A stretch of 64,000 bases of DNA from Owenia fusiformis (Eukaryota > Annelida > Polychaeta > Sabellida > Oweniidae), in NCBI GenBank assembly GCA_903813345.2, contig CAIIXF020000004.1:13765196-13829195 (forward strand). Direction: 5' to 3'. The notes beneath the pieces were generated by a model, which was not told the origin of the DNA, ran no database searches, and worked only from the letters and a program-made list of their open reading frames with translations. Positions 1-64,000 of the stretch are shown here, one piece after another; the stretch's first letter is position 1, and each line of letters starts with the position of its first letter. Position numbers and translations under genes: made by a program.

Positions 1-1302
1 CATTTTAAGATACTAAATTACTATGAGCACATCCTAGATTTAATGGATGTATATTGCACAGTGTCCCATTTCACATTTTCTCAAAATATTGCCCTTTGCA
101 TGTTATGTACTTTTGTACCCCTACCCCCATGTTGTTATAGCAACCATATTTAGACTTAATATTATTGTTTGATGCTGACACTTCAGGATATAATAGATAG
201 AACTTCAATTGTTATATACACAAAATTTCAGCTGAATTGACGAATATTAAAGAAAGTTAGAGCATATAGTGCATTACTTCTGGGACGACCCTCGTATACT
301 GTGTATAACATCTTTTTCTTGTGCCAAATGTTTTAATTTTGGCTTCCAAACTAGGAGTGGGTTGAATTGCTTTTTAATGTGTATTATACTGTTATTGGAT
401 ATCATCTCCATCTCATTAATGCATCTGACAAATTACTTAGAATGATGAACCAAATCTAAATACGACTAACATGAAAAACAATTATGTATAGTGATCAATT
501 AAATCGTTTTTGAAATATGCTCATGATTGTTGTCTACTAGACTAGTCAAAATAATGACGTTTAACATTTAGATAAAGGAGTTTTTACATTGTTTTGTGTC
601 TTGATTGCTTATCTCGACAATGTATATCCTGAGTGTTCTGAAATTATTTTTATGTATTATTTCTGTGTATATGCTACTTGCGGATCTAATGTAGATATAC
701 AAGCACGGTATGTGTGCACAATAATGATATTTAATTACTTTGAATAACGACACGAGTTAACAATGTAAAGCAAGCTATCAATATCATTATAACAAGCTCC
801 CAATAGGATTATTAGATCGTCTGATTACATAGCTATTCAAATATCTCTTCCACAATGCATCTGTCAACGATGTTTAAGAAATATTTTTAATAAAACTTTC
901 ATTTACATTTACGAAGGAAGACGTTTAGGAATAACGCGCAAAACGACAGAATATAATACAATTACAACACAAAATTATTACATTTCTCAATTTAGATTTA
1001 TGTTCAGCTTATTGGTTTCTTATGTGACAGAGTACGCATAGAGATCGAAACTATCTGAACGCATTGAAATTGACATTTAGTGGCAGAGAGAAATGCGTAA
1101 CTATCAACCAATTCGGAAATTTTGCGGAACCTACATGTGAAGTGTCATATTAAATTTACTGATTTTGGAAAATTATGATATGATATGGCCTATTGAGATT
1201 AAAGAATTTCGAATCAACAACAAAAAACTTTGTACATCAAACAATTTATTATATTGAAATAATTAATGCATGGAGAAGTAGATAGCTGTACTATTAATTA
1301 AG
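1..1302. other. intergenic, no gene seen
   Basis: AT-rich sequence without a convincing reading frame, splice-framed exon or recognisable repeat. It precedes the receptor ORF. Confidence 0.5.
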
Positions 1303-1974
1303 ATGAACACAACCATCGTTATGGGAAGCAGAGATGGCACAACTGAAAACATAGAAGTATTCAACACAAGTTACTCTGCAACACTTACTGAGAAAACCAC
1401 ATGCTGCACAATAGGATTTATTGGCTTCATTGGAAATATATTGGTTCTGTATGTTTTTCTCAGTTCTCCAAAACTTAGCGGGAAAATCTCAAACATGTTA
1501 CTTATAAACCAGAGTCTCATTGACATGTTTGCATCATTTTTTATTATCTTGAATAATGTTTTTGATGATATGGGATGGATAACAGAGACGGGCCCTTTGG
1601 CGACAATGTATTGTAAAATCTGGCTATCGCAGTATTTACTTTGGAGCTGTTTGAGCGTATCTACAGTCAACCTAGTTGCACTTACATATGAGAGATACTT
1701 TGCACTTATGTATCCTTTATTACACAAGCACAAAGTCACCAAACAAAAACTCAAGGTTGTGATTGTGAGTGTTTGGATGTTTGGGTTTGTTTCCAAACTA
1801 AGTGAGATATTTTCTACTGAATTACAAGGAAAATTTTGCTCGCTGTGGACTGAATGGCCAAGTGAAATTTTTCAACACTGTTTTGGAATAGTTAATGTCG
1901 TTATATTATTTTTTATTCCAATAGCTACACTAGTATATTGTTATGGAAGACTTGTGTTTTGCAAGTTTGCTTAA
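1303..1974 (+). CDS. truncated rhodopsin-class (class A) G-protein-coupled receptor
   Basis: The 223-residue ORF reads as the first five helices of a class A receptor. The N-terminus has N-glycosylation sequons (NTT, NTS). TM1 contains GFIGNILVLYVF with the family GN pair, and TM2 contains NMLLINQSLIDMF with the family Asp. A Cys before TM3 (MYCKIW) can pair with a Cys in extracellular loop 2 (KFCSLW). TM3 ends in ERYFALMYPL, the ERY form of the DRY motif. TM4 holds the single Trp of VSVWMFGF, and TM5 contains the conserved Pro of FFIPIATLVYCYGRLV. The frame stops just after TM5, so TM6 (FxxCWxP) and TM7 (NPxxY) are missing, and I find neither within the next 2 kb. It is either a 5' exon whose donor I cannot place or a truncated pseudogene. 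The helix pattern suits a peptide-type receptor, but the ligand cannot be assigned. Confidence 0.65.
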   Translation: MNTTIVMGSRDGTTENIEVFNTSYSATLTEKTTCCTIGFIGFIGNILVLYVFLSSPKLSGKISNMLLINQSLIDMFASFFIILNNVFDDMGWITETGPLATMYCKIWLSQYLLWSCLSVSTVNLVALTYERYFALMYPLLHKHKVTKQKLKVVIVSVWMFGFVSKLSEIFSTELQGKFCSLWTEWPSEIFQHCFGIVNVVILFFIPIATLVYCYGRLVFCKFA

Positions 1975-4297
1975 ACTTCGCCAAATTTGCTTTTTTGCAA
2001 AATCTCCTTGATTTTACCAAATTAACTGAAGTTTTGCCTGTACTTGTCCTGCAAGTTTCTGTCATATTGCCTCGAGTATGGCAAAAAGTTGTGCTTGATT
2101 ATATCCGAAAGTCCTGCAGTTAAGTTCAGTTTACAGTATAGTTGTGTTATATTAGTGTGACAAACACATTTAGAGAAGTGCTTGTCAGCTAATTGTATTT
2201 TATATTAAACAGTTCTTATAGTATTTAGATTTACAACGTTTCGAAGAAGTGTACGTTTGCTTTTGTTGGGAAACCAAAGTGCTATAATCCCTTGAATTGA
2301 AGTGAATGATAATATCTACATTAACTGGAGAAGTAGAATATGTACTTCGACACATAGGGATATTATCTTTGATTTGATTAGATACTTTCGCATCGGAAAT
2401 ATTCATATCCGTGCTTATTAGAACTTTGGACTCATTAAAAGGTAGCTTATAACATTAAAGACATGGGTGGTTTGTATATCGCTTATCGGTAATTAATGAG
2501 TAGATAGGTATTTTCATGATGAACGATCTTTCGGATAAGGAAGGATTATCGGCGGAGTTTTGACGAACATGAAAACCTCTATGTGAAGGCAAAATGAGTG
2601 AATTTGAATTAAAATTAGCTCTAAAAGACGCGAAAATGAATAAGTTCTGGTTCTGGCAGGTTTTGTGTAAAAAGATTTCTGTAAGGATATAAGTTCAGTT
2701 TTACTTAGGCCTAAATCATTTAATGAATCTAAAATACGTTTTAACTCCTGTTTCCCCTAGTCTGATTGGCTAAATAAACACCAGCTTGAGTATGTAAGTA
2801 TTATTGGAACTGTTTACAGAAACACTTAATCAGAGAGACGATAGGGGTCATTGTTGCAATCTGAATCATTGAAGGCATATGCTTTTGAATAAGCAGTATA
2901 AAAACACGGTCAATATCATTCAACTGAGCTTTTTGGAATTTATTATTTTTTTAAATCCACAGTTAAAGTATATGTCGCTGGTTAACCATATTCTTTGTTT
3001 TATGACTGAACTGGCATGTGTCAGGTAGATAGGGTTTATAGCGAGGGTATCCATTCCTCCATCATCACTGTGTCCTAACAATGCGCTTTTCCATCATGGA
3101 TAACCTACTTTGTGTCCCAACACCACCCCCCCCCCCCTCCCCTATTCTAGTGGCGTCAAACTTTATCCAGATCACCTTTATTTTGTCCGGATGGGTATGT
3201 CCTTCAGCTTGTTCTTCAAATAAAGTATGTTAGCTAAATCCAAATTTTGATTGTCCATTCCTCAGAACAACCTAATTTAAGGTTAATCTAGTGACTGGCA
3301 ACGGTAAAGAAGACAAACTCATGCTAAAAACAATGTTTAAATATAAAACCGACTCTTCGCTAATGCTTGTTAAAACACATTCGAACATATTTGATGGGCT
3401 GGTAAACTAGACGAAGATGCTAATTTTAAGAGAACCCCACCTGTACGTTAGCGAGTAATCTTTTGACCCACGTTGATTACTGTCCCGCTCTCAATTTACT
3501 TTTCTGAGGATCTCATTACAATTATTTTCCGTATACCTTTATATAATACTTAATCGATCAAATAAACATACAAATGGTAAGACTAATGAAAAAACATAAT
3601 TCTGTACGTTCACGCACACGTTTTTAAAAATTCTCCCTATACATGTACATGCTGTATAGTAATCTCACGTGTCTATTTATACTGCATATTGTCTATGAAT
3701 AGTTAGATTTTGTTTCATTTCTTTTATTTGCTGTATATTTTGCCATGGTGATTAATTAGTATGAGTGCGTACACAGTTTGTATATTTTGGCGAATATTTA
3801 CGAGTTAACATGTGAATTATGACGAGTGAATAAATTGTTCAGAGGTGATCCTCAATTTACAAACAGTATCTGCACCGATTCGCCGACATATTTATATCTA
3901 TCTTATCTTATTTTTCAAACTTTTAATTGACCTCACTGGTAAATAAAAATAAGATTATCGTCCTTCTGGACAGTACAAATTAAAAAGAGGGTAAATAAAT
4001 ACCAACTCTTAAAAACATGTTTAAACCCCACGTCAAATAGATACGTATGTACGTGAAAGATGACCTTTCAAATGCGCAAGTTTTTACAAGAATCAAAATA
4101 TTCCGACCAGCCTTGTAAGTTAAATAAGAACAAAGTTGGTTAAAATACAGTATTATTATCGCTATTCGTTAATATTCATAATCTTGAACTTTTTCAAACG
4201 GGTCTAAAAAGTGTCAGTTCATGAAATACTGGGAGGATGCAAATAAGATAGGGTGTACTTTGAGATGACGTTCAAAGGAGGGATTTTTATGGCAGTT
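1975..4297. other. intergenic between the receptor ORF and mucin gene 1
   Basis: No exon with splice signals was found. A C-rich run lies near 3123-3137. Around 3470-3540 a stretch beginning TTACTGTCCCGCTCTCAATT is nearly repeated at 25499-25560, so it is a dispersed repeat. Confidence 0.45.
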
Positions 4298-4312
4298 CTT
4301 CATTTTATGACG
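4298..4312 (+). promoter_or_regulatory. conserved upstream element of mucin gene 1
   Basis: CTTCATTTTATGACG lies 158 bp before the start codon and is identical in all three paralogues. A looser AGGAGG stretch precedes it in each. The core TTTTATGAC, read as GTCATAAAA on the other strand, fits the consensus of caudal (Cdx) and posterior Hox proteins. The factor assignment is inference. Confidence 0.5.
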
Positions 4313-4398
4313 CGTGTAAAACGTCTTTAGAACGCAAGCATGGGAAATGTAGGCCAACATATTGAAACATTTAATTTTCAGTCGTCAAAATGGCATTG

Positions 4399-4406
4399 TA
4401 TAAATA
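4399..4406 (+). promoter_or_regulatory. probable TATA box of mucin gene 1
   Basis: TATAAATA lies 64 bp before the start codon and would give a 5' UTR of about 35-40 bases. Its position relative to the conserved upstream element and the ATG is reasonable. Confidence 0.5.
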
Positions 4407-4469
4407 AGACATTTTTATGAAAAAAAGAAACCTTTATATTAGCTTTGATTAGGTGAAGTCAATTCAGAT

Positions 4470-6328
4470 ATGGATTCGAAGACGGATTATCTCCGCCTTT
4501 TATCACCTAGCAACAGTGCTACCAGCAGCAGTACCACAGCAACTTGTATAAGCGATAGCAACGACGTTGGCAATGCCAGTACCACCAATACCAGTATCGT
4601 ATATCAAATCTCACAACAAACCTGGAACATCGATGATATTCCCCATAAGGGGCGTGGTCGTTCTTGGAGCACTTATGAGCCTAACTGGCTCAGCCTTACC
4701 GGTGCGGCATATGATACAAATGAGGACGAATTAAACCTTCCTAAAATAACGAGCGAAAGAAAAAGCGGGTCAATAACCGCTGTTCCAGGCGTTATAGACG
4801 ATCAGGGAATACCCGCTGAACTAGACTGTAACTCAATTGGAGAAGGATCGCAATTTAATGTTATTCCACCATTGGTGATTCCACTGAAGGAAGATACAAA
4901 ACAATGTTGTGATGCTCAGACTCAAACTGACAAAAGGAAGAAATCAAAATGGTGGATCTTACTCCTATTGCTTCTCTTATTATTGTTGATAGGTGGCGCT
5001 CTTACGATTGGACTGTATTTTGGAATTGTATGGCCAAACTGTAGGTTATATTTTAAGTCTTATAGAATTGATAAACTACCTATTTGGTACTAATATATAG
5101 TAAATTAATAGCTTGCCCGTCGTCAGTTTTTACCAATGGGGGGGGAGGTCTTACCAAGGGAGGAACTTTTTTACAGTTTGGGCCAAAAAATTAGAAAAGT
5201 GCCAGGAATGGCCGGAAAACTGCATGATTTTGAAACAATTTCTAGCCATGAATATTTACGCTTGAAGAATAATACAGATTAGTGAAATATCAGTTCAATG
5301 ATGTAATATTAAACGTAATCGAAAAAGCCTCCGCCTATTATATATTTCTAATTCTTTTTCAGCACCAGATACGCAACCAAGAGAGACAACTACCTCATCA
5401 AGATTACTGACTGCGATATCATCAACAGGTACATATTCAACACAACGTTTTACCATGACAACAAAGCAACACGTCACCGAAACAGAACTGCCAACAACAA
5501 CCCCCCTTTCAACGCTGACAGCACACACAACAGAGGTAACTACGGAAGTACAGACAACAGAAGCTAGTACGACAGAAAAACGAACGGCAGAAGTTTCAAC
5601 AACAAAAACACAAACAACAAATGTACACACAACAGGAATACATACAACAAAAGTACAAACAACAGAGTTGACAACGACAGAAGTGCCAACGACCGAAATC
5701 CCAACCACAGAAGTATCGAAAACAGAAGTTCCAGCAACCAGTAAAACTCCAGTAACAACTGATTATGTTACCACAACGGTGGTCACTCTTTTCCCAGATT
5801 TGTGTAAGTTTGAGGCTGATAACATTTTAAGATAGTTTGACTAATCTCTGCTTGATTGATTTTGTCTCTTGTTCATATAATAGTAAGAATCAACCAAAGT
5901 AAGTCACTCATTTTCGAATTGATAGACATAATTTGAAATCAAATCCAAAGAAATTGTGTTAACTTTAATCAACCAAAATTATCCAATATGATTTTATTGG
6001 CTACTAGTATTTCAACCCAGTTTCATATTGTTTGTTGGAGTAAGGGCAAACCTAAAATCAGCTAAACTACATATAACTTAATCCCGTGATCACAACTATG
6101 CACCAACGCTTTAATGCATTTGCTTGTTTCCTTTCAGCGGATTACTGTTTTGGAGAACCAGATGGGACGAACGCCCATCCACACATGTGTAGACAATTCA
6201 TCACGTGTCGAAACCAAGAGACTCTCATTCAGACATGCGCAATAACAACATGTTATGATGAAGGAATGGGCGTCTGTATACGTTGTGAGGCAGTCGACTG
6301 TGGGTCTAGGTCGACTGATGAACCGTGA
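4470..6328 (+). CDS. type II membrane mucin with C-terminal chitin-binding module, copy 1
   Basis: Three exons are predicted: 4470-5040, 5363-5803 and 6138-6328 (400 aa, both introns phase 1, donors GTAGGT and GTAAGT). There is no signal peptide. The N-terminal tail of about 160 residues carries LLSPSNS, RSWSTYEPNWL and CDAQTQTDKRKKSKW. A Leu-rich helix follows, ending GLYFGIVWPN. Basic residues before the helix put the N-terminus inside, so this is a single-pass type II protein. Exon 2 is a Thr-rich stalk of about 147 residues with TTEVPTTEIPTT-like repeats, probably O-glycosylated. Exon 3 is a Cys module with spacing C13C5C9C4C7C and the NAHPHMC and FITC signatures of peritrophin-A/CBM14 chitin-binding domains. 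The acceptor could also be six bases downstream, at 5369. The exon model is supported by identical phases in two paralogues. The ligand and the tissue are unknown. Confidence 0.85.
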
Positions 6329-6510
6329 CAATGATAGAAAGAAGAATTAACGATACAAAATCGTCCACAAATTATAATATGCATTTGTCGATTGAATCAA
6401 CTCAAGTACCCTAACAATATGGAAATTATATTTCAGAATAATTCAAGACAAATAATGTTCTGGTTCGCATACATGCCAGCATGGGGCGTAGTTTGGAATT
6501 TCTACATTGA

Positions 6511-7158
6511 TAAGTCAACCGTTGACGTGTGGCATATATAAGTCAATCGTTGACGTGTGGCATATATAAGTCAATCGTTGACACGTGGCATGTAGAAATC
6601 AACCGTTGACGTGTGGCATATATAAGTCAACCGTTGACGTGTGGCATATATAAGTCAACCGTTGACGTGTGGCATATATAAGTCAACCGTTGACGTGTGG
6701 CATATATAAGTCAATCGTTGACACGTGGCATGTAGAAATCAACCGTTGACGTGTGGCATATATAAGTCAACCGTTGACGTGTGGCATATATAAGTCAACC
6801 GTTGACGTGTGGCATATATAAGTCAATCGTTGACGTGTGGCATATATAAGTCAATCGTTGACACACGCATGTAGAAATCAACCGTTGACGTGTGGCATAT
6901 ATAAGTCAACCGTTGACATGTGGCATATATAAGTCAACCGTTGACGTGTGGCATATAGAAGTCAACCGTTGACGTGTGGTATATAGAAGTCAACCGTTGA
7001 CGTGTGGCATATAGAAGTCAACCGTTGACGTGTGGCATACAGAAGTTAACCGTTGACGTGTGGCATATAGAAGTCAACCGTTGACGTGTGGCATATAGAA
7101 GTTAACCGTTGACGTGTGGCATATAGAAGTCAACCGTTGACGTGTGGCATATAGAAGT
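6511..7158. repeat. 28-bp minisatellite, about 23 units
   Basis: The unit is close to GTCAACCGTTGACGTGTGGC plus ATATATAA or ATATAGAA. Each unit contains the perfect inverted repeat GTCAAC-C-GTTGAC. The first half uses ATATAA endings with a variant unit (ACACGTGGCATGTAG) recurring every 140 bp, at about 6581, 6721 and 6861. This is a five-unit higher-order repeat. The second half uses ATAGAA endings. The array begins about 180 bp after the stop codon of mucin gene 1. Confidence 0.95.
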
Positions 7159-8378
7159 AAGACGTGTAATAAGACCGTTGTTTGTGTATCCCACAATTGT
7201 CCATTTTCACCTGTTATAATACAGTTTCACATAGGGTTAGATAATGTTATCACTTGATGAATGCAATATCCACATTGGAGATACAGAGGTCACCTCGTGG
7301 ACCACATGTGGCGTTCGGCGATCATCGGAACTACAACTTTTACTGAATATAGGGAAAATAATCTATTTGCCTACACGAGTTAAACAACTTCTTTAGCATA
7401 TTTGAGTTGAAAAAACATTGCCTTGCTTGATATAAATATGAGCTATAACACATTAGAGTATAAACATAACCGTTACGGTAAATTTAATATATAAAACTAA
7501 TAAATATGATATAAATTAACAAATAAAAAATATATGACCGGGGAAATATGATATACATTCCACTGTACGAAACGCCATCTGGGAAGTATGCTATTTAATT
7601 CAGTAGATATAGACAGGGATATGCAGTGTTTCAAATGTTTTTATAACGTAACACTGCAGGAGACATTTATAATGTCTTCTTATTTCCGAGTCTCACAGGG
7701 GCACTAGCTAGATGTTGAAATTAGCCAGATAGAAAATAATATACATATACAGGTACGTTTAAATCAAGTAAAACACGTCTTCGTCCAAGTAGGACGATTG
7801 CACTTTTATTGTTTGAACAAGGCACGGGTTATCAGTGTGTGAAATTTAATTTCCAATAACCCAGATGCGAGTAGAAATAATCTTGATTTACGTCATTAAA
7901 AATTCAAAATTCAGTCAAAGTAATATCATATTTGAAATCTACATGTAAAATTACATCTAGAAATGTGGTTTTAAAAAGTGTTTATCAACTTTGAAAAATT
8001 ACTTTTCTTTGAAAATGTGACTTCTAGCTCGGGGAGATTCCCCATAGACCCCATGCTATAAAATCACAAAAAAATGAAATATCTTTCCTTTTAGTGGACA
8101 GATAATGTTTTGCTTTACTGGACATATTTTCATTAGTATAAGTATTAGACACATAAGGGTTATATGAAAATTGAGCCACTTAAATTGATAATATTCAAGT
8201 TTAAGGGAACTTTCTTATATACCTGCCATGTTAACTGACCCGAATCAGCCACCTGGTGGTGAAACTGGTAACTACCTACTCGCATTTGGGTAATTAGCTC
8301 TATGCCGGTAAATCGAACTGACGAACAGGTAGATACTTGTATATTTAGAGGACATTTAGTGTTTAAGTGGCTATACAC

Positions 8379-8500
8379 AGGGCGGTAACAAAAGTCTCTC
8401 CATTGCTTAATTTATTGGATCAGATTATCAATGTCCATATTTGAGAGGCAATTATTTGATAATTCAATAGTCATATAATCTGTTAAGTGAATAAGCAGGG
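8379..8500 (+). repeat. dispersed repeat, related to 21375-21500
   Basis: GGCGGTAAC, then TCTCCATTGCTTAATTTATT and GGATCA, recur in the same order and orientation near 21384-21425. The type of element is unknown. Confidence 0.6.
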
Positions 8501-8606
8501 GATGAATGTTAACTGACATTTCTAAATGTACATTTTTGACTGTCATATCAGAATACTATGACCATTTATCGAATAGTTTCACTTCACTATGCGCATCGTC
8601 TACATT

Positions 8607-8744
8607 ATGCCTGGGTCACATTTGCTCCAATCCATCGGCCAGCGCCCGGCCGATTGAGTGTTTTTTTCAATATTGTATTCAATTTTGAACAAGATACTCG
8701 GCCGGGCGCCGTAGTGAAAATCTGAGCATATGTGACCAAGGCAT
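8607..8744. mobile_element. short fold-back MITE
   Basis: ATGCCTGGGTCACATTTGCT at the left end mirrors AGCATATGTGACCAAGGCAT at the right. GC-rich inner arms (GGCCAGCGCCCGGCCGA and TCGGCCGGGCGCC) pair as well. The element is 138 bp long and non-coding. Confidence 0.7.
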
Positions 8745-10270
8745 CACTGTGTGATGTAAAATGTAAACCTATGATATTCGTTAGTTTGAAAAACAAATCA
8801 TAAATAAGGCTTGAATTGACATCAATGTTTCACGCACGTATTTGTCAGAAGTATTTTTTAATTTAATCAAAATAGAATTCTTTATTAAATTTGATTTCGA
8901 AAATAATGTAATTCTTGTACAAATTGGCATTTTTTGTAAAATACATCACAAGTCTAATACGAAATCGTTAAGCCTGTTTAAAAATGTCGACTACCTTGGT
9001 AAAATATGGTTATCTGCATCTGATTTGTAACATGGTATTTTGGGTTTTAGCCTTCAAATCTGCCAATCCTTCGTGTTATACGAAACAATGATCAGTGCTT
9101 CAAAATAGTCAATTCCAACCACTTCAAGCTCTTAAAATGTCATAAGAAGGGTATCGCAACGTGATTTAATAAGCCTGCACACTAATAACTACAATTGTGA
9201 AATTGAACAAAGTTCAATTTAAAACTCCAGATTCTGACTTTTCTTGGCCTTGATTCGACCTAGGTCTTAACCTTGATCATGTTGACTTTGATTATCATTT
9301 TTGCCTTCTTCGATAGTTTAAAACTACCTGTAGTTTAAACTAATAAAGATAGTCATTTCATTAAAATTGGAGACATTTTGGTTGACCTATATTTGGATAC
9401 CATATCTCAAAACTGGGTTAAACACAATAATCTGATGGCAAGACCATTAGCTTCATCTTGTATATTAGTGAACAAGGTTTCAAAGAAAGATATGTATATC
9501 ATCTTGGTCCTCTTGAATCATTTTAAGCTACTTGAAACAAAGACATTCCAATTTGGATTCTATATCCGGAATCCCGATGAAATGCCCCATCAATTTTATA
9601 CCAATATCATTAAATTATGTAGACCTAATTTCTGGACACGAACGTCTCAAAATTCGATGGTGAAAGGCTTGCATACCCTTAGCTAATGTGCCCACTTTGT
9701 TATTTTACTTGTAATTATAATATGTAAAAAAAAATAACGTAACATAACATAACAACATAACATAACAGCATCTATATGCTTTTCAAAGAAAATTATATCA
9801 GTGAAGCGATGGTGATTTGACCTAGATTTTGACCTTTGGATGGAAGTGTCCAAAATTTGTGTCAATGTAACTTTATGGGTGCTCTTCCGTTATTGACTAT
9901 ATCTTATTTTATTTGTATTCAGTTTGTATCTGCTATTTTTCCATTCATATTTTTCTTCGGCGCCATTGAGTTAACATGGTGATATCATCATTTCGATTCT
10001 TCAAGAATTCAAAAGGTCATGGAATCGTAGCAGAGATCGCATCTAAATCATGATTGCAGATCAGGAATTCTAAGAGAACTTTACATCACTTTGATACCAA
10101 TAACATTTTGACACGTTTCGCTTGCCTAAGTTTTGGACAATGACATCTAGAAAAAGGTAAAAGTAATCAAAAAGTGTCTGTCCATCGAACTGGCAAAAAC
10201 AATAGACAAGCCAATTTACAATCTGGAGTCTCATAAAAAGATTGTCAGGAGGTAGAGTATTATTGGACCA

Positions 10271-10285
10271 CTTCATTTTATGACG
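10271..10285 (+). promoter_or_regulatory. conserved upstream element of mucin gene 2
   Basis: This is the second exact copy of CTTCATTTTATGACG, 209 bp before the start codon. It is preceded by the shared AGGAGG and TTATTGGACC context seen in gene 3 (TTATTGAACC). Confidence 0.5.
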
Positions 10286-10493
10286 ATTATTTCAAATCGT
10301 TAATCTGAAATTGATTGGGTGTCGTGAATTATGTAATTATACTAACATGGACGTAACCGTACAATAAAGAGACATGGGGTTGGTAAACTAGTTGTTTTGA
10401 AGGATCGGACAAAAAATACAACCTACACATACGTAAAGAGGGGAAAGGACAATTGAAACTTTCTGTTTTCCAAGTGGACACATCTACAAAGAC

Positions 10494-13400
10494 ATGTATG
10501 ACCATCTTGGCTTGCTGTCACCTAGAAACAGCACTAGTAGCAACAGTACCACTGATACCAGTATCAGTGATAATGTCACGGATCCAACCATGCAAAACAC
10601 CGAGGATGTATTCTTCAGGAAAAGTAGACGTTCTTGGACCACATACGAGCCGAATTGGCTTGGGATGAGTGTCACGACAGGTGATGCAAACGACATTGAT
10701 TCTAATTTACATCAAATAGGGGGGATAAGAAATAAGGTGTCGAGTAGCGCTACTGACTCAACTATTGTAGAATTTCAGGATGACCAATACTGTAGTTTTG
10801 ACTCTGAAAGGCCATCAAAAGATATTCTCTCGGGGGCCGGTTCGATTACAGGAGAACGTCAATTTTGTGATGCTGAAACCCAAACTGTCAAAAGGAAGAA
10901 ATCAAGAAGGCGAATTGTATTATTGCTGCTCCTACTTCTGATGCTAATCATAGGTGGCGCTGTTTTGATTGGATCGTATTTCGGAATAGTTTGGCCTAAC
11001 GGTAAATTTTGTTTAGGATGTTGTTGGATAAAAAAAAGTAAAAAGTTAATTGAAAAATTTGTATAATGTTCATAAAAATACAATTATTTTTTTTTATTTC
11101 GGGAATAAACGAAACGTGGTCGGTTTCGGCCAGTGTTAAACCGTTACACATGCCGATTTTATCGAAAACAAGGTCACGACGATACCCAGATCTTGACAAT
11201 AAAAGTTGCGTTTGGTTTTGTTTTCCAGAACAGCATTTCATAGTCACTTCATAACATTTCATATTGTATATGTCAATTTGATTTAACAACCGTATTGGTA
11301 AATATCCTTTAGTGGCCTTCTTGGGCTCATCACATGAAAATAATAAGAAAAAAATTTGAATCTCGCTTTGGCGGTTTAGGGCCCCGTGCAAAAAAATCTC
11401 GAAACTTGTGTATACTTATTTAAGACAAAATTTGACGATCTTCCTGAAAAAAAACTATAAAGAGTTTTGTGATCGAGTGTCTTAACGGTACGATTTTGAA
11501 TACTTCGTTTACAATAGTTTACTCGGCTGAGAACTTCAACCCCTTACCCGTTATTGGTATGAAAATGCAAATTAAGTGAATATGAAATAGAATAGAAGAT
11601 AAACACGTTTTCAAGCAGAACGATCTATTTTTATAAAACGACAAACAAAACGATACCAAAATATTTTACTGATATTTTTTAAAAGTCCTCTTCTAAAACA
11701 CTTGACATGGGTTATCATGGATTGAGCTTATAGCCTCGGTGAACATGATACGAGTCACACTCATGACAACGATTAGTAAATGCTTTTTAATTCACTAGAT
11801 TGTAGTATAACAATTATTTCAGTACCTATTCAGATTACAAAATACCGGTTTTGAACATTTTTTAGTATAAAATATCAATGTATGAATGTTCAAAGGGACG
11901 CCTGCATTGTTGCGCAGCAGTTACAAAAGCGTAGAATACAAATAGATAAATAGAAATAGGAATATCGATAATAAACAGATATCAGTAGTGCATGTAGTAT
12001 GACCTATGACATAGTTAAGGAAAGAGGGTTGATAACAGAGTGTTTAAAACAATCCTGAAATTGTGATTAATCACAACAATTGCAATAAAACTATAAACAC
12101 TGCACAGTGGATTAAGTAGGCGATATAAAAACAAAAGCTAAAAGGATGAGTGTCATAACACCCATAAAATAAAGGGACTTTTGAAAAATAAAATTTATTT
12201 CTTATTGTTTATCAAATCTTAATTAATGTTAAGCATACTTGATAATTTTTGCAAAGTGCATTAAACGTGTCCATAACAAGTGGCCGCCATTAAATATGAA
12301 CCCCTTTCTCGTTTTAATAGTACGTGCAAAAAAACCTATTTTGTTTTAGTGTTTTAACGTCATTGAGATGCATTTTAGTTATATTGTGTTTTATTGTGAA
12401 GACGCACCTGTGAAGGTATGCCGCTGGTACAAAAGCGCGGTTCTAAATAAATAAATGAATAAATATTTAAAAAATGAATTAATTAATTAATAAATGATAA
12501 ATAAATATATAAATAAGTAAAAATATATACTATATATATAAATAAATAAATAAAATTATCGAGATTTCAAAACTATATAGAAATTATTCTATTGGCTTAA
12601 GATTCATTTCCCAAAAGTCGACATTCACTGAATAGGGGATTCAACATTTTCTAAATGCAATACGTGATTTATCTATACCATTAATATATCAATATCGATT
12701 AAAAAACATAAATTAATGTCATCTTAAGATACTGACTGTTGAAGTACAAGTTTTATTTTTAAAAATACTCTGCTGTTATCAATACTAACAATATCGTAAA
12801 GAGGACTAAAAATAAATTTCGAATTTAAACATTTATGAATTTCATCGTGGATATTTTGACAAGGAACTCTTTAGATAATCGTAACAAATCACAATAAATA
12901 AAACGTCTCTTATGTGTACTTGCAACCACTTGGTATATAATCATGGTTCGGATAATTGGTTGTCTTGACTATATTGAACTTTCGTAGAAATTCGTAGATA
13001 CAAGTTCTGAATGTCCTACATGAAGTTCAGGAACTCAGAACACTATTATACAGAGTGACACAAAAATGCCTCCCACTTATTTTGGAATAACTTTCTCAGT
13101 AATGAAGAAACCTTCATGATTTTTATGTGTAGATAGAGTGTTCAATGGAAGGGGGATTGGTATGCTTGCATAGCATCAACAACTTGAAATTAAGAAATAT
13201 CTCATTTTCCGCGGAGGCATGATCTGACACAAAATCACTCAAATATGGAAATAAAACAATCTGTCTTTCTAAAATTTACACAATGAACCAGTCAGTTCAT
13301 TAAATAACAAAATTGTTTAAGAAAAATGGGAAGGTGTGACATATAAATTATAAATTATGTGGAAGGAATCCAGAAATGACTTAAATAATTGCTAAGACAG

Positions 13401-16400
13401 AAATCCCATTTTCAGAAAATTGTATTTTTTAACATCTTCACAATTTCACCGAGAGCATACCTGGACAAAAAACGTGATATCTCTAAATCTCAAAGTTGTT
13501 GATGCTACACAAGTAGAACAGTCTTTCTCCCATTGAACACTCTACACGCATTTTTATGTCACCCTGTACGTACAGTAAAACCTGCCTAATCCGAACACCA
13601 CTAGGGCTGGCTAATGTTTGAATTAACAGGTCATCAAAGGAACCCGAGTTGTTTGTAAAATGAATCTTTAGGATTATATGGTGCAATCTTATAGTCAATA
13701 AAATGTTTTAAAGTGTATTGATGTTTTTAAGATAGAAAACAAGAAGAAGTCATCGTGAGGTACTAGTAACTGTGACAGGTTTTATGTTTTCATGTTTTCA
13801 AATTTTCTTTACTATTAGATAGACATCCAAACAACGAGACAACTACAACATCAGAAGAACTGCCGACAACAGCACAAACGCGATTGAACTCCCCTCAGCT
13901 AGTATCAGTTGCCTCCCACAAACCAGACACCCCAACACCGGTCACAGTATTGTCATTTATTTCTCAATCGCCCCCAGTTACAACAAAAGTGACTTTTACA
14001 GAAGTTACTGAGACAGAGGTATCGACAACAGCAATAAAGGCAACAGAAGTACCAATAACTACAGGTGCTACGACAGAAGTACATACAATAGTAACTACGA
14101 CAGATATACCAACATCCACCATAACTACGACAGAACTACCAAAACTTACAGCAACTAATACAGAAGTAACTACAACTATAGTATCTATAACAGAAGTACC
14201 TACAACTATGATAACATCAACAGAAGTACCTACAACTTTATCAGCTACGACAGAAGTACCTAAAACTGCAATAGTTACGACAGAAGTACCTACTACTGTA
14301 ACTTCGACAAAGATATCCGCAACTACAGTAGCTACGACAGAGATGCCAACATCTTCAGTAAGTACGAACAAAGTACCTACAACTGAGGAAATTACAACAG
14401 AAGTACCTACTACAGTAACTACAACAGAAGTAAATGCTTCTGCAACTTCAACGGAGGTGCCCGCACCTACCGTACCTCAGACAGAAATATCTACAACTGC
14501 AGTAAATGCAACGAAAGTACCTACAATTGAAGTAAATTTGACAAAAGTAGCTTCAAATACAGTAACCAGTGCCGAAGTACCTACAACTACGGAAACGACG
14601 ACAGAAACAGTATCTACGACAGAACTTCTACCAACAACTTCAGGGGACACGATGGAAGTATCAACAATTGCAGTAGCTACAACAGAAGTACATACATCTC
14701 AGGGAATCAAGACAGAAATATCTACAACTGGAGTAACTACGTCACAAATACCTTCTACTATTACTTCGACAAAGACTCCCACAAATACAGTAACTATGAC
14801 AGAAGTACATACTACTGTTACTTCAACAGAGGTTCCAACAACGACAGTAAGTACGACAGAAGTGCCTTCAAGTGCAGTAACTATGACAGAAGTACAAACT
14901 ACTGTAACTTCAGCAGAGGTGCCCACAACAACAGTAAGTACGACAGAAGTGCCTACAACTGCAGTAACTACAACAGACGTACCTAAAACTGCAGTAAATA
15001 CGACGGAAGTGCATACTACTAAAACTTCCAAAGAGGTGCAAACAACTTCAGTAAGTATATCAGAAGTACCTACAATTGCAGAGACTACGACAGAAGTACT
15101 TACAACAGCAGTACTTTTAACAGAAGAACCTACAACTGAAGTACCTATGCCAGAAGCACACACTACTGTTACTTCGATAGAGGTGCCCACAACGACATTT
15201 AGTACGACAGAAGTGCCTTCAAGTGCAGTAACTATGACAGATGTACATACTACTGTAGCTTCAACAGAGGTGCCCACAACAACAGTGCGTACACCAGAAG
15301 TGACTACAACTGCAGTAACTACAACGGACGTACATAATACTGCAGTAAATACGACAGAAGTGCATACTACTGTAAATTCGAAAGAGGTGCAAACAACTTC
15401 AGTAAGTTCATCAGAAGTACCTACAACTGCAGCAACTACGACAGAAGTACCTACAACGGCAGTAAATACGACAGGAGAACCTACAACTGCAGTACCTATA
15501 TCAGAAGTACATACTACTGTAACTTCGATAGAGGTGCCCACAACGAGAGTAAGTACGACAGAGGTGCCTACAACTGCAGTAACTATGACAGACGTACCTA
15601 AAATTGCAGTTAATACGACAGAAGTACATACTACTGTAACTTCGATAGAGGTGCCCACGACGACAGTATGTACGCCAGAAAAACCTACAACTGCAGTTAC
15701 TGCAACAAAAGTACCTTCAACTGCAGTATCTTCGACAGAAGTACCTATAACTGCAGTTACTATGACAGAAGTACCTACAAATACAGTAAGTACAACAGAA
15801 GACAATATTACAGTAACTTCTACAAAAGTACTTACAACTTCAGTAAGTACAATAGAAGTATCTACATCTTCAGTAACTACGACAGAAGTACCAACACTAG
15901 CAGTAACTTTAACAGAGGTACCTTCAACTGTAGTAACTACCACAGGAGTATCTACAAATTCAGTAAAGACAACAGAAGTATCTACGACAGCAGTAACTCC
16001 GACAGAGGTACCTACGATTGTAACTACATCAGAGATACCCATAACTACAGTATCAACGATAGAAGTACCAACTACCATAACTACAACTCCAATTCCAGGT
16101 AATGCTTGCAACATGATACTTAAGAATGATAGCAAGAGATCATATGATATTGGATTTACATTAATTCAGGAAAAAGATTCTGGCTACACACCAAGAAAGA
16201 TTTTACAAACAATTTAGTCGCCAGGGATGCAAACCACCAACACAGAAAACGGAGACCATAAAACTTAAAGTACAACTAAAAATGAACATGTTTTTGAGGG
16301 ACCTTATTATGCATATTGAAAGAGTTTCACTTAGTCTAAAGCGCTATTAAACATTGGGAGTTTCCACATACATGTGTGAGTATTCATATATTTCAAATTT

Positions 16401-16735
16401 GAGATGAGATGGTTGGTAAGCAAGTTTTGAAGAATTCAAGTTAAAAAGTAACCACCCAAGTCACGTTGTCGCGCACAATCGGTCCATTTTTGGTAGCTGC
16501 GTATATCAAGGATGTTAATACTATCTATATTCTTCTTAGTTGTACTTATCTGTATAATTTGTTCTGTTTAGATTGCGAAGCAGAATGTGCTAAAAGAGGC
16601 GACGGTGTGTATATTCATCCTAGCAAGGGTTGTTCCTGGTATTGCCAATGCCTTGACACCCAGTGGTGGGAAAGGCCTTGTCCTGAGTCGACATGCTTCA
16701 ATGAAGACATACGGGCGTGTGGACACGCTCCCTAA
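10494..16735 (+). CDS. type II membrane mucin with C-terminal chitin-binding module, copy 2 (long stalk)
   Basis: Three exons are predicted: 10494-11001, 13819-16098 and 16572-16735 (983 aa, both introns phase 1). The start matches the conserved DHLxLLSPxNS block of copy 3. The cytoplasmic tail has RSWTTYEPNWL and CDAETQTVKRKKSRRR, followed by a Leu-rich helix ending GSYFGIVWPN. The stalk is about 760 residues of T-T-E-V-P-T-T repeats, about five times longer than in copies 1 and 3, and very rich in Thr, Val and Ser. The last exon encodes C14C5C9C4C7C with CSWYCQC and CPESTCFNEDIRAC, a peritrophin-A/CBM14-like module. Uniquely it contains an RGD tripeptide (AKRGDGVY). Intron 1 is 2.8 kb, against about 0.3 kb in the other copies, because a mariner MITE and AT-rich repeats have inserted. 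A long antisense ORF over the stalk is a by-product of the repeat. Confidence 0.85.
12440..12557. repeat. AT-rich AAAT-type simple repeat
   Basis: Runs of AAATAAATAAAT, TTAATTAATTAA and TATATATA fill this part of intron 1 of mucin gene 2. The preceding sequence, ending GCGCGGTTCTAAATAAATAA, could be the tail of an old retroposon. Confidence 0.7.
13051..13566. mobile_element. mariner-type MITE in intron 1 of mucin gene 2
   Basis: The ends CAGAGTGACACAAAAATG and CATTTTTATGTCACCCTG are inverted repeats flanked by TA duplications. The arms extend inward (ATAGAGTGTTCAATGG pairs with CCATTGAACACTCTA). The element is 516 bp, with no transposase frame. Confidence 0.8.
13980..16090 (+). repeat. coding VNTR of the mucin gene 2 stalk
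   Basis: Tandem 27-30-base units encode mostly TEVPTTAVTT or TEVHTTVTS. A higher-order repeat of 351 bp (117 codons) is visible: GAGGTGCAAACAACTTCAGT recurs at 15033 and 15384 with similar flanks. Units differ from each other, but the frame is never broken. Confidence 0.9.
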
Positions 16736-16794
16736 GAGGGATATAAAAGTTGACAGTAGAATTACATTCCGGTGTCAGAGTAAATATAGTCTCC

Positions 16795-16890
16795 CTGGAT
16801 ATATGGTCCGATGGACCATACACCCCAGGACACCAGTTTCTCCATACCTGGTGTCCTCGGGTGTGTGGTCTTAACCGGACCATATGTTCT
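16795..16890. repeat. imperfect hairpin repeat downstream of mucin gene 2
   Basis: TATGGTCCGATGGACC and CCAGGACACCAG at the left fold onto CTGGTGTCCTCGGG and CCGGACCATA at the right. It resembles a small fold-back MITE. TGGTCCGG-like words also occur near 19232-19275. Confidence 0.55.
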
Positions 16891-17097
16891 GTATTGGTAA
16901 ACAATATGACCCACTACTATATATACTGACGACTATAAATATGTTAACAGCAGTGAACGAATAGATTGTCCGGCTAGATTTTGGTCCTATCTGTTATCTT
17001 TATTTTTAAATGTATAGATGTCGAAAGAGGATCTAATGACACAAATTTGAAACAAATTTCCCTACCATTATTCATCTTTGCGAAATTAGCAATTTAA

Positions 17098-17806
17098 GGT
17101 GGCATATAACCCTGTTTATTTTTTCGTGAAGCCACTCAGCAAAATTACGATTTCTCTGCATCCTGATGTCCAATCAAGATCATTCGAGTATCTATATCAC
17201 TCTATCAGTGAAATAGGAAAAACAAAAAGGTGTGATATTCTTTCAGGATTGCTTATACAGTATTAACTATTTACAAAAATGTTCCCGAGACACAAATCTA
17301 TTTAGGTAAGGGTTTGTTTTAAAGTCAGAAAGCCCCAATGAGACAATACAAACCCAGAGAAAACCCGAAAACAAAGTTAAGAAAACAAGTAAAGTACACC
17401 CAATCCCCATATAAAACACTGGCCTACGTGACATGTACTAACATTTTCAAACTGTATTATAGAACCTTTTCAATATGGCATTTGCTTCCATGTTCTGTAT
17501 ATCCCTCTACCAGCTTAATAAGGCAAATAAAACCTTAGCCAAGTAGATAAGAGTCTATGGAACACTTTTGTAAATAGTTTTCACAAGCAATTTTGTTTGT
17601 GTATCTCAAATTTTGTCTTCCCGATTTCAGTCATACATTACGTCAATATAGCCTGCAAACTCTGTGTTGACGTTGTCATTCTCGAATGCCCAAACGTGTC
17701 AGGAGCACAAAGATACTCAAATGATCTTGATTGGACATCATGGTGCAGAGAAATCGTAATTTTAATGGGTGGCTTCACGAAAAAATAAACAGTGTTATAA
17801 GCCACG
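17098..17806. mobile_element. MITE with TTAA target duplications (piggyBac-like)
   Basis: TTAA occurs at both borders (17094-17097 and 17807-17810). The terminal inverted arms are about 110 bp. GGTGGCATATAACCCTGTTT matches the reverse of AAACAGTGTTATAAGCCACG, and both arms share AAAATTACGATTTCTCTGCA. There is no coding frame. A related single arm lies near 50732-50800. Assignment to piggyBac rests on the TTAA duplication only. Confidence 0.75.
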
Positions 17807-17829
17807 TTAATCTCGGTTTCCTTTTTTGA

Positions 17830-18960
17830 GACACCCTGTACAGGGCTTAACGCTTAACCAATACTGTATTGTAAAATTGTAAAATGTATGTTTACCATGT
17901 AACTGTATTGTAATTGTTTTTTGCAATTGCTTTAACATGCTTATTCTTTGAAATAAAAAAATATATAAAATAAAAAATAAAAAAACACGCAATAAGTAGT
18001 TATCTCGTAAAATCACAAAACTAGTGATGACTACATCAATTTCATTTAATGTACCATAAAGCCATGTCTCTCCTCTTTGCAATGATATGTCATTCATTCA
18101 CATGTGGTAATGGTTGGGTGAGAAATCCTTCCATTTGCACAGTGGGTCAAAATCGGCTTTGCGCCAAGTTTTAGATATTGAAAAAATTAGTGCAAGGGCT
18201 AAGTGCCAATGGAAGTTCCCCTGATTTGAATTGTTATAACTTTTTCTTTTTGGATCTATCTCAGGAGCATCTGTGCTCACAATTCCTCCACCAGATATTG
18301 CAAAACCTCGAGAAAGATTTGCCCATGGGCTGCTTTTCTTTGCTTTAACCCACACATGATTCAGGGCTGAACCATGCATGACGTGGACAGATGAGCGCAT
18401 CTTTATAGGCAAGGAAGTGGTGGCAATTTGGAGGGGTATATGATGTATTCTTGCAAGAGTATGAGTATGAACACTTTACTGTCTATGCCATACCTGTCAC
18501 ACCTTCTTCAAATAGCCCCTATGCCCCTTGTACTGACTTTTGCAATGTTTTTAACTTGGCTCCGTGCTGAATTTTGCCCCACTTTGCAAAATTATGATTA
18601 TTCGGCCAGAGATGACTCCCTGTGAATGAATGATATTCCATTGTAAAGAGGAGTAATTTGGCGTACATTGAAGTAAAAGGATGCAGTCAGCATTGGTTTT
18701 ATGTTTTCGTCCAATATTGCATCGGGTTCCGTACACTGACTTTTGCAATGTTTATAACTTGGCCCGAAGCTAATTTTGGCCCACTTTGCAAATGGAATGA
18801 TTACTCACCCAACCATGACTAAATATCAATGAATGATATATCATTGTAAAGAGGAGACACATGGCTTTATGGTGCATTGAATGAAATCAATGCTGTTATC
18901 ACTGGTTTTGTGCTTTTCCAAGATAACAATCTGTTGCGTTTTTTTTTGATACGCACTGTA
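17830..18960. mobile_element. non-autonomous element with inverted arms
   Basis: 18023-18170 is repeated in reverse at 18759-18915, sharing CCTTTTGCAATG-like and ATTCACCCAACCAT-like words. A third, direct copy of the arm lies at 18535-18712. The left end is adjacent to a mariner-like end (GAGACACCCTGTA). No transposase frame was found. The exact borders are uncertain. Confidence 0.55.
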
Positions 18961-19949
18961 TAGTAGTACTGTAATATGTACTTATTTGATATCTTATCGA
19001 TGAATTAAAAACACGACATAATTGCACTCGATTCACTGATTTGAATCATTACTAGGGATATAGCACCACGGGAATCATCAAGCCCGTTTGATTTTTTTGT
19101 TTGTGAAAGAATAAAATAATGGTGATGGGTGACATAGCAGTATTACATGAACGGTCTTGTATGTCAATGAACTATTAATTATACAAAGACTTCATTTATA
19201 TACATGTGCATGGACATTTATGACCAGAAAATATGGTCCGGTGTAACTAGTTGGACATTTATAATCAGAAAATATGGACCGGTGTGACTAGTTAGAGACC
19301 ATAATTTAGTGTTTAAAGTCCGCCCCGGACACCCAGTTCTAGCAAACGGACTAAATACCTAAGGAAATATAGTTCACCAGCCTTGTTATTCTAGATAATT
19401 TAGTCCTGGAAATTATTTTCCAGGACTTATAGTCTACGGGACCATATTTAGTACGGTCTATATAAACGTTGACACCTGCTGGCTTATAGCGAATGTGACT
19501 GAGGCTTCCATACTGCATATTTCCCTTGGTTTTCAAATGTAGACACTATGTCATGTCCAGAAATATTGTATTTTGTAAAGCAATTGACTATGTCGTGCTG
19601 TAATGTATAAAATCTGAATTCCCAAAAATATTTTAACTAATGACATGATGTGAATTGAAAACTAAAACATTATTATAATTTTTAATAGAAACTAAAAATT
19701 TGAATTTCACAAAACAGTTGCTTTAACATTTGCAAAAAGATGGCATGATAGTCGTAATGTTTTTAGCAGCCGTAAGTACTTGAAACATGTTGGCATAATG
19801 GTGCATTCTCTGCACAACGCTCAATTACATTGATAACAGCATCGATGGCTTTTTAGGGGCAAGCAGTATCTTATTTGACAGAAACATTATCTATTGTTAC
19901 ACATCATCAGTCACTGGGCTCGTGTGGTTTCACTTCAACATTTTCATTA
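18961..19949. other. intergenic, short tandem duplication inside
   Basis: About 41 bp is duplicated in tandem at 19212-19293; both copies share CAGAAAATATGG and ACTAGTT. A small hairpin follows (TAGTCCTGGAAATTATTTTC with its mirror CCAGGACTTATAGTC). No gene was seen. Confidence 0.5.
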
Positions 19950-20211
19950 CAGGCCTCCTAGACTATCATCAACGCGAACAGCAGATCTGACATCGCGAAC
20001 TACGATCCTTGCACTCAAACCAAACCACGATCGGGCGTGTGGTTCGCGAGCACTGATCTCTGTTCGCAAGTGGAGAAATATGTTCGGGAGCGAGGAAATG
20101 GTGGTGCACGACTGAAGATTTCACGTTCGTGATGTGAGAATCGTGAGTGCAAGGAACGTAGTTCGCGAGGTAAGAACTGATGTTCGCGTTGATGGAAGTC
20201 TAGGAGGCCTG
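19950..20211. mobile_element. 262-bp MITE with 5-bp CATTA duplications
   Basis: The inverted ends CAGGCCTCCTAGACT and AGTCTAGGAGGCCTG are flanked by CATTA on both sides (19945-19949 and 20212-20216). The inner arms pair over about 70 bp and include AACGCGAACA and TCGCGAACTACG. The element is GC-richer than its surroundings and non-coding. Confidence 0.85.
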
Positions 20212-20216
20212 CATTA

Positions 20217-21955
20217 TTTATTTAGATTAGTGAATCACAATGTCATGATAGTATCAGTCAATATATTCAAACACCTGGGCAACTAGCGTCATTATGTATA
20301 AAGGATAAACGATGAGCCTTGGGTATCATGTGAAATAATAGCCAAGGCTATTTTCTCACTCATAGGACCAAAGGCGAATTGTTTATCTAACTTTAAAGGC
20401 CCACTTCGCGTAAAGACTTACATTTGAGTTTCATTGTATTTCCAGTGTATTGATAAGAACCTTATCTTTCATTTGACACCAACAACAGCTCAAACGGACC
20501 ATATGAAAGCTTACAATAAATTATCAAAAAACATTTTCGATCAGTCAAGCTTTATATAGCAACTTTTTATCAATGTCATTGAAAGATGGCGCAGGTGTTT
20601 ATATTACATGATACATTAATATTAATAGAAGTGTTGCCATCTTTTAAATCAAGAGTAATTAATAATATGCTCTTTGTTTAGCATGAGTATGGACCACTAA
20701 TGATCTCTGAACTTCAAATATTTTTTCTTTGCGAGTTTTTTTTTCTTGGTTCAATATTAAAGCAAATCAAACTTTGTGTCATATTTGAGCGAGTGTGTGA
20801 GTAACATGTTTCAATGATTTTTTTCTTGACTCTTTGTGAAAGGTAAATGATCCATGATCTAATCTGATTCAACCGTAGGCATTATGAGTTGATGTATGTA
20901 ATATAAGTGAGCGAGTGGGCTATATTAGTTCAGCTTCAGTACACTGCATGTAACAGGCCAGATTTAGTGTAAACTTTGATTTCGTTTTTATTTGTTATTC
21001 AACTATTGGGTAAGGAAAGAAGGGTGTACAGTGTAATTTGTTTAGCATCAGTACATTGTATATGACAGTCCAGACGTAAATATTGAGTTTGAATAGAGCA
21101 GGATATTTGTAAGCTTAGATCAATAATGTAGATAGCAACACAAATAATTGATAAATTGTTGCGAAAAGGGTACATGCTAATTTCTCTTGTTTTTAGGGGA
21201 TGGAAACTATCAAAAACTGTCAGTCGTCATTTGTGACACAAATACACGTCTGTGTTGGTTGCTTATGAACACCAAATGCAAGGTTTAGTAGAGTGATAAA
21301 GGCAGATCGACCTGACTGAAAGGTGGATACTTTCATATTTATTGGCGACTTATTGGCCAAGTGGTCAATACTCCAGGCGGTAACTTAAATTGAAGTCACT
21401 CCATTGCTTAATTTATTGGATCAAATGATCAATTACCAAATAGGAGAGGCTTTTCAGTAATTTTTTATAAACATAAATAAACGTTTATTTGTTTTTATGT
21501 GTTCAGTGAAAAAGCCCGAGATGAATGAAAGAAAATGTTCTGACCATTTATTAGGTAATCTAGAACAGTGTTATATTCTACTCATTTTACTTATTTTGTA
21601 ATGAAAATATATAACAGTATTGTCCATCTGTACTTTTAATTGCAAATGGTTGAGAAAATATATGTGAGGTGCAAATAGCATATTGAATAATCCTGTGCAC
21701 ATTATTGTATATTTTAACGTTGCCACACAAGAGTTCGCGAAGAATGAGCTTTGAGAGGATTTTGATTCCTAGATTTTACTTTAGTTTCGCTCTCAACTTT
21801 TCTGAAAATTCTCAGCAAAAAGTGGAAAAACGAACATTAATTGTATGCGGAAAGCATTAATTCTTATAGTTTCATTTGAAATTCTTTGCAAAAGTTGAAA
21901 TTTCTTGCACTCGATATTTGCAACACGATGCTATTAGTTATCTTTCAAACATGCT
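20217..21955. other. intergenic upstream of mucin gene 3
   Basis: No exon was recognised. It includes the second copy of the dispersed repeat seen at 8379-8500 (here about 21375-21500). Confidence 0.45.
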
Positions 21956-22180
21956 TAAGCACTGATGGTTCCAGGAGGGGGGGGGGCTTTTTGTTGGCCC
22001 AGAAAAATTGTGAGGGTCCCAAATAATTTAGACCTTTAAAAATGGTATGGCCTCAAAAATGGGCCTTTTGGGGCACAATTTGGCCTTTTGGCCAATTTGA
22101 GGGCAAATTATCAAAAAAATGGGCCTTGCAGTTTTAAAATTTGGGCCCAACTTGTTAGCTTCTGGATCCGCCAGTGCTTA
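21956..22180. mobile_element. hAT-like MITE
   Basis: TAAGCACTGATGGTTCCAG at the left mirrors CTGGATCCGCCAGTGCTTA at the right. CAGTGGCGGATCCAG-type ends are typical of hAT elements. The inside is low-complexity, with repeated GGGCCTTTTGGG-like words and a long G run. Confidence 0.6.
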
Positions 22181-22375
22181 GTTTACATATGTAAAAGTAA
22201 AGAAGACCAGTGCTTTTAAACAAATTAAAGTATATTCATTTGTCATTTTCAATCACTTTAAGAATCTTAAAGTTCACAAAAAGGGTACCATGCCATCATC
22301 TTGGAGGATTTGATAATCTTTTCAACCTACACACCAATAATAAGGTTGTTAGGAGGGAGCCGTTTTATTGAACCT

Positions 22376-22390
22376 CTTCATTTTATGACG
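22376..22390 (+). promoter_or_regulatory. conserved upstream element of mucin gene 3
   Basis: This is the third exact CTTCATTTTATGACG, 284 bp before the start codon, with the same AGGAGG context. The larger distance partly reflects a local tandem duplication at 22542-22601. Confidence 0.5.
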
Positions 22391-22541
22391 GGTATAATCT
22401 TTCTAATTTAAAATGCATAGTGTTGGATTATGTTAATCAGAGAAAATATCAACATAGACCATAATGAAATCAGTTGGTGGGGGTTTATTCATTCATAAAA
22501 ATCAGACGGAGAATAGGCGTATAAGCTTTATATCCTAGAAA

Positions 22542-22601
22542 AAGAGGGGTGGAAATTGGAAATACGATACACAGAGGGGTGGAAATTGGAAATACGATAC
22601 G
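22542..22601 (+). repeat. 30-bp tandem duplication in the mucin gene 3 promoter region
   Basis: AGAGGGGTGGAAATTGGAAA followed by TACGATAC occurs twice head to tail. A related single GTAAAGAGGGGAAAGGACAA lies just upstream of mucin gene 2, so the motif predates the gene duplication. Confidence 0.7.
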
Positions 22602-22673
22602 CAATTTTGTTAGAAACAGTCTTGTATGAAAAGTGACAGTTTTTTGGTTATAGTGGACACGTTCTTATAAGAC

Positions 22674-24367
22674 ATGACAGCCGAGATTGACCATCTTAGC
22701 CTCCTGTCCCCTAGCAACAGCATCAGCGACAACAGTACACCTGACACCAGTGGCAGTGGTAACGTAACGAAATCAATCATCCATAACATTGAAGACATAT
22801 CCATTAAGAAAAGTAGACGTTCTTGGATAACGTACGAACCGAACTGGCTTGGACTGATCGGGACGGCACGCGATGATAGCGATCTTGATTCTTATATACA
22901 TCAAAAATCGGAGAGAAGAAATAGCGACTCGATAAGCGCCACTGACTCAACGATTGAAGAGTTTATGGACAAGCAATACTGTGATTTTGATTCGGAAAAG
23001 CGTCCAAAGGTAACTTTTCCAGATGCCGTTTCGATTATAGACGATGGAAGTCAATTCTGCGATGCTGAAACCCAAACTGACAAAAGGAAGAAATCAAGAT
23101 GGCGGATTTTATCATTGTTTCTCTTGCTTCTCCTGTTGCTGTTAATGGGTAGCGGCGCTATCACCAGTGGAGTGTATTTTGGAATAGTTTGGCCAAACGG
23201 TATATTTTGTTTTGGTTGTTATAAAAAAAAAGGTTAAATTAAAAAATTGTTAAATGCGTGTAATGATATACATAAAATTACCATTTAAATGTATTGTACT
23301 TACTTACACATTAAGATCATCTTAAGTGTCGTACCATCAACCTTTAAAAAGCACAATTTTAAAATATTTTCCTAACAGCAATGTATATCATGACATCTGT
23401 CTTCTTTATGATACTCAGGCGTGTAAATGAAAAATCGGATGAGCAAGATGTTTCGTTTACTATAACTGGTCAATAAACTGACTCATTATTTCTATATTGT
23501 TCTTAAGCTCTAGATACACAACCAAACAACGCAACAGCTTCAATGGAAACTCAGACGGCACAATCGTCAAAAAATACAACAGAATTTACAACAAAACTAT
23601 TAACAACAGAACTACCTGCGACAGAAGTATCAACACCAAAAGTTACTACGACAAAAGTACCTACAACGGCATCTGCCACGACAGAACTACGTACAACGAC
23701 CACAGCTACAACAACAAACGTACATAAAATCACAGCTACTACGACAGAAGTACCTACAACCACAGTTACTACGACAGAAGTACCTACAACCAAAGGCACT
23801 ACGGCAAAAGTACCTACAATCACAGCTACTACGATAGAAGTACCTACAGCCACAACTTCTACGACCAAAGTACCTACAACCAAAGATACTACGGCAAAAA
23901 TACCTACAACCACAGTTACTACAGCACTTACTTCTCTTTTATCAGGTATTGCATCATTCAACGACTTTCATTTTTCATTGATCATTGAACCAAAGGAATT
24001 TAATCAACGTGAAGACAACTGTCCACCATTTGTAGACAATGGAATCGCACCAATTCAAAAGGTTTGCTAATCTGCGCTAATAACACTTTCCCAAGTCATT
24101 TGAACGTTGTGCAATCCAACACTTAATACAATACTCTGGATAAACTCCATATCTTAACCCTTTCGGTACATACATAACTAATTGCAATCATTATATTTTG
24201 TAGGTGGAACTTGCACTGATATGTGCGTAGCGTGTGGAACATGCGGTTACGCAGATCATCCTACTTTTCCATGTACTAAATTCTGCCAGTGCTCTAATGA
24301 AATCGGACATGAAATAAGTTGTCCTCCGAACACTTGCTGGAATAGTGAATCATCTGTGTGCACCTAG
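22674..24367 (+). CDS. type II membrane mucin with C-terminal chitin-binding module, copy 3
   Basis: Three exons are predicted: 22674-23199, 23514-23945 and 24204-24367 (373 aa, both introns phase 1; the acceptor could instead be at 23508). The tail contains DHLSLLSPSNS, RSWITYEPNWLGL and CDAETQTDKRKKSRWR, followed by a Leu-rich helix ending GVYFGIVWPN. The stalk of about 144 residues is built of TTEVPTTTVTT-type units. Exon 3 encodes C12C5C9C4C7C with CTKFCQC and CPPNTCWN, the CBM14-like pattern, plus extra Cys residues at its start. It is closest to copy 2 in the cytoplasmic tail. Like its neighbours it should be a cell-surface mucin with its chitin-binding end outermost. That topology follows from the lack of a signal peptide and the basic residues before the helix. 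Confidence 0.85.
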
Positions 24368-25956
24368 CTTTGTAGTATATTTATCTATGATTCGTGCAGC
24401 ATGATAAATCCTAATTCATCGCTTTTATAATATGAGCCAGGGCACAGGAAAGGGGGTCTTGTCAAATGAGTCACGCCTCAAAAGTTTTCCTTGTATACAC
24501 ACTCCCCTCTATAGGTTTGGCAACCTTTGCTCCCCCATTGAACTATGTGTTAAAGCCTCTTTCTTTACGTTTGAATTTTTATTTACTTAACCTGCAATGA
24601 AATAACTTATAATATTGATGGAAACGGTTTTAATTTTTGTGATAAGACTGGTTTTCCTGTGTTGAGGCTCATAAACTTATGACTTTCGTATCAATAAACA
24701 ATAAATTGTAAGAGATAACTCAGACAGGTGTTTCTCGTGCCTTATTAATACTGTTGCTCCTTTTCATGTTTGACCTTTCCAAGTTTGTGAAGCATAGAAC
24801 TGAATATACTTTGTGTGTGATTTTGTCACACAATTTTTACATGTACATATTAGCAGTATTAAGATTTGAGACCTATGCTTCATATGCATCAGTTTCGTAT
24901 GACAAAACATGCGTAGTTTTATAAATAGCTACAGATTCATCTGCAATTGGAGAATTGTCGTTTGAGGCATTTGGTCAAGATCCCACCACAACCTCAAAGT
25001 GGCTGTTCGGAAATTCGGAATGTGTTTTTTTTATTATAACTTTTATTGGCATTGTGTTGTCCTCCCTCCACATCTGTTTCATTGTCATTAAACATTCGCT
25101 TTGACATTAAAAACGGAAATAATCTAGCTGAAGTTGAATGGCCACAGGTTTTGAGCATCTTATCTCAAATGACCCCAACGCATATTTTTGTACGTAAAAA
25201 GTGTCATTCGTCAGACAATGGAGAGGTTAAGTTAGACGCATGGGAGAAATTCACGCAAACGTGTCATTTCATGACCCCAGAAATTGTTGTCCATTTCTCA
25301 ATCGATTTAAACGGGAACCTTATAACATCTATTTTCCTTGCATTTTCATACTTAGTCTGGCAAATTAATGTCAATGAGGCGAAAAAGTCCGTAGGGGACC
25401 ATGTTTCCGTACACGTTCTTCAAAACATTAATAGGGCGGTTAAGATACACGTTTTTAGAGAATCTGAACACAAAGGTGTAATATTTCGACACCCGAAATT
25501 ACTGTCCCGCTCTCAATTCACTTTCACAATTACTTCCCGTATTCCTTTTTATCCCATACTTGGACGTGTTACAGGTACATAAAGCCAGTTTGTAAAAACT
25601 TATATTTTCATCAGCGGGCAGATATAGCTTTACGTCCCGCTCCGAGCGGGCAGATATAGAATATCTGCCCGCTACGTCACAATCGCCGCTCGCATATTTG
25701 TTCATAATTTGTAACGTTCGCGTAATGACTGTAAACGACAATGGTCAAAACACAGATAATAGTTTGATGGTTTAAAAAAGGGAAGGAGCATCCACGTAAT
25801 CAATCAAAAATTCGAGAAAATAAATGTGGGAATATTTGAGAGAACAGGAAAATCCACCCACGGCCAAGAAAACAAAACTTGACATGAATATTCTAAAATA
25901 TTTCCACGATTGAACAATGTGAACCAGATGACCAAGATTGGTATGGGATAAACATA
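24368..25956. other. intergenic with an unassigned ORF and a palindrome
   Basis: A 178-codon + strand ORF at 25046-25582 matches no family I know, overlaps a dispersed repeat (25499-25560, also near 3470) and is probably chance. A small palindrome lies at about 25630-25672 (GCGGGCAGATATAG and ATATCTGCCCGC). AATAAACAATAAA near 24692 could serve as the polyadenylation signal of mucin gene 3. Confidence 0.35.
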
Positions 25957-26096
25957 TTATCCTATAGTCGGTTCAGGGTATTGGGATTATCCCTTGGCCA
26001 ATATAATATATTTTCTCTCGGGACCTGCGGCCCTCGGGCAAATATATTATATTAGCCTCGGGATAATCCCAATATCCTGAACCTCATATAGGATAA
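25957..26096. repeat. GC-centred palindrome
   Basis: ATTATCCTATA opens and TATAGGATAAT closes a 140-bp fold-back. The inner arms pair (AGGGTATTGGGATTATCCC with GGGATAATCCCAATATCCT). The GC-rich centre is CTCGGGACCTGCGGCCCTCG. The centre resembles that of 28866-29040. Confidence 0.75.
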
Positions 26097-27384
26097 TCTC
26101 TATATACAGGGTGGTAAAAAACGGCAACCCTGTCGTTATTTTCACGATCTTTTATCATTTTCGGTAATTACTCTGTGACATTTGGTACTACATCATCCAA
26201 TATCCTACCGGCCTACTATATGTCATCAGACTGATAGTCACAATGTTACAGCACTTTAAACAACACGCGCCAGTGGCCACTATTGCGCTATGGGCAAACC
26301 TACAAACGTCGTCCAAAATGTCCGTACCTGACTTCTACCTGTGGTGACATGCCAAAAATAGAGTGTACAATAATGACCTCAGTTCAATTGCAAACCTCAT
26401 TAGCTCATTAACTTATTCATGCTAATGGAGACTATTTCAGAAATCAAAAGTTTATTAAATTAAATATATGGGTATTTATGTATATCTTTAAAACATAATT
26501 CAATGATTCTTTTCCTTTGCACTAAATCTCTGAAGTTAAATTGAAGCTACCTAATACAAGTAAAAGATTTTTAACATTTATTCACTAAAGTAAATACAAA
26601 TGTACAAAACATTACTTTACAAACATTATTTTATAAAAAAGCGTATGCATTTCTTAAATCATTCATTCGTTCGGATAATTTTGTCACGTGATTCAATCTT
26701 AATCATTTACATTCTATGAATGTTGAGGTTTGCTTTTTTGGAATGAATAGTTTATCGGTTCATTTAAAACAGGGCAAACTTTAAAGTTGGCAAGGCAGTG
26801 TGCCCAAAAAACTGACAAAAGAATAGGGTCACCTTACAAAATTGAAAGTCATTTTTCCAAAAAAAGCATTTTAAAAATATAACTCCTTCAAGACAGCTAC
26901 ATCCCACATCCCTCGGGGAGAGAGGCATGAATCTACTTTTTATGCTAAAAAGTAACTGCTCTGTACACCGATATACCATGGTATGCTATGTGTCCGGTGT
27001 CAGAATTTGCATAGCTGCATTCTCCGTCAATGGGAATCAAGATGTTCTTGTGCATATAAAATTAACCTTGGTCAACGTTATGTATACTGTCGTCTGACTA
27101 TTCCTTCTTAGGCTGATATCGTATGAGATATATTAGTTGGAATATGCCAAAGAAAAACGTCCAGATTGCCCATTTGTTGGCTGTCTCTTCAGTTATGTTT
27201 TTCCTTCTGAAAATAAAAGTTGGGTTATCTATAATACGCAATATAGATGTCAGTGTGATAAATATCGACTTAAAACTGATTTTTATGTCAACAGTGTGTA
27301 TTTAAATATTTACCTTATTTCAATATCCATACACAATATAGATGTCACTGTGTTGTATTTCAATTTAAGATTGATTTATATTGT
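26097..27384. other. intergenic, nothing recognised
   Basis: No framed exons. Short ORFs near 27123-27454 lie beside the transposon border and have no recognisable product. Confidence 0.4.
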
Positions 27385-28404
27385 ATATATCAGATGCTGG
27401 CACACTTTTGCCGGAAGTTTGCAAGAAGTAACTTTTGGCAATATAGTATGTTAGAGTAACCTAGTAGGTGTAAGAAAATATAAGGTGATGGGCTTTAAAG
27501 TGGTAAAAACAATTTTTACGGCCGAATTAGACCTTTACCCCTATGATTTCAGGGGGTACTATAAGATTATTTCATAACATGAAGGATATACTTGCTATTG
27601 TTCTGTTTTCTACAGCACACATTACTAGTCCAGAGTTGAATAATATCCTAAAGTTATAGGCCGATATCTGTATTAGTCTCAGAAATATTGCAATTAATAA
27701 GAAAAAAATATGCAATTTTAGTCATTTTTAAGTCTCTCCTATTTTATATTTGTAGCTTCAAGCTTAAGATGGGAGCTTAAATAGCTTAAAATAGTTTTCT
27801 AAAAACTAGTTCAAACTTAGTTTGATATTGTAATATAACTATAATAATGATAATGTACTGTTTTTATTAATTTTTAATATGCCTTTATAGTGCCCTACCC
27901 CTAGAAAGTGGGCGTGGTCAATGTTTTCATTTTGCAGCATATAGTTAAAAATGTGTATTGATAGAAAGCAAATCAATGCATTTAAAACATCTTCAATTGT
28001 TACTTGACAATGTTATTCATTTATTATTAGAATATAGGACTCTACATATTTTATATATATGTTTTCAATTTAGTATAATGTATCATGAAAGGTAAAATTG
28101 TTGATTTTGATCTAATGGTATAGGCCTACTGTTTTTTGAAGATCTTTCATAATATTCCTAATTTTATAAGTTTAAGATGTGACAAAAGAGTTATTTCTTA
28201 CATTTGCACCAATAATTAGAATCATAGCAACAAAACTAGTTTTGTATTTTTGCTTTATCAACTGTTTATATTACTAAATATGTCTATAAAACAAATGGAC
28301 ATGTTAAAATAATGTATCCATACTAGATATTATCTACCTTTAGCAAACTGTCCACATTGCTCAGTTGCACAGTAATTCCTGATTATGTCCCCATAATACT
28401 TTAA

Positions 28405-28542
28405 GTTATTGAATGATTTGAGGTGCAATACAGGATATATTCTGCTCGAGAAATTCTGTATTGGAACAAGACGAAGTCGAGTGCCAATACAGAATATCGA
28501 GACAGAATATATCCTGTATTCCACTTCAAATCATTCAATAAC
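28405..28542. repeat. palindromic element inside the 6-kb transposon
   Basis: GTTATTGAATGATTTGAGGT pairs with CACTTCAAATCATTCAATAA. The inner arms (CAATACAGGATATATTCTG and its mirror) continue to a loop containing GACGAAGTCGAG. There is no coding frame. Confidence 0.75.
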
Positions 28543-28560
28543 GTTTTTATCGTGTGATCC

Positions 28561-28652
28561 TCTGTATTACTACTGAGATTGTCCCCTCCGTACCAATATT
28601 TTCTGTATTGCGACGGAGATGATCAATGGGAACAATCTCAGTAGCAATACAG
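28561..28652. repeat. second palindromic element
   Basis: TCTGTATTACTACTGAGATT pairs with AATCTCAGTAGCAATACAGA. It sits 18 bp after the previous palindrome. Confidence 0.65.
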
Positions 28653-28865
28653 ATTGGTACAGCACAAGAACTGACCAATCAGAAGGCTTCATTTTACAGA
28701 TCATACAATTAATATTCTGTGTCGTTGAACATTGAATAATGAAACAAAAATAAGCATTTAAGATCATTTTCTCAAAATTATAGATAACAACTAAAAAAAT
28801 AATTTGAAGTATATAAACGACTAGTAAGGGTGAGGTTCCTTTCCTCAAAAATATGTAAAATATTG

Positions 28866-29040
28866 TACAAATAGTGACTGCCATTGACGGAAATAGTGCA
28901 GAATATTTTCCTCAAGGGAATATCCTGTCCACTGACATGTTCCCGAGGCTGCAGGCCGAGGGAACAAATCAGTGGACAGGATATTCCCGAGAGGAAAATT
29001 TTTACACTATTTCCCGAAAATGTGGCAGTCACTATTTGTT
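28866..29040. repeat. third palindromic element, GC-centred
   Basis: ACAAATAGTGACTGCC pairs with GGCAGTCACTATTTGT. The arms continue through AATATCCTGTCCACTGA to the centre CCCGAGGCTGCAGGCCGAGG. The centre resembles that of 25957-26096, although the arms differ. Confidence 0.75.
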
Positions 29041-31438
29041 TTATTTTATACCTGATAAGTACTCTGTAAACAAAAACAAAATGAGATGTCTTTTCATTTC
29101 AATATCAAATGTTCACAGGTTCTTATTGGCATTTAAAGGCATTTTACCTTTCAACTCCTATAATCTCAGATTTGGGGGAAGATAAAATGTACTATCGACT
29201 GGTCACATGACCTAACTGGTGATTAGTACAATTCATCTTCCATGAAAGCAGAGATTTAGGACTTTCCAGGGAATTAGTTCATCTATTCCATGTCATGTGA
29301 CCATGAATAAGCCAATGAGCATCTAGAATACATTTGAGGTATATAATAAAATAAAATAATCTCAAAAATATGTTAAATCATACAACAAAATAATCTATGT
29401 TGATGCATATAAAAGACTTGTAAAGCCAGATTCACTTCTATACATAAGGAATTAAAGGCAGGTCTTCAAAGTTCCTTTATAGGTATACAATCGTTTCGAT
29501 ATTATACATATTAAGTTTAACAGTGGCTTACTAATCTAACATAATACTGGATTGTTGAAGGCTCTTCTGGAAATCCATGTTCACCACATTACAACATTGT
29601 TTAAAGTGTGCGCCCGACCTGGCTACGTATATAACAGAGTTTATACTGGCGGATTAGACTAGTTCATTTTTTATATGTGTGTGAAAGCTTTCTCTTATTT
29701 GCGTTTTTTTTCGTTTAGTACGGTTTTTTATAATTGCCGAGGTCATATAACCGGGATAAAACAATGATTATCGTTGACTGCGCACACACAAAACATTTAC
29801 GTCGAGTGAACAGTGTTGTTAAAAACAACAAGCTTTAGAATACAAAGCCCAGTAGTGTGATAATAAGCTGTACACTACCACTACAATGTACATATTAGGG
29901 CTCATAAAGAGTTGTTGTGTTTGTCACTTTTAAATTTTACATTTCAAAATTGCCATTTTACATGTCATAATTTCTTGGTTTCATTCTTTTCGCCGATCAA
30001 AACATTGTAAAACAATAAATCGTCTGTTACGTATAATCAATTTTGTTCAGTTTTGATTAGTTGTCAGAATGAAGTTACGTTCATCTGAATCCATGTTTCA
30101 AAACAAAAATCAATTTTCTTCACTTCAAAATACTTCAGTGAGATGAATGCTCGGAATTGTCGTTTGCAATAACTTATTGTCGTATTCTTTCTTTTATCTA
30201 CTCGATAGAAGCATTTAGTCGTACATTTGATGCCAGGTCACCTTCTCGCGAACCTCTTGGGGAGCCCCACATTTGTGTCTGTACTCATGGAAGTAAATTC
30301 CCCGGTGTAGCCGAGAGCCACAAACTTTCAACAGGTTCGAAATGGCCAATTTCTCTCATATATACTCATATTTTATTAATTATCACCTACAAAGTATTGC
30401 TAATAACTATATGTAATTTCAATAAGGAAACTTATCTGGCTACATGTAAATTCAATATCAACACTAGATGTTCGCTCAACACGTCCTGGCTTACCTTGTA
30501 ATGACAAACCCTGGGTTTTCGCTATTTATAGTTTATTAACACCTGGACGCATGCGCATTTTATAGTTTATCAGGCACTTTAAAGGGTGACGCATATCGTT
30601 TAGCAAATCGAACGCTCGTTTCTGGTGTTGCTCACCGTTTAGTATAAAAGGCCCGATCCCGGAATAATACTCAAGGGTTCACAGGCTCGAGGTCGTTGTG
30701 TCAACACCTCTAACTTTTATATAGCATAAGTATATTATAGATCGTCACACATTTATAAAAGGGTGATTTTTATTTTGACAAATCAATTCCACATTTATGG
30801 GTGTAGTTTCAGGATCTTCTATTTGTGTATAATAAGGAAAAATTGGCATCTAAATTTCCCCATAACGTAATAGCACACAGCTTGGCATATATGAAATACC
30901 CTACCAATGAAACAAAGCAGTTCTAATACAAGGATTTATATTGGCTGTTGTACATGTATTCTTTGAACACAATCACTCTTTGGATAATGTTTTCAAAATC
31001 ATTATAAACGGATTACTTTAAGACAATTTCAATAAACTGGATTTTACAGAACTCCCCTTATTTCTTAAAAATGGACTGATCCAGTTGATTCGCCTGGAGC
31101 CGCCATATTGTTTTTATACGGGAAGATTATCGGAACCCTTTAAGTACAAGAGATCTAGTCAACATTATGGAAATTAAATATATTGAGAAGTCATTATAAT
31201 CAGATATTGCCAATGAAATGCCTACACCATCATAGATGCATATGCTAAAACATGCTTGAACCACATTAGAGGTATTAGCATTCTAATATTCATTTATGTA
31301 TTAAATGAATTGTTCCTAATTTAGTCTCAATGCAATACTAAATGCCTATGTTTGAACGGGAGTCACATTTAGCATAACATTCAATAAGGATGATTCTGAC
31401 ATATATGGATTTTTGCACTGTACTGGCTCAATGCTATT
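29041..31438. other. interior of the 6-kb transposon, no ORF recognised
   Basis: Non-coding by inspection. A strong TATA-like TATAAAAGG lies at 30643-30651 with no obvious gene after it on the + strand. It may be a relic promoter or chance. Confidence 0.35.
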
Positions 31439-32522
31439 TCATTTGCAGAATGAAATGCATGGGGTCTCGTGTTGTTTGCATAGACTTGTTGCTATTGCAC
31501 ATTTCAGGCAGCTACACTCGCTTACTAAATCTTGTGGCACTAATCTCAGATTCTGAATTGGCAGCAGGTATCCATCCTTCAGTCCATATCCATACTGTCG
31601 AGGATCAAGGGGAATGTAGTCAATATTCAATGCATGCACCATCTGGTAGGTTGCCAAGAAAGATCGCTTTATATGATCCTGTAACAGATGAGATGTTGGT
31701 GGAAGTGCATTGAGGGCTTTTCCTGTTTCATGATGATACACCCAATAACGCAGGTCATCCATATTCTGGAATTCACCTTTTTCTTTCCAAACTTGAACAA
31801 GAAAATGTTCAGCCTGTTGAGATTCCATTTCGTCTGTTGGATTCCTGCCAAATTCTGATAGCAAGTTTGCATCAGCTTTTAGGGCGGCTGACTTGGTTCC
31901 AAACTTACTGGTAACATCACAACCTGTAAGCGCATGCACAGCAGGGAGAGTGGCACACACAAGTGGTCCTAATTCTCTTGACAATGCATGAATTGGAATG
32001 TACCTAGCCCGGGCACCAACACCTACCCTCTGCCATATTTCTAACAGTCCAAATGCTGTGAAATGGTGTAACAGAAGAACTGTTACATCTGTGTCGTTAG
32101 ACAGTACAATAACACGCTGATATCCTTGAGATGAAGCGTCGGCTGCATGTGGAATGAGTCTGACATCTGCTTCTTCATGCTTAAGTATTGGAATAGCTCT
32201 TTCAGGTGTACTGAAGCTTATGCACTCTTCTTCCACACAACCAATGGTTCCACTTACCACAAAGACTTTCTCTGGTACAGTTCCTGCTAGTTCTCTCACC
32301 CTTTCCCCTCAAAAGATGCTGCAATTTTGCTTTATTAGAGCCACTGTTCCAGAAAAAGTCCATCTTCGCTGGCAGTGGTGTCTTCTCTGTTATTTGGCGT
32401 AGTTCAATGGCTTTCGCCCCTTTCGCACGTCTCTTACGTTCAGAATCCTTAACTGAGCCATCTACATATGAGTCACAAACAAAATCTATTTTTGTAGCAT
32501 GCATTAGATTTGCCTTCATCAT
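31439..32522 (-). pseudogene. frameshifted transposon-associated FEN/XPG-like nuclease gene
   Basis: Two overlapping - strand frames (32522-32202 and 32299-31439) join into one product. The shift lies in the C/T run near 32300-32315. The first frame gives FVCDSYVDGSVKDSERKRRA. The second gives HEEADVRLIPHA (residues 41-52), VIVLSNDTDVTVLLL (63-77) and ALTGCDVTSKFGTK (123-136), and ends in a Cys-rich tail (CSCLKC). These match a family of uncharacterised proteins common in invertebrate genomes whose general form is HEEADTR, then SxDTDV, then ALTGCDTTS. The spacing of acidic residues resembles a PIN/FEN1/XPG-like nuclease. The family memory is established; the nuclease reading is inference. It is a relic because the frame is broken and no start or upstream domains remain. 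Confidence 0.65.
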
Positions 32523-33635
32523 TATGTTCTGTATCCCTTTGTCTATAAGTTCACCAAATGTTTGTGACCAAAAATGTGGTATCTCTGAAGTCAGTTTTCA
32601 TAAATTGATGTATTATGGTCTGTTAGAAAGGTCTTCTTACATTTTAACAATGGATATTATATCAAATATGACCCACAAAAGACTTGTTGTCTAATAAATC
32701 TGAAAATTCCAGAATGATTAGATATGATTACATTAGACTTCATTATGAGATATGTACTAAGTTGAAAGTTTATGTATAAAATATGTAGAGTGCTGGATTC
32801 TAGCAATTAATGAACTACATTGTCAAGTAACAATTGAAGATGTTTTAAATGCATTGATTTGCTTTCTATCAATACACATTTTTAACTATATGCTGCAAAA
32901 TGAAAACATTGACCACGCCCACTTTCTAGGGGTAGGGCACTATAAAGGCATATAAAAAATAAAAAATAATACATTATCATTATCATAGTTATATTACAAT
33001 ATCAAACTAAGTTTGAACTAGTTTTTAGAAAACTATTTAAAGCTATTTAAGCTCCCATCTTAAGCTTGAAGCTACAAATATAAAATAGGCGAGACTTAAA
33101 AATGACTAAAATTGCATATTTTTCCCCTATTAATTGCAATATTTCTGGGACTAATACAAATATCTGCCTATTACTTTAGGATATTATTCAACTCTGGACT
33201 AGTAATGTGTGCTGTAGAAAACAGAACAATAGCAAGTATATCCTTCATGTTATGAAATAATCTTATAGTACCCCTGAATTCATAGGGGTTGAGGTCTAAT
33301 TCGGCCGTAAAAATTGTTTTTACCACTCTAAAGCCCATCACCTTATATTTTCTTACACCTACTAGGTTACTCTAACATACTATATTGCCAAAAGTTACTT
33401 CTTGCAAACTTCCGGCAAAAGTGTGCCAGCATCTGATATATAGCGTATATCTTTACATTTTAATACTTATAGTTTCAATAGGTCATGGGCTTTCAATTGA
33501 ATGCCCATAAATAGGTATATCATGTTGTGAAGAATTTAAAGAATGTTCAGCAATTGCAATAGGTGAATAATCTTTGTGAATTGTAACTCTAAGAATGACA
33601 TCATTTAAACAATATGTGACATGCAAGGAGGATTG

Positions 33636-33859
33636 CCAGTCATTATTCAAATTTGATACTCTGTTGCCCGGCGTGGAACAATTGAGTAAAAATATTTCAA
33701 TAAAGTTCTCTTTGGACCAAGTACTATTCGTTATATTTTATTTCGTGGTGATATTCAAGTTCATTGGCAGTTCTAGTCTTCAAAATATGAGTAACTTGAT
33801 TTTGTTACCAAAATGGTTGACGCCGGGCAACGGAGTATCGAGCTTGAATGATTTACTGG
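33636..33859. mobile_element. fold-back MITE, relative at 56128-56352
   Basis: TACTCTGTTGCCCGGCGTGG mirrors GACGCCGGGCAACGGAGTAT, with outer arms CCAGTCATTATTCAA and TTGAATGATTTACTGG. It is non-coding. Confidence 0.7.
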
Positions 33860-34089
33860 TTTTGGTCTGGTAGTATTATTTCGAAATGGTGACAAACCTG
33901 CATAGAACTGTTGAATAGTAAGCTTCACCAGCATGGGCTGCCCACGCTAACAATGCACTGCAATTGATATGTGAGTAAGGATAAATATGGAAAATACAGG
34001 TACATGTATGCAAAGATGCCCCTCTATTGTCCAGTGGTAATTTCTATTGAGTTCTACTGCATAGCTCCTTTATTATAGTTAAGCTATAT

Positions 34090-34270
34090 TTAAAGTAACT
34101 ATGGTTTCTTGTGCGCCCGTTGGTAGCGAAATATGGTATATGGTATGGTGCACCGGTTCACGATGCAATGAGGGAAACCGCTCTTCCAAGCCGCCAAGAT
34201 TATGAGCGCTGTGCCAATGCCGTGCGTCATGGGAATTTTAGAGAATTTGATCGCTATATAATTTTGAAAT
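34090..34270 (+). other. possible coding fragment, unassigned
   Basis: The frame starting at GTG 34111 reads KYGIWYGAPVHDAMRE, then ALPSRQDYERCANAV, which looks protein-like in composition. It has no good start or clear splice sites, and I recognise no family. It may be a gene fragment. Confidence 0.25.
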
Positions 34271-34562
34271 GGCATTTTGATACTAAAAACGTTACAACAT
34301 TAGTGTCAGAAGTTGGCAAATCCCAGTCACGTAGTGTTCATGTACAACTACATATATGTCTGGAGTGATCCCCATTCAATTCTTGTTTCTCCAAGAGATG
34401 CTAACATTTTTTGGACACTGTCATTTGTGAATCTGATAAAATAAGTGAAATCTGCATAGGTAGTCAGAGAACAGTTGGGGAAGAGACCAAACCTCGGGCC
34501 AGCCAGACCCGGGGCCAGACCCCTGGACCACTGTGACGTACAACTCCCGGGTAAATATTTAC

Positions 34563-34922
34563 TTACATTGTAGGCAAAAGTCCGCCAATGAGATTATAAA
34601 TTGGTATAAGTAGACTAGGAGTGATTGCCCTTCCCAATCCGATGTCGTAGGCACCTATCTGGAATATTTAACGTGAATGCATAAGAAAGCGTATCCCCGG
34701 GAAAGCCCGGTGAAACTTTACTGAAAGGTTGAAGTTCAATATTTCCACTTGGATTTACAATACATAGCAATAAGTATATTTCTCGTAAAGCATACATCTC
34801 TGTTGTTTGATCTGTAGATAATATAAACATTGACCTTTACTCACCGTGACTATGCCCATCCCGTATGGAACTAGCGCAATTGCTGCCCAAGAAGGCATCC
34901 GGAAATAATCATTTTTCGACAT
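34563..34922 (-). CDS. possible small two-exon membrane protein gene
   Basis: Exon 1 is 34845-34922 (26 codons, ATG start, donor GTGAGT). Exon 2 is 34567-34658 after the acceptor TTCCAG. The frame is kept in phase 0 and reads PSWAAIALVPYGMGIVT, then IGAYDIGLG, then LLIPIYNLIGGLLPTM, which suggests one or two short membrane helices. The frame meets TAA at 34563, giving 57 aa. However the same bases form a perfect donor (AT before GTAAGT), so the gene may continue into an exon I cannot find. An ETS-like TTCCGGGTTT lies just upstream, as in many housekeeping genes for mitochondrial proteins. I do not recognise the family. Confidence 0.4.
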
Positions 34923-35577
34923 ATTAAAAGCGGAAGCTGAATTGCGTTTCGTTCTGTGTAGCCTCGATCCAAACCCGGAAATGAAGTGCAAACAAAGAGA
35001 AATTTTATAAAAATAAACACTTCATCACAATATAGGAAGAATATATGGACGTTTGAATGTTGTATCTATGCTACGGTAAGTGTAAATCTCTGGTTTTTCA
35101 GTCAGGATGCAATTTTAGTCACAAAATGAGACTAAAGAACAAATCTCATGATTGAAATTGAATCACTCAGATTTTTAATTTTTTGAAAAGGTACTCAAGA
35201 TTCAGTTTCAACAAAGTCAACAAACATTGGAGACCTAAGGAGAATTGGCTCCAAGGGACACATCTCTATATTTTCCAGCAATGAAAATGTCACAGTGTTA
35301 TTTTGTTGTTATTTTCTGAAAGTTGCCTTTGTGGTGTATTCAGTAAAGTTAAATCTTTTATGTTGGCAACAAGTTCATATGGTTAAGATAAGGAAATGAT
35401 GTGATGTAACCACATATCTACTTACCAGTATGTTCTCAGCCATCCTGCGGACTAGTAGGTCATATTTTTATTTCTGTCAAACCAGACTATGGAGGCAGTT
35501 CTCTCAGGAAGTAAAAATTAATTGAACAAGGCACAGACGCTAACAATATCGTACCTAAAACACAGCAGTGTGACAGT

Positions 35578-36217
35578 GAAGAATTTAGGACGGAAAGTCC
35601 AAAATGGCCACCTTCAAATTTACCCAGAATGCCCAAAAACTAATCAGTTCTTAACTTTGATACGTAGAAACATCCCTGAAAAATTCAGATGAATCCATCA
35701 AATGGTTTGGCTGGAAACCTGTAGACAAGTCTTGAAAGTGAAGATTTTAGGACGGAAAATCCAAAATGGCCACCTTAAAATTAACCCAGAATGCCCAAAA
35801 ACTAATCAGTTGTTAACTTTGATACGTAGAAACATCCCTGTAAATTTCAAATGAATCCGTCAAATGGTTTGGCTGGAAACCTGTAGACAAGTCTTGAAAG
35901 TGAAGATTTTAGGACGGAAAATCCAAAATGGCCACCTTAAATTTTACCCAGAATGCCAAAAACTTATCAGTTCTTAACTTTGATACGTAGAAACATCCCT
36001 GAAAATTTCAGATGAATCCGTCAAATGGTTTGGCTGGAAACCTGTAGACAAGTCTTGAAAGTGAAGATTTTAGGACGGAAAATCCAAAATGGCCACCTTA
36101 AAATTTACCTAGAATGCCCAAAAACTAATCAGTTCTTAACTTTGATACGTAGAAACATTCCTGAAAATTTCAGATGAATCTGTCAAATGGTTTGGCTGGA
36201 AACCTGTAGACAAGCTG
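35578..36217 (+). repeat. four tandem copies of a 160-bp unit
   Basis: Copies start at 35578, 35740, 35902 and 36063 with GAAGATTTTAGGACGGAAAA and run through TGGCTGGAAACCTGTAGACA. They differ at few positions. AATATCGTACCT flanks the array on both sides, and the right flank forms a TATCGTACC/GGTACGATA hairpin. Confidence 0.95.
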
Positions 36218-36957
36218 AAAAGTGAGACGCCACCCGCCCGCCGCCCGTCAAGCTGACTACAATATCGTACCTTTATTAGGTACGATAAAAATTCCATTTG
36301 ACGTCAATATCTCTTAAAGCAGTTCGTTCAGAGTAATTCTACCTCAATCCTTCATGAGTTTGATACCAATCTGCCGAAATGTAAATGCCTGTTTTAGTCT
36401 CTTGTTTTAAACATCTTGTTTTGTTCAAAAAACGCCACTGTTGGCTTCTACGGTACTTATTTTGCCATAATGTGGTATCAATTTACATTTATATTACAAA
36501 ATTAGCGATTTGGGTCAAAAATAGTTCCCACATGGACAAGTTTATTGGGCATTGGCCAATATTCAAAATGGTAGCAAACGTGACTTACAATAAATCGGTG
36601 CTAATATCTCAAAGAGTAATCTGACTCAATATAATTTTAGGTAGATTAATCTGACCTCTAGATGAAGTAGTACATTTTGACATATAGCACAATGGGAGCA
36701 AGGGTTTCACAGTTTGTCACTTATGCATATATGTGAAAAATATGTTTGGAATTTTCAAAATTCATGTTTGATTATAGTACTTGCACCTCACGTTGATTAA
36801 GAAAATAATGTGACCTACTTTTAAAATAAGCATTTTTGTGTGTATCATACATAATTATCATAAGAATGTTTATGAAAGATAAATTTCTTATATTATAGAT
36901 ATCCTTTGTTATAAAGAAATGAAGCAATTATGTTAGTAACTGCCAGAAATAAGTGGA

Positions 36958-37004
36958 ACCATGGGCTCTATCAGAGATGGTGGTAGAGCCCATGGTGGAA
37001 CCAA
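36958..37004. repeat. short perfect hairpin
   Basis: CCATGGGCTCTA and TAGAGCCCATGG are perfectly inverted, with flanking GGAACC/GGTTCC-type extension, inside the fold-back element. Confidence 0.7.
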
Positions 37005-37440
37005 AGGTCCCCGGGAACTTAAGAATTGGCAGTAAGGTATGCGATGATTGAAATGAGGCATGATTGCTCTGAACGAACTGCTAGGAGATTTCAACAAAAT
37101 GAAATTATTTTTTCGATTGATTTTTACTTCCTGAGAAAACTTCAGAGTCAGGTTTGGCTGAATTCACAATGTTGTATTGGGCGAGTGATGACATAGAACA
37201 TACTGGTAAGTATCACATCATTTCGTTATTTTAACCATATGAACTTGTTGCCAACATAAAATTTTTTATTTTAGTATGTCAGACTGAATGAGATTGCAAA
37301 TACAGCTCTCCAGATGCAGTCCAGTTGTTACATTAATATGAGTATCACATATACAATGTATGTTCATATTCTCTTCAATTTCAGGGGATAGCATTAGTGG
37401 AAAAAATGTTACAGTAGAGCTGTCGTGGTTATAGAAATAC

Positions 37441-37512
37441 ATGGCAACTGAGCTACAACATGGCTATGTGGGCGATATCACTTGCGATTCTCACAGTGAC
37501 GTCTCTTCTTAG
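37441..37512 (+). promoter_or_regulatory. upstream ORF overlapping the start of the type I membrane protein
   Basis: An ATG at 37441 opens a 23-codon frame that ends at TAG 37512, overlapping the main start at 37460 in another frame. The main ATG has A at -3 and G at +4. Such an overlap usually reduces translation of the main frame. Confidence 0.4.
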
Positions 37513-40500
37513 GCAAACAGGTTAGTGCAAAGTTACTTTTGAAAGGATTTTAATAATTCGGATACATCTTTTATTCTGTTTTTTTTTAAATTACATATAA
37601 ACTTGGAAAATCAAACCCACTTTGAGAATATGTCACTACAAATGGTTTTTGGCCTCAATGAATTTACGATGACATGTCTGTGGGATCTGTCAGTGAATCA
37701 CAGAGAAAAACTCAACCTATAATAAGTGAAGGCTCTGGTAAGGCTCTGTATGGTAACTCTTGTCAGAATTGAATTATTCTATTATATCTTTCACTATAAT
37801 TATAGTAGTATGGTGAATGTATGTATCATTATAGTTATATTTTGTGTTTTATGGTTCATCTATGCAGAGAGATCCTGATCTGCATTGTATGCCCCTCCCA
37901 TTCTTGCATGATGTGTGATACAGTATTTTCGCCTCCACTCACCACTTCCCACTCCCCACCCTCCAGCATGGTCAATTATATCTTTGATCCTGGATAATAT
38001 CAATACTGATATGCCAGGTCTCTGGAGCATATTGCCTTTTGCCAATGCTATGTTAGATGACATTTCTATATACGACCAATGTGACAACTTTGTCTTCAAT
38101 GCTAAAGATCTTAATAACATTGCAAACGACAAGGATGATATTAATCAATTAGACTCTCAATTAGAAACTAATATGAATTCATGTAAATATCATGAAAACT
38201 TAATTAGTGTAAACAATGACCTTAGAAATTCATCAAATGATGAACTTACAGTTTTACATGTTAATGCAAGGAGCCTCAATGCAAATAAATCAGCCTTATA
38301 TGGCTTGATGGCACAATTTGAGAAAGACTTTTCGGTAATTGGTATTTCTGAAACTTGGCTTAATAGTAATATTGAATCATTATCTTATCATTATAAATAT
38401 GAATCCTTTTTTGACCACAGAGATACTAACGGTGGCGGTACTGCTTTGTTTGTCCGTAAAGGTTTAAACTGTAAAATTAGACCAGACTTAAAATTAAATC
38501 ACAATGATTGCAACTCCACAACTATTGAAATACTCAACCCCAATTCAAAAAACATCTTAGTGTCATGTATTTACAAACCACCTGACGTTAATATCAACAA
38601 TTTTAATGAAAAATTTGAAGAATTTCTTCGCTCTTTATGTTCTGAGGACAAATCAATCTATTTAATGGGTGATACTAATATTGACTTGCTTAAGGTAGAA
38701 CACCATAATCCGTCAAATGATTTTATCAACTTGTTATTTTCATATAGCTTATTTCCTTTGATCTTTAAACCTACTAGAGTTACACCTCATTCAGCAACCT
38801 TAATTGACAACATCTTCACTAATGTCCCAAATATAAAATCAGCAGGTATACTAGTTCAATCAATTTCTGACCACCTACCCATTTTTGCCATTACAGAAAA
38901 AAATGTAAAATCAACTATGACTAAAGATATACACTACAGATTAATAAATGATAACTCTATAAGTAATTTCAAACGTAATGTACGAATGATTGACTGGAGT
39001 GATGTTACTGAATGTCAAGATACTAATGAAGCTTATTCAATTTTCAATAACAAATTATCAATCCAATATGAACAGGCCTTCCCTGTTAAATCCAAAAATG
39101 TCAAGCAATTTAAAAACAACGGTAAACCTTGGCTCACATCTGGCATAATAACTTCTTGTAAGACAAAAAATAAACTTTACCTAAAATATCTTAAAAACTC
39201 AACGCAGGAAAATAATCAAATTTATAAAAATTATAAGAATAGATTGAAACATATTATGAGGATTGCTGAAAGAAAATATTATCAATCTAGGTTCTCAGAA
39301 GTATCATCTAATATTAAAAAAACTTGGGAAATTTTGAACGAAATTATGCAAAGAAAAAAGAAAAATTACAAGCCTCTACCTACCTCATTTACAGAAAATA
39401 ATAAAACAATAACAGGTAAGAAAAATATAGCCAACGGATTCAACAACTTTTTTTCAAATGTAGGGCTTAATTGTGCAAAAAATGTAGGACAATCCAACTA
39501 TTCACCTGATACTTTTTTGAATAAAATGAATAGAGTAAATAATTCCATATTTCTTACTCCAGCCAATCATACAGAAATTGTTAAAATTATCACGCAGCTA
39601 TCTGACTCAGCAGCTGGGCCAGATAATTTTAAACCTATTGTTATAAAGGAATGCAGTGAATTTCTAGGCTTTCCAATTATGCATGTTATTAACCTTTCAT
39701 TTTCATCTGGAGTATTTCCAGATAAACTTAAATTCGCAAAAGTAATTCCAATCCACAAAAAAGACAGAACAGATGTATTTAACCATTATAGACCTATCTC
39801 TCTCTTATCAGTCTTTTCAAAAATCTTTGAGAAATGTATATATATTCGAACTTTTGATTTTCTTGAAAAACAAAATGTATTTTATGCCCACCAATACGGA
39901 TTTAAGAAAAATCACTCAACTTTCATGGCACTTTTAAAATTTGTTGAAACCGTACGACTTTCTATTGATAAAAAGAAACTTTGTTTAGGAATTATGTGTG
40001 ACCTTTCAAAAGCGTTTGATACTTTAAACAATACTATTCTTTTGAAAAAACTAGATCACTATGGCATAAGAGGTACTGCTCTCAAATGGTTCCAAAGTTA
40101 TCTCTCAGATCGATCTCAAATTGTAGAAATTGATGATACAACCTCAGATATAGCCAATTTTACCTGTGGAGTGCCTCAAGGCACAATACTGGGCCCATTA
40201 CTTTTTATTATTTACATTAACGATATCTACAAATGTTCAGAGAAAGCAGAAATGTTTCTTTACGCAGATGACACAAATATTCTCTTTTCTGGTGATAATC
40301 TTGATGAAATCAATTCTACTGCAAATAAAGAGCTATCTATTATAAATGAATGGTTTAAATGCAACAAACTCGCTCTCAATCCAAACAAAACCAACTTCAT
40401 TATTTTCAAAACTGCTCAAAAAGAAATAGATTACAGCAAAGTCAATCTCACAATGAATAACGTCCCACTTGAAAGAAAATCAGTTTGTAATTTCCTCGGA

Positions 40501-43500
40501 ACACTTATTGATGAACATTTATCATGGAAAGCCCACATTAACTATGTTGAAACGAAAATCTCAAAGACTTTGGGAGTTATTCACAGAGTCAAACACCTTT
40601 TAGACAAAAAGAGTTTAAAACATATTTATTATTCCTTAATTTATTCATATTTAAACTATAACCTTATTGTATGGGGGAACGTTCCCCCATCTTCTTTAAA
40701 TAAAATTCACCGTTTGCAAAAACAATTTATAAGAATATATGATACAAATTGTAAATTAAGAGATCACACAGCACCATTCTTCAAAAATGCTAACATTCTT
40801 AATATATTTCAAATTTTTAAAGTCAGTATCCTGACATATCTTTTCAAATGTATCAAAGGCACTGACCCAACATCCAAAAACCAATTCAGTTATTACTTCA
40901 CTCCAAACAATATTATTCATAGACATGAGACTAGACAACAATTCAAACTCAGATCAGCAACTTTTAGAACAAACATTGGCAAATATTCCATCAGTAAGCA
41001 GGGACCAGATTTATGGAATATATTACCTGATGAAGTTACTAAGTGCAACTCTATACCTCTTTTCAAGAAAAAGATCAAGTCATTTTTGATCAATCAATGA
41101 TAACAATCTCCAATTAGCTATTCACTTATGCTGTCTACCTAGTAGCTATTGTTATCGTTCTTTCTTTTTCTGCTCATTGTTTTTATTCCATCATCTAATT
41201 GGCAAAGCCAACATATATCATCGCCTATCATTTTTCAAAGCACTTAGCCTTATTCGAATATACTGCTCAGAGACTGTAACTGGCAACCCAGTTTACTTTC
41301 CATATTGTTAAGACCATGCTGACGGGTGGGGGATGGGGGTGGGGAGTGCGAGGCTGGAGATACATAATTTACACAACACTGCTTGTCATGTTCATCTTCT
41401 CTGTGCGGATAATATGCCCATTAGGGTGTCATCCGCCTTATCTGTATGTTTCACCAGATGTTTGAAAATAAATAAATGAAATGAAAATGAAAGGGTTGCA
41501 ATGTATTGATTATCTTAAATGCACAATGATTATATGTCATTTAGCCCAAGGTTAAAAGTCAACTGTTTCATGAGCAATCTTCATTATTAATTACAACTAA
41601 AAGTCTAGCACTTGGCTAATGTGTTTGACAAAAATGTCTCATATTATGTTATAATTAAAACAATGAGGGTGCTAAAGGTAAATTACTTGTTTAGTGGCAA
41701 AAACGTATTTAACATACAGGGTGTCTCAAAAAAATGTACCCAAAAGTATATTAAGAGCAAAGATAAACCAATCAATATTTTCAGACATTGTTTGCATGGT
41801 CATGTAGCCAAAACATGAAAGTTTTCTCCCCAATACACCATTTTTATTTCAGTCTTGCCTTTTTGATGCTTTAACCCTTTATCTTTTACACCACATAATC
41901 GATGTAACCTCATATTTCGATGACAGCCTGTATCCTTACTGCTTCATTGTTCATCACATTTGATAATAATTCTCTTTGGATGTTGCCCTTAAGTTGTTTT
42001 AGGTCTTTTTGCTTGGAATGAGCATTAAAACCCTCCTTCAAATAGCCACAGAGAAAGATGTTTGAGGATGACCATGGCAGAACAAACACAGATAATCAGG
42101 TCAATTATCGGCAAATAATTCAGGAGTTACCTTCCAGAGTTAGGCAGGCTAGCCTGGAGACCAAATGATATCCAAATGAAAACACAGTGGTCTCAAATTG
42201 ATACACACAACAAAGGCTACACTAGAATCCCCACCAATGCAGTTTCTTGAACCTCTGACCTCTCTGTATAAGGGGGCTATAAGACATTGTGAGGGCCTCC
42301 CTATTCACCATATTTGACGGCCCATACTTTTTTTCTGAGGCTATCTGAAGGAACATTTTTATGCTAAACCCAAGCTAAGAGACCAAAAACAACTTAAGAC
42401 CAGAATCCGAACAGAAACCAAAACATTCCACCAGAAATATCAAATGTGATGAACAATGTAGTAGTAAGGATGCTGACTGTCATCGAAATATGAGGTTACA
42501 TTGAATATGTGGTGTAAAAGGTAACGGGTTGAAGTATCAAAAAGGCAAAACTGAATTGAAAACTGTGTATATGGGAAAAAACTTTCATCTTTTATCTACA
42601 AGACCATGCAAAAAATGTCTTATAATATTGATTGGTTTGTCTATGCTGTTGACATACTTTTGGGTACATTTTTTTGAGACACCCTATAATGTATATGTAC
42701 CAAAACAACAAATTCTCTTCCTATTTGCACTAAAATTGCAAAAAAAGGAAATCATTGTGTTAATTTAAAATTTTGGTTTTTCCACGGCCACATTAAGTTC
42801 TTACACATCTTTATTTTCATTGCCTTAAAGGTCATAAAAAAGTCTCATTGATCAAACATTTTTTCTTGCCTTTAAGGTTTTTTTCTCTGAGCTTTACATT
42901 TACTTTTCCATTTGTTATTTAAGAAATTTTAAATGAAAACTATGATCTCTTTGTCAACTTTTTGTTTACAAAGAAATGCAAAACAGAGAATCCTCCACAT
43001 GTGGCCTAAATATCAAATACATATTTCCCCTTGGGCGCAATAATGTGGGAAAATCAATAAGCTATTAAACATTTTGTATGAGAATTGATTTAACGAACTT
43101 GATGCATAAAAAATCTTTCATCATATCATAATATCCTATTCTACCGTACCAAATACATTAAATATCAGTTATGTCATGCCTATGTGTTCATGATTTTCTC
43201 TTATTTTTACAAATCAATATACATGTATTGAAATAATTTTTCGCTTTAGGTATTTAATATGTTTGGGAATGGGAGAGGTTAACTAGGTCTACTATGTATG
43301 TCCTCTTGTCATAATATATTTAGAATGAATAACTTTTAATTTGAATAAAAATAAATGCATCATGGGGATTGTGGAATGATCTGAATGATTTTTAAAAATT
43401 TAAAAAAAGTTGTAATTTATTTTCAGCTTCATCTGCCTACAAGACATGCCAGTTCAAGGGGTTCACACTGGAAAGCTGCAGATACTATGTTGATGGCCAA

Positions 43501-46224
43501 TATGTTGACATTGCAGCAACCATCAATACATGTGTACAGCCTAATGATGTCAAAGTCAATATTGCTGTAAGTTAAACTTATGTAAAAAAGTATATAAGTA
43601 ATTGTTCCATGATCAGAATGACATTAAGTTTATAAAGCACAATCATGATTTTGCTATATAGGCGACTCACAATCCGCCATATTAAATAGCAGCCAAAATT
43701 TCACACTGCCCAATTCAGCCCAATCCGCCAAATTAAAGGATTTTTTGAAGTTTTCTTGTCTCCTCTCTTGTAATTTCATTTTTATTTTTATATGTTTTAC
43801 TTTAGATGGCATCCCAGGCTACATGGACCCACACTTTTGTCAACAAGAATGAAATGAAGGAAGTGCCAGGGTTTGCTCACCAGGTGTCTCTTCAGTTGTT
43901 TCTAAATCATGATGTCATAGGACAACTAAAAATTGAGGTAAGCAAATATTTATAAGTGATTAAAATTGTTAGTTTTGCCTTGGCGAATTTGTAAATTAGG
44001 GAGGACATAAGAAAAAGAAAAATGAGAAAAGTGATCAAAATACTGGACTCCTGGTAATTTTCACGTGCTACTATATTTCGCTCTTTTCGCCGCTAAATTT
44101 CAAAATCGCAAAAATGTGAAACATAATTCATATATTAGTTGCAGTACAGTACACATTAAATTTCAGATCAAAATAGGGAGAAACATTTGTATTATTTAAA
44201 GAAATTCTAAGATATAATGTCAAATCAATTACATCCAAGGACAAGACCAAACAAATTCTTATACTTTGACTAAGCAACCTGGTTTTTGATTTAATAATCA
44301 ACTCAAAAATAAGCAGATATCAGGCAAATAAGTAACATATTTTTAAGATGATGAAACAGATTATAAACGAAGTATGTTCTCTTTTTTCAAACTCTGCTAT
44401 TCGATTAAATTTTAAATGCTTGTTAATGATCTTCAATTGATTTCTATGATGTCTATCAGGAATGTTTAGACTTTTTTAAGGTTCAAACATCATCTTTGAA
44501 TAAATCTTCATGCATATTTCAAAAATAGATTCAACGAAAATTTTTATTTTCAACCATTTTATCCTCTACATATATATTGCAGTGTCACTTTAACAACACA
44601 CATGTTTGAAGGTATTTGCTCTCTTTTCCAGGCCAAATTCATTGTGGATAGTGCCCCATTGTTTCCTTTCATCACAGATACAGTTGCCATACCAACTAGT
44701 CCCAATTGTTTTACCCCTCTTGGTAAGTAATGAACATCATATGACACAAAAACTCAATGATATGCATAGTACAGGGTGTCCCGAAAGTATGGGGCCCCTA
44801 TAGGCAGACATATTCCACTGTCCTCATGGTGTGTGTCATATATCATTTTAAAGCTTATCCAAAGTTACATTGATTCACTGTTCACTTTTTCCAACTCAAT
44901 ATCCATCCGACCCAAAAAGAATTGCTGCTGTTAAGATGGCCCGAGGAGGACACATTGACTATTGATTTGGTGGAAAATTGAACTTAATATTGACCAAACA
45001 CTAAATTTTGAAATGCCTTTAATTTTTTCACATTTGAGAGTTGAACCATGATACTTGGCGAATTAATGTAACTTTGATAAGCTTTAAAATGAAATATGAC
45101 ACATACTCTGACAACACTGGTATATGTCTGCCTAGGGGGGCCCCATACTTTCGGGACACCCTGTATATGACCCATTTTCCCCATTCTCTTTGACATAACC
45201 CATAACATAAAATGAGCAACACATAAGCCTATGGCATTATAAAATTTATGACACATATAAAAAGATACCGAAGACTGAGTGATTGATAATGTAAGCTTTG
45301 ATGTTTATGTTTGACAAGTGTAGTAACAATAATTTAGAACGGCTTATGAAAAGAACAATGCGTTGGGGATCTTGAACATAAAATCCAGTGAGTATTGTAT
45401 ATTGTATATTAACCCTTAGATATTTCTTGAAATATTTCCAATAGCCATTTTAAATGGAATGATTTCTGTTTCCAGGTGGAACAATAGGACTTGTGATTCT
45501 CATCATTTTTATCATCCTTGTCATCATGATTATCGTCTCTATTGTTTGTTTTGTCATCATAAGACGTAGGCGATGTTATAATCCAGAGCATCTTATCACC
45601 AATGAGCAATCCGATCCAAAAGACATTCAAGATGACTCGTATACCACAACTGTCATATCTAATGATACTTTAGCACTTCCAAAGATACAAATTGAGCTGG
45701 TGAGTGAACAGAACGAGGAAACAAAAGACATGGATATATATAAAGGTGAAGTCAATACTGATAAAGAGCTTAATAGAAATGAACAGCCGCATGCTCAAAA
45801 AGGTGATATTGTGCCTGAAAAAGAAGACATGTCAGTCCCGTCCAAAGGGAAATTCCATGGCACCAATGGAAATTTCCATGATAATGATGCTAGTGGAGAA
45901 TTCCGTGACCCTTATGGAAAATGCCCTAATACCAATGGAATATTCCATGGATCCAATGGAAAATTCCATAACAATGACACTAATGGAAAATTCCATTATA
46001 ATCAGAATTCCAAAGAAAGTTGTCAGGAAAATGGTGCAGTGGGTGGCATGCCTAATACACCTAAGAAAAAGCATAGGAGTAAAAGGAAAAATGTTCCCCA
46101 ATCTCCTAAACATCACAAAACCTCTCATAATAAGCAATTCATGAAAGCAGGTCCAAGTATAGAAAGCATCAAAGAAGATGATGCAGAAATTGAAGGAATT
46201 AAAACAGTTGAGGTATGCACATAG
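37460..46224 (+). CDS. type I single-pass membrane protein, family not recognised
   Basis: Five exons are predicted: 37460-37520, 43427-43566, 43806-43937, 44632-44722 and 45476-46224 (390 aa; intron phases 1, 0, 0, 1). Exon 1 is a signal peptide (WAISLAILTVTSLL) with a good start context (AACATGG). Exons 2-4 give an extracellular part of about 120 residues with Cys in KTCQFKGF, ESCRYY, NTCVQ and SPNCF. Exon 5 holds a 26-residue Ile/Val-rich helix, a stop-transfer RRRRC, and a cytoplasmic tail of about 210 residues. The tail has repeats of N-G-K-F-H type (GKFHGTNGNFHDND) and a basic KKKHRSKRKN segment. The 5.9-kb first intron contains the LINE and a mariner relic; intron 4 holds a mariner MITE. 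A CAG acceptor at about 37383 suggests an upstream 5' UTR exon. The splice model is consistent in frame, but I do not recognise the domain. Confidence 0.75.
37915..41100 (+). CDS. LINE ORF2: endonuclease and reverse transcriptase
   Basis: An uninterrupted 1061-codon frame. The AP-endonuclease domain spans about residues 110-325: LHVNARSLN, IGISETWLN, GGGTALFV, YLMGDTNIDLL and SDHLPIF. The reverse transcriptase spans about 565-850: AGPDNFKP, KVIPIHKKDR, YRPISLLSVFSKIFEK, DLSKAFDTLNN, GVPQGTILGPLLFIIYINDI and the catalytic YADDT at about 782. The C-terminal part continues to 1061. No ORF1 is visible upstream. The domain order and the TGAAAATGAAA-type tail suit the CR1/L2 group of non-LTR retrotransposons. 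The intact frame implies a recent insertion. It lies in sense orientation inside intron 1 of the type I membrane protein gene. The first about 100 residues are not conserved-looking, and the true start may be later. Confidence 0.9.
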   Translation: MIQYFRLHSPLPTPHPPAWSIISLILDNINTDMPGLWSILPFANAMLDDISIYDQCDNFVFNAKDLNNIANDKDDINQLDSQLETNMNSCKYHENLISVNNDLRNSSNDELTVLHVNARSLNANKSALYGLMAQFEKDFSVIGISETWLNSNIESLSYHYKYESFFDHRDTNGGGTALFVRKGLNCKIRPDLKLNHNDCNSTTIEILNPNSKNILVSCIYKPPDVNINNFNEKFEEFLRSLCSEDKSIYLMGDTNIDLLKVEHHNPSNDFINLLFSYSLFPLIFKPTRVTPHSATLIDNIFTNVPNIKSAGILVQSISDHLPIFAITEKNVKSTMTKDIHYRLINDNSISNFKRNVRMIDWSDVTECQDTNEAYSIFNNKLSIQYEQAFPVKSKNVKQFKNNGKPWLTSGIITSCKTKNKLYLKYLKNSTQENNQIYKNYKNRLKHIMRIAERKYYQSRFSEVSSNIKKTWEILNEIMQRKKKNYKPLPTSFTENNKTITGKKNIANGFNNFFSNVGLNCAKNVGQSNYSPDTFLNKMNRVNNSIFLTPANHTEIVKIITQLSDSAAGPDNFKPIVIKECSEFLGFPIMHVINLSFSSGVFPDKLKFAKVIPIHKKDRTDVFNHYRPISLLSVFSKIFEKCIYIRTFDFLEKQNVFYAHQYGFKKNHSTFMALLKFVETVRLSIDKKKLCLGIMCDLSKAFDTLNNTILLKKLDHYGIRGTALKWFQSYLSDRSQIVEIDDTTSDIANFTCGVPQGTILGPLLFIIYINDIYKCSEKAEMFLYADDTNILFSGDNLDEINSTANKELSIINEWFKCNKLALNPNKTNFIIFKTAQKEIDYSKVNLTMNNVPLERKSVCNFLGTLIDEHLSWKAHINYVETKISKTLGVIHRVKHLLDKKSLKHIYYSLIYSYLNYNLIVWGNVPPSSLNKIHRLQKQFIRIYDTNCKLRDHTAPFFKNANILNIFQIFKVSILTYLFKCIKGTDPTSKNQFSYYFTPNNIIHRHETRQQFKLRSATFRTNIGKYSISKQGPDLWNILPDEVTKCNSIPLFKKKIKSFLINQ
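41101..41492 (+). mobile_element. LINE 3' UTR and tail
   Basis: It contains a stem-loop GCGGAT (41405-41410) with ATCCGC (41431-41436) and an inner CCC/GGG stem. The AAATAAATAAATGAAATGAAA tail follows. A 3' hairpin followed by short tandem repeats is the usual template end recognised by CR1/L2-type reverse transcriptases. Confidence 0.7.
41717..42686 (+). mobile_element. degenerate mariner-like transposon
   Basis: The inverted ends CAGGGTGTCTCAAAAAAATG and CATTTTTTTGAGACACCCTA are flanked by TA. The arms extend about 245 bp (to ~41965 and from ~42440). The centre, about 42285-42440, still resembles the C-terminal part of a mariner transposase in broken frames: an SPYLT-like stretch, then FFL, then EGTFL, corresponding to the usual SPDLTPCDFFLWGYLKE. 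It is not functional. Confidence 0.75.
44772..45163. mobile_element. mariner-type MITE in intron 4 of the type I membrane gene
   Basis: CAGGGTGTCCCGAAAGTATG and CATACTTTCGGGACACCCTG are perfect ends flanked by TA. The arms are about 130 bp. The element is 392 bp and non-coding. Confidence 0.9.
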
Positions 46225-47989
46225 TTGAATGAGGCTTGCATTAGTGCCTTATTTGCAATCTGATTCCATCAGTTTCTGCTGAGGCAACATACATAACTCA
46301 TGTAACATTATCTAACCACAATATAAAGTATTATTTTATCAAAATGATCAATGAATAACTATTCACAAGAATATCAATGCTCTATAAAGTGCATAATCTA
46401 TTAAATTCTGCTGAAGTTAAAAACAGGGTCCAAAAATGTTGACAGAATGTGTACATGTGTTAAATACATTTTGTATGATATTTCCATGATACATACTTTC
46501 ATTACTCATGGTCATGAGTATGTACAAAAACTATCATGAAAAGAGAGCAGAGACATTTTTATCATCAGACTACAAACATGTATTTTGGGAATTATAGTGA
46601 TCTCAATTAGTATTAGACAGTATTAGGTAAGAGGAGGGAAACCCCAGAGCTTAGGAGATGACAGACATAATTATTACATCTCTTACCTACCACCTTTGTT
46701 TAGTCGAATTTTCACTGGCTTATACCCAGTGTGCACACCTTAGCATATTTCTTATTTGACCAATCAGCAACGATGTCATCTCAATACACATTTACACTAG
46801 GCCTATAGATGTTTGTCATCTCTGAACCATGGGATTTTACCCCTCTTGAATTAGGTGTTTATTATTTTTTATAGATGTTCCCATTTTACATTGTTTTCTA
46901 ATTGCCAAAGTTTAACAGCTGATTATGTTTTATAGCATAAGTTGAGAAATATGTACTGTACAGTAAAAGTTGAGTATGTGGAATCCTCATCATAATTACC
47001 AAGTTGTTCCTTGTATACAGGTTCTCTTTACAAAGTAGATAGGTGTTCCTTACAGATATGTGTTCTATCTGTCAGGTTTAACTGTACGGTAGTTCCAAGA
47101 TGTACACTTCAGTGTAAGGTCATTTGAAATTAAACCAAGAAAAAGGAGTTGTGAGAGAAAAGTTGGAGAAAAAGTTCTGGTTGACAAGTGTATAGCAGAA
47201 ATCCTGTAAAAGATAAGAATCTGCAGGAAAAATGGTACAATTCTTTCTGATAGATATGAAAAAAACAAAACCTTTCAGTCTGCAATATCAATATTTGTTG
47301 CATTTGATATTTTACAAAAATACTTTATACACATCTCTGATACAGTTAGGCGCAAGTAGTTTATTTTAAATCAAGTAAGAAGAGTTGATGAAAAATTAAC
47401 CATATTTAAAAATTGTTGAGTTGTCTAAAGCAAGGCTTGTAAGGTTCCGAAGCTAGGATGTATGTGACTAGTAACAAGAAATTTCAGCCTTACCATTATT
47501 ATTGAACATATAATGAGTTGTACATTTTATTTATTCATGTATGTGCTAAGATACTAATTTGCAATATATCTACTTGAAACAAAATGTTTATGTAATACCT
47601 TCCCTTGGATATATGATATGTCCCTATATGTGAATGATATTAATTCTATTAATGAGTTTGTGTAAACACGAAACTGGTTGTGAATTATACTAATTTGCAA
47701 TAATATATTTTTACATTGAAACTGCATTTTAATTATTATGATGTATTGTAACCTCCATCACTTTTGTGACTGGCTTTCAATGTTTCATTGGTGTTTAGCG
47801 TCTGTAACATTTTTTTAACAATTTTTCTTGGCATTACCTTTTGTTATATACCTTTGAATGTACTTCATTCTTTTTTTAATATTTGCTAGTTAAATTGAAT
47901 TATGTGCATTAGTTTAATACTACATATTATTTTGATACATTTTATTAAATCATTGTGATGATCTAGTGTGAAAGACCTTTGTACAATCA

Positions 47990-48358
47990 AAGTTACACTT
48001 CTTTGGAATTCTACATAGAAATTAACATTATCTTGGAATTTTCCATTTGTGCAATGGAATTTTCCAGAACTCTGAAAATCGTGTATGTCATCTTAGTGAT
48101 TTATGTTATAGTGATATTATAAAAACCTCAGGCAAGATTTATATTTCAATTGTAAAGGCTAAAATATAAATGATTTATAATGACTTGTATTGAATAAGCT
48201 GAAACCAGTGTTTATTTGGTTATCTTTATAACAATTATATGTATTGAGATTGAATTGAATTTTAAGAAGGATTTACAGAGTTCTGGAAAATTCCATTACA
48301 CAAATGGAAAATTCCGAGATAATGTTAATTTCTATGTAGATTTCCAAAGAAGTGTAGT
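47990..48358. mobile_element. fold-back MITE with TTCC-rich arms
   Basis: ACACTTCTTTGGAATTCTAC and TTAACATTATCTTGGAATTT at the left mirror ATTCCGAGATAATGTTAATT and CCAAAGAAGTGT at the right. The arms contain ATGGAAAATTCC words that also occur in the repeat-coding part of the upstream exon 45476-46224. Confidence 0.7.
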
Positions 48359-48796
48359 GAGAATTTGTAACTACTTTTTAACATTGATGACTATAACCTT
48401 TATATGGTTGATGGGTGATTTTAGATGCTATAAGGTCCATTGTTGAGATTCATATTAGTGAAAATCCTTTTTACAATTTTACTTTTTAGTTCCTGGGTGA
48501 TGACATATATATAAACACACAAACCAGTTGATGGTATTGAATAAATCGGTATATGGTTGGGTGATATATCAAAATGATTGGTAACGATATGGTGAACTGA
48601 ATTCAACAATGTTTTTCCCTTAAATTAATCATTGAAAACATTCCTGTAATGGTCCTTAATGCTTCGACTGATTGACAACAATTTAATGCAAAAATTATTT
48701 ATATATATTTTATAGAACTGTTTTTGTTCACATTCTTTGTTTTTAGTGCAATTGTTTTTGTTCCTTTTTCCAAATGTTGAGAATGAAATAAAATAT

Positions 48797-48976
48797 CCTT
48801 AGACCTCTCAATATTATAATTATACAAAGGAAATTTTGGTTGATTTAACAAAAAGTATTCAAAAAATTAAAACAAAATTGAAAAAATAAGATAAACCTTT
48901 TATTTCATTAACAAGTAACTTTTTTAAAATCAACCAAACTTTCCTTTGTACAATTACAATACTGAGAGACCTAAAG
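48797..48976. mobile_element. fold-back MITE
   Basis: TTAGACCTCTCAATATTATA and TACAAAGGAAATTTTGGTTG mirror CAACCAAACTTTCCTTTGTA and CTGAGAGACCTAA. It is about 180 bp and AT-rich. Confidence 0.75.
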
Positions 48977-50984
48977 ACGTTGTATTTATGTCATTTTGTT
49001 CCAATGAGGTTCGGATAGATTTTTTATTTAATTCCGAACATATGGTACCAAGAACAAAAGCAGTGTCTGATGTGTTTTCTAAAACAATATAGAGAAAAGT
49101 ATATATATTTACATCAAATTATATTGTTACCATTCAAAAGATGATCATTAAATTGACGATGTACAACAATTTTCAAAACTTTTTGATGACTGCTTTAAGA
49201 GAAACATGTGTTCAAAAAGTTCACCATATCGATACCCATCCTTTGTTCAAGAAAACCAATTCAATTATAAATTACATGCACTAAGTATGTATTTCACCAT
49301 CTTATTTATAGCAGTACACATATTATGTCCAAATATTTTTTATTGTTGAAAAATGTTATGTTTATGGTTGTGTATTTAAGATTGCTTTTTAGACTACAAA
49401 TACAAGTGTAATAACCATTGTTTATTAATGCAATTTTAGAATAATATAATAACTATAATATGTAATAAAGTTTTTAATTTTGTTTCTTAAATTTCCATAT
49501 TAGTCTTGTTTAATGAAGATGAAGAGTTGCTTAATGCTATTCTGATGAGATTACACATACAGTGTGGGGCAAGGTAAAAGACCAATTCGGTGTTCAGATT
49601 TTAAGTTTGTTTCTTTTATGCTTAATATTCAACTATTGAAAGAGTGAATATTGTCTTTAATTAGTACCCCACAAAATTTTTTGATAATAACTGACCCGCG
49701 ATTTGAACACTTTACCCTTTACTTTTTGTTATCAAATTAGCTCACATAAAGGGGCCCCCCATAAACTAGAGGCAAAATTTATTTTACTTCAATAACAATA
49801 AAAACACAAGCAACTTAAGCAAGAGTGTTATTAATGCGTTTTAACCAATTTGACGTCCTAAAATCAAAATTAAGAATTGCTGATTTTAACAATTTCATGT
49901 CTGTCTAGAAGCTACCGTCTAGAAGACAGGTCCATCAACAAAGTTTATTTTGGAAATACACTTGCCCTAGATATTCAGTTATCCGGTTGTTGTCATGGTT
50001 GAATATTATAAATGTTAAAATGTACTACAGTTCTAACGTCATATTCATTGAAACAATGTAGCAATTTGGTAAAACATTGGCCACTGTGTAGTATTTTGAA
50101 ATTACCACCCTTAAAGAGATCGGGTCTCCTAAAAACACAATTAGAGTAACCCCCTGATTTTTTCGTGTTATTTGATGTAAAACAAGTTTGTTTATCAACT
50201 TATCAATTCTGAGGCTTGAATTAATTCGTTAACAATATCAATTCGATGATTGTTCCTAGCCATGAATTTTCACTTACATCAATAGAAGTTCAAATTTAAA
50301 AAGCCCGCTCAATTTTGTTCCAGTTTGATTGCCTTTTTCCTTCAGATTATTTTGGCTTAGAGAAACCATATTTATTACTTCTAAGGGGTTACAATATAGA
50401 TACATCCCCAAAAAACATTGTATTCTGTTTTCGACTTATTCCGTTCAATTTGGACAGTTGATTGTTCTTTTGGTTGTCCTGTTCATTCCTCAATATTTTG
50501 TCGATATCGTGCTTATGATTTGGTCTCAAGATATATCTAAGGTATATATGATGTTTTATGAGCAATTATATTGGGACATTACTGATTGTCCAGAATAGAA
50601 ATCTGGACGACTCGATCTCTTTAAGGTACAGCTAGAAAATAACATTTTGGTAAAAAATTGCAATACCTGCACATGTCATTTTCTGGTACAAAATAAAGTA
50701 TGAAGGCGTGTGCCAATTTCCTTGCTCTCGGTAAAATTACGATTTCTCTGCACCCTGATGTCCAATCAACATCATTCAAGTATCTATGTGTTCCTGACAG
50801 TTCAACATCATATCGAATGAATAACACTGACTGGCACATACTCCTTATCACAAGAATCAAATTAATTATATAAATGCTCGGAAGCATGATTTGCTGAATG
50901 ATAATAGAAAGATTACCAGATCACTGCTTCTACATTCATGAAACAACACGTTTATATCTGTTTATCCATGCATTTTATTTAATT

Positions 50985-51350
50985 GTTTTAATAGCCAAAA
51001 TGTATGTTAACAGCCAAAAAGTATGTTAATAGCCAAAATGTGTCTTAAAAGCCAAAAAGTATGTTAATAGCCAAAATGTGTCTTAATAGCCAAAAAGTAT
51101 GTTAATAGTCAAAACGTTTTTTAATAGCCAAAAAGTATGTTAATAGCCAAAATGTGTGTTAATAGCCAAAGTATATGTTAATAGCCAAAATGTGTGTTAA
51201 TAGCCAAAGTGTATGTTAATAGCCAAAATGTGTGTTAATAGCCAAAGTGTATGTTAATAGCCAAAATGTGTGTTAATAGCCAAAGTGTATGGTAATAGCC
51301 AAAATGTGTGTTAATAAACAAAGTGTATGTTAATAGCCAAAATTTGTAGA
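50985..51350. repeat. 19-bp minisatellite
   Basis: Units of TTAATAGCCAAAATGTGTG alternate with TTAATAGCCAAAGTGTATG, making a 38-bp dimer in the second half. The array ends about 100 bp downstream of the stop codon of the - strand secreted protein gene. Confidence 0.95.
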
Positions 51351-51449
51351 AATATAGTAGCTAAAATACTGATAAATATATGAACAATTCCATTAATTAT
51401 GATCGATCGAATATTCAAGTTAGTTAAAGAAAGTCCTCGAAGTACTCTT

Positions 51450-54400
51450 TTAGTCGATTTCGAACAAATGAAGGATAGAGCTGAACTTGTCCAAATACGC
51501 TTCATCTATTTTCAAGCAGCCGTCTTTATTGTCGTAAACAGGAATTGTGACTTCTCCTAATGTTATGTAACCAGAATGAGGGCCTTCATTCTTGTAAACA
51601 GCCGTGTTACCAATCCATCCTGTAACAATTGATCACGCGTTTAAAGTTACATCGAAATATATTAATATAAACACTGTATATATCACAGAGTGATAAATAA
51701 GTGTAAATATCACCGACAAACTATAACACGCTTATAACAATATAAAATCTAATGAAAGAACATCACTAACATCACTATGTGGTGTTCCACAAGGCTCTGT
51801 ATAAGGCCCTATTTTTACCCAAGCTATCAAGTGTAAAGTGTAAATATCGAAAACAATATTTTACAAGCTTATACAAATAAGCCCCTTATGGTTCATACCT
51901 GGAACATAATATATCTGATCAAATGAATGAAAGAAGTTAAAGATACTACAGGATTAATATCCGAAGTTTGTAAAGAACAACTACAAGGCAATGAAGCTAA
52001 ATCCATTGCTTGATTCTGGGTATCTACTGATCATTTAGACAGGCATTTCTTTATATCCATGCATCATATGATGAAATGGAATTGATCAAATCAGATTCTA
52101 AAAATGAAGGGGAAATCTAATTCTTACAATAATAACCCTTTGAACAACAATGTTAAATGCAAAATCGTACAAAGAAACATGATATTCTAATTATGAGTCA
52201 GCAAGGGATCATGACAATGTGTAAGAACAGTACTAGTAAAAACGATAATCTACATTGCATGGTATTCTGAAAGTGTGAACAAGTGGGGAGTCCAGGAATT
52301 TTCAACAAGTCATTTTCGTGAAATGAAATCGGCACTATAAACTGACAAATGGCAAGGAATAACATGACCAAGCTTTATACATTGGAAAAGTGTCACTACT
52401 TTCCGAAAATCACAATCAACTCATCGCTACCTTTTATTGCTTAAAACCCTTATTAAAATATTAGTTAACGTTTGCAAATATTGGAATCAACTTACCCATA
52501 ACTCCACCGGCGTTGATAGACATGCCTGTTTTTTCTGTGACACCAAAGTTCAAGAAATTAGTTCCCTTAGCGCGTCCTTTACGAGTGACAACAAGCTCAA
52601 CCGTGTTATTGTTTAAGTAAACACGGATTTGTTTCTTTCCGGTCATCATTAATCCGCCTTCGAGCTTAACGGTATCTTCTTTCCACGGGTAAATTGTTTC
52701 ACATTCTGATGTCCTCAAGATTACCTGATCTGGTGAGATCGAAATCTCGATGTCGCTTCTTGTTACATTAATTTGCCCGATGTAGTCGACAGAAGACTCG
52801 AGGTTGGCGTCCTCATTCTCGATGAACGTTGTTTTGATATCTAAAAAAGAAACTGATAGAAATTAGTTACTCCCGATGTAATGTGGGCACGCGGGGTATA
52901 GCTACCTAAAAAATCTGCTGTTCATCGTCAAATTTGAGTCTCAACTAGCGAAAATCTCAGTAACAGATCGTATTTCTAAGGGAGAGGACATTCCAAATTT
53001 AACAAAGATATCTACCTATCTCGTAATCTCTGAAGAACAGATATGCTGAACCAGGTTTTCCCACAAAGTCGTAGCAAAGTCGTCGATGTTCAGCGCCTTT
53101 AATGGTCTGAGATATGTGAGGATCCCCGCATATCATTATCCCTGCTTGATTGTTTCTGCAGTTTGGCCTGCTTGGTTCGTTACAGTCGTTGTCATCTCTA
53201 CATTCCGAACATCTGCAGTCGGATTTACAGAATGGACGATGCCGATAATCGCAACCCAAATCGTCTTTGAAACACTCCAAGCCACTGAGTTCAAGCACTA
53301 AAGATTATGAGATGATTATTAGCACATATTGGGTGCCCAAAATAGGTCTAAATATGGTTATTTGTCTATCTCTTTCTGCACATAGTATGAACCATCCTGC
53401 ACATAGTCTTTTGAAGACATCAGCTGTAACTTCTGTTTCTCAATTCGCTTGTCTTGTTCATTATAATATGCAATATCATTATGGTCAGAATGAATCATTT
53501 TAAGGTGTGACATAAAGAATATAATGTCACATAACACTTTGGAAATTGATTAAGCTTTATGGGCTGATGTTGAGGACATTAAGTTCAGCAAGGGTGTACT
53601 AGTATTGATTTGAGATGAGATGTGCTCCATTTACTTAACATGGGGATATCATGACTAGCCTGACTACGGTAAAGTCTTATATCGTTGTCACAAATGGCGG
53701 ACGTAACCATCGCTTCAACTGTTTAATCACTTGGTCCTCATTTCATGGGATTTTATCGTCGCTAATTCTGTGCATGCATTAAGCTCCTGTGATAATGTAT
53801 CATATGAAATCCCATGTGTGATCAATTTGGCTCGTGAATCGCCACAATATAGCATCTTCAATATCGTCAATGACAATGGAATCTGAATTTGAGTAATTTA
53901 GAAAGAAAGCGGTATATGGTAATTACAGTCTCCGTTGTCCCGTATTTCATTTTGATGGTTAAATTAAATAACTTTATTTCGATGGTCGAACATTTAACTG
54001 TACAATGAGTATTAAGAAAATTTGATTAATTGTTGTTCCAAATTTAGTCTACGTGCTCTATTAAACATACAGTTCATGAAAATCTAATATATTGAAGTGA
54101 CGGTTATGTCCGCCATTTGTGACAACGGTATCCGATTTTAAACCGTCGTCAGGCTATTCCGAGGTGCAATACAAGCCATTGGCTTCCATCCATAATCACA
54201 AATTTACCAATTATACACTATGGCCTGAATCGAATGCAAATTAAAAATATTTCACAGTATGGCACAAATGGTATATCTCATCAAATGTGCAAATATGACG
54301 TTCGCAATCGATTCAAGTCATACTTTATACAAGATTTCATCATTTTCCCCTACAAAATGGCTTTAGAAAAATGCTCCAAGGGTTAGCTTTACACTTATCA

Positions 54401-55896
54401 AATGTCATACAACTTTGTAAGTTCAAAGATCATACTATTGTGTTTCATTAATTAATAGGATATGTGAATAAGATGTTAGGATGCAAAGGATGCAAATGGA
54501 TTTTGACAGATACAAAAAGTTTAGCTTATTTAACATCTACGCCTCTACACTTCCTGATTGAATATGGACCTTAATAAGTGGCCGATGCATCAAAACAGTA
54601 CTGAATATAGGTCAACAAGATACTATACTAGCATACATAAATTCAATAAATGAAGCACTGCATGTATATTCATTTTGAAAATCATGTGAATTCCTTTTAC
54701 TTCATGGGGAAACCATAATGGAGAGTGAACTTTATAGCATTGGTTTTGAAATGGACAATATAGCCTATATGATTGAAAGGTAACTTACCTCTTGGTAAAA
54801 GGCATTTTTTAAACCAAAGGACAAGATTTATTACACCTTGTAATGCCTCTCTCTCATTTGGTCCAAATGTCCCACCTCGACCATCAACTAAAGCGATGAC
54901 ACGCTCTATGTTGTCCGTAATACTCCACAATTTTGTCGCAAAGGTTTGGGCCCAAGTACAAAGATTCGGAACAATCTGGTTATCTACATTATTTAGTATA
55001 TTCTCCAAGTTTCCAAACTGCTCGATACCCTCTAAGTCAGCAATTACTTGATCGATAAGGCCTTGTTCAGTGGCATCAAATACCACAATACTGGGAATAG
55101 GTATAGAGTTGAGGAGAATGCCAATACCGGTTGATGCGTCAATCGAACCTGTGTGTGTGAAATACACATGTAATGCATAGTTTTTGTGTGTGTTATCTAA
55201 AATAAATAAAACATTAAAAACATACAAACGGAGGTTCGGGGAGTTCCACCTAACTATTTGGGGATGTTGATGTTAATTCCTCGATGTTGTATTTCATTCC
55301 AGAGCATTGGTAGAAAAGAACAAAAAAGATTTAATTCATAGATCTACCCCTGACTACCAATGATATGTTTGCTAATGACACGGATGGCCCATAAACTTAC
55401 CTGTAACGCAGCCAGCGCAACAACCTCGTGAATCCACGCCCGGTTGACACACCCCGTTCTGTTGGACGGGAGTTAAGATATTACGGCACTCATAAGAAAG
55501 TAAAAAACCTGGACAGTTTTGTTGACATCCCACCCCTGGACCTAAATGAATATAAAACATGAAAACAAGTATCATGTTCTCCATTCCGCATATCCATGAA
55601 TTTTAGCAACTATTTCTCATCAGCGTTTCATTTATATAACCGTTTTAAAATGGCCGAATCCCCAACATCAAGTGAACACCTTATACCTCTGATTTTCGAT
55701 TTCGCTATTACAAGTTTTAGAAATTCTCATTTACATGTAACAAAATAAAATGAGCCATCGTAGCTGATCTGTATTTTATTATGCATTCTATAAACTCACT
55801 AGTCGCCCACATTTGACTTGAAACTGTCAAAGGTGACGTCCAAAGAACAGCAACAATGAGCGTGATTCTTGGAACTTCCATCATAAGCGAAGCCAT
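51450..55896 (-). CDS. secreted Cys-rich protein with vWD/ITIH-C-terminal-like domain
   Basis: Six exons are predicted on the - strand: 55896-55800, 55541-55401, 55148-54789, 53297-53016, 52840-52496 and 51619-51450 (464 aa). All five introns are phase 1, the symmetric pattern of exon-shuffled extracellular proteins. Exon 1 is a signal peptide (ITLIVAVLWTSPLTVSS). Exon 2 is a Cys module (CQQNCPGF, GVCQPG, GCCAGC). Exon 3 is a 120-residue, probably helical domain (IDQVIADLEGIEQFG). Exon 4 has a dense Cys stretch (CKSDCRCSECRDDNDC), then ICGDPHISQT and LCYDFVGKPGSAYLFF. Exons 5 and 6 continue as beta-rich sequence (KKQIRVYLNNNTVEL, GWIGNTAVYKNEG) to a stop at 51450. GDPH followed by CYDFxGKPG is the signature of von Willebrand D-type domains, closest to the C-terminal domain of inter-alpha-trypsin inhibitor heavy chains. 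The partner and the role are unknown. Confidence 0.8.
53656..54156. mobile_element. MITE in intron 3 of the secreted protein gene
   Basis: TAGCCTGACTACGGT and GTTGTCACAAATGGCGGACG mirror GTCCGCCATTTGTGACAACG and GTCGTCAGGCTA. A related single arm lies near 61606-61665. Confidence 0.75.
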
Positions 55897-56127
55897 AGGT
55901 GCTCAAGTATGAGAATGCCTCCTCAAACTGCTGGACTATGATGTATTAGTACATAAAGATGAAAAGATAAATGCTGCCTGACGTTCAGCTATTGTATGGT
56001 ATTGACAGCTTTTGACGACAGCATTTTCCCGTTGACAACATTTGAATCACTTGATAGACGGTTTTTATAATCCAATAATTTCAGTTGAACAAATAATCAA
56101 GGAGGGTTGAAACCCATTACTTTAACG
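55897..56127 (-). promoter_or_regulatory. presumed promoter region of the secreted protein gene
   Basis: This is the upstream sequence between the predicted start codon and the next MITE. No clear TATA box was seen. Confidence 0.25.
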
Positions 56128-56352
56128 CGATCTTGCGTTTCCTGGCGTGGAACAATTAGGTAATAATATTTCTATCAGGTTCATCTTCGGACGGAGTATT
56201 TCATTGGAAGAGGACATTGTGAGTATTATGGTGATATAATAAAGTATTCAAACGCCCCTAGCAGTACTTGTCTTCAAGACATGGGGAACATTGTTACCAA
56301 ATTGTTTCACGCCAGGCAACATAAGATCTAGATTGAATGACGGCTGCCAATC
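56128..56352. mobile_element. fold-back MITE, relative of 33636-33859
   Basis: TTTCCTGGCGTGGAACAATT mirrors AATTGTTTCACGCCAGGCAA. The outer ATTCAATCT-type arms and AGGATTGGCAGCCGT correspond to the outer flank of the other copy. Confidence 0.65.
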
Positions 56353-56974
56353 CTCATTGACGAACATTGTATTTCACACCTTCATGACATTTGCGCTTGG
56401 AAACTACTGTCAAATCCAGAAGGTGCCACTAAAGATGGATTGCAAGTTTGTTAAAATTTCAACTCTTCACAGTAATATAAATGATTTATTTTCCAAAGTT
56501 GAAACAAAGTTTCATACTCTCAAGGAGATACAATGATTCATTTACTAATAACGTGATATCGAAACGTTATAATATTGGGAAATCAATGCATTGTTCAGAT
56601 TATTGTTTGCTACTCTATATTATGTTATTACATACATATGATGATGTATGGTGTAAACTGTACAAAAGACAGCGGGCCAATATAACTTTTGAAAAGCCCG
56701 CGCCCGCTAACTTTCTGATTGGCCATACCGATCAATTGAAGATAAAACTATGCGAGCATTTTTCAGTTCAGTCACTTCAGTCACCATTTATTTCACATAA
56801 CATCACTTAATCTCAATTTATATCATAAAAATATATTTACTAATGATATCGTTATTGATAAATGTCATCAATGGCTAAAATTTAGAAAATTTGCTCGCAC
56901 AGTTTTATTTTCAGTTGATCACGCAATGCATTGGGACACAGGGACAGACGATCAATTTTCGGTTACGTTGGTTG
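56353..56974. other. intergenic, nothing recognised
   Basis: Short ORFs only, without splice signals or family resemblance. Confidence 0.4.
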
Positions 56975-57399
56975 CGGTAAAAGAATGTTGGAACGTCGAA
57001 GGTACGATTTTTCTTTTTTCCTTATTTCACGCGTTGTAGGCAGAATCCCCACGACATTTTTACCACAAACGTGTATCAGTATAATATGTTTTAGAAAATG
57101 TACATCTTTGGGAAAGAATAGCCCAGAAGAGAACAGAATTTATCGATTTAATTTCTCACTCAAGTTACATAAACGGTATGGGTGAAAAGTGCAGATCTTA
57201 ACTGTTTTTCGAAATACTGTTTATGTAACTTAAGTGAGGAATCAAATCGACGATTCTGTTGTCTTCTGAACTAGCTGTTTGCAACTTTGTTCTTTTTCTT
57301 AAACATATGATACTGATGCCGTGGGAATTCTGCCTACAACGTGTGAAATAAGGAAAAAAGAAAAATCGTACCTTCGATTTTCCGACATTTTGTTACCGA
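56975..57399. mobile_element. large hairpin element
   Basis: GAAGGTACGATTTTTCTTTT and GCGTTGTAGGCAGAATCCCC mirror GGGAATTCTGCCTACAACGT and AAAAATCGTACCTTCGA. The inner arms (CTCACTCAAGTTACATAAAC) pair too. It is about 425 bp. A fragment of its right end recurs near 63689-63735. Confidence 0.75.
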
Positions 57400-57413
57400 A
57401 ACGAACCATTAAC

Positions 57414-57605
57414 CAGGGGGTTGTTTCCAGAAATGTCGTAGACTTGCGATATCGTAACTCCACGACAGTCGTAGAAATGGTGAAAGTTACGACAAACTTG
57501 CGACTGTCGTAGACTTACGACAGATCCGTTTCCATAAAAATCGTAAGTCTGTCGTAGAAATTCGCAAGTCACGACAAGTTCCACGATAAGGGATACGAAC
57601 GTCAC
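57414..57605. mobile_element. MITE rich in GTCGTA words
   Basis: It begins GGGGGTTGTTTCCAGAAATG, contains many GTCGTA/TACGAC words and an internal CCGTTTCCA. The inverted relative at 63418-63618 shares GGGGTCGTTTCCA and CTTACGATATCGTAAC. Confidence 0.65.
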
Positions 57606-58325
57606 GTGACATTCTTATTTAAAATTTTAGTTGTATAATAGCTAGTCCTGTAGTCGTGTATTTATTGAAACTTATTGATTTGTTTAAAAATGAAATCACA
57701 GGCCCGGGATCATAGGCCCGTGCTCGAGGGCCCGTCTTAGTAAACGGTCAACATTAATAATTTTTACATCAAATAACGCAAGAAGGAAGACAGCTTTGGT
57801 ACAGTTACATGATCATCATACACCAGGAATTCTATGACTAAGAAATAATTATGAACCAAATTAACTTAACTTATTCTGAATGAACAAAATCAACTTAAAG
57901 GCCCCATATAAAGTTTAAACCACTTTGGCTTACATCTTACCCAATGTTATCAAAGTTTGATATGTGAAACCTTTTTTAATTTTAAAAAGAGGTTTTTGAA
58001 GGACTTGTTGTTCAAAAATAGTGAATTTTAAAACTAACTTTTAGAGGTCACACGTATCTTTTAATAAGCGATAATTCATACCAATGCTTAGTATTCATCC
58101 TCACATGTTTTTTGCCAAAATCTTTTTTAAAGGAATATTGAACTACAGCAATGCAATTATCGTTAAGTTTCTGGAATTAAATGCCAAAAAAGACCTTGAC
58201 ATATTCATTAAACCCACATGTATATACTCTTGTTCATGTTACAATCAACACAAATATATCGAGTGTTCCAAAAATGAGACAGTTTTGACAAATATTTCCT
58301 CCGCAATAAGATTACTCGAAGTCTT
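57606..58325. other. intergenic, nothing recognised
   Basis: No exon or clear repeat border was found. A 92-codon ORF at 58084 runs into the neighbouring MITE arm and is probably not a gene. Confidence 0.4.
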
Positions 58326-60353
58326 GAGAAAGGACCACGTGCAGTATGGCAAGAGATTTTAGACGGTCATATCTTTCACCCTGAGTACTTTCTGGGCAAT
58401 ACAGTAAATACAGTAGTTCTCATTAAAACAATATGTTTTCTTTCAAGTGAAGTACCCATGATGATAAAAATATAAATCAATCAATTCGAAAAATTATGAA
58501 TACGGACAATGGATAGCACGAGTTTTCCCTCTGGGAAAATAACATGGGATATTTGGTTTTTAACTTTAACTCATTTCAATACCCACCCCCTTTTCGGAAA
58601 TTGTTAATATAGTGAAGAGGAGACGTTCGATATGTTTAAATTGAGAAAAACAAGATCCTCTTTTTAGAAAATAAGCCTAACAGTTTTCAAAAAATGCCAA
58701 GGTGGGGCCCTAAAGGCCCGGTCACACCGCCTAAACGTTGCTGGAGCGTTCCTTGAACGTTGAAAAAAATCATCAACGCTCGTAAACGTTCACCACCGTT
58801 TAACAAAAGTTGGCATCCGTTAAAGCAACGCTGTAAACGTTCGGCCAACGCGGATGTTTCTCGAGTGGCCATCCTAACGCTCCAAAAGTTTTGAGCTGCT
58901 CAAAATATTGCGAGCGTTGAAAAAGGGACAATTTTACGCCCTGGCAAAGTTTATCACCGCTCCACCAACGCCCAGTCAAAGTTTGGCACCGCTAGACGCA
59001 AGTTCGTGGACGCTTGAATCCGCTAGACCAACGCAGAAATCTTAAACGCTGGGCCACCGCTGCTTCGCCAGCGTTGCCCGGGCGGCGATTAAACGTTGCA
59101 CAAACGTCGGTGGAGCGGTTGTTAGCGTTTTATCAGCGTACATGGGGTTGTTGGAACGGTGTCGGACGTTGTCGCAGCGTTCCATGGCGGCCATGAACTT
59201 TGCTTTGGCGTTGGTATAGAGGTGTCGGAGCGGGACCAGAATTTGGCTATAAATACGTGGAGAAATGCACCACTGTGTAGAACACTGTGGAGACACTTGT
59301 GCATTTTACATTTGATATATATTCATGTCTGGCATTTCAATTTTTTGCATTGTAAATTCCTAAATTAAGCGCTCAAAGTTTGTGATTTTGGATTTTAAAA
59401 AGGTGAATTATGCGATTTTTGTTTTTCATTAAATGTTAATACAAATAGACTTTTACTGAGACCTTTATTCAAATATAGCATATACCTAGTGTTTTCACGT
59501 CAAGCAATTCAATAAATTATCTGTGAATTTTCTGCGCAGCTTGTAAAATGTTGCACTCGTCATGGTATTATATAAAAAGTTGATGCGCGCACAGCAATGC
59601 AAAAATTTGTCATGCGTCATGATTATTACTTTGCTGTAAATGTTATTTGACATTGTTAAAGCAATTTGAACGTAAATCGGTTCCAAGTAATGGAAATGCA
59701 AGGATTAAATTGTGATATGTTTGTTTGAAATGATATGAGAGATTATTAAAGAAAATTGTAATGTTATGCATTCTTAATGTCATATTACATTAATAGAAGC
59801 ACTTTAGATTTAAAACATTTCTTCTTTAATCCTTGAAGGACTTTTGTTAACTCTTAAACACTTCCCACTTGAAATAATTTCCCAGTAGTCAAACGCGATA
59901 TGCTGCTAAACCAACGCTGCTGCTATTTATACCCCCGCCGAGGCAACGCTCTCATGCGCAGAACGCCGCTATACCAACGCTCGCATTACCGCTAAACAAA
60001 CGCTAGCTACCGCTCGCAACCGCTTAACCAACGCTAAAGCAACGCCGGCTTCAGCGGTGCACCGCTAAGTCAACGCCCGTGTTTTTGTTTTTTTCCCATT
60101 TTGTGCGCGTTGACGAGCGTTGATGAATTTTTTCAACGTTCAAGGAACGCTCCAGCAACGTCCGGGCGGTGTGACCGGGCCTTAATCCATAATTTTTCAG
60201 AGAGTTGGATTGATATTTTACACTCATGGGGACTTCATTTGAAAGAAAACATATTGTTTTTATAAAAGCCATTGTATTTATGGCCAGAAAGTACTCATGT
60301 TGAAAGATATGACTCTCTAAAATCACTTGCCATACTGCACGTGGTCTTTTCTC
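58326..60353. mobile_element. fold-back MITE split by a later insertion
   Basis: The left arm 58326-58500 (GACCACGTGCAGTATGGCAA, AACAATATGTTTTCTTTCAA) is mirrored by the right arm 60187-60353 (TTGCCATACTGCACGTGGTC). The arms originally flanked a loop of about 200 bp that is now interrupted at 58711 by the element described next. Confidence 0.75.
58714..60182. mobile_element. TAA-flanked non-autonomous element (PIF/Harbinger-like)
   Basis: AGGCCCGGTCACACCG and CGGTGTGACCGGGCCT form the ends, flanked by TAA (58711-58713 and 60183-60185). The inverted arms are about 70 bp (TTGCTGGAGCGTTCCTTGAA). Both subterminal regions are packed with AACGCT/AACGTT words at short intervals, as in transposase-binding arrays. 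It is non-coding and 1469 bp long. Three-base TWA duplications are typical of PIF/Harbinger. Confidence 0.8.
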
Positions 60354-61304
60354 TCCAGTAGCCCAAATAATATCCTTATTTAGTGGTACAAATATTGACG
60401 AGATTGGTTACATATTATGTGAGTAATTTGACAAATTCAAAATGCGTGTCAAAAATCCAATATCAGAGCTGCGCAATGAGACCGGTACTTCCATAGCGTT
60501 TGTGCCAGCTATCAAGTGATGTAGTGGCATCCCGGGATGGCATCCTGACACTGGCATCAGTTTTTGTCTCAAAAAAGGTTGTCTCTGGGTCAGGTATATT
60601 GATTTGTTTCATTGTTCTCTGTATCCAAATTTCGTTCTGTCCAAAGTTTCAGTTTGGAATGATTAACGATGTCTTTCAGTGAAAGCGATACGGCTACTAT
60701 TGAAAATTGTTTCGACAAGGTGAAAGGATGTGTTGGAAGATGAATCCCAGAATCGTAAAGGAATTAAGGGTAAGAGTTGAAGTCATGTCACTAGACTACA
60801 TCCAACATGCATTAAAGGACGGCATAAGTATGTCATGGGAAACGATATCATTGGGAGAAACACACAAAAGCATTTTTGATTGGAAAAATTGCTTCTTTCA
60901 GACTCCGTTGATATTGGATATTTTTGCATGCTGTTTCTAATTTGACAACACTCCTCATATTCATAGCACTAGCTAATGATACCACACCATGCAGACAGAT
61001 CGCCTAAAACTACATCAGTATGATGCGAGACTCGACATTGGGTCTGTTGAAAGCCAATGTTTTTCATAAAATGCATAGTTTACCAATCAATCAAAGTTTT
61101 TCCTACTCAACGTATAGTTTATTATGCTCTACCATCGAAACAAAGCCTTAGTTTAACCGATCAAAATATGACACAGGACAACGGATACTGCAAATGACAA
61201 CGATAAATGTGGGTCAAACGTGCTTTAAAATCGGGATGAGAACGGTAACATTTAATTATGGTAATGTAACCCTAGAAGCATTGAATCTTAATGGTATGAT
61301 GAGC
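60354..61304. other. intergenic, no gene supported
   Basis: A short frame at 60671-60735 (MSFSESDTATIENCFDK) overlaps a plausible acceptor (TCTTTCAG) but stops quickly and has no partner exons. Nothing else was seen. Confidence 0.35.
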
Positions 61305-61512
61305 CTAACATTTTTAAAAAGTGCGAAGGTGGGATCCTAATCCATACTTTTTTAGAATTAGAGTTAGAATGATATTTTACTACCATGGGGACTTCACTTG
61401 AAAGAAAACATATTGTTTTAATAACAACCACTGTATTGATCGCCAGAAAGTACCCATGGTGAAACATATGACCGTCTAAAATCACTTGCCATACTACACA
61501 TGGACCTTTGGA
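61305..61512. mobile_element. solo arm of the 58326-60353 MITE family
   Basis: From AAGGTGGGATCCTAATCCAT to CACTTGCCATACTACACATG it matches the junction plus right arm of that element but without the 1.47-kb insertion. Confidence 0.75.
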
Positions 61513-62112
61513 TTTCATATAATATACCATAACAAGATCTTAATACACGCACAGAATTAGCGACGATAAGGTCCCGTGAAATGAAAAAGTGATTAAAGAG
61601 TACATGCGATGGTTACGTCCGCCTTCTGTGACAATGGTAGCTGACTTTACCGTTGTCAGCTGGGTGTTCCGGTGTAGGTAGCTAGACAGTTTATCGGAGA
61701 CAAATATACATGATTTCAGAATAAAGTGGATGAAGATAGTTTGTCGATATGCATATTTGCAACTCAAGAAAGGAAATAATGCAAGAAATAATTGATGATG
61801 AACTGACTTTTGGTAAAACAATAATAGTTCTCACCTTGCTTCATTCGTTAAAAAAGACAATCCAAAGAGGCGAGAAACGTTAATGTTTTGAATTATAATT
61901 ATTCAATACACTACACCATTTAGAGAAAACATGGTTATTTTTGATTTACACAATCTTAAAATTGTTATGTTTTTTTTAAACTCAACTCAATCAACCTTCA
62001 TAAGAAATAATATGATCTCTCGTTTCCTTTATATTCCTAAATAAGAAATAGAAAACCATGTTAACGATGATGCCGCCAACGAACTACAGTTTCTCTATTT
62101 TCCAATGCATAG
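61513..62112. other. intergenic with a MITE fragment
   Basis: 61606-61665 (GCGATGGTTACGTCCGCC, GTGACAATGG) is an arm related to the MITE at 53656-54156. No gene was seen. Confidence 0.45.
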
Positions 62113-63273
62113 CAGGGGCGGATCAAGGATTTCAGGTTAGGGGGTGCGCCTTGATTTTTGAATTCACTAAACCAGTGGCGTAGGAACATGTACGCAAAAG
62201 CAAATGCGTACTGTTGATCAAGATTTAGTTCTTGAAACGATGGTTGCAAATGGACTGAAAACTGGATCTGCAATGAATTAAAAGTTTCATTTTTCTTAAA
62301 TAACGCCAACATTCTATTGTGTTTTTGGTAGAATTATTTTCATCAACATTCGATAAATCTATTGATTTTAAACTGAAATCTTAATCAAACTGAATATCAT
62401 AAACATACATATGATAACGTGTGACATACTAGTAATTGACAACTCTTTTAAAATAAGTGGGCCATACTCTTAAATCTCTATCATCATTTGTATACGTTTG
62501 AATCAGACGATGTTACCCGTGTTCATTATCATGACACCAATAATGATAAAAGGCTATTGTAATCTGAATTTAATTGTTTTACCAAAGTGAAATTGGTCGT
62601 CTATAGCGTCCTAAAAATAAAAACATCCTTGGATAAATAAGACGATGCGATTTCAAAGATCATCGATTCCAAGCAGTGCATTATTTTACATCGGAGGCAT
62701 TTTAACATTGAAGCATATCATCTATTTAATACAACTATCAAAAAGACGTTTTACAATTATACAATTAGTGTTCTAACATTCATTAATTTGCAGAGTTTTG
62801 AATTTACACCTTCAAAGTTCCTATTGACACGTTATCGGTTTTTCATATACTTTTTCAAAATCTCCATTGGTATTATCTACTTGAATACATGTATTTTTCT
62901 TTGATATTTGTTGTGTGTCATTATTGTAATTTTTTCGTCGAAAAGTGATTGAATATATTGCGGCTTCCAGGCATCGGCTTCTCTTTGGCAAGTATTTAAA
63001 TACCCGATTCTTTACATCGTATCTTGCATAAATTGATGCTAGATTGAAAATATGTTTGTTTAAAATTGAACAGAGTCATCGGTGGTTATTAATCTAGTAT
63101 TTTTACATTCAACATATACAATTCATTTACAATCTGAAAATGAAAAGAACAATCCACACTATGAAGCGAGCGTTATTCGAATTGGGCTACGTTAGGACTA
63201 AAAAATTGTCTCTGCCGAATTTTAGGGTGAGCGCGCGTCTCGCGCCAGCGCGCACCCCCTGTATCCGCCACTG
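62113..63273. mobile_element. hAT-like non-autonomous element
   Basis: CAGGGGCGGATCAAGG and GGGGGTGCGC at the left mirror GCGCACCCCCTGTATCCGCC and CACTG at the right. CATAG flanks both sides; hAT elements usually make 8-bp duplications, so this match may be eroded or chance. No transposase frame was found. Confidence 0.6.
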
Positions 63274-63417
63274 CATAGAAATGGCCATTTACCTTATGTT
63301 TTGGGGGTTGTGAAAATCGCAATTTCTTCAGCTAAGTACTCGGCCGTTGAATAAGCCAACGTAAATTGTGACATAATCTATGAGATAATCAAAACCCCAC
63401 AAATAACTCAAATATTG

Positions 63418-63618
63418 CTCTACGACAACCTAACGACACCCCATGGGGGTGTCGTGGGTTTCACACGATAGCTATTGTCTTTCTACGACAGGTGTACAAT
63501 ATGGTAGTTTGTCGTAGGTTTACGACAAATTTCTGGAAACGGGATTTTTTTACTTGTCGTGAAAACACAATTGAAGTTACGATATCGTAAGTCTACGACT
63601 TTTTTGGAAACGACCCCC
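63418..63618. mobile_element. second GTCGTA-rich MITE
   Basis: This is the inverted relative of 57414-57605. It ends with GGAAACGACCCCC and contains GAAGTTACGATATCGTAAGT and CTACGACAAA words. Confidence 0.65.
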
Positions 63619-63790
63619 AGCGTAATCGAGTGGATCACCAGTGAAATACACATTCATTTGATAATGGTCAAACTATAGCTAAAGGATGTCCCGACATTTT
63701 GTTAACGAAACGAACTGTTCCGGTAACCAGCGTAATCGAGTATATCATCAGTGAAATACACATTCATTTGATAATGGTGAAATTATAGCT
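63618..63790 (+). repeat. 64-bp direct duplication around a transposon fragment
   Basis: CAGCGTAATCGAGTGGATCA to ACTATAGCT (63618-63681) recurs at 63727-63790. Between the copies lies CCGACATTTTGTTAACGAAA, also present near 57382. Confidence 0.8.
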
Positions 63791-64000
63791 ATAAATCAAC
63801 CACAGGGATCAAATCACTGCAGTTGTCAGTCTCTTTCTCGATGATCATCTAGTGTTGAAGGTTAGGATTACACTTTAACGGGGGAAATGTATTTCTTTGT
63901 TTTATAAGGAAACGGTTCAAATTAGCGATTTACTCTGAGGAACCAGCATAATATGCCTCGGAAATTATAAATCTTCAGAGGCAAAGGAGAAACGATCGCA
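63791..64000. other. window end, nothing recognised
   Basis: No exon or repeat border was identified before the end of the window. Confidence 0.4.

Follow-up and report, generated by a model that had tools for sequence, protein, structure and literature searches.

Three tandem Owenia fusiformis genes encode predicted type II membrane mucins with a chitinase-type CBM14 tip

The window analysed here, a 64-kb stretch of the Owenia fusiformis genome, contains three tandem genes on the + strand, G1 (4470-6328), G2 (10494-16735) and G3 (22674-24367). Each is predicted from the sequence to consist of three exons and two GT-AG introns, both of phase 1, with an in-frame stop codon in exon 3, giving deduced proteins of 400, 983 and 373 aa, respectively. 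The parts follow the same order in all of them: an exon coding for a cytoplasmic tail and a transmembrane helix (4470-5040 in G1, where it also encodes YFGIVWPN; 10494-11001 in G2; 22674-23199 in G3), then a Thr-rich exon (5363-5803, 13819-16098 and 23514-23945) and a Cys-rich last exon carrying the tip and the stop (6138-6328, 16572-16735 and 24204-24367). A first-pass annotation had described three paralogues with an identical three-exon, phase-1 structure, and its 12 splice coordinates all proved correct, with GT-AG borders and phase 1 throughout.

Exon 2 encodes stalks of 146, 759 and 143 aa in G1, G2 and G3, and Thr makes up 37, 34 and 41 % of the open frame, which bears out the Thr-rich stalk of the earlier annotation. 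Only one forward frame of this exon is open, and it is the frame that connects exon 1 with exon 3; the two others are interrupted by 6 and 3 stops in G1, 72 and 13 in G2, and 2 and 1 in G3. Since the models rest on splice junctions read from genomic sequence, and intron 1 of G2 spans 2.8 kb, the exons might conceivably be separate genes, or the models might be partly wrong, with exons missing or extra. We regard this as very improbable, however, because three diverged copies keep one order of parts, one set of phases and their splice sites, and because exon 2 is open solely in the joining frame in every gene. All three stalks contain repeats of ca. 15-30 bp (about 30 bp in G2) and form the long Thr/Ser/Pro-rich repeat region that characterizes mucins. 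Their combined content of Pro, Thr and Ser is 50, 51 and 54 %, with a low proportion of Pro (6-8 %) that we count against our main reading, and this composition suggests that the stalks are O-glycosylated.

Upstream of each gene there is a 15-base element (4298-4312, 10271-10285 and 22376-22390, + strand), situated 158, 209 and 284 bp before the ATG of G1, G2 and G3, respectively. It is a putative regulatory site and sits where a promoter could be; the 15-mer occurs in six places in the genome, against one for its control. The possibility that this conserved upstream block is a coding exon for a signal peptide was rejected by eye, and the block was judged to be regulatory because the 15-mer is identical also at synonymous positions and is not followed by a common donor site. 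In-frame stops occur less than 150 bp upstream of each ATG and, from these and from the upstream block, no upstream signal peptide of G1-G3 was seen in the genomic sequence. The separate signal-peptide exon that the first-pass annotation had named as evidence against its topology was thus not seen there.

Each deduced protein has just one hydrophobic segment, which begins between residues 141 and 163 and comes after KRKKS. The 20-residue flank on its N-terminal side carries a net charge of +4, +5 and +3 in G1, G2 and G3, and the flank after it one of -1 in each. The AF2 model of G1 exon 1 (mean pLDDT 47.5) contains one helix, at residues 161-187, with the tail almost wholly below pLDDT 50. Together with this helix, hydropathy and flanking charge, which served as the basis of the topology prediction in place of a dedicated predictor, predict an internal signal anchor and a type II topology, with the N-terminus inside and the C-terminus outside, in agreement with the conserved tail and single helix proposed earlier. 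The N-terminal signal peptide and cytosolic C-terminus of type I membrane mucins are not predicted for G1-G3, because the hydrophobic segment is internal, its N-side flank is positive and the C-terminal tip is Cys-rich.

The dN/dS ratios of exon 1, calculated from dN and dS for the three gene pairs, are 0.24, 0.23 and 0.34, with dS near saturation in the two G1 pairs (1.76 and 1.89), and indicate that this exon is under purifying selection. The pattern [DE]xxxL[LIVM] has exactly one match per exon 1, at residues 6 (G1), 3 (G2) and 6 (G3), corresponding to the acidic dileucine sequences DYLRLL, DHLGLL and DHLSLL, and the tail contains the further conserved blocks RSWxTYEPNWL and CDAxTQTxKRKKS. 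Sequences like these can serve as AP-adaptor and LC8-binding motifs. A Pfam scan of exon 1 identified no domain above the cut-off, and searches of the host genome with each exon 1 protein found no copy beyond the three genes in the window, a missing match not being equivalent to absence. Two candidate copies were rejected by eye, one on C2 (E 7.5, G1 query), a stretch taken for a PGRP domain, and one on C8 (E 9.3, G3 query), where there is no similar gene. The YEPNWL pattern occurs in three places in the genome, all inside the window, and is weakly specific, its reversed control being found in two.

The tips of G1 and G2 score above the curated cut-off of Pfam CBM_14 (PF01607; 22.1 bits), with 31.1 bits for exon 3 alone and 25.3 bits for the full protein in G1, and 41.1 bits in G2 in a scan of the tip; those of G3, 19.9 bits for exon 3 and 14.9 bits for the full protein, are below it. 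A genome-wide CBM_14 scan, in which 150 of the 337 candidates were scored, gave at least 131 matches; the listed 131 include the tips of G1 and G2 and lack that of G3. Nevertheless, the structure of the G3 tip could be modelled by AF2 with a pLDDT of 92.4, from three sequences, and the best 10 rows of a Foldseek search with this model were of CBM14 type, with probabilities of 0.98-1.00 and E values of 5.8e-3 to 0.12, none of the rows being at E <0.001; they include Der p 23, Avr4 and an Aplysia protein, which we take to be CBM14-type proteins. In VIA, the model aligned with Der p 23 (Z 6.7, rmsd 1.8, 48 aligned) and CHIT1 (Z 6.0), the first unrelated row having 2.9, although a Z under 8 may reflect just a common arrangement. 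The CBM14-like tip of the earlier annotation, for which it had suggested a Pfam search, is therefore supported by profile in G1 and G2 and by fold, but not by profile, in G3. According to the Drosophila mucin survey, CBM14 need not target chitin, glycoprotein GlcNAc being an alternative ligand (PMC2515642).

The new point of this analysis is that, of the relatives found in the genome, those closest to the tips appear to be the CBM14 modules of chitinase loci, a kinship that is clear for G3 and thin for G1 and G2. The G3 tip is 63 % identical to a CBM14 exon of the GH18 locus at C8:30.34 Mb, an exon that itself scores 22.5 bits against CBM_14. Both this locus and the one at C9:23.89 Mb contain the motif DGLDLDFE and a Thr-rich exon, a phase-1 intron and a CBM14 exon in succession (the phase in C8 was read by eye). 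The genome contains 86 GH18 matches. For a chitin-synthase family it contains 20; the model of this family also matches 4 of the 14 control genomes, each of these four being prokaryotic, and therefore covers other glycosyltransferases too.

An extra Cys before an aromatic residue is present in all 3 mucin tips, in 4 of 12 chitinase-linked modules, these four stemming from three loci (C8, C9 and C250), and in 0 of 33 other sampled modules. The Cys pattern of the G2 and G3 tips is C8-like, and the G1 tip, with the extra Cys and a C..C tail, resembles the C9/C250 modules. The sample was not random, comprising 40 chosen stretches, mainly from the 131 listed CBM_14 matches and some from the tip searches, and six modules added from known loci, with L045 dropped for a stop; the 12 chitinase labels denote same-strand nearness to GH18 matches and may miss some. 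A first, loose Cys pattern was found in 10 of 48 rows, three of which (L027, L032 and L036) have it at other positions by eye, and the exact spacing, set with the sequences in view, in 7 of 48. Because of the non-random sample, the post hoc pattern, the nearness-based labels and the few loci, a Fisher test on this pattern is descriptive only.

In a tree of these tips and modules (48 rows, 57 columns), the tip of G3 and the C8 module are paired at 99/98, and one group of 11 rows (92/88) contains the three mucin tips, the first C8 module, those of C9 and C250, and five others; the second C8 module falls outside this group. Inside it, the G1 tip does not pair with C9/C250, nor the G2 tip with C8; 7 of the 45 inner branches of the tree are starred, and its long branches include MUC_G1 and MUC_G2. 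An AU test rejected neither a single clade of the three tips (p 0.174) nor a G2+G3 clade (p 0.393). Since the tree lacks these joins and the test rejects neither clade, neither separate origins nor an exchange of tips is proven. Between G2 and G3, exon 3 diverges more than exon 1 (95 % ranges of the difference, 0.087 to 0.569 for pS and 0.167 to 0.416 for pN), a contrast that would equally result if exon 1 had undergone gene conversion or if the tip of G2 had changed fast. Comparing G2-G3 with G3-C8 in exon 3, pN differs (95 %, 0.154 to 0.433) and pS shows no difference (95 %, -0.454 to 0.187); the pS of G2-G3 is 0.714 in the three-way alignment and 0.778 in the pairwise one. The Cys pattern places the tip of G2 beside those of G3 and C8, and this favours rapid change in G2 over a separate swap.

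The first-pass annotation considered a type II protein with a terminal CBM14 unusual. The architecture stands as a prediction, but it has a precedent in the insect group III chitinases: TcCHT7 has an N-terminal transmembrane span, said to be without a cleavable signal peptide, and one CBM14 at the C-terminus, and staining of the membrane fraction agrees with anchoring, whereas OfChtIII is predicted to be membrane-bound and SfCHT7, also of group III, was reported as secreted (PMC5891080). Going by that account, G1-G3 are a variant of a known arrangement, with a Thr-rich stalk in place of two GH18 catalytic domains. PF00704 (GH18) had no match in full G1, full G3, G2 exon 1 and the G2 tip, the extent of the scan for the catalytic domain of group III chitinases, whereas the C8:30.34 Mb, C9:23.89 Mb and C250 loci of the same genome possess GH18 domains. 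No relative of exon 1 was found outside the window in the searches of the host genome. A Ser/Thr-rich linker ahead of a chitin-binding domain is described as common among GH18 enzymes (PMC9574080). PTS-type regions are also combined with peritrophin-A/CBM14 in Drosophila mucins, in a survey whose analysis detected no transmembrane mucins (PMC2515642), and with CBM14 in Ciona Ci-GFM1 and VCBP-C (PMC6109156). However, VCBP-C carries a signal peptide and Ci-GFM1 belongs to the gel-forming mucins, whereas in each of G1-G3 a helix is predicted and the tail is conserved.

The Pfam scan of G1, G3 and the exon 1 and tip of G2 gave no match to a SEA domain or to a C-type lectin domain. Mucins of the type I membrane class, such as MUC1 and MUC16, are membrane-bound and have an O-glycosylated stalk; G1-G3 differ from the MUC1/MUC16 type in their predicted opposite orientation, in the lack of a SEA match within that scan and in their putative glycan-binding tip. 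Type II lectin receptors like DC-SIGN consist of a tail with a dileucine, a helix, an extended neck and a C-terminal sugar-binding domain, but the latter is a C-type lectin domain, instead of the CBM14 and Thr-rich stalk of G1-G3, and the likeness is one of analogy only. Among the titles and abstract openings of the openly accessible papers searched, there was no description of such a protein type, and the phrase 'type II membrane mucin' had no literature match; the word 'transmembrane' is absent from PMC3504105 and 'mucin' from PMC11149249.

We consider it reasonably likely that G1-G3 are type II surface proteins in which a Thr-rich stalk bears a chitinase-type CBM14 tip, probably tethering a chitin-containing layer or particle, although the attachment to a chitin layer is a guess. 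A disordered N-terminal tail of ca. 140-160 residues would lie in the cytosol, the signal-anchor helix would span the membrane and the O-glycosylated stalk, of 143-759 residues, would extend outside the cell, where the C-terminal tip may bind chitin or another GlcNAc-rich glycan. The length of the stalk would then fix how far from the cell the layer or particle is kept, and the tail, with its conserved acidic dileucine, may govern surface location and the rate of internalisation. The stalk-plus-CBM14 end resembles the linker-plus-CBM14 end of GH18 chitinases, and shuffling at a phase-1 intron probably brought it together with the tail/helix exon, both this event and its direction being putative.

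The conserved tail would fit a role in uptake equally, with one dileucine match near each N-terminus and two further blocks, and G1-G3 might thus act as receptors, endocytic or signalling, for chitin of foreign or dietary origin (particles of fungi, algae or arthropods), like the vertebrate type II lectin receptors; the tip would capture chitin, and the dileucine and other tail motifs would drive its uptake. We think this rather unlikely, since short linear motifs are weak evidence, exon 1 contains no Pfam domain above the cut-off and the stalk of G2 resembles a barrier or spacer more than a receptor neck. There is a comparably small chance that chitin receptors arose when a chitinase linker-plus-CBM14 end was joined to an orphan signal-anchor exon, the tips being exchanged or diverging while the tail blocks remained constant; if so, the animal could read different forms of chitin via one internal pathway. 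Less plausible still is that cleavage of the finished protein in its helix or stalk sheds the mucin-CBM14 part as a secreted matrix component, like ordinary peritrophins, because a tail of this length, with three conserved blocks and in an exon under purifying selection, would be purposeless if the helix were just a secretion signal.

To our knowledge, the attachment of chitin layers to cells (gut lining, tube or bristle) in soft-bodied animals is poorly understood outside insects. Whether as a tether, the reading that we prefer, or as a receptor, this small family, with its conserved tail, variable stalk and chitinase-type tip, provides a testable candidate for a link to chitin, and it suggests a route by which the binding module of a secreted enzyme may become a module of the cell surface.

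All twelve splice sites, the phase-1 introns and the stops proposed by the first-pass annotation for the tandem plus-strand genes G1 (4470-6328), G2 (10494-16735) and G3 (22674-24367) agreed with the sequence, giving products of 400, 983 and 373 residues after splicing, respectively. Among the three forward frames of exon 2, which encodes a Thr-rich stalk, the sole open one was that joining the neighbouring exons; over the 760 codons of G2 exon 2 this frame contains no stops, versus 72 and 13 in the other two. Exon 1, encoding a tail and a helix, showed 40-61% pairwise identity (tblastn), with dN/dS values by pair of 0.24, 0.23 and 0.34 (dN 0.415, 0.432 and 0.243; dS 1.76, 1.89 and 0.72, the first two near saturation). 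The products are conserved proteins rather than chance reading frames, and both the gene structure and the selection on exon 1 follow from computation.

Each protein contains one hydrophobic segment, whose 20-residue flanks carry a net charge of +4, +5 and +3 on the N-terminal side and of -1 in each case on the C-terminal side. Since positive charge precedes and negative charge follows this sole segment, the N-terminus should stay inside; hydropathy and flanking charge thus agree in predicting the type II orientation originally suggested. This computed charge pattern is accompanied by a computed helix: AF2 modeled exon 1, from three sequences, as a single helix (residues 161-187 of G1) preceded by a tail almost entirely below pLDDT 50. 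In-frame stops occur within 150 bp upstream of every ATG, and an identical 15-base element precedes the three ATGs by 158, 209 and 284 bp; it has six exact matches genome-wide, the window accounting for three, versus one for a reversed control. This element looks like a shared, putative regulatory site, which lowers the likelihood of a signal-peptide exon farther upstream. Three blocks are conserved in the tail: [DE]xxxL[LIVM], with one site per tail near its start, which we take to be a putative adaptor-binding dileucine; RSWxTYEPNWL; and CDAxTQTxKRKKS, which precedes the helix and whose TQT is a putative LC8 site. Elsewhere in the window, the open frame at 45463-46224 (253 aa) contains a single hydrophobic stretch, after which come RRRR and a long tail; its orientation would be type I, and it matched TMEM154 only with E 0.016, below the TMEM154 cut-off. 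In the host genome, an open frame at C2:28.46 Mb (L005:2280-5003) with one hydrophobic segment, followed ca. 1.7 kb later by a PGRP-like stretch identified by eye, is possibly another type II surface receptor.

Searching the 498-Mb host genome with each exon 1 protein found no copies beyond these three, although a missing match is no proof of absence, as the tool itself warns. Extra weak matches to exon 1 of G1 (E 7.5) and of G3 (E 9.3) were rejected after inspecting the loci by eye. When the whole G1 and G3 proteins and exon 1 of G2 were scanned with Pfam, CBM_14 alone passed a cut-off; the top-ranking exon 1 matches in PDB (EmrA, E 0.018) and NCBIfam (SepX, E 0.0076, far below the SepX cut-off) both overlap the helix region.

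Other features of the window include a Rhodopsin-type GPCR exon upstream of the cluster (1282-1974; PF00001, 68 bits) and, right after G1, 23 copies of a 28-bp repeat (6510-7158) with the palindrome-like GTCAACCGTTGAC within the unit. A second tandem repeat (35571-36225) has 4.1 copies of a 162-bp unit with 94% matches; an open frame of 1062 aa (37912-41100) resembles, by eye, a LINE endonuclease/reverse transcriptase; and the minus strand (52464-52862) matches the Inter-alpha-trypsin inhibitor heavy chain C-terminus (PF06668, 31.3 bits).

The expected Pfam CBM_14 match of exon 3, which encodes the C-terminal tip, was borne out for the isolated tips of G1 (31.1 bits) and G2 (41.1 bits) and failed for that of G3 (19.9 bits), with a cut-off of 22.1 bits; full G1 and G3 scored 25.3 and 14.9 bits. 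Nevertheless, AF2 modeled this weakest-scoring tip with pLDDT 92.4 from only three sequences, and CBM14-type proteins fill the ten top rows of its Foldseek search (E 5.8e-3 to 0.12, none below 0.001), among them Der p 23, Avr4 and an Aplysia protein, which we take to be of this type. VIA gave Z values of 6.7 for Der p 23, 6.0 for CHIT1 and 4.3 for tachycitin, the first unrelated row reaching 2.9, in a range (Z below 8) that can reflect a common arrangement, as the tool warns. By computation, the tips are CBM14 modules in sequence or in fold. At least five CBM14 matches were also found in a single open frame of 3683 aa at C11:15407496-15411773.

Sequence comparisons indicate that the tips resemble chitinase modules. 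The G3 tip is far closer to C8:30.341 Mb (63% identity, E 5.5e-19) than to its own neighbours (34% with G2). For the G1 and G2 tips, the best match outside the window was C9:23.894 Mb (E 7.1e-4 in each search), extending beyond the stop for G1; the second for G2 (E 0.0013) lacks a chitinase label. Grouping exons by strand and order, without transcripts, the C8 locus (minus strand) comprises GH18 matches in order and a Thr-rich exon, which a phase-1 intron (assigned by eye) separates from two successive CBM14 exons; the C9 exon is the last of a locus that likewise has GH18 matches, a phase-1 intron separating it from a preceding Thr-rich exon. Both loci contain the motif DGLDLDFE. GH18 enzymes commonly carry a Ser/Thr-rich linker ahead of their chitin-binding domain (PMC9574080).

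We then compared 48 modules, chosen non-randomly and omitting row L045, which has a stop: the three tips, 12 modules labeled chitinase-linked by nearness to same-strand GH18 matches, and 33 others. An extra Cys directly before the aromatic residue occurred in all three tips, in 4/12 chitinase-linked modules (from three loci) and in none of the 33 others (chitinase-linked versus others, Fisher p 0.0033, descriptive only, as the pattern was set with sequences in view). A second extra Cys pattern was present in four of the 48 (G2, G3 and both C8 modules), and a C..C tail in three (G1, C9 and C250, the last also a chitinase-linked locus). The tree joined the G3 tip with the first C8 module (99/98) and placed all three tips, along with three chitinase modules and five further ones, in an 11-row group (92/88); it did not join the G1 tip to C9/C250, or the G2 tip to C8. 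With synonymous sites saturated (pS 0.905) and the protein conserved (pN 0.21) between G3 and C8, the G3-type tip appears to be old and constrained. The G1 tip may be a separate acquisition; alternatively, all three may derive from one ancestral tip, with rapid change in G1 and G2. An AU test rejected neither a single clade of the three tips (p 0.174) nor a G2+G3 clade (p 0.393), and at synonymous sites G2 and G3 differ more in exon 3 than in exon 1 (95% interval of the difference 0.087 to 0.569).

The first-pass annotation regarded a type II mucin with a terminal chitin-binding domain as unusual. However, the insect group III chitinase TcCHT7 already combines an N-terminal transmembrane span with a C-terminal CBM14 and lacks a cleavable signal peptide, SfCHT7 being reported as secreted (PMC5891080). 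Drosophila has mucins that carry peritrophin-A domains and, according to one survey, apparently no transmembrane ones, although Dumpy is there called transmembrane (PMC2515642); a gel-forming mucin with CBM14 is known in Ciona (PMC6109156). Among the open-access titles and abstract openings screened, none describes a type II mucin whose tip is of chitinase type and whose orphan tail is conserved, a combination that, to our knowledge, is undescribed so far. The genome contains 86 GH18 matches and 20 matches, all exon pieces, to a chitin synthase family model that takes in other glycosyltransferases and also matches 4 of 14 control genomes. In Owenia fusiformis, the stalk would be O-glycosylated, the tip would bind chitin and the protein would serve as a tether or receptor.
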